From Candidatus Stahliibacteriota bacterium (GTDB lineage Bacteria; Hydrothermota; Tepidihabitantia; SM23-42): a stretch of 38,759 nucleotides of DNA. The translations under genes and the position numbers were made by a program. Positions 1-38,759 of this stretch are shown one piece after another; the first letter of the stretch is position 1; every line of letters starts with the position of its first letter. The DNA is taken from positions 1 to 38,759 of the forward strand of contig JAUVZL010000024.1 of NCBI GenBank assembly GCA_030602565.1, given 5' to 3'. The notes beneath the pieces were generated by a model that saw nothing but the letters and a program-made list of their open reading frames with translations, did not search any database and was not told the DNA's origin.

Positions 1-152
1 AACTTCGAAAATAGCTTATTGAGTTACCTGGCAGTATAAAAACCACATACTACTAAAAAAAATACATGATACCTGTAAATATAATACCTTTTGCACCCTA
101 TGGTTAAAAATAACATATCAAAAACTGGGGGATGGCAAGGGTAGTAGAGTGC

Positions 153-180
153 TTGACAAATCGGCAATTTTTTGTATTAT
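153..180 (+). promoter_or_regulatory. Sigma70-type promoter of the DUF2130/RecQ unit
   Basis: TTGACA at 153-158 and TATTAT at 175-180 are separated by 16 bases, the same geometry as most promoters in this window. Transcription would start near 187, giving a leader of about 75 bases before the first start codon. That leader carries the perfect palindrome at 211-228. Bases 1-150 hold no recognisable gene; a reading frame open from base 1 to a stop at 37-39 could be the tail of a gene outside the window. Confidence 0.7.
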
Positions 181-210
181 AAATATAGTATGAAAAGAGT
201 TTAGGATGTT

Positions 211-228
211 ACGGTCTTTAAAGACCGT
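211..228. promoter_or_regulatory. Perfect 18-base palindrome in the leader of the defence unit
   Basis: ACGGTCTTTAAAGACCGT is its own reverse complement. It lies about 25 bases after the predicted transcription start and 22 bases before the AGGAGGAG ribosome site. A dyad at this position could be an operator for a repressor or, as RNA, a small hairpin in the leader. No run of T follows, so it is not a simple terminator. The function is inferred from position only. Confidence 0.6.
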
Positions 229-262
229 TTGTTGTTAAAAGAAAATAGTGAGGAGGAGTAAT

Positions 263-325
263 ATGCCAAATAATGCAGCGGATGTAATTTTCTTGAGTTC
301 ATATATGTCTAGGAGGATAGTATGA
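263..325 (+). CDS. Possible 20-residue leader peptide overlapping the DUF2130 gene
   Basis: An ATG at 263 follows a very strong AGGAGGAG site at 251-258 and opens a 20-codon frame (MPNNAADVIFLSSYMSRRIV). Its TGA at 323-325 overlaps the ATG of the next gene at 322 (ATGA). This arrangement is typical of translational coupling or of a regulatory leader peptide. The 12 bases from the ATG (ATGCCAAATAAT) recur at the start of the ORF at 1360, so the two starts may be related by duplication. Nothing in the peptide suggests a function, and it may not be functional. Confidence 0.35.
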   Translation: MPNNAADVIFLSSYMSRRIV

Positions 326-1350
326 AAAGGAAAGCAAAGAAGTTTAACTGTCCGCTCTGTGGATCTTTACTTACCCAAACTCGATATTACGAAATAATTG
401 GGATTTGGAAAGAAAGAGAAAAGTTAGAAAAATCCCTTAATAATGAACTAAGAAACCTTAAGGAAGAGAGAAAAATATTACTTCAGGAACAGAAAACCTT
501 GAAGAAAAAAATGCAAAAAGAGATGAGAGCAAAAGAGAAAACGGCGTTTGAAAGGGGAAAAAATAAAAAAAAAAATCGTGCAGTAAAGTTGTCTAAAATG
601 ATACAGAATAAAACGCAGAAGATAAGGGAAATGAACAAAAAAATGAAAGAGTTAGAGGAGCAGTTGAAGAAAGGAACAACACCGCAAATTGAAGGTTTGA
701 ATTTGGAAGATGAATTAGTTAAGCAACTCAGAACGGAATTTCCGAAAGATAAAATAGAGCATCATGGCAAAGTTGGTGATATTTTACATAGGGTTATTTT
801 TCAGAAAAAACAAGCGGGAATTATTTTATACGAGTGCAAGAAAACCTCCAGATTTAATAATTCTTTTATTGATCAGACTAAAAAAGCGGTAGCTTCGAGA
901 AAAGCCAGCTATGGTGTACTGGTTACCACTGCATTCAAGAAAAAGACCGCAGGATTTTGGGTAGAAAAAGATATCCTTATTGTCCATCCTTATGGTGCTA
1001 TTTATATTGCGAAAGTTCTTCGTAATTCTATCATAGAAATGAAGTCTCTAAAGATTGATGCTACGGAAATGAAAAAACGTTCGAAGGAATTAATGACCTA
1101 CATTAAAAATGATGACTTTAAAAATAGCGTAAAAGACAGCATCTACCGAACAAAATCTTTGTATGAAATGCTTAAGAAAGAGATGAAAAGTCATAAAGGC
1201 ATATGGGAAAATAGGTATAAACATTATGAAGCAATACATGCAAATGTACATCGCTTAGGATTTGTTACTGCAAGTATTTTAAGAGGATTATCTGCTAAGC
1301 AAGCTATCAAGCATGTTAAGCTGGAAGCCTTGCCCCCACCTGAAGAGTAG
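322..1350 (+). CDS. DUF2130-family nuclease-like protein with long coiled coil
   Basis: This 342-residue cytoplasmic protein begins with a single CPLC zinc-knuckle-like motif (residues 10-13). A highly charged Lys/Glu coiled coil follows (about 30-118), then a globular domain (about 125-240). The domain has a PD-(D/E)xK-like arrangement: GD at 152-153, a hydrophobic strand, then E171-C-K173 in 'LYECKKT'. This matches the DUF2130 family, which is predicted to have a restriction-endonuclease-like fold; catalysis is inferred. The C-terminal 100 residues are helical. The start has AGGAGG at 311-316 and is overlapped by the short leader frame. The gene lies about 300 bases upstream of a RecQ-nuclease fusion and very probably shares its promoter, which suggests a DNA-targeting, possibly anti-phage, role. 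Confidence 0.75.
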   Translation: MKRKAKKFNCPLCGSLLTQTRYYEIIGIWKEREKLEKSLNNELRNLKEERKILLQEQKTLKKKMQKEMRAKEKTAFERGKNKKKNRAVKLSKMIQNKTQKIREMNKKMKELEEQLKKGTTPQIEGLNLEDELVKQLRTEFPKDKIEHHGKVGDILHRVIFQKKQAGIILYECKKTSRFNNSFIDQTKKAVASRKASYGVLVTTAFKKKTAGFWVEKDILIVHPYGAIYIAKVLRNSIIEMKSLKIDATEMKKRSKELMTYIKNDDFKNSVKDSIYRTKSLYEMLKKEMKSHKGIWENRYKHYEAIHANVHRLGFVTASILRGLSAKQAIKHVKLEALPPPEE

Positions 1351-1359
1351 TTCTGAATC

Positions 1360-1656
1360 ATGCCAAATAATTCTGTTTATTCAACACAAGAACGAGAATG
1401 TTTGGTTTTTCATCATAATATTAAATTTTGGAAAAAACGGCGTGCACCTGCCCTGAATGACCAAAATTCTCAATTTTGTGATTACATCAAAGATACAAAA
1501 AAAATTGGTAAGGAAATCACAGCTAGTTCTGAAATAACAATAAAGAAACATATATGCGAAATTATCTCATATATTCCAGATTTGTTGGTATATCCGACAC
1601 AGGTCGGATATGAACAAGTTAGTTGCAGTCGCCGGCCCAAAATAATTAGAGGATAA
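1360..1656 (+). CDS. Doubtful 98-residue ORF between the nuclease and helicase genes
   Basis: An open frame fills the gap between the DUF2130 gene and the helicase gene. Its ribosome site is poor, and the protein shows no domain, signal or membrane segment that I recognise. The DNA below it contains a hairpin (TATCCGAC, loop ACAG, GTCGGATA at 1591-1610) and the left 14-base copy of an inverted repeat (1626-1639). The space could therefore be an inserted or regulatory segment rather than a gene. The start shares ATGCCAAATAAT with the leader ORF at 263. Confidence 0.25.
   Translation: MPNNSVYSTQERECLVFHHNIKFWKKRRAPALNDQNSQFCDYIKDTKKIGKEITASSEITIKKHICEIISYIPDLLVYPTQVGYEQVSCSRRPKIIRG
1591..1610. 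promoter_or_regulatory. Hairpin upstream of the RecQ fusion gene
   Basis: TATCCGAC and GTCGGATA form a perfect 8-base-pair stem around ACAG, about 50 bases before the helicase start. No T tract follows, so it is not a normal terminator. It could be a processing site, an operator, or part of the end of an inserted segment. Confidence 0.45.
1626..1639. repeat. Left copy of a 14-base inverted repeat flanking the RecQ unit
   Basis: CAGTCGCCGGCCCA here is the exact reverse complement of 5735-5748. The pair brackets only the helicase gene and the small membrane coiled-coil gene, with 20 bases on the left and 5 on the right to spare. The repeat is GC-rich in AT-rich surroundings. It could mark the ends of a mobile cassette; no target duplication was identified. 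Confidence 0.5.
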
Positions 1657-1659
1657 ATA

Positions 1660-4600
1660 ATGCAAGAAATCAGATGTCCTAAATGTGGCTCTTCAATGAT
1701 TCTGCGTACAGCAAAAAGAGGGCTAAATGCTGGAGGGAAATTCTATGGGTGCTCTCGTTATCCTAAGTGTAAAGCAACTGTTCCATTTGAGCCTGTAGAT
1801 ATTGAGCTGATAGAGCCTGAGAAAGAAAAACGATCTTTAACAGAGGCTTTTTTTCCACGAATTTTTATCGCCAGAGCAAGATTCCAAGATTACCAAGTTA
1901 GGTTTTTTGAAACTATAGCAGTCCCGGAAGATTTGCTGGAAGGGATCAGTTCCGAAGATATAGAAGAGGAAATTTTAAAGGCTTTCTCTCAGTGGAGAAT
2001 TGATTTTCCTGCTGGAGAATCTAAATCTACATTAACCGAAAAACAACGTCAGATAATTTCAGTCTTGGAAAAAATTTTAACTAGAGGACGAATCACTCTA
2101 CCATCTCCTCAAGTTGAAAAGGAGTTTAAGGAGATATTTAAATCACCAAAATTTGAATCTTCTTTATCGCATATAGAATCTTTAGTGATTAGAGGGTATA
2201 AAAAAGCTCAAAAGAGTCTATGGTTAGATAGTAAAGAGGAGAATATATTCTATAAAGATATTCTCCCAAAACTATTAGGAGAAAACTATGAACAATTTGT
2301 TCTTCCTCAAGTTGAAATTTCAAGTTTACTTTCTCCAAATCTAAATGTGGATACTGCAGGATATCAAAGGGTTGATTTTGCTATATGCCATCCCAGATTT
2401 GGAAGAAAAATCATAGTTGAAATCGATGGCGAGCAACATAAAAGACATATTGATTCAGATGAAGAACGGGATAAAGCTTTGGCAGAACATGGCTATGCAG
2501 TCATACGCATTCCAGTTGATGAAATACAAAAAAGTAGTGGTCAGCAACTGTCGGTTTTAAGTTCAAAACTTTCTGCAATAGAAGAAGGATTTTATAAGGG
2601 AATAGATTTTCCCAATGATGAAATTATTAAATTCATACACGCAATTAAGATTGACCATCAAATCCAAATTGCTCTCCTACAAGCGATTCAATCAGGTTGC
2701 CTTGACTTAGAAGATAAAGGGTTATGGCATATTATTGCCGATCTAGATGAGCTTGGTATATTTGATAAAAAAGAAGCTCTTGCAATACTAAAGAAATCTG
2801 CAGTGGACTTTGTAGAATTATTGGGGAGACTTTGCAAACTTTATTCTGTTAAACTAAACATAGGAGAACCTGTTTGTAATCTTATCTCTGACCACACCAC
2901 AAGTGCGTCTGCAAATGCAATTTGCATCTCTTTCTCAAATAAAATTACAACTGACTTAACAACGTTCTATGTTCAAAATATCTATTTCCCATTCCATATA
3001 GCAAATTCATCCTTCTCGGCAACACCAGTAATTGAAGGTTTAGAAAACCCACAAGAAAAAGATTTGGAATACTTTCTACAATATCTATTCCGTAAGCCTT
3101 ATTTCTGGGAAGGTCAATATGATGGAATTACACGAGCATTTCAAGGTAAAGACGCATTGCTACTACTTCCGACAGGAGCGGGCAAGTCTTTGGTATATCA
3201 GCTTACTTCTTTACTTCTACCTGGGAGAACGGTGGTTGTTGATCCGATTATCTCATTAATGGAGGATCAAATTGATAATCTCGCTATGATAGGTATTGAC
3301 CGATGCATTGCTATTACAGGGCAAATTGTAGATACTCAAGATAAGTTGCGAGCAATTCAACTATTTGGACAGGGAGAGTATCTATTTGCTTATGTTGCTC
3401 CTGAACGATTCCAAACTGTTGAATTCCGTGAGTCACTCAGAACACTTACTGTCCATACTCCAATTGCATTAATTGTCGTTGACGAGGCTCACTGTGTATC
3501 TGAATGGGGACATGATTTTCGGACCGCCTATCTTAATATCGGGCGAACAAGCCGAACCTATTGTGAATCAAAAGGATACGCTCCACCACTACTTGCATTG
3601 ACAGGCACAGCATCAAGAGTCGTCCTAAAAGATGTTCAACGGGAGTTACAGATAACAGATTTTGACGCTATTATTACTCCAAAGTCGTTTGATAGGAAAG
3701 AATTAAAATTTCACATTGTCTATTCTATATCTCAGGAAAAAACTGCTAGATTGAAGGGTTATCTTGGGCAGATGTTACCGAACATTTTTAATATTTCAGC
3801 TTCTACTTTCTATCAAGTCCGCGGGAAAAATACCTATTCGGGACTCGTTTTTTGTCCTCACGTTGGTGGTGAATTTGGTGTGGAGAGAGTATCGGATGAA
3901 CTCAGGAAGGATTTAGGTATTTCTGTCGATATTTACAGTGGAGGAAAACCAAAGTATTGGAATCTTGATCGATACCGGTTCTACAAACACCGCGTAACAA
4001 AAGCATTCAAACGGAATAAAATACCGCTTTTGGTATGTACGAAGGCTTTTGGAATGGGTATAGACAAACCGAACATTCGATATACTATTCACTTTGGCAT
4101 TCCACCTTCTATAGAGTCCTTTTATCAAGAAGCAGGGCGCGCTGGAAGAGATAAAAAAACTGCTTACTGCTGTATAATCGTCTCCAATGATGACCCTGAA
4201 AGATCGAAGAAATTATTGAATCCCAATACCAAAGTCGAAGAAATAGATGAAATTGTAAAAAATATCCCATGGGAAGAAAATGATGATATAACAAGAGTTC
4301 TTTATTTCCATACCAATACATTTCGTGGAACTGCCCAAGAAAAACAAGATATTGCGGAAGTTCTTCAACGCCTTGGAGATATATCCAAGAAAGGGACAAA
4401 AATTCTAACTATCCCAAGCGAAATCCTTGAAAGAGTGAAGAAAACGACAAAAAATAAAGTTGTCAGCGAAACAAGAAAAATAACTGAAAAAGCTCTTCAT
4501 CGGCTTTTACTTATTGGAGTTGTTTCTGATTATACAATAGAATATTCTTCTAACGAATTTACTGTTAAGCTATCAGGAGTTACTAAAGAGGAAATCATCG

Positions 4601-5346
4601 AGATATATGGAAAGTATGTTGCAAGTTACCTCTATAGCAGACGCCAAAACGAAGTTGAGAAGGCATCGCGGTTCCTTTATCTATCACTTATAGACTTCAT
4701 TACGGGTATGATTGACCTCCTACTACATTTCATCTATGATGTAATTGAACGTGGAAGAAGACGGGCATTGCATGAGATGCTATTGGCTTGCACTACTTCA
4801 CCTACCGACAAAGATATTCGAGAGCGAATTTTACGTTATCTTGAGGCAACTGAGTACTCTGAAATCTTAGAACAAGTAATTGCTGATGAAAACGCTGGGA
4901 TAACGAAATGCAGGGATCTGTTTACATCTGTGCGTTCTCCAAACGAATCTGCCGAACTGAGAGGGCAAGTATCTCGTTACCTTGAATCTTATCCAGACTA
5001 CCCTGGTTTACTTATGTTGCGTGCTCTCTCCGAAATTTTTTCAAGAGACAAGAACAATGAGGTAGCAAAACAAAACTTTATGGTTTCAATATCATCAGCT
5101 CTGATAAACTACGGGTTAAGTAATACTATTATTTTTGGATTTGCTACATGGGCTGTTTCATGTATTGCCAGCCGTGATATAAAATTAGCTAAAGAACTTA
5201 TTGCTAAACTCTTAGAAGCCTATCCAAATCGTGAGTGTGCAAGAGAGATTATTGCTAAGTTGCCGATCAATCTTAGCAATATTCCAGCATGGTTTCTTTT
5301 AGTAGAGCTTCAAAAGGATTGCTGTTCTTTGATTATCCAAAAATAG
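1660..5346 (+). CDS. RecQ-type helicase fused to topoisomerase zinc finger and nuclease domain
   Basis: This is a 1228-residue multidomain DNA enzyme. The N-terminus is a topoisomerase-type zinc ribbon (C6, C9, C31, C37). Residues about 200-290 form a DUF559/DUF2726/Vsr-like nuclease domain with D239 and E254-I-D256-G-E258-Q-H260. The SF2 helicase core has Walker A PTGAGKS (504-510), DEAH at 608-611 followed by RecQ-style CVSEWGHDFR, an 'ALTGTAS' motif III, and motif VI 'QEAGRAGRD' (823-831). After it come a winged-helix-like stretch (about 930-1000) and a helical tail. RecQ itself is near 600 residues, so the nuclease front and long tail are additions. The start follows AGAGGA. The expected role is 3'-5' unwinding coupled to cutting, probably in defence or repair; this is inferred from domains and neighbours. 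Confidence 0.85.
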   Translation: MQEIRCPKCGSSMILRTAKRGLNAGGKFYGCSRYPKCKATVPFEPVDIELIEPEKEKRSLTEAFFPRIFIARARFQDYQVRFFETIAVPEDLLEGISSEDIEEEILKAFSQWRIDFPAGESKSTLTEKQRQIISVLEKILTRGRITLPSPQVEKEFKEIFKSPKFESSLSHIESLVIRGYKKAQKSLWLDSKEENIFYKDILPKLLGENYEQFVLPQVEISSLLSPNLNVDTAGYQRVDFAICHPRFGRKIIVEIDGEQHKRHIDSDEERDKALAEHGYAVIRIPVDEIQKSSGQQLSVLSSKLSAIEEGFYKGIDFPNDEIIKFIHAIKIDHQIQIALLQAIQSGCLDLEDKGLWHIIADLDELGIFDKKEALAILKKSAVDFVELLGRLCKLYSVKLNIGEPVCNLISDHTTSASANAICISFSNKITTDLTTFYVQNIYFPFHIANSSFSATPVIEGLENPQEKDLEYFLQYLFRKPYFWEGQYDGITRAFQGKDALLLLPTGAGKSLVYQLTSLLLPGRTVVVDPIISLMEDQIDNLAMIGIDRCIAITGQIVDTQDKLRAIQLFGQGEYLFAYVAPERFQTVEFRESLRTLTVHTPIALIVVDEAHCVSEWGHDFRTAYLNIGRTSRTYCESKGYAPPLLALTGTASRVVLKDVQRELQITDFDAIITPKSFDRKELKFHIVYSISQEKTARLKGYLGQMLPNIFNISASTFYQVRGKNTYSGLVFCPHVGGEFGVERVSDELRKDLGISVDIYSGGKPKYWNLDRYRFYKHRVTKAFKRNKIPLLVCTKAFGMGIDKPNIRYTIHFGIPPSIESFYQEAGRAGRDKKTAYCCIIVSNDDPERSKKLLNPNTKVEEIDEIVKNIPWEENDDITRVLYFHTNTFRGTAQEKQDIAEVLQRLGDISKKGTKILTIPSEILERVKKTTKNKVVSETRKITEKALHRLLLIGVVSDYTIEYSSNEFTVKLSGVTKEEIIEIYGKYVASYLYSRRQNEVEKASRFLYLSLIDFITGMIDLLLHFIYDVIERGRRRALHEMLLACTTSPTDKDIRERILRYLEATEYSEILEQVIADENAGITKCRDLFTSVRSPNESAELRGQVSRYLESYPDYPGLLMLRALSEIFSRDKNNEVAKQNFMVSISSALINYGLSNTIIFGFATWAVSCIASRDIKLAKELIAKLLEAYPNRECAREIIAKLPINLSNIPAWFLLVELQKDCCSLIIQK

Positions 5347-5355
5347 GGGGTCAAA

Positions 5356-5730
5356 ATGGAAAAAGAAGCAAAGAAGTTTTTGGAAGCTGAAGAAATTGCT
5401 CAGAACCTTGTAAACACCTTGAAACAACTTCATAATGAGGCTACATCTTACCAGACAGCAAAAAAAGAACTTGACACTGTTCGTCAGCGACTTATAGGAT
5501 TGATTGATTCAACAGAAAAGATTTCAAAAGGTAGCCATGAAATTATTAATGTTCTGAAGGAGATTGGTGCTCCTGAAATCTTGGGCAGGATTACAAAGGT
5601 GGAGAATAAGGTGAATGAAGAATTTGCAAAGCAGTCGAAAAGTCTGCAAAATTTGAAAATATTCATTATAATAACACTTACAAGTTCAGTAATAGCAATC
5701 ATTGTTGGAATAATAGCACTACTGAGATAA
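5356..5730 (+). CDS. Small coiled-coil protein with C-terminal membrane anchor
   Basis: This 124-residue protein is almost entirely helical: heptad-rich coiled coil from about 3 to 98, then one hydrophobic helix (about 102-122, 'IFIIITLTSSVIAIIVGIIA') ending in LR. The N-terminus has no signal peptide, so the protein is probably tail-anchored with its coiled coil in the cytoplasm. It starts 9 bases after the helicase stop, with GGGGGT as ribosome site, and is clearly co-transcribed. Small membrane coiled-coil partners occur in several defence systems as effectors or tethers. That role here is inference, and I do not recognise the family. Confidence 0.65.
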   Translation: MEKEAKKFLEAEEIAQNLVNTLKQLHNEATSYQTAKKELDTVRQRLIGLIDSTEKISKGSHEIINVLKEIGAPEILGRITKVENKVNEEFAKQSKSLQNLKIFIIITLTSSVIAIIVGIIALLR

Positions 5731-5734
5731 AAAA

Positions 5735-5748
5735 TGGGCCGGCGACTG
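5735..5748. repeat. Right copy of the 14-base inverted repeat
   Basis: TGGGCCGGCGACTG is the exact reverse complement of 1626-1639 and begins 5 bases after the stop of the membrane coiled-coil gene. Together the copies enclose a 4.1 kb two-gene segment. Confidence 0.5.
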
Positions 5749-5787
5749 AGAATGGTTATGTGGTTATAGGGCCAATCTTGTGACAAA

Positions 5788-5889
5788 ATGGGGTCAAATC
5801 TCGACCCCGATGAAAAAATTGCAGCGGTTTTTTTAAAAAACGGAGATACGGAGACAAGGAGAAAAGTGACGGCGCGGCTACGCCGCGCC
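5788..5889 (+). repeat. Partial GGGGTCA module ending in a GC-rich hairpin
   Basis: ATGGGGTCAAATCTCGAC begins the module. It continues with the shared pieces 'GATGAAAAAATTGCAGCGG' and 'CGGAGA..CGGAGACAAGGAGAAA'. It ends with GGCGCGGC, loop TAC, GCCGCGCC (5871-5889), a perfect 8-pair stem. The same pieces recur after many genes in the window. Confidence 0.75.
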
Positions 5890-5922
5890 TTATGGGGGGC
5901 AAGCGTTCAGGTGTTTAAATTC
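5890..5922 (+). repeat. Repeat placed directly upstream of a -35 box
   Basis: The sequence around TATGGGGG and GCGTTCAGGTGTTTA is repeated at about 21749-21775. In both places it sits just before the -35 box of a gene (a 2-base gap here). It may be a regulator site or part of a promoter-carrying repeat. Confidence 0.5.
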
Positions 5923-5950
5923 TTGACACCGGCTAAAATCCAAATATAAT
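5923..5950 (+). promoter_or_regulatory. Promoter giving a probably leaderless transcript
   Basis: TTGACA (5923-5928), 16 bases, TATAAT (5945-5950). The ATG codons of the next gene are at 5954 and 5960, only 4 and 10 bases after the -10 box. Any transcript would therefore start at or next to the start codon, with no room for a ribosome binding site. Confidence 0.8.
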
Positions 5951-5953
5951 ATA

Positions 5954-6358
5954 ATGGTTATGAAGAAAAAAACCGATCCGGTGCTTCTTGCTATGATCAT
6001 CTGCGACCAGATCATCCGGGAAGAAGGAACAAAGAAACTTAGTTTATTAGGTCTTTTTGATCGGGTCTACTCTAAGAAGTTTCCATGTAGTCATAGCAGA
6101 CTGCATGTTTATGTAGCCTTAACCGAATATATAGGTACGGCAAATTGTGAGTTGAAATTTTCAGACGATTCCGGAAACGTAATCACAAAATTGAATGGTC
6201 CCTTGAGGTTTCCTAATAAACTAACAGTAGTTGAAATGAATTTTGGCATCAAAAATATTCCTTTACCCAAAGCTGGGATTTATCATTTTGACTTTATTGT
6301 CAATGGGAGGTTAATCGGCCACAGGAAATTTAAAGTTGAACAAATTAAGGAGGAATAA
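5954..6358 (+). CDS. DUF6941-like protein, first gene of a toxin-antitoxin operon
   Basis: This 134-residue soluble protein shows the pattern I associate with the DUF6941 family. 'VLLAMIICDQIIREEGTKKLSLLGLFD' (given here by its ends, residues 9-35) leads into a predominantly beta-strand body with 'FPCSHSRLHVYVAL' and a final 'GIYHFDFIVNGRLIG'. The family's function is not known to me. The promoter lies so close that ATG 5960 (the third codon) is the better start for a leaderless mRNA. The stop overlaps the next ATG (TAATG), and GGAGGA for that gene lies inside this one, so it is translationally coupled to the antitoxin and MazF-like toxin genes. Confidence 0.7.
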   Translation: MVMKKKTDPVLLAMIICDQIIREEGTKKLSLLGLFDRVYSKKFPCSHSRLHVYVALTEYIGTANCELKFSDDSGNVITKLNGPLRFPNKLTVVEMNFGIKNIPLPKAGIYHFDFIVNGRLIGHRKFKVEQIKEE

Positions 6359-6639
6359 TGGTTGAGTCTACAGATAAGGGAAGTGATGTGGATATATTGG
6401 AACGTACAGAAAATCTGGGAGAAGAACTATCTATAGATGTTTCTGCAGGAGAGTACTACAAATTCTCAGTAGACTATGGTCCTGCTTTATCCTCACTTCT
6501 TGAAATGATCAATAAAACAGAAATTGTAGAACTTAGCGATGCAGAATTAAGAACGCTAGTACTGCAGAGTGGTAGCTACAGTTTTTGGAACGATCCTTGC
6601 GAGGATATTTATTCACTGGAAGACGGAGAACCCGTGTGA
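6358..6639 (+). CDS. Probable antitoxin of a PemK/MazF system
   Basis: This acidic 93-residue protein has no DNA-binding motif that I can name. Its C-terminus ('YSFWNDPCEDIYSLEDGEPV') has the acidic, aromatic and short-linear character of antitoxin tails that wrap a MazF-type toxin. It is directly followed by such a toxin: its TGA at 6637-6639 overlaps the GTG start of the toxin at 6636. The ribosome site AAGGAGGA is strong. The assignment rests on size, tail character and operon position rather than a recognised family. Confidence 0.65.
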   Translation: MVESTDKGSDVDILERTENLGEELSIDVSAGEYYKFSVDYGPALSSLLEMINKTEIVELSDAELRTLVLQSGSYSFWNDPCEDIYSLEDGEPV

Positions 6640-6983
6640 ATTATGGTGACATAGTCCTTATTGCTCACTACGCTACAGAAATGCACTGCCTTAAAATCCG
6701 TCCTGCGCTAATTATATCATCAAAAGAATACAACACAAGGGAGACGGACAGAATTCTACTTCCTATTAGTAGCAATATTACACGTGCTTCTCCAGATGAT
6801 ATCTTAATAACAGATAAAGAGACAGCATTCAAGGCAACAGGATTAAAAGTTTCTTCTGCAATAAGAGCAGGTAAAATATTTACATCTGACATATCTCTCG
6901 TTAAAAGAAAAATCGGTCAATTGGGGGATAAAAAATTAAATAAAGTCCGAGAGAGAATTAAAAAAACTCTTGACTTAAAGTAA
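6636..6983 (+). CDS. PemK/MazF-type endoribonuclease toxin
   Basis: From the GTG at 6636 this gives 115 residues, the normal MazF length. The frame is open from 6585, but that start lies deep inside the antitoxin. The family marks are an N-terminal 'GDIVLIAHY' strand, 'KIRPALIISSKEYN' and a C-terminal 'GKIFTSDISLVKRKIGQL', close to the usual RPalVIS and 'dqir.id..rl...iG.L' blocks. Members cut single-stranded mRNA at short sequences and are neutralised by the upstream antitoxin. CGGAGA 6 bases before the GTG fits a ribosome site. It is unusual that a DUF6941 gene heads the operon. Confidence 0.85.
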   Translation: MNYGDIVLIAHYATEMHCLKIRPALIISSKEYNTRETDRILLPISSNITRASPDDILITDKETAFKATGLKVSSAIRAGKIFTSDISLVKRKIGQLGDKKLNKVRERIKKTLDLK

Positions 6984-7026
6984 ACCAATACCTTTTCCTA
7001 CCAAGAAAATGAAATCTTCAAGAAAG

Positions 7027-7420
7027 TGGGGTCAGACTTTTCTTAAGAAACCCCGTACGCTGTCGCTACGAGGGCAGGCGGAGAATGGGAGTCACGGAGT
7101 ATCGGTGAAAGGGAGAGTAAATATTAGGAACTAAGAAAAGATATGGGGTGAGCCCATTTAGATAAACTCGATATCTTCGACGAGACCTTCCCTCGGTTCA
7201 TTCGGGACCTATCGGTCGGCAGCAAATTCTAATTAAAAAAACCAGCTGAGATTTTAGATTTTGTCGAATGTCAAGCTGCAAGTATCGAGTCTATCGAGAT
7301 GTTGTAAATATCGCTATAGTCTCGAGTCTAACGAAGTTAGAGAGAGGAAGTATTGAGATGTCGTAGATCCTGTCGCAGATATCGAAGTACTGAGGGGAAG
7401 AATTGAAGGGACCTGCCACC
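7027..7420 (+). repeat. Long GGGGTCA repeat, copy A (394 bases)
   Basis: This starts TGGGGTCAGAC and runs to GGGACCTGCCACC. In order it contains AAACCCCGTACGCTG with GAGGGCAGGC, the CACGGAGTATCGGTGAAAGG block, a GACGAGACCTTCCCTCGG block, 'CCAGCTGAGATTTTAGATTT', 'CTATAGTCTCGAGTCTAACG' and the terminal block. It is almost identical (a handful of differences by eye) to copy B, 7.8 kb away. It fills most of the space between the MazF gene and the DUF1266 gene. Its last bases supply a TTGAAG that could act as a -35 box for the DUF1266 gene (with CATAAT 17 bases on). Confidence 0.9.
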
Positions 7421-7450
7421 TATCACATAATAAATGAGAGATGTAGAATT

Positions 7451-8173
7451 GTGAATAAGGCTAACATATTATTAGTTTTGTTGCTTCTCCATGGTGGGTT
7501 ACTTGTCATAAACTGTGCCAAGGGACCGACTGAGGAGCAGAAACTTTGGGCGCTAGCGGCTGCCGGTGTATTGGCTGAAGTAAATAGGCATCGTCATGAT
7601 ATGCTTGCTGGCAGTGAGCCAACGCCGGAGCAATTTGATTTAGCAAAGCAGTCGCTAAGTAGATGGTGGGGCATTGAATGTCGGGAAGACCTTTTTCGCA
7701 GTTTGAAATGGATTGAAGAAGGAGGTCACCGGCAGCATTTCGAAGAGATGGGGAGTTATTTACCAACAATAGCGAGGACCGAAGAACAATATAATAAAAT
7801 GATAGCGCAAATTGATGATCCTGAACTAAAAAATGCGTGGAATGTTGTTCTGCGTAACTGGCATTATCTAGGAAAGAAAAGTCTGCTCGGATGGGATTAC
7901 AGTAGATATATATATCTTTGCAGGCGTGGTTACTTGCTTGGTTTTATTAGCGAAGAAGAAGCATGGAAATTAATTATGCCTATTGCGCAGTTATTGCAGC
8001 AAACCTTTGATTCATGGGAGCAGCTGGGAGAAAATTATCTTATCGGACGCGAATTCTGGTCTTACGCGCGAACCAAGGAAAACGGGTGGTACTTTTTGCA
8101 GGCCTTTGAGAAACTTCTTGCAGATTCAACGAGTCCGTGGGTTACCATACCCTGGGACCTTGAGCTAGACTAG
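7451..8173 (+). CDS. DUF1266-family lipoprotein
   Basis: Starting at GTG 7451 gives 240 residues with an N-terminal hydrophobic stretch ending 'LLVINCAKG', consistent with lipid attachment at Cys 17. The longer frame from 7403 begins inside repeat copy A and is unlikely. The body matches the DUF1266 family (E. coli YbeU/YbeR-like): 'WGIECREDL' with 'SLKWIEEGG', then 'GWDYSRYIYLCRRGYLLGF' with 'SEEEAW', and a C-terminal 'SWEQLGENYLIGREFW'. The molecular role of the family is unknown. The likely location is the inner or outer membrane, facing the periplasm. It appears to be transcribed alone. Confidence 0.75.
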   Translation: MNKANILLVLLLLHGGLLVINCAKGPTEEQKLWALAAAGVLAEVNRHRHDMLAGSEPTPEQFDLAKQSLSRWWGIECREDLFRSLKWIEEGGHRQHFEEMGSYLPTIARTEEQYNKMIAQIDDPELKNAWNVVLRNWHYLGKKSLLGWDYSRYIYLCRRGYLLGFISEEEAWKLIMPIAQLLQQTFDSWEQLGENYLIGREFWSYARTKENGWYFLQAFEKLLADSTSPWVTIPWDLELD

Positions 8174-8207
8174 AAGGAAAGCAGGAATCCTGACAAATGC
8201 TGACAAA

Positions 8208-8330
8208 TGGCATCACCTATGAAAAAATTGCAGCTCGCTTGTTCGACACTTTCAGCAGCGACTTCTAAGAATAATCAATCTCCTCATGTAAGTAGCAAGG
8301 CCATTGAAAAAGAATCTGGGAGTTTGGGTT
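8208..8330 (+). repeat. Fragment of the GGGGTCA repeat family
   Basis: GGCATCACCTATGAAAAAATT with GCAGC also occurs at about 31135-31165 (repeat copy C). It is followed by 'TTCGACACTTTCAGCAGCG', a variant of the family's inner blocks. The rest of the 8174-8347 space shows no gene. Confidence 0.5.
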
Positions 8331-8347
8331 GTTAGTAAATTTTCACC

Positions 8348-8375
8348 TTGACCTTTAATACAAAATGCATATAAT
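8348..8375 (+). promoter_or_regulatory. Promoter of the MNT-HEPN operon
   Basis: TTGACC (8348-8353), 16 bases, TATAAT (8370-8375). The -10 box lies inside an ATGCATATAA element repeated 21 bases downstream, so the promoter is probably repressed by a protein bound there. Confidence 0.75.
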
Positions 8376-8395
8376 TGTATGCAGTATGCATATAA
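8365..8395. promoter_or_regulatory. Putative operator: two ATGCATATAA copies 21 bases apart
   Basis: ATGCATATAA occurs at 8365-8374 and 8386-8395, with a third GTATGCA at 8377-8383 between them. The 21-base spacing is two helical turns, so the sites face the same side of the DNA. They cover the -10 box and the transcription start. The first gene downstream encodes a winged-helix N-terminus, so autorepression by that protein, alone or with its partner, is the simple reading. Confidence 0.6.
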
Positions 8396-8410
8396 AGGTG
8401 GAAAGGAACA

Positions 8411-8989
8411 ATGAAGGAATTTACTAAGAATCAAGCAGCATTGCTGAGGCTTTTCTTTACAAATCCTGACCAGGCGTTTTACATGCAAGAAATTGGTCGG
8501 CTTCTTGGGAAAAAGCCAGGTAATTTCCAAAGAACCATAAACAAAATGGTGGAGCAAAGGATATTGATTAGCGAGTATAAGGCCAATGCAAGATATTTCA
8601 AGGCAAACAGGCATTATCCCCTTTATAAGGAATTAAAGAGTATAGTGTTTAAAACTGTCGGGGTAATTGGTAGCCTCAGAGATATCATCACTAAAGTTGG
8701 GACCATTGTTTTTTCTTTTATCTATGGTTCATATGCCAAGGGCAAAGAAAACTATTTATCCGATATAGACATTGTGATTATCGGAAAGGTCGATGAAGAT
8801 ATTCTGATCAATGAATTGGATAGATTAGAGAACATTTTGAAACGCGAGATAAATTATAAGCTTTATACACCGAGTAGTTTCAAAAGAGCAATTAATCAAA
8901 AGGAGCCTTTTCTCTTAGAGATTTTAAGAGATAAGAAAATTATGGTGATTGGAGATGAAGGTAAACTTCGACAGATTTCTAAAGAATAA
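8411..8989 (+). CDS. Winged-helix/MNT nucleotidyltransferase fusion, antitoxin
   Basis: This 192-residue protein has two parts. Residues 6-65 form a winged helix ('FYMQEIGRLLGKKPGNFQRT' as recognition region, then a wing ending 'ARYFKANRHYP'). Residues 98-190 form a minimal nucleotidyltransferase with 'FIYGSYAKG' (G106, S107) and 'SDIDIVIIG' (D118, D120), the MNT catalytic signature. MNT antitoxins inactivate HEPN toxins, in some systems by adding AMP to a tyrosine near the HEPN active site. The fused winged helix suggests that this antitoxin also represses its own promoter at 8365-8395. It overlaps the HEPN gene by 41 bases. GGAAAGGA precedes the start. Confidence 0.85.
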   Translation: MKEFTKNQAALLRLFFTNPDQAFYMQEIGRLLGKKPGNFQRTINKMVEQRILISEYKANARYFKANRHYPLYKELKSIVFKTVGVIGSLRDIITKVGTIVFSFIYGSYAKGKENYLSDIDIVIIGKVDEDILINELDRLENILKREINYKLYTPSSFKRAINQKEPFLLEILRDKKIMVIGDEGKLRQISKE

Positions 8990-9416
8990 TTTCGTTAAAA
9001 GAGCGAAGCCTGATTTTAAGCAGATAGTTGCACAGTTAAAACGGGCAAATAAAGATTTAAAAACAGCAGAATCTGTATTGATAGTTGATCCTACCTGGGC
9101 ATTCGCTATTATCTATCATGCTATGATTAGAGCAGGTAAGGCACTGATGTTTGCAAAAGGTTATTTACCAACAGTAATAAGATATCACAAGACAATCGTC
9201 GAATTCACGAGATTGATTTTGGGAGATGAATATGGCAATCTAATAGGGCGCTTCAATCGAATGCGCAGAAAGCGACATGATTTTATCTACGATTCTGTGA
9301 ATAACATAACAACCAATGAAGTGAAATCCGCAATCGAAACGGCTAAAAAGTTGATTAGCGAAATCAACAATATAATTATTAAGGAGCATCCGCAAGAAGA
9401 TTTATTTCTAAAATAG
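8949..9416 (+). CDS. HEPN-domain toxin
   Basis: This all-helical 155-residue protein has 'WAFAIIYHAMIRAGKALMFA' (50-69) and 'GYLPTVIRYHKTIVEF', the helices typical of MNT-associated HEPN proteins. The Rx4-6H ribonuclease motif appears as R104-MRRKR-H110, followed by D111 and Y114, a plausible site for nucleotide addition by the partner. HEPN toxins of this kind are RNases. The start at 8949 lies inside the MNT gene, so the two genes are coupled. Its own ribosome site is weak (GGTGATTGGAG), as expected for a coupled toxin. Confidence 0.8.
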   Translation: MEMKVNFDRFLKNNFVKRAKPDFKQIVAQLKRANKDLKTAESVLIVDPTWAFAIIYHAMIRAGKALMFAKGYLPTVIRYHKTIVEFTRLILGDEYGNLIGRFNRMRRKRHDFIYDSVNNITTNEVKSAIETAKKLISEINNIIIKEHPQEDLFLK

Positions 9417-9436
9417 AAGGTTTTTTAGAAGAGATT

Positions 9437-9560
9437 GGGGGGTCAAAAGATTGGGGGGTCAAATCCCCTCGACTCCGCTCAGGACAGGCTCGAAACTTGA
9501 CAAATTTTCGATGAATCGGAGAATGGGCGAAACGGAGAACCGGTGTAACGGACCAGATCA
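9437..9560 (+). repeat. GGGGTCA modules with a nested GGACAGGC insert
   Basis: GGGGGGTCAA occurs twice (9437 and 9454 regions). It is followed by 'CTCGACTCCGCTCAGGACAGG' type sequence at 9465-9489, then 'CGAAACTTGACAAATTTTCG' and the 'CGGAGAATGGG.GAAACGGAGA' block. The middle piece belongs to the variable hairpin family with the shared ACAGGC tail. On the other strand it reads as the frequently seen 'ACPERSRG' pseudo-peptide. Confidence 0.75.
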
Positions 9561-9596
9561 ACTAAAGAAACAAAAGAGACTGAACAAACCAGAATA

Positions 9597-9624
9597 TTGA
9601 CTTCTGCTGCGAATTTTGGATAAT
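9597..9624 (+). promoter_or_regulatory. Promoter of the 9.6-10.9 kb genes
   Basis: TTGACT (9597-9602), 16 bases, GATAAT (9619-9624). The arrangement is closely parallel to the promoter at 31397-31424, where GATAAT is followed by TGGTAAAAGGAGGAGG and an ATG. Here GATAATATGATAAGAGGAGG is followed by AAAGATA. Confidence 0.7.
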
Positions 9625-9642
9625 ATGATAAGAGGAGGAAAG

Positions 9643-9993
9643 ATAAAAAACTTTTCAACATACACCCCACAGAGATACAATAAAAAATCTGACATAATCT
9701 ATCGTTTCGATATTATGCAGGACGACAAAACTGTACGTAGAATTGATTTTGTCGATGTGGTTTTTCTTCTTACTGTGGGGAAGCCCGATCCCAATATTGT
9801 TGAGAGTGGAAGAAGTGATGATTATGCCTTAATGGAAGCAAATGCTGAAGACCTCGAGAAAATAGGTGTTTTCACTTTCTCTAAAGGAGAGACGTACAAA
9901 CTGTATGAGAATCTACACGATTATGACGAGATAAAGGGAGAAGTCATTGATATTCTGTTAGGCAGAGAATTATTACCTGAATTGAAAAAATGA
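9643..9993 (+). CDS. Unknown protein that may start at an ATA codon
   Basis: The frame is open from a TTG at 9616 and has an ATG at 9625, but both fall on the -10 box, upstream of the expected transcription start (about 9631). The only in-frame codon at proper distance from the strong AGAGGAGG site (9631-9637) is ATA at 9643. That would give 116 residues. The protein is soluble and mixed alpha/beta ('DIIYRFDIMQDDKTVRRIDF', 'GVFTFSKGETYKLYENLHDY'), with no family I recognise. Its TGA overlaps the ATG of the TonB-like gene (ATGA at 9990), so the two are coupled. If ATA is not used, the start could be TTG 9616 or ATG 9625 from another promoter. Confidence 0.6.
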   Translation: MKNFSTYTPQRYNKKSDIIYRFDIMQDDKTVRRIDFVDVVFLLTVGKPDPNIVESGRSDDYALMEANAEDLEKIGVFTFSKGETYKLYENLHDYDEIKGEVIDILLGRELLPELKK

Positions 9994-10574
9994 CTAAGTT
10001 AATTGTACTGTTATTACTGAGTGCGATAATTGCTTTTTGTGACCAGCAGGCGATAACCGACAACAAAGTTGAAGTTATTTTGAAAGATGATTCAACGTGG
10101 TTTGCGGTAGATTCGATTGCAGGACAAATATCACCGTTTGCGATTACTGAAGATAGCCAGATGGTATTTTTGAAAGACGATGGCACCTGGGGACCTTTTC
10201 AGAACGTAAGTATCCTATCTTCTGATGCTGAGGTTATTCCTGATACTATTATCGAAAATGAGGGGGAATCGCCATTCATAGAGATTGTGCCTTATGATGA
10301 ATTAGAGGTTAAACCTAAACCACTTAAGAATCCCGTGTTGAACTATCCTTATGAGGCGAAAAAGAAAGGTATTAAGGGTATGACAGTGGTTAAGATGCTA
10401 ATTGATACTGATGGCAACGTTGTGGATGTGAAGGTTCTGAAGTCAAGTGGTAATCAATTGTTGGATGAGGCCGCACTCGATGCAGCAAAGAAGTCGACCT
10501 TTGAACCCGCAGAACACAATGGTAAAAAAGTACGGGTCTGGGCAAGCAGACCATTTAAATTTAGATTGCGGTGA
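9990..10574 (+). CDS. TonB C-terminal domain protein (periplasmic energy transducer-like)
   Basis: This 194-residue protein has a signal peptide or membrane anchor at 4-17 ('LIVLLLLSAIIAFC'; Cys 17 could be lipidated). A beta-rich middle contains two 'LKDDxTW' repeats (about 30-60). A TonB C-terminal domain follows from about 108: 'NPVLNYPYEAKKKGIKGMTV', 'DTDGNVVDVKVLKSSGNQLL', 'DEAALDAAKKSTFEPAEHNG'. The long Pro-rich spacer of classical TonB is absent, and only a short acidic linker is present. The protein may act in periplasmic linkage or envelope assembly rather than iron uptake. No ExbB/ExbD genes are nearby. Its start overlaps the preceding stop. Confidence 0.85.
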   Translation: MTKLIVLLLLSAIIAFCDQQAITDNKVEVILKDDSTWFAVDSIAGQISPFAITEDSQMVFLKDDGTWGPFQNVSILSSDAEVIPDTIIENEGESPFIEIVPYDELEVKPKPLKNPVLNYPYEAKKKGIKGMTVVKMLIDTDGNVVDVKVLKSSGNQLLDEAALDAAKKSTFEPAEHNGKKVRVWASRPFKFRLR

Positions 10575-10608
10575 ATGGCTATTTGAGTAAAAAATTGGAT
10601 GATGAATA

Positions 10609-10923
10609 ATGTTTTGTCCTAAATGCAAAGCTGAATACAGGTCTGGTTTTACGGTATGTGCTGATTGTGATGTACCGCTAGTCGATAAGCTACCAGAGGA
10701 AAAAGAGTTGCCGCCAAAACCACCATATAAGCAACTTAAGGCACTCTTTAATACCGCAGAAATTGCAGTTATTAAATCAATACTTGATGATGCAAAGATT
10801 GATTACTATTTTAGAGGTGAGCGTTTTCAAGCAATGCATGTACCATTAGTTGACCCAGCGATATTAATGATCCGAGAGGACCAATTTGAAGCGGTAAAGA
10901 AATTACTTGAAGAACTGGAATAA
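10609..10923 (+). CDS. Zinc-ribbon plus DUF2007 protein
   Basis: This 104-residue cytoplasmic protein begins with a four-cysteine zinc ribbon ('FCPKCKAEYRSGFTVCADCD', Cys 3, 6, 17, 20). A Pro/Glu linker follows, then a DUF2007 domain (about 43-104: 'LKALFNTAEIAVIKSILDDA', 'GIDYYFRGE'-type strand, 'ILMIREDQFEAVKKLLEELE'). DUF2007 is described as a putative signal-transducing, ferredoxin-like domain; its ligand is not known. It follows the TonB-like gene by 34 bases and probably shares its transcript. Confidence 0.8.
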   Translation: MFCPKCKAEYRSGFTVCADCDVPLVDKLPEEKELPPKPPYKQLKALFNTAEIAVIKSILDDAKIDYYFRGERFQAMHVPLVDPAILMIREDQFEAVKKLLEELE

Positions 10924-10930
10924 CTGACGA

Positions 10931-11060
10931 ATGGGGTCAAAGCTTTTTTAAGAAACCCCGTACGCTGTCGCTACGAGGGCAGGCGGGGACACGGAGAAAT
11001 GACTGCTTCGCAGATGAAAAAATTGCCTCTCACTTTGTTCGAGACCTTCGGCAGCCAGTA
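10931..11060 (+). repeat. Partial GGGGTCA repeat
   Basis: ATGGGGTCAAAGC, then the CCCCGTACGCTGTCGCTACG piece with the GAGGGCAGGC tail, then 'GGGGACACGGAGAAATGACTG', 'GATGAAAAAATTGC' and 'GAGACCTTCGGCAGC'. The order of blocks matches the long copies, with the middle removed. Confidence 0.8.
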
Positions 11061-11130
11061 AATATACGGAGCTAAAAATGAAACTAACAAAAAGAAAAAA
11101 TAGCCATTAGTTCCCATTAGTTCATTAGTT

Positions 11131-11286
11131 TCCAATCGAATTGGTTTACTCTTCTCATGGAACTTCTCACCTAAGAGCTGGTTTTATATTACATTTAATG
11201 ATTATCGGGTACAAGATGAAGAAGATAGATTACAATTACAAAACCGTATTGGTGCAGTAAAAGCAAAATACCTGATATATTTTTAA
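11131..11286 (+). pseudogene. C-terminal remnant of an outer-membrane beta-barrel gene
   Basis: An open frame without a start ends at TAA 11284-11286 and reads SNRIGLLFSWNFSPKSWFYI, then TFNDYRVQDEEDRLQLQNRI, then GAVKAKYLIYF. Alternating hydrophobic residues, a paired 'W..F/Y' pattern and a terminal Phe are typical of the last strands of an outer-membrane barrel. The wording resembles the ends of DUF5916-type hydrolase/barrel proteins in this group. A stop lies upstream in frame, and repeat sequence (TTAGTTCCCATTAGTTCATT) abuts it. This appears to be the surviving 51 codons of a deleted gene. I see nothing else between 11060 and the promoter at 11331. Confidence 0.55.
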
Positions 11287-11330
11287 TCTACAACTATTTA
11301 ATAAAAAATAATATGTTTAAAAGTATGGCG

Positions 11331-11358
11331 TTGACTTTTCTGAAATCTTCATTATAAT
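11331..11358 (+). promoter_or_regulatory. Promoter of the cyclase-AAA-TPR gene
   Basis: TTGACT (11331-11336), 16 bases, TATAAT (11353-11358). The start codon is 26 bases beyond the -10 box, with only AAGGGA/AAAGA as ribosome site. Confidence 0.8.
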
Positions 11359-11383
11359 TTAATGCAGAATAAGGGAATAAAGA

Positions 11384-14300
11384 ATGGCACCAAGAATTGA
11401 GGAACGTCGTTTAATAACCATCCTATTTGCTGACATTTCAGGTTTTACTGCCTTATCTTACAAACTCGACCCTGAAGAGGTTCGGGATGTTGTTAATATC
11501 TGTTTTGAATTTCTGAACAGCGTTATTATCAAACATGGTGGCACAATTCACAAGTATGAAGGTGATCTGGTCATCGCCCTATTTGGACTTCCAGGTGCAT
11601 ATGAGGATGATCCAGAAAGGGCAATAAAGGCATCCTTAGATATGATAAATCTTCTACCCAAAATAAATGAAACCCTATCAAAAAAATCAAAAATGAAGAC
11701 CGAGATGGGATTACACATCGGTATAAATAGTGGTACAGTATTTGTTGGTGAAGTTGGCTCGGCAGAAAAGATGGAATATACAGTAGTGGGTGAACCGGTC
11801 AATCTTGCCTCAAGGCTCAAGGATGCTGCCAAAAGTGGTGAAATCTTAGTTTCTGAACCTGTATTCAGGGCTTCCCGATATTTGTTTGAATATAAGGCGT
11901 ATCCACCCGTTACGGTTAAAGGGATCGAAGAACCGATTAAGGTCTTCATTCCCTTACGTATGAGAGATAAGCCTGAACCCAAACGGGGTATAAAAGGACT
12001 TTATTCACCACTTGTTGGCAGGGATAAGGAACTTAACGTACTCAAAGAAGCAGTGAAAAATTTGTTAAGTGGAAAAGGCGGTGCATTTTTTATACTCGGT
12101 CATGTTGGTTTGGGCAAAACTCGGCTCTTTGAAGAACTTAAGAAAGTGATCTCTAATCGCCAATTGATAATCTCCATCTTTGAAGGCAGAAGTCTTTCTT
12201 TTGCTGAAACCGTGCCATTCTCACCATTTTTACAACTTTTGGAAAATATATTTGCAATTTCTGACCAGGACTCGCCGGAAATAATTCAGAAGAAATTTCT
12301 AAAGAAAACCAAGGAGCTTTTTCCCAAGACCTGGGATGAAATAGCTCCATACATTGGCTACCTATTTTCCATTCGTTTTGCTGATGAACTTGATGAGAAA
12401 ATAAAATATCTTAATGACCGTGGATTGAAAACTCAAATATTTGTTAGCATTAGAAAATTATTAGCCGCCCTATCCCGTATTCGGCCTTTACTTCTGGTGA
12501 TTGAGGATTATCATTGCACTGATACTGCATCTTTGGAGCTTTTGGAATTTATTTTCGATTCACCAGAACCATTTCCGATGTTATTTTTGGGGCTTTCGCG
12601 GATTGAAAAGGAGAAGGAGTGTTATAAAACAAAGGAGCGGTTGAAAAAGAAGCTGGACGATGACTTTACAGAAATTATATTGAACCCTCTTGATGTAAAT
12701 GCCGGGACTCAGCTTATCTACAATCTCTTGGAGATTCCTGGCTTTACAGAAGAATTCAAAGATAAAATTCTTGCCAAGTCTGAAGGTAATCCCTTTTATC
12801 TTGAGGAAATCATCCGTTCCTTAACAGATTCTGGAATTCTAACCTTTTCATCCGGGGTCTGGGACGTAACATCTGACATTTCTACTTTCGAGATACCTGA
12901 TACTATTCAAGCGGTCATAGCCGCAAGGTTGGACCAACTAGAACAAGATGTAAGAGACGTTTTGCAGACAGCCTCAGTAATAGGTCGAAATTTTTATGTG
13001 CCTATTCTTGAACATCTCTGTGGACTTGATGGATTGATGTTAACCCTCCACTTAGCGACCCTTGAGGAACTTGAGTATATTATCGAAATAGAAAAGGAAC
13101 CTGAATTAGAATACATGTTCAAACATCCTCTTCTGTATGAGATATCATATAACAGCCTTTTAAAGAGGAAACGTCGTACACTTCATCAAAAGACAGGTGA
13201 GACAATAGAAGAAATTTATAAAGATAGACTCGATGATTTTGTTGAAATATTGGCTTATCAGTATGGCAATAGTGATAATTTTGAGAAGGCGCTTGAGTGG
13301 CTTAAAAAGGCCGCTCAAAAAGCAAAGGATAGATATGCAAATGATGAGGCAATTAGATATTTCCAAAAGATAATCACAATTATAAAAGACGAGATGGAAG
13401 GTAAGGAAGTGGAACTTTGCGCAGCCTATGAAGCACTCGGTGATATTCACGGTTTGAAAGGTGAATATGAGTCTGCGATAAAATTTTATGAAGAGATGTA
13501 TCATAATGCAGCCGGGGATAAAATAATTCAATCAAAATCAAGAAGAAAGACCACTGGAATATATCATGACCAAGGCAGATATGATGATGCATTGAGAAGC
13601 CTTGATGAGGCGGAAAAGATGCTAACAGAATGTTCAGAAAAGGAGATGTTTGAAAAGTCTCAAATATACATATGGAGGTGCTGGATTCTTAGGTTAAAAG
13701 GTGAGATGGAAAGGGCTGTAAAAGAAGGTGAAATGGGTTTAAAAATAGTTGATGATTTAAGTCTGCTTAAACGGATTGACGAAAAAGAGATAAATTTACT
13801 AAGAGTACAAGGATTTAATAATTTAGGGACAATTTTCTATAATAAAGGAGAATATGATAAGGCGATTGAACTTTATCAAAGATGTTTGAAAATATCTGAA
13901 CAGATACGTAATAAGCGGGGAGTTGGTGTAGCAATTCGTAATTTAGGACTTGTGTATCATGCAAAAGGAGAATATGATAAGGCGATTGAACTTTTTCAAA
14001 AGGGGTTAAAAATATTTAAGGAGATAGGCGCTAAACGAGTGATCGGTGTTGCAAATAGCGATATAGGAGGTGTGTATGATGCGAAAGGAGAGTACGATAA
14101 GGCGATTGAATTTTATGGAAGGGCTTTAAAAATATTTGTTGAGACTGGAAATAAGCAGAGGTTGGGTGAGGTAAATGAGGGTTTAGGCAGTATTTATCAC
14201 AATAAAGGCAAAGACAACAAGGCGATTGGATTTTATCAAAAGGCTATAAAAATATTTGAGGAGATAGGTTATAAGCGCGGGATTGGTATAGCAAATCACA

Positions 14301-14827
14301 ATTTAGGGAAGATATTTTTGGAAATTACTCAATATGATAAAGCAGCACACTATCTATTGAAATCAGAAAATATTCTCAAGGAAATCGGGGATAAAAAAAC
14401 ACTATTTGAGGTATATACGGCATTAGCCATATTAAAATGTAAAAGGAGTTTAGTGGAAACAGAAAAATCCCAGTATGGGGAATTGCAAAAAGAGGTGTTG
14501 GAGTATGTAGATAGGTCATTAAATTTCGTAAAAGAATTGGGTTCAAGACCCGATATGGCGAGTTGCTATTTTGCGCATGGTAATATATACGTATCTATTG
14601 GCAGTTTCAAAAAGGCAGAAAAAAATTTTAAAAAAGCGATTAAAATTTACGAAGAACTGAACCACAGAAAATCCCTTGCTGATGCCTATCTTGAGTATGC
14701 AAAAATGTTAAAAAAAGAAGCCCTGAAGGGCATTTATTCGCAGGGCTTAGTAGATGAATATTTTAAGAAAGCGCGAGAAATTTATAAACAACTAAAATTG
14801 AACAACAAAATTAAGGAATGTGTTTAA
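11384..14827 (+). CDS. Class III adenylate/guanylate cyclase fused to AAA ATPase and TPR array
   Basis: This is a 1147-residue signalling protein. Residues 9-190 are a class III cyclase: metal-binding D17 in 'FADISGFT', D61 in 'KYEGDLVIALFG', 'GLHIGINSGTVFVGEVG', and the N139-x3-R143 pair in 'VNLASRL'. Residues about 210-560 are an AAA/STAND-like ATPase with 'LVGRDKEL', Walker A GHVGLGKT (239-246) and Walker B 'LLLVIEDYH' (E374, D375). From about 640 to the end are TPRs, including a run of nearly identical 40-residue units ('GEYDKAIE') at about 820-965. No signal peptide or membrane segment is present. Such fusions link protein-protein sensing to cyclic nucleotide output. All the catalytic residues I can check are present. 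It is a single gene. Confidence 0.88.
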   Translation: MAPRIEERRLITILFADISGFTALSYKLDPEEVRDVVNICFEFLNSVIIKHGGTIHKYEGDLVIALFGLPGAYEDDPERAIKASLDMINLLPKINETLSKKSKMKTEMGLHIGINSGTVFVGEVGSAEKMEYTVVGEPVNLASRLKDAAKSGEILVSEPVFRASRYLFEYKAYPPVTVKGIEEPIKVFIPLRMRDKPEPKRGIKGLYSPLVGRDKELNVLKEAVKNLLSGKGGAFFILGHVGLGKTRLFEELKKVISNRQLIISIFEGRSLSFAETVPFSPFLQLLENIFAISDQDSPEIIQKKFLKKTKELFPKTWDEIAPYIGYLFSIRFADELDEKIKYLNDRGLKTQIFVSIRKLLAALSRIRPLLLVIEDYHCTDTASLELLEFIFDSPEPFPMLFLGLSRIEKEKECYKTKERLKKKLDDDFTEIILNPLDVNAGTQLIYNLLEIPGFTEEFKDKILAKSEGNPFYLEEIIRSLTDSGILTFSSGVWDVTSDISTFEIPDTIQAVIAARLDQLEQDVRDVLQTASVIGRNFYVPILEHLCGLDGLMLTLHLATLEELEYIIEIEKEPELEYMFKHPLLYEISYNSLLKRKRRTLHQKTGETIEEIYKDRLDDFVEILAYQYGNSDNFEKALEWLKKAAQKAKDRYANDEAIRYFQKIITIIKDEMEGKEVELCAAYEALGDIHGLKGEYESAIKFYEEMYHNAAGDKIIQSKSRRKTTGIYHDQGRYDDALRSLDEAEKMLTECSEKEMFEKSQIYIWRCWILRLKGEMERAVKEGEMGLKIVDDLSLLKRIDEKEINLLRVQGFNNLGTIFYNKGEYDKAIELYQRCLKISEQIRNKRGVGVAIRNLGLVYHAKGEYDKAIELFQKGLKIFKEIGAKRVIGVANSDIGGVYDAKGEYDKAIEFYGRALKIFVETGNKQRLGEVNEGLGSIYHNKGKDNKAIGFYQKAIKIFEEIGYKRGIGIANHNLGKIFLEITQYDKAAHYLLKSENILKEIGDKKTLFEVYTALAILKCKRSLVETEKSQYGELQKEVLEYVDRSLNFVKELGSRPDMASCYFAHGNIYVSIGSFKKAEKNFKKAIKIYEELNHRKSLADAYLEYAKMLKKEALKGIYSQGLVDEYFKKAREIYKQLKLNNKIKECV
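13843..14300 (+). repeat. In-gene 120-base TPR repeats
   Basis: GGAGAATATGATAAGGCGAT recurs with few changes at about 13847, 13967 and 14087, and in a diverged form near 14207. Spacing is exactly 120 bases (40 codons). The near-identity at DNA level points to recent tandem duplication inside the TPR region, so copy number may vary between strains. Confidence 0.8.
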
Positions 14828-14865
14828 CTTGTTCGATTATCCCTCCAGCAAGAACAATGGAAGAT

Positions 14866-15260
14866 ATGGGGTCAAACCTTTCTTAAGAAACCCCGTACGC
14901 TGTCGCTACGAGGGCAGGTGGAGAATGGGAGTCACGGAGTATCGGTGAAAGGGAGAGTAAATATTAGGAACTAAGAAAAGATATGGGGTGAGCCCATTTA
15001 GATAAACTCGATATCTTCGACGAGACCTTCCCTCGGTTCATTTGGGACCTATCGGTCGGCAGCAAATTCTAATTAAAAAAACCAGCTGAGATTTTAGATT
15101 TTGTCTAATGTCAAGCTGCAAGTATCGAGTCTATCGAGATGCTGCAAGTATCGCTATAGTCTCGAGTCTAACGAAGTTAGAGAGAGAAAGTATTGAGATG
15201 TCGTAGATCCTGTCGCAGATCCCGAAGTACTGAGGGGAAGAATTGAAGGGACCTGCCACC
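14866..15260 (+). repeat. Long GGGGTCA repeat, copy B (395 bases)
   Basis: This begins ATGGGGTCAAACC and ends GGGACCTGCCACC. It includes the same unusual middle as copy A ('GATATGGGGTGAGCCCATTT'). It differs from copy A at only about a dozen positions by eye. A T/A-rich stem (TTCCCTTT ... AAAGGGAA) follows at about 15262-15303. Bases 15305-15447 hold nothing that I can identify. Confidence 0.9.
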
Positions 15261-15447
15261 TTTTCCCTTTTTCCACTCGACTGTTGAAAGGTGAGAAAGG
15301 GAAGCAACCAAGATTGTGTCAGATAGTCCTAATCAAATGACAAAAATATAGATATAAATTTTCGCACTCATCAAAAAGTAATTGAATTCACTTGTGAGGA
15401 AAGACTTCCTGAATTATCGAAACACTAAACAGAATTACACTTAAGTC

Positions 15448-15475
15448 TTGACAGTTCGCACGATTTCGTTATAAT
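15448..15475 (+). promoter_or_regulatory. Promoter of the 301-residue secreted protein gene
   Basis: TTGACA (15448-15453), 16 bases, TATAAT (15470-15475), followed by GGCGGG and the ATG at 15495. Confidence 0.85.
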
Positions 15476-15494
15476 ATTATTAAAGGCGGGTAAT

Positions 15495-16400
15495 ATGAAG
15501 AAATATATCGTAATATTTATACCTTTGCTATTGCTCTATGCGCCGACCCGGATTTTCTATAGTGATTGGGACTGGGGTTATTATTACTGGCTATTTGGTC
15601 CGATTGGTCCAAATCATTCGCAGGGCATGGCCGCGGCTGGGTTCAGTACCTTGGAATATCGTGGCTATAATCAATTTACCATAAATGGTTATCCAGGTGC
15701 CGGGACTGAAATAAGTTCACTGGTCTTGAGGCTGCGTAACAATACCGGCGGTGCTGGACTTCAGATTGACATAAATCGCGTTTTTTCGAATACCCCAGGC
15801 TGGAATGAATGCGGTGGTACAGAACCTATATATTTGACAAACCAGGCAGTAAATGCCAGTGCAGAAGACTATACATATTTTGATTTGACTGGTACCCAGG
15901 CAAGAGATGATTTTATCAATGCCTGGCAGAGCAGTTCCTGGTTCGGACTTGGGTACAAAGGTTCACGGGGTACTGCTGAACCGTGTATGCATTTCTTTTA
16001 TGCTTTTTGGGCTGATGAAATGCTCGACGCTGCGCTGATTATTGATTATGTAATTGTGGGTTTAAAAGAGCACGAAGAGAAAGCAACAGGTACACCTTTT
16101 CTGTCCGTATATCCGAATCCGTGCAGCAAGAGTACGAATATCAGATTTAGCACAGGGCATCCCGATAGGATAACATGCTTATCCTACGGGACAAGTTGGG
16201 CAGAGGGTATGGAGCTAAAGATCTACAATGCGAGCGGGAGGTTAGTAAGGCAATTTAAGGATTTGATCAATTATTCATTTGACCAGGTTATCTGGGATGG
16301 TACAGACCAAGCTGGACAGAGAGTGGTTTCCGGCGTATATTTCGTGAAACTCCAAACTGCAGGAAACTCATATATCGAGAAAATAATATTGGTTCATTAG
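15495..16400 (+). CDS. Secreted protein with FlgD-like/T9SS-type C-terminal domain
   Basis: This 301-residue protein has a signal peptide (residues 1-17). The body (about 20-185) is Tyr/Trp/Gly-rich and beta-strand-like, with no family I recognise ('WDWGYYYWLFGPIGPNHSQG', 'SLVLRLRNNTGGAGLQIDIN'). The C-terminal domain begins at 'VYPNPCSKSTNIRF' (about 207) and continues 'LKIYNASGRLVRQF', 'VIWDGTDQAGQRVVSGVYFV', the cargo/anchoring domain of many FCB secreted proteins. The normally continuous stretch between the 'NIRF' and 'LKIYN' strands is interrupted by about 18 extra residues, encoded by a hairpin repeat at 16161-16190. The protein is probably exported and surface-attached. Confidence 0.8.
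   Translation: MKKYIVIFIPLLLLYAPTRIFYSDWDWGYYYWLFGPIGPNHSQGMAAAGFSTLEYRGYNQFTINGYPGAGTEISSLVLRLRNNTGGAGLQIDINRVFSNTPGWNECGGTEPIYLTNQAVNASAEDYTYFDLTGTQARDDFINAWQSSSWFGLGYKGSRGTAEPCMHFFYAFWADEMLDAALIIDYVIVGLKEHEEKATGTPFLSVYPNPCSKSTNIRFSTGHPDRITCLSYGTSWAEGMELKIYNASGRLVRQFKDLINYSFDQVIWDGTDQAGQRVVSGVYFVKLQTAGNSYIEKIILVH
16161..16196 (+). repeat. Hairpin repeat inserted in frame inside a coding region
   Basis: CCCGATAGGATAA (16161-16173), loop CATGC, TTATCCTACGGG (16179-16190), then ACAAG. This is an 11-12 pair stem with one bulge. The layout (CCCG stem, loop, CGGGACA tail) matches the small hairpins nested in the intergenic repeats at 25924, 26668, 26741 and 31001. Here it adds residues to a surface loop of the C-terminal domain without breaking the frame. 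Confidence 0.65.
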
Positions 16401-16414
16401 GATCAATGAACCAA

Positions 16415-16530
16415 TGGGGTCAAATCTTTCCTGAGAATCGGAGAATGGGTGAAACGGAGACACGGAGAAACGACTGCTTCGCAGATGAAAAAATTGCACT
16501 TCGATGAACTCAGTACAAGCTTCTTGACAC
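16415..16530 (+). repeat. Partial GGGGTCA repeat
   Basis: ATGGGGTCAAATC with the 'CGGAGAATGGGTGAAACGGA', 'GACTGCTTCGCAGATGAAAA' and 'ACTTCGATGAACTCAGTACA' blocks. The last piece recurs at about 37617-37640 in copy D. Confidence 0.75.
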
Positions 16531-16551
16531 GGAGCGAATTCTGTATAGACT
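16524..16551 (+). promoter_or_regulatory. Possible promoter of a short structured RNA or small ORF
   Basis: TTGACA (16524-16529), 16 bases, TAGACT (16546-16551), a weaker -10 box. The transcript would begin near 16558, directly at the structured element. Confidence 0.4.
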
Positions 16552-16562
16552 TATTTTTGGGG

Positions 16563-16615
16563 AAGGTATGAGTGCCTTGGGTGCGAAAGCACCTTAGGGT
16601 GGCATACCTTTTTAT
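16563..16615 (+). ncRNA. Structured RNA/attenuator with GAAA tetraloop and T tract
   Basis: An outer 8-pair stem, AAGGTATG (16563-16570) with CATACCTT (16603-16610), encloses an internal loop and an inner hairpin. The inner hairpin is GGTGC-GAAA-GCACC (16580-16593), extended by CCT/AGG pairs. TTTTT lies at the 3' side. It sits between a promoter-like sequence and a well-placed ribosome site (AAAGGAGG) for a small ORF. This is consistent with a terminator, a small RNA or an attenuating leader. I do not recognise a known riboswitch class. Confidence 0.5.
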
Positions 16616-16635
16616 CATTTAGGAAAGGAGGAAAA

Positions 16636-16728
16636 ATGGAGAGCTGTTCAGTTTCATTTATCCCTCTGTTTACTCTATATTATGTTTACATTGTTAGCTA
16701 TTGCAATTTGATGTTTTTTTATTCTTAA
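16636..16728 (+). CDS. Possible 30-residue small hydrophobic protein
   Basis: An ATG 6 bases after a near-perfect AAAGGAGG opens 30 codons (MESCSVSFIPLFTLYYVYIV, then SYCNLMFFYS), enough for one membrane helix. It directly follows the structured RNA. The strong ribosome site is the main support; low complexity and short length are against it. Bases 16730-16898 contain no gene, only the dispersed repeat at 16786-16830. Confidence 0.35.
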   Translation: MESCSVSFIPLFTLYYVYIVSYCNLMFFYS

Positions 16729-16785
16729 CACCACAACGGGACAACTCTAAGACTTAGACAACTTTGGTTCGCAGGCGCGTCACGA

Positions 16786-16830
16786 CCTCAAACGGCACCC
16801 TCAATATTTTGCGTGTTTGTTGTCTATAAC
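16786..16830. repeat. Second dispersed repeat (CCTCAAACGG ... TTTGTTGTCTATAAC)
   Basis: CCTCAAACGG, CCTCAATATTTTGCG and TGTTTGTTGTCTATAAC here match 19684-19727 with several differences. A partial copy (CCTGTTTGTTGTCTATAAC) lies at about 18538-18556. All three surround the two genes at 16.9-19.6 kb. Confidence 0.6.
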
Positions 16831-16898
16831 CCGCTTGTTCGGGATATCCCTGCTTTCGTGTTTTAGTTCTTTCGATAAGATAGATGCGCTGCTATTCT

Positions 16899-18416
16899 CT
16901 ACAACATGGATCTATAAACATCTCCTTCTTTGGTTCCAAAGTACAAATAATCCTGATGCACGGCAATACAGTAAACATCAGTAAGCTCTTCAGGTAAATC
17001 CAGTACTGTTTTAAAATCTATCAAATCCTCTGTGTACAGTATTTCATATTTTTTGTCTCTACGCAACAGCACGTAAAGATTATCATCGGCAATGAATATA
17101 TCTTCAATCTTACCATCCCGGCAGTCTAATGACTTCTTCGCGGCGCCAGTGCCAGTGTATATATACAATTTAGAAATCTGCTTTGGCGAAGTAGAATCGC
17201 TGTCAGGATCGTAGAAGTGAGCGTTCAAAACTAGATGTTCTTTGAACACATCAACATCTGAAACTGCTAACAGACCACTATCATGAATCAAATCCTCGGT
17301 AGACCAGGATTTACCGTCATAGACAATTGCCTCATTTTCTCCAAGGAAATCAGGATAGTATATGAATTCTTGATCAGGGCTGACTGAAAAAGCAAAGCCG
17401 AAAGCATACAGTCTTCCCTTGAATGATTGGATAGATCCCATACGGCGGACGATTTCATCACCCTTACCTGCATCCATATTGTATGCGGGTGTCCAGGATA
17501 CACAGCCATCCTCACTCTGATAAATACATCCCCAGTTCTTGGTCCAATTTTTATTAGCGGTTCCTGCAGTGCAGAAGAAATCGCCATTCAACTCAACTAT
17601 ATCCTGTATATGCAAAGCCATTGGCACAGTACGATACTTGACGAATCCACCATTCTTGAATAGCCGAAAGATATTACCCAAATCATAATTGCGTATGTAA
17701 TTCCTGCCTTGGATCTCTTCGTATGGCTCCGCACCCGGAATATAAAGTTCATCTTTGATTTGATTGAAATGCTTTACAAGATGCTCCTGTAACATGAAAT
17801 GAAACTTCCACTCCTCTTCCTCTGGTTGAAAAGAAACAAGCGCTACCGGACCTAAGTTTTTCATACCATCTCCATAGCCTAGATAGATTTCATCGTTGAA
17901 TGGCTCTAAGTCATGAACACCTCGAGCAGTCTCAGGGACCAAATCGGTCGGACTTCCAATCAGTTCAAACTCCTGCTCACCAAATTTTACTGTTTTACCA
18001 GGGTTCAACCAGAATTCGTATTTCTTCTCTTTTTCTTCAACTTTTGTGAATAAATCAGCCATGAGCCTCTTGAAATCTGATTCATTACGTAGGTTGTCCA
18101 AATCAGTGTCACGGTTCATGTGATCATAGGCATCCCATCCAGCCTCTACTGCTTGTTTTAATATACTTAACGCCTGTTTGACCTGACCTGCCAGCGAATA
18201 AGTACAAGCAGCATCATATAGCTTACCAGCATCATCTTTAATGTATTGGAGTATTAGCTCATATTGTTGTACAGCTTGGTTGTATTCCTTGGCTCGATAC
18301 AATTCTGTGGCCTTTTTTAGTATGGAATTGAGTTCATCCTGACTCATTTCTTCTGCGTCTACCAGCCCGACGAAAACACACAATAAGATTGAGACTGCCA
18401 AACAGAAATTTCTCAT
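16899..18416 (-). CDS. Secreted protein with N-terminal TPRs and propeller-like body
   Basis: This 505-residue protein is the only clear minus-strand gene. It has a signal peptide at residues 1-21 ('LAVSILLCVFVGLVDAEE'). TPR-like helices follow at about 26-125 ('ATELYRAKEYNQAVQQYELI', 'AACTYSLAGQVKQALSILKQ'), including the 'A..AGWDAYDHMNRDTDLDNL' stretch typical of TPR end-of-group domains. From about 150 the protein is all beta, with repeated short strands ('DDNLYVLLRRDKKYEILYTE', 'DYLYFGTKEGDVYRS'), suggesting a propeller. It is probably periplasmic or exported. The start has GGAGAGAG (read on the minus strand). Its 3' end converges on the gene at 15495. Confidence 0.7.
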   Translation of the reverse strand: MRNFCLAVSILLCVFVGLVDAEEMSQDELNSILKKATELYRAKEYNQAVQQYELILQYIKDDAGKLYDAACTYSLAGQVKQALSILKQAVEAGWDAYDHMNRDTDLDNLRNESDFKRLMADLFTKVEEKEKKYEFWLNPGKTVKFGEQEFELIGSPTDLVPETARGVHDLEPFNDEIYLGYGDGMKNLGPVALVSFQPEEEEWKFHFMLQEHLVKHFNQIKDELYIPGAEPYEEIQGRNYIRNYDLGNIFRLFKNGGFVKYRTVPMALHIQDIVELNGDFFCTAGTANKNWTKNWGCIYQSEDGCVSWTPAYNMDAGKGDEIVRRMGSIQSFKGRLYAFGFAFSVSPDQEFIYYPDFLGENEAIVYDGKSWSTEDLIHDSGLLAVSDVDVFKEHLVLNAHFYDPDSDSTSPKQISKLYIYTGTGAAKKSLDCRDGKIEDIFIADDNLYVLLRRDKKYEILYTEDLIDFKTVLDLPEELTDVYCIAVHQDYLYFGTKEGDVYRSML

Positions 18417-18475
18417 ATCTCTCTCCTTTTCTAGTTGTACAAAATTGATCGAAACACTAATACGTCATTGGAGTT

Positions 18476-18503
18476 ATTATAAAGGCAAAAAGATGCATGT
18501 CAA
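18476..18503 (-). promoter_or_regulatory. Minus-strand promoter of the TPR/propeller gene
   Basis: On the minus strand TTGACA (18503-18498), 16 bases, TATAAT (18481-18476), about 60 bases upstream of the start codon. Confidence 0.8.
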
Positions 18504-18578
18504 CAGACGTAAACAATAATCGAAGATGCTTTATTCTCCTGTTTGTTGTCTATAACATCCTGGTGAGTTGTACTGTGC

Positions 18579-18606
18579 TTGACATTATGGAATCCTAGGG
18601 TATACT
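18579..18606 (+). promoter_or_regulatory. Promoter of the outer-membrane protein gene
   Basis: TTGACA (18579-18584), 16 bases, TATACT (18601-18606), then AAGGAGGA and a GTG start at 18628. It is divergent from the minus-strand promoter about 75 bases away, so the two may share regulation. Confidence 0.8.
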
Positions 18607-18627
18607 TGCCATAGAGAAGGAGGAAGC

Positions 18628-19638
18628 GTGAGTATATTTCTTTGTCTGTATCTAGTCTTTTATGATGTACCTAACGCATCAGTTGTCTTAAAAGGTATTG
18701 GTGTTAATTGTTATCCATTTTATTTGGATGCTGAAACAGCGATTTTCACATATCCTACGTTAGTTACAAAGTACGATAAATATATTTCTGTGAGCAAATT
18801 TGACAGAATACCTGATTGGGCAAAACATGATTTTCGTACATTTGTGAGGTCTACAATTCATTATCCATCGTGGGCAGCAATCAATATCGAAGGATATTAT
18901 CATGAGAACTATTGGAATAAACATTCTGAGATTACCTGGACTCAATCACTGGGTTATAAGCGCTATGGATTTGTATACTCTATCGGCTATAGAGATTTTC
19001 CAGATGAATTTGAGTATGAGCAACTATTAGCAACTTGTAAAACCAGTTTTATGACTTTTGATGAAAAATTATTCCTAAATATTGGTGTGAGCTACGGAAA
19101 AGCGACACCTGCATATGGCGAAGAACATTGGATACTAGGTCCGATAATAGAGGCGAGGTATTCCATTGTACCTTTTACTGTGTATTTAAGTTCCAGACAT
19201 CCTGAGAGTTTTCTTGAGTTCGATTCTTTACCTGTCTTTCACGTTAACTACACAATTGAAGGATTCAAATATCAGTTTATTCCATTTGAAGCTGGGATTG
19301 CATTGGTACAAACATTTCATCAATCTGGGACAATGATAATTGGACTGAGGATAAAACTGCGTTACATACAACAATCCACGGAGTTTGACACAACAACTAT
19401 GTCTCCGGAGAATTACATGTTTGTATCTGGATTTGACTACAATATTACACAAAACATTTCCCTGCGTGCTGGTTTTGTGCTAGACTATTTCATCGACCAT
19501 CATAGAACGAGAGAAATAAGATACAATCCATCAATGGGTGCTTCGTTTAGGTTAGATGATAAATTTGTGTTTGATTTTGCTACGAAAAGTCTTTCAACGC
19601 CTCTTAATTATGATGTAGCAGTAAGGTGGCTTTTCTAA
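18628..19638 (+). CDS. Predicted outer-membrane beta-barrel protein
   Basis: This 336-residue protein starts at GTG (strong AAGGAGG upstream). A short hydrophobic N-terminus (MSIFLCLYLVFYDV) may serve as a signal peptide. The rest is rich in alternating aromatic/polar strands ('GYKRYGFVYSIGYRDF', 'LFLNIGVSYGKATPAYGEEH', 'NISLRAGFVLDYFIDHH') and ends 'YDVAVRWLF', a C-terminal Phe typical of outer-membrane barrels. I do not recognise a named family. It is divergent from the secreted TPR protein. Confidence 0.65.
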   Translation: MSIFLCLYLVFYDVPNASVVLKGIGVNCYPFYLDAETAIFTYPTLVTKYDKYISVSKFDRIPDWAKHDFRTFVRSTIHYPSWAAINIEGYYHENYWNKHSEITWTQSLGYKRYGFVYSIGYRDFPDEFEYEQLLATCKTSFMTFDEKLFLNIGVSYGKATPAYGEEHWILGPIIEARYSIVPFTVYLSSRHPESFLEFDSLPVFHVNYTIEGFKYQFIPFEAGIALVQTFHQSGTMIIGLRIKLRYIQQSTEFDTTTMSPENYMFVSGFDYNITQNISLRAGFVLDYFIDHHRTREIRYNPSMGASFRLDDKFVFDFATKSLSTPLNYDVAVRWLF

Positions 19639-19683
19639 CAGCCGAAATATTCCCTTCATGGCAAAATCAAATCTTCTTTACTG

Positions 19684-19785
19684 CCTCAAACGGTATCTTC
19701 AGTATTCTATTGCCTATTTGTTGTCTAGGAACGAATGGGGTCACCTTTTCTAAGAAAGGGAGAAACGGAGACACGAAGATACGAA
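19684..19785 (+). repeat. Second dispersed repeat followed by a partial GGGGTCA module
   Basis: CCTCAAACGG ... TTTGTTGTCTA (19684-19727) matches 16786-16830. It is directly followed by ATGGGGTCACC and 'GAAACGGAGACACGAAGATA'. ACGAAGAT occurs twice in tandem at about 19773-19788. Confidence 0.65.
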
Positions 19786-19803
19786 GATACAGAAAGAGGA
19801 AAG

Positions 19804-20262
19804 ATGGGTAGTCATATACTGAAATTGACAATCGATCTTATCCCTAAATCTTGTTGGGGTGCTAATATTCGTGAGCACATGGCTAAGTCCAATTGGAATA
19901 AGCTACAGAAAGAAGTTCTAAAAAAAGCGAATAACACTTGCGAAATTTGTGGTAGCAAAAGAAAAGTCGGTTGCCATGCAGTTTGGCAATACGATGATAA
20001 ACAACGTACTCAGAAACTTAAAGGGTTTAAAGCAATTTGTCGTATGTGCCGCTATGTCGAGCACTTTGAAATGTCGCAGGTTCTTGCCCTGAAGGGATAT
20101 CTTAATTTGAATGAAATAATAAAGCATTTTTGTAAGGTTAATAGTGTTTCGTGGGATGAATTTAATAAGCATAAAGAAAAAGTATTTGCTAAATGGAAAG
20201 AGCGATCTGGGGATAAATGGAAAACTGACTTCGGCAAGTGGAGTGAACTTATTACTAAATGA
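19804..20262 (+). CDS. HNH-endonuclease-like zinc protein
   Basis: This gives 152 residues from the ATG at 19804, which has AGAGGAAAG in front. The frame extends upstream to 19735 but only through repeat sequence. The protein has 'WNKLQKEVLKKANNTCEICG' (Cys pair about 42 and 45), then 'CHAVWQYDDKQRTQKLKGF' and 'AICRMCRYVEHFE'. This is the layout of a family of small HNH-type proteins with 'C..CG ... CHE.W.YDD ... C..CH...H'. Here the usual second 'CH' is 'CR', so one catalytic or metal ligand may be lost or moved to the H of 'VEHF'. Such proteins occur near mobile DNA; the substrate is unknown. Confidence 0.65.
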   Translation: MGSHILKLTIDLIPKSCWGANIREHMAKSNWNKLQKEVLKKANNTCEICGSKRKVGCHAVWQYDDKQRTQKLKGFKAICRMCRYVEHFEMSQVLALKGYLNLNEIIKHFCKVNSVSWDEFNKHKEKVFAKWKERSGDKWKTDFGKWSELITK

Positions 20263-20278
20263 ACAAATGGCGAACAAA

Positions 20279-20400
20279 TGGGGTCAAATCTCGAAACTTG
20301 ACAAATCTTCGATGAAACGGAGCGAGGGTGAAACGGAGACACGGGGCACCAAGCAGTAAGTACTAAGCACTGTGCAGTAAGCAGTAGATAATGTAGTATC
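20279..20400 (+). repeat. Partial GGGGTCA module plus heptamer array 1
   Basis: ATGGGGTCAAATCTCGAAAC, TTGACAAATCTTCGATGAAA and the 'CGGAGACACGG' block are followed at 20352-20386 by five 7-base units: AGCAGTA, AGTACTA, AGCACTG, TGCAGTA, AGCAGTA. Confidence 0.75.
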
Positions 20401-20413
20401 CTGCAATGCCCTA

Positions 20414-20441
20414 TTGACATAGTTAGAATTACAAATAAACT
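20414..20441 (+). promoter_or_regulatory. Weak promoter of the secretin gene
   Basis: TTGACA (20414-20419), 16 bases, TAAACT (20436-20441). The -35 box and spacing match the local rule, while the -10 box is poor. AAAAGGAGG precedes the start. Confidence 0.5.
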
Positions 20442-20469
20442 CGTTGTAGATTAATAAAAAGGAGGAAAG

Positions 20470-21498
20470 ATGAAATTCATGATTTGCTTTTGTGCTGCGC
20501 TCATGTTAGTACCTGTAGCTTTATCCGGGCAGCGGGTAGATGTAACTGTAGCCACTGAAATCGTACATTTACAGTATATTACACCGATTGAATTAATGGA
20601 AGAATTGACTGCACAGTATACATTTGACGGTCGTAATGAGGTGATGATCAATGACAGAACAGTGCACTTTACCACTAATAATGCAACTAATCAGGTCATG
20701 TTGACAGGTGATTCGAATTCAATATCCAGTGCTTTGCAACTAATAAGGTTCTTAGATGTTCCGTCCAGACAGATAGTCATTGAAGCCAAAATTGTTGAAA
20801 TAAATAATGAAAAGCTAAATGAGTTAGGTATGGATTGGCAGATCTTATTAGATAACACTAGATTACATGCACAACCGTTTATGCGTGAGTCATACAATAA
20901 ACAGAATCTTGATGGAAACATTATAGAGAACAGTCAATCCATGTATTCCTTTGACGGTAATGCAACAGCAAGCATATATATGGGAGATTTTCTGAAGATC
21001 ATACAAGAGAAGGAAATCGGTAGAGTGACAAATGTTCCAACGATCGTAACAACCAATAACAAAGAAGGTACAATACTAGACGGCTCTCGCATTACCTATG
21101 TGACGCGTTATTCGAGTAACAGCGAACTTTTCGAAACCCAGGAAATGACCGCCGGTTTATTTTTATCAGTAATTCCCTCTCTGGGCGAGAGCGGGTATCT
21201 TAAACTTCAGATCACCGCTAAATTAACAAAGTTGGGACAGATAATTTCAGGGAGTCCAAGCGAAACCGGACAGATTATTGAAAATACAGTTATAGTAAAA
21301 GACGGTGAAGAATTTATTCTGGGCGGGTTTAAGACAACTGAAAAGAGCAAGTACACGCGGAAAGTACCAGTATTAGGGTCAATTCTACCTTTTTTGTTCT
21401 CGCGCACAGAGGATATCGAGATAATGAAAGATTTCCTAATAATATTAAAACCAACAGTCATCGATTTGAATCCTGTAGAGATTCCGGAACTTGAATAG
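20470..21498 (+). CDS. Secretin-domain protein (GspD/PilQ-like)
   Basis: This 342-residue protein has a signal peptide (about 1-19, 'CAALMLVPVALSGQ'). A short N-domain follows ('VHLQYITPIELMEELTAQYT', then 'QLIRFLDVPSRQIVIEAKIV', the classic bridge into the secretin core). The secretin domain continues with 'IGRVTNVPTIVTTNNKEGTI', 'GLFLSVIPSLGESGYLKLQI', 'TVIVKDGEEFILGGFKTTEK' and 'PVLGSILPFLFSRTED'. At this length it lacks the multiple N-domains of full GspD or PilQ and probably has only one. It is expected to form an outer-membrane ring. No other type II/IV pilus genes are in the window. Confidence 0.88.
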   Translation: MKFMICFCAALMLVPVALSGQRVDVTVATEIVHLQYITPIELMEELTAQYTFDGRNEVMINDRTVHFTTNNATNQVMLTGDSNSISSALQLIRFLDVPSRQIVIEAKIVEINNEKLNELGMDWQILLDNTRLHAQPFMRESYNKQNLDGNIIENSQSMYSFDGNATASIYMGDFLKIIQEKEIGRVTNVPTIVTTNNKEGTILDGSRITYVTRYSSNSELFETQEMTAGLFLSVIPSLGESGYLKLQITAKLTKLGQIISGSPSETGQIIENTVIVKDGEEFILGGFKTTEKSKYTRKVPVLGSILPFLFSRTEDIEIMKDFLIILKPTVIDLNPVEIPELE

Positions 21499-21598
21499 AG
21501 AACAGATGGCTGCAAGAACGGCAGCGGTATTGGTGCTTCGCACGGTTTTGGTTCACTGATGTGAACGGTTTTGGGTAAACGGGTGATTTGGACAAGAA

Positions 21599-21712
21599 AT
21601 GGGGTCAAATCCCCATTATACACGATAACGAGGGCAGGCAATAACGACAGATGATAGTCCGTTATATCGTAAATAACGAGACCAGGGATACTGGATGCTG
21701 GATACTAGTGGA
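21599..21712 (+). repeat. 115-base repeat, copy 1, ending in heptamer array 5
   Basis: ATGGGGTCAAATCCCCATTA, then GATAACGAGGGCAGGC, 'CGACAGATGATAGTCCGTTA', 'GTAAATAACGAGACCAGG' and three 7-base units (GGATACT, GGATGCT, GGATACT at 21686-21706). It is nearly identical to 36243-36357. The space 21499-21832 otherwise holds no gene. Confidence 0.85.
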
Positions 21713-21748
21713 GCTGATATGGTGTAAAATCTAAACATTTTACATATT

Positions 21749-21775
21749 TTATGGGGGTAGGCGTTCAGGTGTTTA
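21749..21775 (+). repeat. Promoter-proximal repeat, second copy
   Basis: TTATGGGGGTAGGCGTTCAG with GTGTTTA matches the sequence at 5890-5917. In both places a -35 box follows closely (5923 there, 21790 here). Confidence 0.5.
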
Positions 21776-21789
21776 CAATATCTTGTATC

Positions 21790-21817
21790 TTGACATGATG
21801 TACTAAATCGTGATAAT
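21790..21817 (+). promoter_or_regulatory. Promoter of the 782-codon propeller gene
   Basis: TTGACA (21790-21795), 16 bases, GATAAT (21812-21817), followed by GAGGAG and the ATG at 21833. Confidence 0.75.
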
Positions 21818-21832
21818 TTGGTGAGGAGAGTC

Positions 21833-24166
21833 ATGACGTCAAAAACAAATGTATCTCGCAGAATCTTTTGCACTGTCGTTTTCTTTCTCGTGTCTTTAAA
21901 ATTGATGTACGGAGGTTTGAATGTATGGACTTCGAACGGACCGTACGGCGGACATATTATTACACTGGCGGTTCATCCGTCTAATCCCAGTATTATATAT
22001 GCCGGTTGTGATGATAGCGGGGGCATTTTTAAGACAACGAACGGGGGCGAAACATGGATATTCGTGTCGTCGTCAGTGCCGGATGTATGCGGCTGGACGA
22101 TCGCGATCGATCCCCAGTATCCCAACAACGTTTACGCCGGTGACATCTATGGCTTTGGCATATACAAATCAACCAATGATGGCGTCGATTGGGAATATAT
22201 AAACACGGGCCTTGATGAAACTCATGTTACATGTTTTGCTATCAATATGGACTCCAGCAGTATTATCTACGCGGGGACAGGAGGCTGGAGGTTTTCCGGG
22301 AATGGTGTCTACAAGAGCATCAATGCGGGCGCCAGCTGGATATCCTCGGGATTGACCGGTGTAAAGGTGTATTGCCTGGCAATGTGGCCTGATTCCCCCA
22401 ACATTCTGTATGCTGGGACACACGGTAGTGGCCTTCACAGGAGCACCGATTCGGGGAATAACTGGTCGCCATTATCATTACCGTCAACTTATGTCAATTG
22501 TTTGGCAATCGATCCGATCTCCCCTGACATTATCTACGCCGGGACATTAACAGGCATTTACAGGACGACGGATGCCGGGAGTACGTGGGATTCACTTGGT
22601 TTATTTCAGGAAATTGTGTGGTCACTGGCTGTCGATCCCGTATCAACAAATATAATTTATGCCTCGGCATTATGGAGTGGTATATACAAGAGTACAGATA
22701 GTGGATCGACGTGGTCACCGATCAATACCGGAATCAATTATCCCCTTACTTTCAGCATAGCGGTCGATCCTTTTTCACCCAACATGCTTTATCTCGGGAC
22801 CGCTGCTGGCGGAGTCTATAAAAGTGTTGATGGAGGCGCGTACTGGTCCCAAAAGATCCACGGCATGAAAAATACGTATATGTTCGGACTTGTTCCTCAT
22901 CCAGATTCTTCTGATATTATTTATGCCGGACGATGTTATGCCGAACCGGGTTTTTTCTTCTATCGGAGCATTGACGGCGGACAGAACTGGAGTTCGCTTA
23001 ATCAGTTAGTAAATGTCGGGTTAACCTCACTGATAATCGATCCTGATGACCATCTTGTTTTTTATACGGGAGCGATCAAAGCCATTGTTAAAACAACAGA
23101 CCACGGTGCGACCTGGATGTTGCTTGACAGTCTGCTACATTCGGAAGAACGCGTTCCCTCTATGGCGATCGATCCGTTTGCGACAAACATAGTCTATGCT
23201 GGTGCTTACATAGTAGACCCGGACACCGGTATTTCTGTTCGCAAGAGCACGGACAGCGGCGGGAATTGGACTGAAATCGCATTTTTTCCGAAGACGGTTC
23301 AGTCAAATGCTCTTGATCCCGAGTCTGATATACTCCACGGCGGAGCGCTGGCAATAAGTCCCATCTCTTCAAATGTTATTTACGCAGGAGCATTTGGAGG
23401 TGTGTACAAAAGTACCGACGGCGGGAATGTCTGGTTTGTGCAGGGGCTGGTAAATGAAGCAATATTCAGTTTGGAGATAAACCCTGATTCCGAACATGTC
23501 ATATACGCAGGATGTGAATCGGGCAAAGTTTTCAAAAGCACTGATTCCGGTAACAACTGGACGCGAATCGACCCAGGCTGGTCTCCGGCCATGATCACGG
23601 ACATTCTGGTTGATCCTTCTTCAACGAATGATATATACGTAGGTCGCGACGCTTCGGACTGGCATACCGGAGTGCACGGGGGAGTAGCGCTCAGCACTGA
23701 CGGAGGCTCAAGTTGGACCGAAGTTGATTCCGGATTGACGACGACCCATACAATCAGGCTGGCTATTGATACGACATCAAACACACTGTACGCCGCAACC
23801 TACGGTGGTGGGGTATTCTCCTACACTTTTTCTACCGGTGTTGAAGAAGATCAAAGCACCTACAGTAGTTTGCGAAACCCCGGATTGGTTCAAATCTATC
23901 CTAACCCGTTCACAAGGCAGACAAAAATACGATGGCAGCTAACGCCAGTTACGTCGCCACCAACAGAGATATTTTTGCAGTTGAGAATTTATGATGCTAC
24001 CGGAAGGTTAGTCAGGCAGTATGACCGTTCCGCTATTGAATTATCCGATCACATTATCTGGGACGCAACCGATAATTCTGGTGAAGAGTTACCTACCAGC
24101 ATCTATTTCTGCGAACTCGAGGTGGGGAACTGGAGAACGGTAAAGAAACTGATTCTTCTCCGTTGA
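21833..24166 (+). CDS. Secreted BNR/sortilin-like beta-propeller with T9SS-type C-terminus
   Basis: This 777-residue protein starts at ATG 21833 (GAGGAG upstream); the frame is open from 21818. A signal peptide (about 10-28) is followed by more than ten repeats of the type 'AVDPxSPNIIYAGT...GVYKSTDGGxxW', the Asp-box/VPS10-like propeller signature. The C-terminal domain has 'IYPNPFTRQTKIRW', 'LRIYDATGRLVRQYD', 'IIWDATDNSGEELPTSIYFC'. It is likely exported and surface-bound; the ligand is unknown. It is visibly GC-richer than its neighbours. All repeats are intact in one long frame, unlike the broken relatives nearby. Confidence 0.85.
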   Translation: MTSKTNVSRRIFCTVVFFLVSLKLMYGGLNVWTSNGPYGGHIITLAVHPSNPSIIYAGCDDSGGIFKTTNGGETWIFVSSSVPDVCGWTIAIDPQYPNNVYAGDIYGFGIYKSTNDGVDWEYINTGLDETHVTCFAINMDSSSIIYAGTGGWRFSGNGVYKSINAGASWISSGLTGVKVYCLAMWPDSPNILYAGTHGSGLHRSTDSGNNWSPLSLPSTYVNCLAIDPISPDIIYAGTLTGIYRTTDAGSTWDSLGLFQEIVWSLAVDPVSTNIIYASALWSGIYKSTDSGSTWSPINTGINYPLTFSIAVDPFSPNMLYLGTAAGGVYKSVDGGAYWSQKIHGMKNTYMFGLVPHPDSSDIIYAGRCYAEPGFFFYRSIDGGQNWSSLNQLVNVGLTSLIIDPDDHLVFYTGAIKAIVKTTDHGATWMLLDSLLHSEERVPSMAIDPFATNIVYAGAYIVDPDTGISVRKSTDSGGNWTEIAFFPKTVQSNALDPESDILHGGALAISPISSNVIYAGAFGGVYKSTDGGNVWFVQGLVNEAIFSLEINPDSEHVIYAGCESGKVFKSTDSGNNWTRIDPGWSPAMITDILVDPSSTNDIYVGRDASDWHTGVHGGVALSTDGGSSWTEVDSGLTTTHTIRLAIDTTSNTLYAATYGGGVFSYTFSTGVEEDQSTYSSLRNPGLVQIYPNPFTRQTKIRWQLTPVTSPPTEIFLQLRIYDATGRLVRQYDRSAIELSDHIIWDATDNSGEELPTSIYFCELEVGNWRTVKKLILLR

Positions 24167-24185
24167 TGAAAAACGGGGAATGAAG

Positions 24186-24231
24186 CGGGGTCAGACTATA
24201 AAGGACAGTAGAGAGTAGTGAGTAATGGGTA
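24186..24231 (+). repeat. GGGGTCA start with heptamer array 3
   Basis: GCGGGGTCAGACTATAAAG is followed at 24204-24231 by GACAGTA, GAGAGTA, GTGAGTA, ATGGGTA: four 7-base units ending in GTA. A 7-pair hairpin (CTCTTAG ... CTAAGAG, 24309-24331) lies further on, before the next gene. Confidence 0.7.
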
Positions 24232-24387
24232 GGGAGACCCGAATTAATTAAGTAATTGAGTCACTTTTAACAGATATAACGGAGTGGAGGAGTTTCAGTG
24301 CCACCATGCTCTTAGCGCTTTGCTCTAAGAGGTGTCTTTAATTGAAATAAAATATGTTGAGTTTGTAGCATAAAGAGGGGAGATAAA

Positions 24388-25735
24388 ATGAAGTTTTTTT
24401 TACCGGCAACTTTTGCCTTTTTACTCGCTTATGGACAGCCTGATACACTGTGGACCCGTGTGTTTGATGCCGGTCAGAGTAATGATTATGGTTACATGGT
24501 GCAGCAGACATTTGATGGCGGATTTATTATTTGTTGTTCGGCAGAACGCATGCTTTCTAGTGATATTTATCTTATCAGAATAGATGAATACGGTGATACG
24601 GTATGGACCAGCGTGTTTGGTGCTGACAGTGTGAACCATGGCTATGCAGTGAGACAAACTCCGGATAGCGGTTATGTCATTGCTGGTTGTGGTGGTAGTT
24701 ATATGGCACCGGATATATATTTAGCAAAGACCGATACAGGAGGCAACACGCTTTGGACCAAACATTATACAGGATTTGGTGATGATAGAGCTAAGTACCT
24801 GCACCACACGTATGATGGAGGATATATTATTACTGGCTACACTGCAGCAATGGCAGGAGGTCCGGCTGATCTTTTCCTAATGCACACTAATAGCCAGGGT
24901 GATTCTTCTTGGTTCACAGTATATGGTGGTGCTGGAGATGAACAAGGTCAGTGTGTTCAACAGACTCCTGATTCAGGTTACATTGTCGTTGGATGGACTG
25001 AATCATATGGTGCTGGAGAATCTGATTTTTGGATATCAAAACATAACAGTAATGGTGATACAGTATGGACAAAGGTCTATGGTGATTCACTTAGTGAACA
25101 AGGATGGTCAGTCTGTTGTACTTCGGACAGCAGTTATGTCATGGTGGGTATGACAGAATCAGTTGGAGCAGGCGATGCGGATCTTTGGATTCTTAAAACG
25201 GATGCAGATGGAGATACGGTGTGGACAAAAACCTATGGTGGTGTGTACAATGATTATGGTCGATCAATTGAAGAAACACATGATGGTGGTTATATAATTG
25301 CAGGTCATACCTATTCGTTCGGCGCTGGATACTATGATATGTGGCTTATTAGAACAGACTCGCTTGGCGATTCATTGTGGTCTATAACACTTGGCGGTGG
25401 AGGTCACGATTATTGTTATTCTGTACAGCAAACATCTGATCTTGGATTTATTGCGAGCGGATCAACTGATTCATTCGGTAGTATTAATAGAGATGTATTT
25501 GTTGTACGCCTTGAGACTGAAGCGGGAGTCGTGGAGAAAACAATCAGTTCAGAAAGACAATCGAGCATCCGATACACGACGATTTTGAGTGGCCCCTCTG
25601 CAATTACCAACCGATAAATCCTGCAAAGTTTTCGATGTCGCAGGACGGCAAATTGGTGTTGAGCAACTTACGCCAGGTATTTATTTCATAGAAATCAATG
25701 ATCAGATTACACACAAGGTAGTTAAGATTAAATAA
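24388..25735 (+). pseudogene. Secreted repeat protein with a one-base frameshift before its sorting domain
   Basis: The first frame gives 409 residues (stop 25615-25617). A signal peptide (1-16) is followed by about seven 50-residue repeats of the type 'GDTVWTKTYGG..NDYGxSVQQTxDGGYIIAG', a propeller-like repeat. The frame then ends in unrelated residues. One base over (at 25591-25597, GGCCCCTC) the sequence continues 'LPTDKSCKVFDVAGRQIGVE', 'PGIYFIEI', 'THKVVKIK' to TAA 25733-25735: the missing C-terminal sorting domain. Removing one C restores a 448-residue protein. Either the gene has lost its anchor, it is switched at the C run, or the base is an assembly error. GAGGGGAG precedes the start. 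Confidence 0.75.
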
Positions 25736-25798
25736 TCTTTTTCCCATTCTGTAATACATGATATGTAATATCGCCGTTTTCAGAATTGCTGAGAGATA

Positions 25799-25827
25799 TT
25801 GATTTTCTGGGGAAAATACGATATAAT
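25799..25827 (+). promoter_or_regulatory. Promoter of an interrupted gene start
   Basis: TTGATT (25799-25804), 17 bases, TATAAT (25822-25827), followed by AAAGGAGG and an ATG at 25859. The message then runs straight into repeat sequence. Confidence 0.65.
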
Positions 25828-25858
25828 AATAAAGATATCATTCTATAAAGGAGGATAA

Positions 25859-25939
25859 ATGAAAGGGATAGTGGAAGATATGGGGTCAAATCTCGACCCC
25901 GATGAAGTAATTGCAGATTTCATCCCATTACCTACGTAA
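25859..25939 (+). pseudogene. Gene start cut off by a GGGGTCA repeat (26 codons)
   Basis: A good promoter, AAAGGAGGATAA and ATG are followed by only seven codons of unique sequence (MKGIVED). From ATGGGGTCAAATCTCGACC the frame lies in repeat and stops at TAA 25937-25939, inside a nested hairpin. The best reading is an expressed gene whose body was replaced by repeat sequence. Confidence 0.5.
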
Positions 25940-26030
25940 CGGGACAGGCGAGGGCAGGCACTTGACAAATGCTACAAAGGAAGCAAATGGCATCACCTTG
26001 TTAAGACCTGGTGAAATGGAGACAAGGAGA
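25879..26030 (+). repeat. Partial GGGGTCA repeat with nested hairpin
   Basis: ATGGGGTCAAATCTCGACCC is followed by the hairpin CCCATTACCTACGTAACGGG with tail ACAGGC (25924-25949), then GAGGGCAGGC, 'CAAATGGCATCACC' and the 'AAATGGAGACAAGGAGAAAAG' block. Confidence 0.8.
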
Positions 26031-26052
26031 AAAGGGGATTTGAAACGGTGGT

Positions 26053-26080
26053 GAGACAGAGGACAGAAAAAGAATATAAT
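26053..26080 (+). promoter_or_regulatory. Weak promoter of the P-loop kinase gene
   Basis: GAGACA (26053-26058), 16 bases, TATAAT (26075-26080). The -10 box is perfect and the -35 box matches TTGACA at four positions. Confidence 0.5.
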
Positions 26081-26098
26081 AAAGGAATAAGGGAATAA

Positions 26099-26644
26099 AT
26101 GAAAGATTTTTTACCTATTATTCGTATTATTGGTTTACCTGGCGCTGGTAAGTCTACTTTGGCAAAGAAATTGTCTCGGAAATTGAAAATACCTATTTAT
26201 GGCATAGGTGAATATCGCGCTAAATTTCCAGTTTCTATTGTTGGCGAGGCAGATGCATGGATTGCTCTGTTTCACGACCTATCCCGACAAAAATGGAGAA
26301 ATTGTATTCTTGAAACTACTGGTTTGAATCGCAGGGAATCATTCTTGAAGGTGGTTCTACCAATGTTAAGATTAGTAACGATTAAGCTGGAAGCTCAAAG
26401 AAAGGTTCTTTACGCAAGGATTAGAAAGAAAAAGAAAAATGAACAGGGTGGTGATTGGTTGTTTAGTGCACATTACCGTGATAAATATGAATTCGTGAGA
26501 AAATTATTCAAAAAGTTCAAGAAAATACCAGCAGAAATTAAGATTGATACGCGTAAATTTGGACAGAGAGAAGTGTATAAAATTGCTTTAGAGAAGTTAA
26601 AGATGTATATAATAGAAGAGGATGTGGGGTCAAAGCTTTCCTAA
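26099..26644 (+). CDS. P-loop nucleotide kinase-like protein whose last codons come from a repeat
   Basis: This 181-residue cytoplasmic protein has Walker A GLPGAGKST (12-20), 'SRKLKIPIYGIGEYR' and 'NCILETTGLNR' (about 68-78), then a basic helical lid ('LYARIRKKKKNEQGGDW'). This resembles small adenylate/shikimate-type kinases (AAA_33-like) that phosphorylate a small molecule or nucleotide; the substrate is unknown. The last six residues (VGSKLS) and the stop are read from the GGGGTCAAAGC repeat that begins inside the gene at about 26626, so the natural C-terminus has been replaced or extended. The ribosome site is weak (AAGGGA). Confidence 0.7.
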   Translation: MKDFLPIIRIIGLPGAGKSTLAKKLSRKLKIPIYGIGEYRAKFPVSIVGEADAWIALFHDLSRQKWRNCILETTGLNRRESFLKVVLPMLRLVTIKLEAQRKVLYARIRKKKKNEQGGDWLFSAHYRDKYEFVRKLFKKFKKIPAEIKIDTRKFGQREVYKIALEKLKMYIIEEDVGSKLS

Positions 26645-26800
26645 GAAACCCCGTACGCTGTCGCTATCCCGTTACCGAGGTAACGAGGACAGGCGAGGGC
26701 ATCTCATTACATTCGATATTTTCAACATCTCAATTTATTCCCCGTAGCTACGCGACGGGGCAGGCGATATCTTCGACAGGCGGAGAATGAGTGAAACGGA
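26626..26800 (+). repeat. GGGGTCA repeat with two nested hairpins
   Basis: GTGGGGTCAAAGC and AAACCCCGTACGCTGTCGCT are followed by hairpin CCCGTTAC-CGAG-GTAACGAGG with tail ACAGGC (26668-26694), then 'GAGGGCATCTCATTACATTC'. A second hairpin, CCCGTAGC-TAC-GCGACGGG with tail GCAGGC (26741-26765), follows before 'GATATCTTCGACAGGCGG'. Compared with copy C, the second hairpin is a clean 25-base insertion. Confidence 0.85.
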
Positions 26801-27125
26801 GATGGAGAGATACGCTACGCTGAAGACATGATACTCTGAAGATACATCCGCTAAAAAGAGGGGCGGATTGAAGACACGCTGCGCTGAAGCAAAATAATAA
26901 TAAAAAGCGCCCCCAGTAGAATATGTTTCGCATTCCACGGGATAAATAGTGAGAAAAAGAACTGGGATCAAATCTTTTTTGAGTAACGGAGTCCCGGAGA
27001 AATGGTGTAACGGAGAAATGGAAACACGCTGATGCTGGAGATATGCTAAAGCTGAAGATATGTTTCACTGTGGACATGCTTCGCCGAATGCAAAAGGTAA
27101 TTAGGTTACTAGGTAATTTAGTTAT
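26801..27125 (+). repeat. Mixed short repeats, no gene
   Basis: This stretch contains GAAACGGAGATGGAGAGA pieces, repeated GCTGAAG/CTGAAGAYA words, a second GGGATCAAATC start (about 26968) and 'CGGAGAAATGG' blocks. No reading frame here looks like a gene. Confidence 0.5.
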
Positions 27126-27129
27126 TTAC

Positions 27130-27157
27130 TTGACTTCCCGTATATCAAGCATATAAT
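27130..27157 (+). promoter_or_regulatory. Promoter of the GC-rich membrane protein gene
   Basis: TTGACT (27130-27135), 16 bases, TATAAT (27152-27157), then AGAGGAGGA and ATGATG at 27183. Confidence 0.8.
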
Positions 27158-27182
27158 TCCTCAGATAAAAAGAAGAGGAGGA

Positions 27183-28451
27183 ATGATGAAGAGAGTATTA
27201 TTGCTTTGCGTACTGGTGACCCTGGTTTTTGCCCAGGAGACACTCACCAGGATAAAAATTGACCGCCCGACCCAGGGTAAACTCGCGACGCTCTTTGAAG
27301 AATTGCCCGAGCGCATCGAATTGTATCTCACTGCCGACAGCATTTACATTGTCGAAGCCACGTATGCGGACCGAAGAATGGTCGAAGAGCTGACCGCGGA
27401 TGAATACCAGACTCTGCTGAAAACGAGTCCGGCCAAGATGGTGATACTCGAGAACGCCCGTTTGCCGCATCTCATCGGCCAGACCCTGCACGGGCTCGGT
27501 CTGTATTCATGGTCTTTGCCCCTGGCACTCGGCATGGAAGACATGGGTGCAGTCACGATCGCTCTTTTCACGCCGCTCGTTTACACGTCAGCCGTTTTTT
27601 CCCTGACTTCGAGAATGCGGGTTTCCGGCGGCGCGGCACTGGGTGCGTACCTGGGAGGCATCGAGGGCGCCGTGCACGGCGGTGTGGTTTTCCAATCGGA
27701 AAAAGCCATTTTCCCGGTGAGTCTCGCTGAAAATCTGGCGGATTTCGCGCTTGGTCAGAAAATGGGTTTTACACCGGGTATGTTCCAGCGAAAATTCAAT
27801 CACTGCTTCTATGGTTATTATCACTATTTTGCCGGAAGGACCTTGGCGGTCGGCTGGGAAAACGATGATGTCTGGGAGGACAGCGACGATTTTGCGGTGA
27901 TCGGCACGGCCTTATCCGTACTCGAAGGATACACCTCGCTCTTTCTCTCGAGGCATTCAGAAAATCTTACGTACGGCGACGCCCTGTTCGAGTTGCGCAC
28001 CGCGATCATCGGTGCCGAACTAGTGCCGCTCCTCATGGCGACGTATGACCTGCACCGGGAAGAACGGAGCGACGAGCGCATCTATGCCGCAACTTCGCTT
28101 GCCGGTTACGGTCTGGGCTATTTGCTGGGCAGGAAACTCAGCCGCGACTATGACCTGTCCGGAACCGCAGGTGTTTTTACCTGGCTGATACCTTATCTTG
28201 CCCACAGCGCAACCGGCGGTCTCATAGCGCTCACGGAAAGCGAGGGTCTTGCGCGTTCGTATCCGGCCATCTTTCTTGCAATTGACCTGCCGCTTACCTA
28301 TTTCTGCTATAAGATATTTGCCGAGCGATCGACCAAGTACAGCAGCGCCGATGTGCCTAACTTCAACGTCGCAGTCAATCCCGCATATTTTTTGATCAAA
28401 GACAGGTCACAGCAGAACGTGCCCATTGTTTCAGTATCGTACCGCTTCTGA
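27183..28451 (+). CDS. Exported, probably outer-membrane-associated protein with GC-rich coding
   Basis: This 422-residue protein starts at one of two adjacent ATG codons (27183 or 27186). A signal peptide ('VLLLCVLVTLVFAQ', about 5-18) is followed by a short soluble part (20-90). Next comes a Gly/Ala-rich region with several hydrophobic segments ('LIGQTLHGLGLYSWSLPLAL', 'GAVTIALFTPLVYTSAVFSL', 'GGAALGAYLGGIEGAVHGG'), and it ends 'VPIVSVSYRF', a terminal Phe as in outer-membrane proteins. I do not recognise the family. The gene is plainly GC-richer than the rest of the window, with many GC-ending codons. That suggests a different history, such as transfer, or strong codon selection. Confidence 0.6.
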   Translation: MMKRVLLLCVLVTLVFAQETLTRIKIDRPTQGKLATLFEELPERIELYLTADSIYIVEATYADRRMVEELTADEYQTLLKTSPAKMVILENARLPHLIGQTLHGLGLYSWSLPLALGMEDMGAVTIALFTPLVYTSAVFSLTSRMRVSGGAALGAYLGGIEGAVHGGVVFQSEKAIFPVSLAENLADFALGQKMGFTPGMFQRKFNHCFYGYYHYFAGRTLAVGWENDDVWEDSDDFAVIGTALSVLEGYTSLFLSRHSENLTYGDALFELRTAIIGAELVPLLMATYDLHREERSDERIYAATSLAGYGLGYLLGRKLSRDYDLSGTAGVFTWLIPYLAHSATGGLIALTESEGLARSYPAIFLAIDLPLTYFCYKIFAERSTKYSSADVPNFNVAVNPAYFLIKDRSQQNVPIVSVSYRF

Positions 28452-28478
28452 GTAAGGGGGTGAATTCTTTTTGGACCA

Positions 28479-28657
28479 GAGGGACGGTGTCTTTCAATAC
28501 TTCAAGACTTACAGCAAGACTCTGTGTCATTTATTGTAAAAAATATATTATCCTGATATTTCACGGACTTATTTGAATTAAGGTGATTGAGGATTGATTT
28601 AAAACACAAAATCATGAATCCGCGAGGAAATTGTCATAATGTCAGGCACCGTCCCTC
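28479..28657. mobile_element. Non-coding element with 11-base inverted ends
   Basis: GAGGGACGGTG (28479-28489) and CACCGTCCCTC (28647-28657) are exact inverted copies enclosing 157 bases without a gene. The 'GGGACGGTGTCTTTCAATAC' start resembles the ends of small elements moved by IS200-like Y1 (REP-associated) transposases. No transposase gene is present, so it would depend on one elsewhere. Confidence 0.6.
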
Positions 28658-28701
28658 TTTGTGTCTCTCTTTGTCAAATTTGAACAAATGCGCCTACAAT
28701 C

Positions 28702-28729
28702 TTGACAAAATGTCCATCAGCATTATAAT
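28702..28729 (+). promoter_or_regulatory. Promoter of the Ycf48-like propeller gene
   Basis: TTGACA (28702-28707), 16 bases, TATAAT (28724-28729), then AAGGGAGG and the ATG at 28753. Confidence 0.85.
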
Positions 28730-28752
28730 TAAATGCGTAAAGGGAGGCGCTT

Positions 28753-30852
28753 ATGAAAAGAATTGTTTTCTTTATTACACTCTTGACTACGGTGTCACTT
28801 TTTGCAGGATCTTGGGAAATACAGACAGAAGCACCGTGGACAGCAAATTTCAGCGATCTTTTCTTTCTCAATGATGAAATAAACGGTTGGGTAATTGATA
28901 TTAATGGTGGCATCATTCATACCTCAGACGGCGGAGATAACTGGACAGACAGGATTCTCATCGATCCGTTATCACATTCTTCTGTTCAGTTTATAGATAT
29001 CCTCAACGGCTGGGTCACTGGTGATTCAGGCAATGTCTACAAAACAACAGATGGCGGCAATACATGGATAACAGTAAATACAGGTTTTGATTTTTATCTT
29101 CATGATCTTTCTTTTGTAAACGGCGAGAAAGGTTGGGTAGTAGGAAACCAAGGAAGTAGTTTTTCTACAACAGACAGTGGAAACACCTGGGATTATCATG
29201 CTACAGGCATAACAACCCCTGTCTACAGTACTGATTTTATAGATACACTAGAGGGCTGGGCATGCGGTATGTCAGAAAACCCGCCTGTTGACAGTGCGCC
29301 CATACTTCACACCACAGATGGTGGTTTAACATGGTCACTAACAGAGAGTGATATCTGGATGGAATTATTCAGCATATGTTTTGTCTCACAAGACTCTGGA
29401 TGGGTTGCAGGAAATAATTTTGGCGGGATGGGTGCTATCCAGAGAACGGTCGATGGTGGCATAACCTGGGAGCCTCCGATTACATTCTTTAGTTGGGTAA
29501 ATCAGGTTTTCTTTGTTGATCCTCTGTATGGTTGGTTAACCAGTGATTCTCTCTATAAAAGCATAGATGGCGGTGTCAATTGGTCATCACAATATGATCC
29601 ATTCGACCGTTTATTTTTTACCTCAAGAGATAATGGGTGGTCAATAAAGGGACCAGAGATTCTTCGAACAACAGATGGCGGGGATAACTGGGAATCACTT
29701 GGTGAAGGAACAGCAAAGACCCTTAGAAGTATTTGCTTTCCTGATATCACGCACGGTTGCACAGTTGGTGAGGATGGTGTAATCATGACAACATCCAATG
29801 GTGGTGTTGATTGGGATATCCAAACATCACCAACTCCCAATATTCTCTACGATGTTTTCTTTATTGACTCACTTAAAGGCTGGGCATCTGGATGGGATGG
29901 CATCTTTTACACCTCAGATGGTGGTTCTACCTGGGTTGACCAGAATTGCCCTGTATGGGGCATCTTCTCTGTTTTCTTCTTGGATGATCAGGAAGGATGG
30001 GGATGCTCAAACGGTGGAAGGATTGTACATACAACAAATGGTGGAGCAGATTGGACTGAGTTGACACAACCAACTACAAATGCATTATGGAGTATTCAAT
30101 TCTTTGATACAGATACAGGTTGGACAGACGGCGCCTTTGGCGGTATCTATAAAACGATAGACGGCGGCATTACTTGGGATACACTAAATTCAGGAACAAC
30201 TACACATCTAACAAACCTATATTTTGCTACTTACGATTCAGGATGGGCAATAGGAAGGGATGGACTTATTCTCTTCACGGCAGATGGTGGTGATAACTGG
30301 AACATTCAGACGAGCGGCACCACCTTTTCACTTTACGGGGTATCATTTGTGGACGCTAATGTGGGCTGGGTGGCAGGCCTAGGTGGAACAATCATTCGCA
30401 CTATTGATGGTGGGGCAAACTGGAATCCTGACTCAAGCGGTACAACAAGAAATCTCTATGGTGTTTCCTTTATAGACTCAACGCAGGGATGGGCTTGCGG
30501 TGACTGGGGAACAGTTCTCCATTATACGAGTGAAGGCGGAACGGCTGAGAAACCAAATAATGCTAGCCATTATCCTGGACTGTTAACAGTATCACCTAAT
30601 CCATTCTGCAAATCTCTACATATTCAATACAGCGTAACGTCTGCTCAAGGTCAAGTGCAATTGAAAATCTACGATGCAACAGGCAGACTAACGAAAGAAT
30701 TTCCATGCTCTACGCCCAACACCTCATGCCCAACGTTCATCATCTGGGACGGTGTGGATCACGCGGGAACTGAGGTTCCTGCAGGTGTTTACTTTATACG
30801 ACTAAAAACCGATAACAGTACTCTCGCCGAGAAAGTGCTTCTTTTGAAGTAA
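28753..30852 (+). CDS. Secreted Ycf48/BNR-like beta-propeller with T9SS-type C-terminus
   Basis: This 699-residue protein has a signal peptide (1-17, 'FFITLLTTVSLFAGS'). About twelve repeats follow of the type 'GWAVGxxGTIxxTxDGGxxW..Q.SGTT..LxxVxFxD', the Ycf48/photosynthesis-assembly-like BNR signature, probably two propellers. The C-terminal domain from about 610 has 'VSPNPFCKSLHIQY', 'LKIYDATGRLTKEF', 'IIWDGVDHAGTEVPAGVYFI'. It is presumed exported and surface-attached; the target is unknown. A strong terminator follows (30872-30907). Confidence 0.85.
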   Translation: MKRIVFFITLLTTVSLFAGSWEIQTEAPWTANFSDLFFLNDEINGWVIDINGGIIHTSDGGDNWTDRILIDPLSHSSVQFIDILNGWVTGDSGNVYKTTDGGNTWITVNTGFDFYLHDLSFVNGEKGWVVGNQGSSFSTTDSGNTWDYHATGITTPVYSTDFIDTLEGWACGMSENPPVDSAPILHTTDGGLTWSLTESDIWMELFSICFVSQDSGWVAGNNFGGMGAIQRTVDGGITWEPPITFFSWVNQVFFVDPLYGWLTSDSLYKSIDGGVNWSSQYDPFDRLFFTSRDNGWSIKGPEILRTTDGGDNWESLGEGTAKTLRSICFPDITHGCTVGEDGVIMTTSNGGVDWDIQTSPTPNILYDVFFIDSLKGWASGWDGIFYTSDGGSTWVDQNCPVWGIFSVFFLDDQEGWGCSNGGRIVHTTNGGADWTELTQPTTNALWSIQFFDTDTGWTDGAFGGIYKTIDGGITWDTLNSGTTTHLTNLYFATYDSGWAIGRDGLILFTADGGDNWNIQTSGTTFSLYGVSFVDANVGWVAGLGGTIIRTIDGGANWNPDSSGTTRNLYGVSFIDSTQGWACGDWGTVLHYTSEGGTAEKPNNASHYPGLLTVSPNPFCKSLHIQYSVTSAQGQVQLKIYDATGRLTKEFPCSTPNTSCPTFIIWDGVDHAGTEVPAGVYFIRLKTDNSTLAEKVLLLK

Positions 30853-30871
30853 GAATATACTACACAAAGAA

Positions 30872-30907
30872 AAGGGGGTAGGGAAACAAACCCTTCCCCC
30901 TTTTTTA
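30872..30907 (+). terminator. Strong intrinsic terminator
   Basis: GGGGGTAGGG (30874-30883), loop AAACAAA, CCCTTCCCCC (30891-30900), then seven T. It lies 20 bases after the stop of the Ycf48-like gene. It is the clearest terminator in the window; most other genes end in GGGGTCA repeats instead. Confidence 0.92.
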
Positions 30908-30956
30908 TTAAACCTAATGGTGCCGAGCTGTTGATAAATGTGGCAGGTTTAACAAA

Positions 30957-31360
30957 GGGGGGTCAGGCTTTTTTTGAGTAAGCCCGTACGCTGTTGCTAT
31001 CCCATTACCTACGTAACGGGACAGGCGAGGGCATCTCATTACATTCGATATTTTCAACATCTCAATTTATTCGATATCTTCGACAGGCGGAGAATGGGAG
31101 TCACGGAGTATCGGTGAAAGGGAGAGTAAAAAGACATGGCATCACCAATGAAAAAATTGCAGCGGTTTCTAATTAAAAAAAGCCAGCCGTAACTTTAAGT
31201 TTTGTCGAATGTCAAGTTGAAAATGTCGAGTCTATCGAGATGCTGCAAGTATCGCTATAGTCTCGAGTCTAACGAAGTTAGAGAGAGGAAGTATTGAGAT
31301 GTCGTAGATCCTGTCGCAGATTCCGAAGTACTGAGGGGAAGAATTGAAGGGACCTGCCAC
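30957..31360 (+). repeat. Long GGGGTCA repeat, copy C (404 bases)
   Basis: GGGGGGTCAGGC and AGCCCGTACGCTGTTGCTAT are followed by hairpin CCCATTACCTACGTAACGGG plus ACAGGC (31001-31026), 'GAGGGCATCTCATTACATTC', the CACGGAGTATCGGTGAAAGG block, 'GGCATCACCAATGAAAAAATT' and the same end as copies A, B and D (GGGACCTGCCAC). Confidence 0.9.
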
Positions 31361-31396
31361 TGATAACCAAATTGAAGATTTAGGATAATTTTGGCA

Positions 31397-31424
31397 TTGA
31401 CATTGTCACAAAATTCAGGATAAT
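31397..31424 (+). promoter_or_regulatory. Promoter of the 291-residue Kelch protein gene
   Basis: TTGACA (31397-31402), 16 bases, GATAAT (31419-31424), then AAAAGGAGGAGG and the ATG at 31445. Confidence 0.8.
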
Positions 31425-31444
31425 ATGGTAAAAGGAGGAGGTTT

Positions 31445-32320
31445 ATGATTAAAAAAATATCAGTAATGGTTGTTTTTGCATCAATGGCTCTTGCTAATAA
31501 TTGGTTCAATATGAACCCAGCTGTTCATCCCAACGCAAGACAGGATGGACATCTGGTATATGATTCTGAGAGCGATCGAGTGGTTTTATTTGGTGGACGT
31601 ACTACTAGTGGTGCATCGTATGAAACTTGGTCATACGATCTAAACAACAACATTTGGGAACAAATGAGTGATGCACCAATGGCGATGAGTTTCCATGCGC
31701 TTGTCTATGATAGTGCCTATGATAGGGTTATCGCTTTTTACGGCGGCGTGACGATGGTCTACAATTTCAACACTGATACCTGGGAAGATATGAATCCTTC
31801 TCCAGCACCAGCTGCCAATTGGGGGGCGATGATGGCTTATGATAGCGAACGAGATAGCGTTGTTCTCTACGGTGGTGATGGTGGCCCCTACGAAACCTGG
31901 GAATATGATCTAAACACAGATGCTTGGATGCAAATAACTACTGCTAATCTTCCTGGTGCCAGTGATAATGTTGGGCTAACCTATGATTCAGAAAGTAAAA
32001 GTGTGGTTCTATTTGGCGGTCAGTATTTGGCAACTTATTTTGATGAAACCTGGGTATACCCTGATTCAGAAGTTGGTATCGAAGAATATGCCAAGGTCAA
32101 AATGAGAAAGCTTACAATCTATCCAAACCCCTTTGTCAAATCATGTAAAATCCCCGAAAATCGGAGCCGGGTTGAGATATTTGATGTTTCCGGTAGATTA
32201 ATAAATAGGATATCGGGTGAAATTTGGAATGGAGAAGATATGAATGGTAACATGGTTAAGTCTGGGGTCTATTTCCTGAAAATAAAAGGTAATGGGAGGA
32301 TCAAAGTTATAAAACTTTGA
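31445..32320 (+). CDS. Secreted Kelch-type protein with T9SS-type C-terminus
   Basis: This 291-residue protein has a signal peptide (1-18, 'MVVFASMALANN'). Four Kelch-like repeats follow of the type 'LVYDSESDRVVLFGG..... YETWSYDLNNNIWEQM' (about 30-205). The C-terminal domain is 'IYPNPFVKSCKI', 'VEIFDVSGRLINRISGEIWN', 'KSGVYFLKIKG'. Four repeats are fewer than the six or seven of a complete Kelch propeller, so it may dimerise or be a shortened relative of the gene at 32651. It is probably exported. Confidence 0.8.
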   Translation: MIKKISVMVVFASMALANNWFNMNPAVHPNARQDGHLVYDSESDRVVLFGGRTTSGASYETWSYDLNNNIWEQMSDAPMAMSFHALVYDSAYDRVIAFYGGVTMVYNFNTDTWEDMNPSPAPAANWGAMMAYDSERDSVVLYGGDGGPYETWEYDLNTDAWMQITTANLPGASDNVGLTYDSESKSVVLFGGQYLATYFDETWVYPDSEVGIEEYAKVKMRKLTIYPNPFVKSCKIPENRSRVEIFDVSGRLINRISGEIWNGEDMNGNMVKSGVYFLKIKGNGRIKVIKL

Positions 32321-32343
32321 CCCTTATCAGATCCGAAATGAAA

Positions 32344-32592
32344 ATGGCGTCAAATCAATTCTAGAAAGAACCGGGGGACGGGGGCAGTCCTCGAAATTAG
32401 AAACTAAGGAAGATGGTAAACAGAGGAACACAGCGAAAGGCGTAGGGTGTCCTGGTGAAATATAATGAGATTGTCCCGCTTTGCGAGGATTCTCGTGAAA
32501 CGGAACCACACCCCGACCATTGCAATTCTTAATGGTCAGGGCTCGCAATGACAAAAAGGGATTTGGGCAACATGCCCTTTAGATCTGACCCC
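32344..32592. repeat. Degenerate element bounded by inverted GGGGTCA-like ends
   Basis: GGCGTCAAATC near 32345 and GATCTGACCCC near 32582-32592 face each other. Inside are 'GAGATTGTCCCGCTTTGCGA' (a repeat-like sequence) and the hairpin CCCGACCATT ... AATGGTCAGGG (32512-32541). No gene is visible between 32321 and the promoter at 32604. Confidence 0.5.
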
Positions 32593-32603
32593 AGTTATAC
32601 CTA

Positions 32604-32631
32604 TTGACATTTAATGGAAATGTTTTATAAT
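32604..32631 (+). promoter_or_regulatory. Promoter of the frameshifted Kelch gene
   Basis: TTGACA (32604-32609), 16 bases, TATAAT (32626-32631), then AAAGGGGGT and an ATG at 32651. Confidence 0.8.
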
Positions 32632-32650
32632 ATTTATAAAGGGGGTAAAA

Positions 32651-33860
32651 ATGCGGGTATTTATTATAATGTTGTTGTTGCCGATACTGAGTCAGGCAAT
32701 TACGTGGACAAACTAAGACACCAATACCGCAAGTTAGGTCAGGCGCTGGCTGTGCAGTGATTAATGATACTGTCTATGTAATCGGCGGTAGTGATGGATC
32801 TCTTCAAAATACGAATTATGTCTATGATCCAGTAAGTGATTCCTGGTCAACAAAAGCATCAATGCCAACTGCCCGTTCTAATATTGGTTGTGCAGTGGTG
32901 AATGGTAAGATCTACGCTATCGGTGGCTTTGTAGGTGGTGTGCAAACTGATACTAAACTTGTAGAGGAGTATGATCCAGCAACTGATACCTGGACAACAA
33001 GGGATTCCATGCCGACATCAAGGTACGCCTTTGCTATCGCTGTTGTTGCGAACAAAGTTTATGTAATCGGCGGTATGCTTCCAGTAACGGCAACAGTTGA
33101 AGAATATGACCCAGCATTAGATTCTTGGTCAACAAAAACATCAATGCCTACCGCAAGGATGGGACCAGCATGTGCTGTAATCAGAGATACGATCTATGTG
33201 TTTGCCGGTGGAACCTCACCCGGCTCAGGGGAAACTACAGTGAATGAGTGTTATGACCCGAATACCAATAACTGGGCATCAAAGGCAAATATGACTTATG
33301 CTAGGTATGCTCTTGGCGGTTTTTCTTGTGGAAATATGGCCTACGCAGTCGGTGGGCATAATTACACAGTTTATCGTAACAATGTTGAGGCCTATAACCC
33401 TGTCACTGATAATTGGTCAGACGAAACATCAATGCAGTATGCCAGGCAATCGATGGCAGTTGGTCTTGTCGGAAGCACGGTCTATGTGATTGGTGGATTT
33501 AACGGCGTAACATTGAATTATAATGAAGAGGGGATACTCACGGTCGGAATTGAGGAACAGGAAGCAGCTCAGAATATGAGAATAGATATAGGCCCAAATC
33601 CATTTTCAAAACAAATAAAAATCAGCTTTAGCAAAATAGAGAAAGCAGAAAATATAGAATTAACGATCTATGATGTCACAGGAAGACTGGTTAAGTCATT
33701 TGGTAAATTTACCAATCACCCATCATCAATTAACCAGATTGTCTGGGATGGTAGAGATGATAACGGGACTATTCTGCCAAGTGGAATCTATTTGTTCTTA
33801 ATCGACAACCAGGGGGCGAAGGAAACAAGGGTTCTGAATTTTATCCATTCCTCAATGTAA
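32651..33860 (+). pseudogene. Kelch-type secreted protein frameshifted after its signal peptide
   Basis: From ATG 32651 the frame encodes a signal peptide (MRVFIIMLLLPILSQAITWT) and stops at TAA 32714-32716. One base over, the frame continues 'KTPIPQVRSGAGCAVINDTV' without interruption to 33860. Removing one T near 32714 joins them. The long frame (367 codons from an unlikely GTG at 32757) has five to six Kelch repeats ('YVIGG', 'YDPATDTW', 'SMPTARS') and the C-terminal 'IGPNPFSKQIKISF', 'LTIYDVTGRLVKSF', 'IVWDGRDDNGTILPSGIYLF'. Promoter and ribosome site fit 32651, so the intact gene had about 402 residues. As it stands the propeller would not be exported. Confidence 0.8.
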
Positions 33861-33880
33861 TACGGGCGAATTGTGCGAAT

Positions 33881-33990
33881 TGGGGTCACCAATGAAAAAA
33901 TTGCATTCCTAAAGGAATACGATTACCCCGTACATTTGACAACTAACGGGGCATTTCAGTAAACTCAATATCTTCGACAAGCGGTAATTG
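33881..33990 (+). repeat. Partial GGGGTCA repeat
   Basis: TGGGGTCACCAATGAAAAAA with 'TTGCATTCCTAAAGGAATAC', 'TACCCCGT' and 'AACTCAATATCTTCGACAAG' pieces. CATTCCTAAAGGAATAC contains an inverted repeat (ATTCCT/AGGAAT). Confidence 0.6.
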
Positions 33991-34003
33991 AGGATAGATT
34001 TCA

Positions 34004-34672
34004 ATGATAAAGATTAATAAGTTACAAAAAATTATTGGTGCGGTTATCATAACTGCTTTGGTAGTTGCTGGAGTGATGTGTGTGTGGCATGCTTCATTGA
34101 CCAGAGCAGCTGAACAGAAACTGCATAAATCTAATGTAGAAAATGCAGAATTTGTTCAGTCCCTAAAATCGAAAGATGTGATCATTAAGGGCTTACGTGG
34201 CCGAATTGACCTGCTCGAAGATGCGCTGCTGGAATCGAAAGACCATCTGCCGGGCGATCTACTAAAAATTTATAATTATAATGGTTCAGCAGACATAGAG
34301 GGCGTTGGCTTTTGCTTAGTAGTGCCCGAAAATCACCCTGTGACTGAAAAAGTGAAGATCGTTGTAGATGTGCTCATGAAATACATGTTTAAACGAGGAA
34401 CGATCGCATTGAAAAAGATCGAGCAGCGGGGCAATAAGAAGATCGCGATCATCGAACTACAGGAGACAAAGAAAGACCCATCGGCTTGGAGAGGCATTTA
34501 TTTTCAAGGATCATGCGGAGGACATGGCACCACCTATACTCTCGTAAATACATTCCTGCAGCCTGACTATACGGGAAAATGGGTCGATGGTGTGGAATTC
34601 TATTATGAGGGCAAACCGATATCTAAAGATTGGGACCACATTTTCCTGCACGGTACAATGTACCGGAAGTGA
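34004..34672 (+). CDS. Membrane-anchored protein with GerMN-like C-terminal half
   Basis: This 222-residue protein has one N-terminal membrane helix (about 9-27, 'IIGAVIITALVVAGVMCVW'), then a coiled coil (about 35-80). The globular part has 'PVTEKVKIVVDVLMKYMFKR', 'KIAIIELQE' and 'GTTYTLVNTFLQPDYTGKWV', then 'GVEFYYEGKPI'. The order (helix, strand, a Thr/Leu-rich helix, 'V.F.Y.GKPI') resembles GerMN domains of envelope proteins, but I am not certain. It is anchored in the inner membrane with the domain outside the cytoplasm. The ribosome site is distant (GAGGAT). It is a single gene. Confidence 0.6.
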   Translation: MIKINKLQKIIGAVIITALVVAGVMCVWHASLTRAAEQKLHKSNVENAEFVQSLKSKDVIIKGLRGRIDLLEDALLESKDHLPGDLLKIYNYNGSADIEGVGFCLVVPENHPVTEKVKIVVDVLMKYMFKRGTIALKKIEQRGNKKIAIIELQETKKDPSAWRGIYFQGSCGGHGTTYTLVNTFLQPDYTGKWVDGVEFYYEGKPISKDWDHIFLHGTMYRK

Positions 34673-34696
34673 ACGGTAGACTACAAATGGGTTAGA

Positions 34697-34782
34697 TGGG
34701 GTCAAATCTCGAAACTTGACAAATTTTCGATGAAACGGAGACAAGGCGAAAGGGAGCACTGAGCAGTAAGCACTAAGCACTA
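34697..34782 (+). repeat. Partial GGGGTCA module plus heptamer array 2
   Basis: ATGGGGTCAAATCTCGAAAC, TTGACAAATTTTCGATGAAA and CGGAGACAAGG are followed at 34755-34782 by AGCACTG, AGCAGTA, AGCACTA, AGCACTA: four 7-base units running directly into the next -35 box. Confidence 0.8.
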
Positions 34783-34785
34783 CAC

Positions 34786-34813
34786 TTGACATCCTTACAA
34801 AATTCATAATAAT
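34786..34813 (+). promoter_or_regulatory. Promoter of the TPR lipoprotein gene
   Basis: TTGACA (34786-34791), 16 bases, AATAAT (34808-34813), then CGAGGAGG and the ATG at 34834. The -35 box starts 3 bases after the last heptamer. Confidence 0.7.
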
Positions 34814-34833
34814 ACCATAACGAGGAGGTAAAA

Positions 34834-35199
34834 ATGAAGCTCTTAATACCATTATTGGTCATAATTTTAATTGTTAGCAATTGTACGTCGGTAGCAAAGT
34901 CTCCTGGATAAGTTGTTGCATCAGAGAATAATTTTGAAAATGGGGTAAAGCAGTATGAGAAAGGGCATATCAAACAGGCAATCCATCAATTTGAAAAGGC
35001 CATCGAAAAAAACCCTGCTAACTTTAAAGCCTATTTCCATTTAGGTCTATGCTATAAACAGCGAGGCACAATGGAAACGGCCCATAAGCATTTTCAAAAG
35101 ACCATCGACCTTAATCCCAATGATGAATCGTGGGTCATAAAGGTAAAGGTAGAGATGGAAACTGTTGGTCCAAAAAAAGGAAAAGGAAAGCAAAAATAA
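34834..35199 (+). pseudogene. TPR lipoprotein with an in-frame stop at codon 26
   Basis: Promoter, GAGGAGG and ATG lead into a lipoprotein signal (MKLLIPLLVIILIVSNC, Cys 17 as the lipid site), then TSVAKSPG and TAA at 34909-34911. The same frame continues for 95 codons with an excellent TPR: 'NGVKQYEKGHIKQAIHQFEK', 'NPANFKAYFHLGLCYKQRG', 'AHKHFQKTIDLNPND', and a basic tail (KKGKGKQK) to TAA 35197-35199. Only one codon is wrong, so the decay is recent, the stop is read through, or it is an assembly error. There is no good internal start. Confidence 0.75.
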
Positions 35200-35216
35200 A
35201 TTTTCTAAGGAACGAA

Positions 35217-35269
35217 TGGGGTCAAACCATGAAGGACAGTAATGTGTAAGGCGTAATGTGTAGTGAGAA
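35217..35269 (+). repeat. GGGGTCA start with heptamer array 4
   Basis: ATGGGGTCAAACCATGAAG is followed at 35235-35262 by GACAGTA, ATGTGTA, AGGCGTA, ATGTGTA: four 7-base units ending in GTA. A fifth, GTGAGAA, is degenerate. Confidence 0.7.
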
Positions 35270-35362
35270 GAACAACTGGGATCGCCAATGAAGAAATTAT
35301 TCCTTGCGGAATTCGATGGCAGTGATAAAAGGGCAGATTACAATGATGGATCGTGAACAGAA

Positions 35363-35464
35363 GGGGGTCAGGTCTTGCAATATCACAAGAAAGTGGGCGT
35401 ATAATATCACCCTTGGCAGCAATTGGATTTGCATCGTGATGTTTGATTGCAAGATCTGACCCCC
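35363..35464. mobile_element. 102-base palindromic element with GGGGGTCAG ends
   Basis: GGGGGTCAGGTCTTGCAAT (35363-35381) is matched, with one difference, by the inverted ATTGCAAGATCTGACCCCC at 35446-35464. ATCAC and GTGAT are also paired just inside. The middle carries 'AAAGTGGGCG' and 'TATCACCCTTGGCAGC'. This is the form of the REP-type hairpins mobilised by Y1 (IS200-like/REP-associated) transposases. It also shows that the GGGGTCA start of the other repeats is one end of such a palindrome. Confidence 0.75.
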
Positions 35465-35519
35465 TTCGTCGTTCCTGTTTAATATGAATTAACCCATATT
35501 TATATAGTTACGTCGTTAC

Positions 35520-35547
35520 TTGACAGCTGTTAATCTTATGTTATATT
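35520..35547 (+). promoter_or_regulatory. Promoter of the 212-residue protein gene
   Basis: TTGACA (35520-35525), 16 bases, TATATT (35542-35547), then AAAGGAGGT and ATGATG at 35575. Confidence 0.8.
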
Positions 35548-35574
35548 TGTACTTAATCAGAAAGGAGGTATTAA

Positions 35575-36213
35575 ATGATGTATTTATTGCATCTTACCTC
35601 AACTGTCGAATTTTTTCGACTACAGAAGGATGGAACTTGGAGAAAATGTAAGTATCAAAGTAAAATGGAACCTAATGATTTTTCAACCAACGATCCAACT
35701 GTAATAATTTCAAAACAGATTGAGAACGTCGCTCAAGAAATTAATAATAAATCTTATATTATTAAACCTGAGAAAGGAATGCTCCTAACAAAAGATGATC
35801 AATTATTTTATGCAGCAAGGGTATTAAGAAAGGATTTCCCCCCTATTCCAGCAATTGAAAGATTGAAAGATGTTATTCGTGGTGGTGATGATAAACACAT
35901 AAATGTTTTAATCATTGATGTAAATGGGGATTTTAAGCTGAAACAAGCTCCTCCGTCTGATTTCACAATTAAAGATCCGACTGTGTGTGTAAGACACGAA
36001 GCATTTGCAGCGGGAAATGATTATGTTGGGAAAAACGCTGCCGAGAGTGCTAGTCTGATTAATTCTCTATACCGCGATATGTTGGAACGTTGGGTAACTC
36101 ACCTTAGAACGGGAAAAGTAGATATTTTTGTTGATTATTCTGCGAGGAAAGGCACTGAAGCAATATTAGAAGAACTCAAGGAGATGAAGAAAAATTGGCA
36201 AAGTCAATACTAG
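35575..36213 (+). CDS. Soluble protein of unknown family
   Basis: This 212-residue protein has no signal peptide or membrane segment. The start has the best ribosome site in the region (AAAGGAGGT). Visible features are an N-terminal strand 'MMYLLHLTSTVEFFRLQKDG', a middle 'LFYAARVLRKDFPPIPAIER', 'HINVLIIDVNGDFKLKQAPP', 'TVCVRHEAFAAGNDYVGKNA' and a helical C-terminus ending 'TEAILEELKEMKKNWQS'. The mixed alpha/beta pattern and the 'IDVNGDF' strand suggest an enzyme-like or sensor fold. I do not recognise the family. It is a single gene, flanked by repeats. Confidence 0.6.
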   Translation: MMYLLHLTSTVEFFRLQKDGTWRKCKYQSKMEPNDFSTNDPTVIISKQIENVAQEINNKSYIIKPEKGMLLTKDDQLFYAARVLRKDFPPIPAIERLKDVIRGGDDKHINVLIIDVNGDFKLKQAPPSDFTIKDPTVCVRHEAFAAGNDYVGKNAAESASLINSLYRDMLERWVTHLRTGKVDIFVDYSARKGTEAILEELKEMKKNWQSQY

Positions 36214-36242
36214 TTATTACCTATTCTGAATAGTTAATAAAA

Positions 36243-36357
36243 CGTGGGATCAAATCCCCATTATACACGATAACGAAGGCAGGGCAATAACGACAGATGA
36301 TAGTCCGTTATATCGTAAATAACGAGACCAGGGATACTGGATACTGGATGCTAGTGG
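36243..36357 (+). repeat. 115-base repeat, copy 2, ending in heptamer array 6
   Basis: GGGATCAAATCCCCATTATA, then GATAACGAAGGCAGGG, 'CGACAGATGATAGTCCGTTA', 'GTAAATAACGAGACCAGG' and GGATACT, GGATACT, GGATGCT at 36332-36352. It differs from copy 1 (21599-21712) at very few bases. The order of the heptamers differs between the copies. Confidence 0.85.
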
Positions 36358-36510
36358 AAAAAATGGCATTACCCTGTGTACATTTGGAGAAACGGAGACA
36401 CGGAGAAAGAGAGAAGCAGTTGCTTCGCAGATGAAAAAATCGCAGCGGTTTCAAATAAAAAAAACCAGCCGAGACTTTAGATTTTGGAACAAATGGGGTC
36501 AAATCTTTAC
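36358..36510 (+). repeat. Partial GGGGTCA repeat blocks
   Basis: GAAACGGAGACACGGAGAAA, 'TTGCTTCGCAGATGAAAAAA', 'GCAGCGGTTTCAAATAAAAA', 'CCAGCCGAGACTTTAGATTT' and a further ATGGGGTCAAATC. These are the blocks of the long copies, with other deletions. Bases 36510-36590 hold nothing that I can identify. Confidence 0.7.
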
Positions 36511-36590
36511 ATTATACAATTCATCCAATGGCATAATGAGAATAGGTATAGAAGATAGAAGAGAACTAAATCAGGCGTGAAGGATACTGA

Positions 36591-36619
36591 TTGACAAATC
36601 TTTATATAATTCATATCAT
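36591..36619 (+). promoter_or_regulatory. Promoter of the broken carboxypeptidase-like domain gene
   Basis: TTGACA (36591-36596), 17 bases, TATCAT (36614-36619), followed by TGGAGG and the ATG at 36634. A perfect TATAAT at 36605 is too close to serve with this -35 box. Confidence 0.6.
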
Positions 36620-36633
36620 TATCTGGAGGTTAT

Positions 36634-37512
36634 ATGATATCAGGTAAAAAATCTGTATTAATAATATGTACAGGCATCATAGTGAGCATCGGACTGAACA
36701 ATGCTCAGATCTACAGTGACATCAAAAAAAAGGATATATGTCATGTACCAATAAAACTCGATATACCTGAAATTGAAGTACCGGCGTTTCAGTGGACTGT
36801 TCTTGATTATGATCCAGTACCTGATTTCAGTGAGCGTGTTCTAGAACACATCGTGAGCTGGTATCCAGCTCAGATGGAAGCGATGAGTGATCCGGACAAA
36901 CGCCTTACGCTTCGTAATACGGTAATTGAAGGTACGTGGGCAGATGGATTTCAATACATTCCGGGCAATGAAGTGTATCTTTATATAGAAGCGCCGGACG
37001 AGAAAAACTGGTAATGCAGTGGTTGGTTGCTTCGTTGGAGATGGAAAATTTTGGGGTGCAGTGAGTGACTCTATGGGTAATTATATTTTGACTCTACATC
37101 AACGTGGTTACCATATACTGCACACGTATCACCTTTATTATGAAGCAGTATCTTTAAGTGTATTTGTGCAGGAAGGTGAAATTCTCTGTAAGAATTTCAT
37201 TATGGAACCATTGAGTTGTATTGATGGCGAATATGAGATTATCACTGGGCGGGTAATTGATAGTAGGAACGATTTGCCTATAATTGCTGTTGATGTAACT
37301 GCTGCTCCGGATGTCTCTGGTACGCTGCTTGGTGTATCAACAAGGAGCAACGGCGGGTATGTGATATTAATGTACCACCTGGTATCTATACGTGCACTGC
37401 GGTGTATGTGGCGTATGATGAGCAAGTAAAATCAGGTATAACCGTAAGGCCAAATGAAATTACAATCGTTGACTTCAACCTGAAACCAATGGAAATAAAA
37501 GTCAGTGAATGA
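36634..37512 (+). pseudogene. Secreted protein with carboxypeptidase-regulatory-like domains, two frameshifts
   Basis: The first frame (36634-37014) has a signal peptide ('VLIICTGIIVSIGLNNAQ', about 8-25) and an unrecognised region, then stops after 'EAPDEKNW'. One base over, the frame is in domain again: 'KTGNAVVGCFVGDGKFWGAV', 'SDSMGNYILTL', 'MEPLSCIDGEYEIITGRVID', 'LGVSTRSNGGYV', two carboxypeptidase-regulatory-like beta-sandwiches. Near 37365 the original frame resumes: 'DINVPPGIYTCTAVYVAYDE', 'VRPNEITIVDFNLKP', stop 37510-37512. One extra A in the A5 run at about 37003 and one missing G near 37362 explain both. The intact length is exactly 293 codons including the stop. Confidence 0.75.
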
Positions 37513-37532
37513 ACTCAGAAGCCGTACAAGAT

Positions 37533-38040
37533 ATGGGGTCAAACCTTTCCTTCGAATCGGAGACTTGGTGAAACGGGGACACGGAGAAATGACTGCTTCG
37601 CAGGTGAAAAAATTGTACTTCGATGAACTCAGTACAGGCTCAAAAAATTGCCTCTCATTGTATTCCTCTCACTTCATTTCGAGATCTACGACATCTCATT
37701 ACACTCGATACTTTCAGCGAGACCTTCCCTCGGTTCATTCGGGACCTATCGGTCGGCAGCGGTTTCTAATTAAAAAAACCAGCCGAGATTTTAGATTTTG
37801 TCGGATGTCAAGTTGTAAATATCGAAGCATTGAGATGCTGAAAGTGTCGAGTCTATCGAGATATTGTAAATATCGCTATAGTCTCGAGTCTAACGAAGTT
37901 AGAGAGAGGAAGTATTGAGATGCTGCAAGTATCGCTATAGTCTCGAGTCTAACGAAGTTAGAAAGAGGAAGTATTGAGATGTCGTAGATCCTGTCGCAGA
38001 TCCCGAAGTACTGAGGGGAAGAATTGAAGGGACCTGCCAC
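37533..38040 (+). repeat. Long GGGGTCA repeat, copy D (508 bases) with internal duplication
   Basis: This starts ATGGGGTCAAACC and contains the CGGGGACACGGAGAAATGAC, 'GATGAACTCAGTACAGGCTC', GAGACCTTCCCTCGGTTCAT and 'CCAGCCGAGATTTTAGATTT' blocks. It ends with the common GGGACCTGCCAC. The CGCTATAGTCTCGAGTCTAA block with its flank (about 63 bases) is present twice in tandem (about 37858-37920 and 37921-37983), which accounts for part of the extra length. An inverted GATCTGACCCC lies beyond, at 38132-38142. Confidence 0.9.
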
Positions 38041-38179
38041 TTTTTCTCTTTTTCTCAAGAATTCATGGAGATGAGAAAGCAAAAAAAAGCCAAGATTGCG
38101 GAGAAAATTAAAAACTCAGTTTCTAATTCCGAGATCTGACCCCGCATGGCCCCTCTCAACTTTAATTGTTCTGGTAATC

Positions 38180-38207
38180 TTGACAATCAGGCGAATATTA
38201 TTATAAT
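38180..38207 (+). promoter_or_regulatory. Promoter of the last, truncated gene
   Basis: TTGACA (38180-38185), 16 bases, TATAAT (38202-38207), then AGAGGT and an ATG at 38224. Confidence 0.85.
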
Positions 38208-38223
38208 ATAAAAAGAGGTAAAT

Positions 38224-38759
38224 ATGACAGGATTATTATTTATATCGTGTTTTGTAAATATTGTTCTTGGTGGATTAAAAAATGATATTAATAATTACCA
38301 AGAAGATTATGCAACACACGATTGTGGCAATTGCAAATTATCTGTTACCCGATATGGAGCAATAGGTTATATGACACCCAATCAGCAGTTTGGTGATGGA
38401 TTCTGTTATCCAATTTCAAGTCCCAGTCATCTGTTTTATGGTGGTTTTGCCGTTGGCAAAGCTGCTAATTATCTAGTTGATCGGTTAGATGACTTTGATT
38501 GGACAACTACTCCCAATGGAATGGTTGTGATGTATGAACCTGGTCCATTTAGCGATGAGTATGCAACTGCAGCCTATAGTGATTCTGGTCATCTGACACC
38601 AAAGGGACTCATTATTGCACAATATTCAATTGCCTGGAGTGCATCTACAGCTAACGATTTTGTAATTATGAGGTTTATTATGCATAATGCCGGAAATGAA
38701 TCTATTAATAACATATATGCCGCAGTCTTTATGGACTTTGATTTTTCCGGTGGTTCGAG
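38224..38759 (+). CDS. Secreted protein, truncated by the window end
   Basis: An open frame of 178 codons runs off the right edge. The N-terminus (MTGLLFISCFVNIVLGG) is a short hydrophobic stretch, plausible as a signal peptide. The body is rich in Gly, Asn, Tyr and Asp ('SVTRYGAIGYMTPNQQFGDG', 'PSHLFYGGFAVGKAANYLVD', 'NAGNESINNIYAAVFMDFDF'), like the large secreted proteins of this lineage that carry a C-terminal sorting domain. That end is not visible here. 'FVIMRFIMHNAGNESI' is the kind of strand seen before Ig-like domains. No family is assigned. Confidence 0.7.
   Translation, partial: MTGLLFISCFVNIVLGGLKNDINNYQEDYATHDCGNCKLSVTRYGAIGYMTPNQQFGDGFCYPISSPSHLFYGGFAVGKAANYLVDRLDDFDWTTTPNGMVVMYEPGPFSDEYATAAYSDSGHLTPKGLIIAQYSIAWSASTANDFVIMRFIMHNAGNESINNIYAAVFMDFDFSGGS

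Follow-up and report, generated by a model that had tools for sequence, protein, structure and literature searches.

Elements in which a Y1 transposase gene lies between terminal inverted repeats of the form GGGGWSAS are known as TIRtrons, and their transposases (TIRYTs) often have a DnaA-like tail; families of these repeats are moderately abundant in some genomes, some of them as dimers (Di Nocera 2013, PMC3733652, in the part of the text available to us). Subclass 2.1, whose members have DnaA-like or HTH tails, takes in 20 of the 26 published TIRYTs, and in the available part of the survey that classified them no REP-like sequences are reported in the vicinity of its genes (Quentin 2018, PMC6006769). 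According to the same partial text, REP sequences of the GTAG type follow the rule that a GTAG or GTGG tetranucleotide lies 0-2 nt 5' of each hairpin, and the IS200/IS605 family, with IS608 and ISDra2, has an HUH/Y1 core and transposases that bind subterminal hairpins (PMC6006769). MITEs are described, in the available text of PMC3733652, as gene-less sequences of 70-300 bp with inverted ends of 15-30 bp.

We analysed a stretch of 38,759 nucleotides from a Candidatus Stahliibacteriota bacterium (contig JAUVZL010000024.1), referred to here as the window, which contains a short palindromic element with the following parts:

35360..35381, + strand: left terminal inverted repeat GAAGGGGGTCAGGTCTTGCAAT, from the inverted-repeat search
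35364..35463, no strand assigned: miniature element of 100 bp, running from GGGG to CCCC, with no gene seen and a single-hairpin fold
35446..35467, - strand: right terminal inverted repeat, reading inward GGGGTCAGATCTTGCAATCAAACATCAC, 25 of 28 nt matching the left end of L238, a TIRYT locus in another genome

The two arms, which read GAAGGGGGTCAGRTCTTGCAAT, are 22 nt long, complementary at 21 of 22 positions (95%) and separated by a spacer of 64 nt. The inverted repeat reaches 4 nt beyond the GGGG and CCCC (GAAG/CTTC), and the base immediately outside the GGGG is a G on both sides rather than a T. As single-stranded DNA, the 108-nt palindrome has a folding energy of -25.8 kcal/mol, compared with -11.3 on average for shuffled sequences (z -6.2), and none of 200 shuffles was as good. 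A pattern search for GGGGTCAG and CTGACCCC at a spacing of 30-60 nt gave no match, the spacing of the window element being larger.

The window element looks like a miniature, gene-less transposon with paired GGGGTCAG ends, of a kind that is known but little studied. It is very probably a non-autonomous, MITE- or REPIN-like derivative of a TIRYT element, for which we propose mobilisation in trans, and the observations that support this reading are the presence of full elements, of short elements with the same ends, of a deletion series at one site and of six copies of a 101-bp element. REPIN/RAYT systems, as Bertels and Rainey reportedly described them in 2011, consist of inverted units in pairs, each pair folding into a single hairpin of about 100 nt, and are presumed to be mobilised by a Y1 enzyme in trans. 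The window element resembles a REPIN in that its inverted pair forms one hairpin of about 100 nt and is non-autonomous, but the system to which it belongs is without GTAG-tagged REP units and has full transposon-like elements of the same end type. With the IS200/IS605 family, whose members make no target duplication, the present elements share the HUH/Y1 catalytic core and the lack of a target duplication, whereas they differ in having terminal inverted repeats of 18-26 nt. In length, in the size of the inverted ends and in the lack of a gene the short elements agree with the bacterial MITEs, but the likely parent transposase here is of the Y1/HUH type.

The closest likeness is to the TIRtrons as presented in the available part of PMC3733652, with which the elements share a Y1 gene framed by long GGGGWSAS inverted repeats and the moderate abundance of these repeats. 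Unlike what is described there, several element types coexist in one genome, and two features go beyond that description: the ends of full elements recur on miniatures, and a deletion series is seen at one orthologous site. The subclass 2.1 proteins, in the available part of PMC6006769, have the same Y1 core, C-terminal Bac_DnaA_C/HTH region and Y---N tyrosine context, although here, unlike there, short elements with the same ends are found elsewhere in the genome.

A profile search of the genome that contains the window (G000) gave 13 matches to Y1_Tnp (PF01797), four of which are long genes, with open frames of 318-341 codons counted from stop to stop, flanked by inverted ends. These full elements are 1005-1067 bp in length, and the ends of three are of the RGGGTCA type and those of one divergent:

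C43 element, 1018 bp: ends AGGGTCAGGTCTTGAAATTTAAGATT, 26 nt exact, with the motif AGGGTCAG
C6 element, about 1052 bp: ends GGGGTCAAATCTCGAAAC, 19 nt exact, with GGGGTCA
C82 element, 1067 bp: ends GGGGTCAAATCTCTACAT, 18 nt exact, with GGGGTCA
C94 element, 1005 bp: ends AAGGTGGCAGGTCTTGACATTCTACA, 26 nt exact, divergent and reading AAGGTGGCAGGTCT

All four of the framed proteins have the Y1_Tnp domain, and H59, H61, Y118 and N122 are invariant among them, so that both the HUH and the class-2 Y---N motifs are present. C-terminal similarity to Bac_DnaA_C was seen in three (E values of 4e-6, 2e-4 and 2e-4, all below Pfam's cut-off), and the domain search found none in the C82 protein (L005). An exact-11-nt search found no long inverted ends at a further long frame of 315 codons (L004) or at five short frames (149-240 codons); L006, L008 and L012 are partial Y1 copies. 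We considered L012 as a clean one-ended insertion into a Y1 gene and rejected it: homology never resumes past the one-ended unit, and the locus therefore looks like a truncation. An earlier note on this DNA had placed both ends of the palindrome at 35363-35464, which is correct to within 3 nt, and had assigned it to an IS200-like or REP-associated Y1 transposase. The link to Y1 holds, and a Y1 gene framed by such ends is indeed present in the same genome, but the class has to be changed, to the TIRYT branch rather than the GTAG-tagged REPs.

The exact end of the window element is found on transposase loci elsewhere. Its 18-mer GGGGTCAGGTCTTGCAAT occurs without mismatch at one or both ends of TIRYT loci in a Desulfobacteraceae genome (L213), a Bipolaricaulota genome (L238) and a Methylotenera genome (L239), where these ends lie on elements of 912-928 bp; to go by its ends (GTCTTGCAAT), the window copy is similar to this type. 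The 18-mer is also exact at four places in G010, a genome of the same family, one of them within a facing pair of 100 bp. In G000 itself we did not find an intact TIRYT gene with GTCTTGCAAT ends, and the best TIRYT end there agrees with GGGGTCAGGTCTTGCAAT at 16 of 18 positions, i.e. with two mismatches; the window copy may therefore be an immobile relic or may rely on a related transposase. The gene adjoining the element on its downstream side is present in one of 40 relatives searched (G001), and the sequence upstream of it there is different.

Among the stretches fetched from G000 there are 27 facing pairs of ends, comprising three full elements, one doubtful pair spanning 609 bp in the window and 23 short elements with lengths of 38-395 bp, among them L051, whose ends are unlike. 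A 101-bp element is present at six places (L045, L048, L065, L078, L083 and L090; 87-97% identical to L045), and three further copies were read in the congeners G002 and G003. One of these, L243 in G003, occupies the position of L048 (95% over 2374 bp, element included); L247, also in G003, has the left flank of L078 (95% over 1306 bp) and not the right; and the flanks of L244 in G002 are common to none of the six G000 copies. Another element, L092, has a counterpart (L143) at the same place in G003, and together with L048/L243 this indicates that the spread is in part old. Another gene is preceded by the 101-bp element in G000 and by an element of about 92 bp with other ends in G003, and the sequence further upstream of this site is not common to the two. 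We also considered G001 as an empty site at the L090 locus, and rejected it as the sequence preceding the element's place belongs to something else. From the copies and the orthologous sites we infer that the elements have probably been mobile.

Several of the short elements can be tied to a full element of the same genome. Both ends of L058 (94 bp) are near-identical to those of the C82 element, and L086 (96 bp) and L092 (113 bp) carry the C43 end sequence on both sides, so that all three are short, gene-less and equipped with the ends of an autonomous element in the same genome, as befits a MITE; for the window copy, the exact end is known from TIRYT loci of other genomes. A T lies just outside the motif at 43 of 50 ends in G000 and at 39 of 96 ends (50 loci) at the TIRYT loci of other genomes. 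Target duplications are at chance level (2 nt, three seen and 3.9 expected; 3 nt, two and 1.8; 4-9 nt, none), in a count of flanks and duplications over 25 of the 27 facing pairs, those whose ends match.

A single orthologous junction was found in several states. In G000, the full C43 element is located at the 3' end of a gene that, from its sequence motifs, we take to encode a UvrD/PcrA-like helicase, and the last codons and stop codon of this gene are supplied by the inverted repeat of the element (L003 1881-1906). In G002 and G001 the outer parts of the C43 element are kept and its middle is missing, leaving forms of 150 bp and 82 bp, respectively, as counted by hand from the alignment. The form in G005, which is of a different genus, is decayed; in G003, AGGGTCAGGTCTTG alone remains, followed by other repeat sequence, with no downstream flank in the stretch read; and in G009, of another genus, the helicase gene has its own stop codon and there is no element. 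Supply of the stop codon by the element end may be the reason that remnants persist at this site, and the one-ended form in G003, compared with the two-ended forms of its congeners, suggests that loss of one side occurs.

The parent in the scheme that we propose would be a TIRYT element with a Y1 (HUH) transposase gene, about 0.9-1.1 kb, and inverted ends beginning RGGGTCARRTCT. In single-stranded DNA, for example at a replication fork, the two ends would pair into one hairpin, which a TIRYT supplied in trans would bind at its ends, perhaps through the DnaA-like C-terminal domain. The tyrosine would then nick one strand next to the GGGG at both ends, and the hairpin would be pasted elsewhere, in G000 usually after a T, without target duplication. 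Miniatures would be the product of internal deletion of the gene, and one-ended copies that of loss or exchange of one side.

Ends of this kind frame related genes well beyond the lineage. A search with the four framed proteins gave at least 80 loci in named genomes, the first in a candidate division WOR-3 bacterium, and 76 of the 80 were used in the analysis of flanks, the other four having flanks that were too short. A flanking inverted repeat with a score of at least 14 was found at 57 of the 76 loci, as against two of 228 shuffled controls, and at 19 there was none of that score; GGGWSA was present in both arms at 53 of the 76, and GGGGWSA at 36. End sequence and protein relatedness are weakly correlated (Mantel r 0.21, with 21 of 5000 permutations as high) across 52 of the 80 loci, among which two ends were mis-picked (L165 and L206). 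Since their ends are identical, L201 and L202 are not independent. The genomes are mostly drafts; the searches covered whole genomes and our reading covered stretches of them. We also note that at L209 (Parcubacteria, VMGY01000012.1, 1441-3386) a stretch of about 1.95 kb containing a Y1 gene, double the usual element length, seems to be enclosed by window-like ends.

The TIRYT literature, in the parts that we examined, contains no demonstration that these elements move as units. The terms REPIN, RAYT, IS200, tyrosine and single-strand are absent from the main text of PMC10969869, a 2024 review of MITEs in prokaryotes, the available part of a 2021 paper on TnpA-REP (PMC8266576) has none of TIR or DnaA, and a literature search for four 12-nt end strings returned matches that, judged by title, were all on other subjects. 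We regard the kind of element as known (TIRYT) and this member as new, with evidence on mobility and on the origin of miniatures that is better than in the parts of the literature examined. The lineage offers natural evidence for movement as units, in the form of unrelated flanks, a deletion series and an element-free relative, and suggests a simple origin for TIRYT miniatures; its elements are also concrete substrates for testing what a DnaA-tailed Y1 transposase recognises.

The end motif is far more frequent than the complete element. GGGGTCA occurs 24 times in the window, where 2.96 are expected and the largest count in 100 shuffles was seven, and 21 of these are on the + strand and three on the - strand. 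Sites in the window other than those of the element are:

5790..5801, + strand: one-ended GGGGTCAAATCT copy, 59 nt past a stop codon
7028..7034, + strand: one-ended GGGGTCA copy, 44 nt past a stop codon
9439..9461, + strand: GGGGTCA pair, 16 nt apart, 22 and 38 nt past a stop codon
10933..10944, + strand: one-ended copy, 9 nt past a stop codon, with an end common to congener G001
14868..14879, + strand: one-ended copy, 40 nt past a stop codon
16416..16427, + strand: one-ended copy, 15 nt past a stop codon
19737..19743, + strand: GGGGTCA site; homology to G003 begins 2 nt upstream of it
20280..20291, + strand: one-ended copy GGGGTCAAATCTCGAAACTTGACAA; the C6 Y1 element (L001) has this sequence as its right end
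21601..21607, + strand: one-ended copy of the GGGGTCAAATCCCC family
24187..24193, + strand: one-ended GGGGTCA copy, 20 nt past a stop codon
25882..25893, + strand: one-ended copy
26626..26637, + strand: one-ended copy, overlapping the last codons of a gene
30959..30965, + strand: one-ended GGGGTCA copy
32581..32592, - strand: inverted (right) end; a degenerate left end may sit near 32379 (an arm of inverted repeat I4)
33882..33888, + strand: GGGGTCA site directly past a gene
34698..34709, + strand: one-ended copy with the end sequence of the C6 element
35218..35224, + strand: GGGGTCA site about 140 nt upstream of the complete element
36495..36506, + strand: one-ended copy
37535..38143, no strand assigned: possible two-ended composite of 609 bp, left GGGGTCAAACCT, right GGGGTCAGATCT

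Because the ends at 37535 and 38143 are unlike beyond the general motif, their pairing may be due to chance. Homology to G003 sets in at about 38140, where the right end of this pair has its outer edge. In the whole of G000 (2.74 Mb, 104 contigs), GGGGTCARRNCT occurs 122 times, against two occurrences of a reversed control pattern. Among the 100 listed of these 122, adjacent sites at most 400 bp apart comprise 21 facing pairs, none back to back, three with both on the + strand and two with both on the - strand; the genome thus has many complete palindromic forms, and by comparison one-ended copies are unusually numerous in the window. The earlier note's statement that the other sites keep the left end only is therefore broadly right within the window and wrong genome-wide, and the inverted partners that it gave at 32582-32592 and 38132-38142 are there, as the - strand sites, beside the right end of the element itself, that end at 32592 and 38143.

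One-ended GGGGTCA copies could also arise by true one-ended transposition, with a fixed left end and a variable right one, rather than by decay, a reading that we hold to be rather unlikely. In the GGGGTCAAATCCCC family, five of seven further copies begin 1-7 nt before GGGRTCA in differing surroundings, the sixth begins at a degenerate GGGTTA and the seventh 28 nt inside, and the right edges are variable (query position 79, or 139-152), as one-ended transposition would have it; a second family, however, has a similar left edge in two of five further copies, and the helicase site in G003, one-ended where two congeners are two-ended, points to loss of one side. A left edge fairly fixed at or just before TGGGR, with a variable right edge, fits decay as well as one-ended transposition. 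Where a gene edge lies within about 110 nt, 30 of 34 solitary ends and 18 of 29 paired ends point away from the gene's 3' end (p 0.02), but with the window's solitary rows removed the comparison becomes 16 of 19 with 18 of 29 (p 0.12), and the gene calls behind these counts are mechanical. At all distances, in the sampled stretches, 38 of the 52 solitary sites that could be classified follow a gene and point away from its 3' end (median distance past the stop codon, 39 nt), as against 24 of 47 paired ends (p 0.04), and the solitary count without the window's rows is 22 of 35 (p 0.37). Having lost support in this way, the orientation bias is not established beyond the window. The suggestion in the earlier note that the repeat system grew from broken or one-ended events fits both the G003 form and the family with the fixed left edge, neither of which distinguishes breakage from one-ended transposition.

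It is improbable that the palindrome is an immobile transcription terminator or RNA-processing hairpin that is kept for a function in RNA. Its position is intergenic, its RNA fold is strong (108 nt, z -7.1, with none of 200 shuffles as good) and many one-ended copies lie close behind stop codons; yet full transposase elements bear the same kind of ends, two-ended sites are indifferent to gene direction (24 same, 23 opposite) and, by eye, there is no T-run directly past 35463.

Gene order between congeners appears shuffled almost gene by gene, with genes that are 76-97% identical in nucleotides, as seen when window positions 18800-38759 are compared with L026 (G001:C322), L126 (G003:C56), L131, L132 and L134, all in draft assemblies. 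The starting point of several homologous blocks is a TTGACA (-35-like) box or ATGGGGTCA, and the end point of several lies 5-35 nt short of a GGGGTCA-like site in at least one of the two genomes.

Nearly all genes in the window point one way, and this, together with the shuffled gene order, led us to consider integron-like cassettes; G000 has seven tyrosine-recombinase matches. We give very little credence to the idea that a T followed by GGGGTCA acts as a breakpoint, with a Y1 transposase excising and re-inserting single genes, cassette-like, between two directly repeated ends on one strand. If true, it would explain why single genes are found in differing neighbourhoods in congeners and why block edges fall at or just before GGGGTCA. 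Between window positions 19735-20270 and G003, one block has its first nucleotide precisely at ATGGGGTCA and its last at the following site of this kind or no more than 10 nt from it.

It is very unlikely that the window element is a classical GTAG-type REP or REPIN moved by a RAYT: two inverted units within 100 bp, intergenic and associated with Y1, are REPIN-like, the long proteins match REP_Tyr_transpos best among the NCBIfam models (below cut-off, at 41-66 against 80 bits) and the three short Y1 proteins tested (L002, L007 and L011) exceed that cut-off, but the arms of the palindrome have no GTAG or GTGG tag, for which reason we rejected membership, the short Y1 proteins have no long inverted repeat around them in the exact-11-nt search, and the proteins of the framed genes show the extended C-terminal region of subclass 2.1, for which the available part of PMC6006769 reports no REPs nearby.

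Many GGGGTCA ends are followed by intergenic mosaics of other repeats (beginning CGGAGACACGGAGAAA, TTCGCAGATGAAAAAATTGCAGCGG or CGAGTCTATCGAGATG), located in the window at 7027-7431, 14867-15271, 31084-31372, 36360-36467 and 37533-38052. The window gene at 32757-33860 contains repeats spaced 135-147 nt apart, which by eye we take to be kelch-like in the protein, and encodes a putative sorting-domain-like C-terminus. A further family of palindromic repeats, whose ends resemble GGGACGGTGCATGACATTATGAC, is present at 28594-28662 in the window, at about 2000-2110 of the reverse complement of L026 and at 367-480 of L006. In G001, the gene orthologous to that at 35575 has one GGGACGGTGCATGACATTATGAC-type copy upstream of it, in the place where the window has the GGGGTCAG element.
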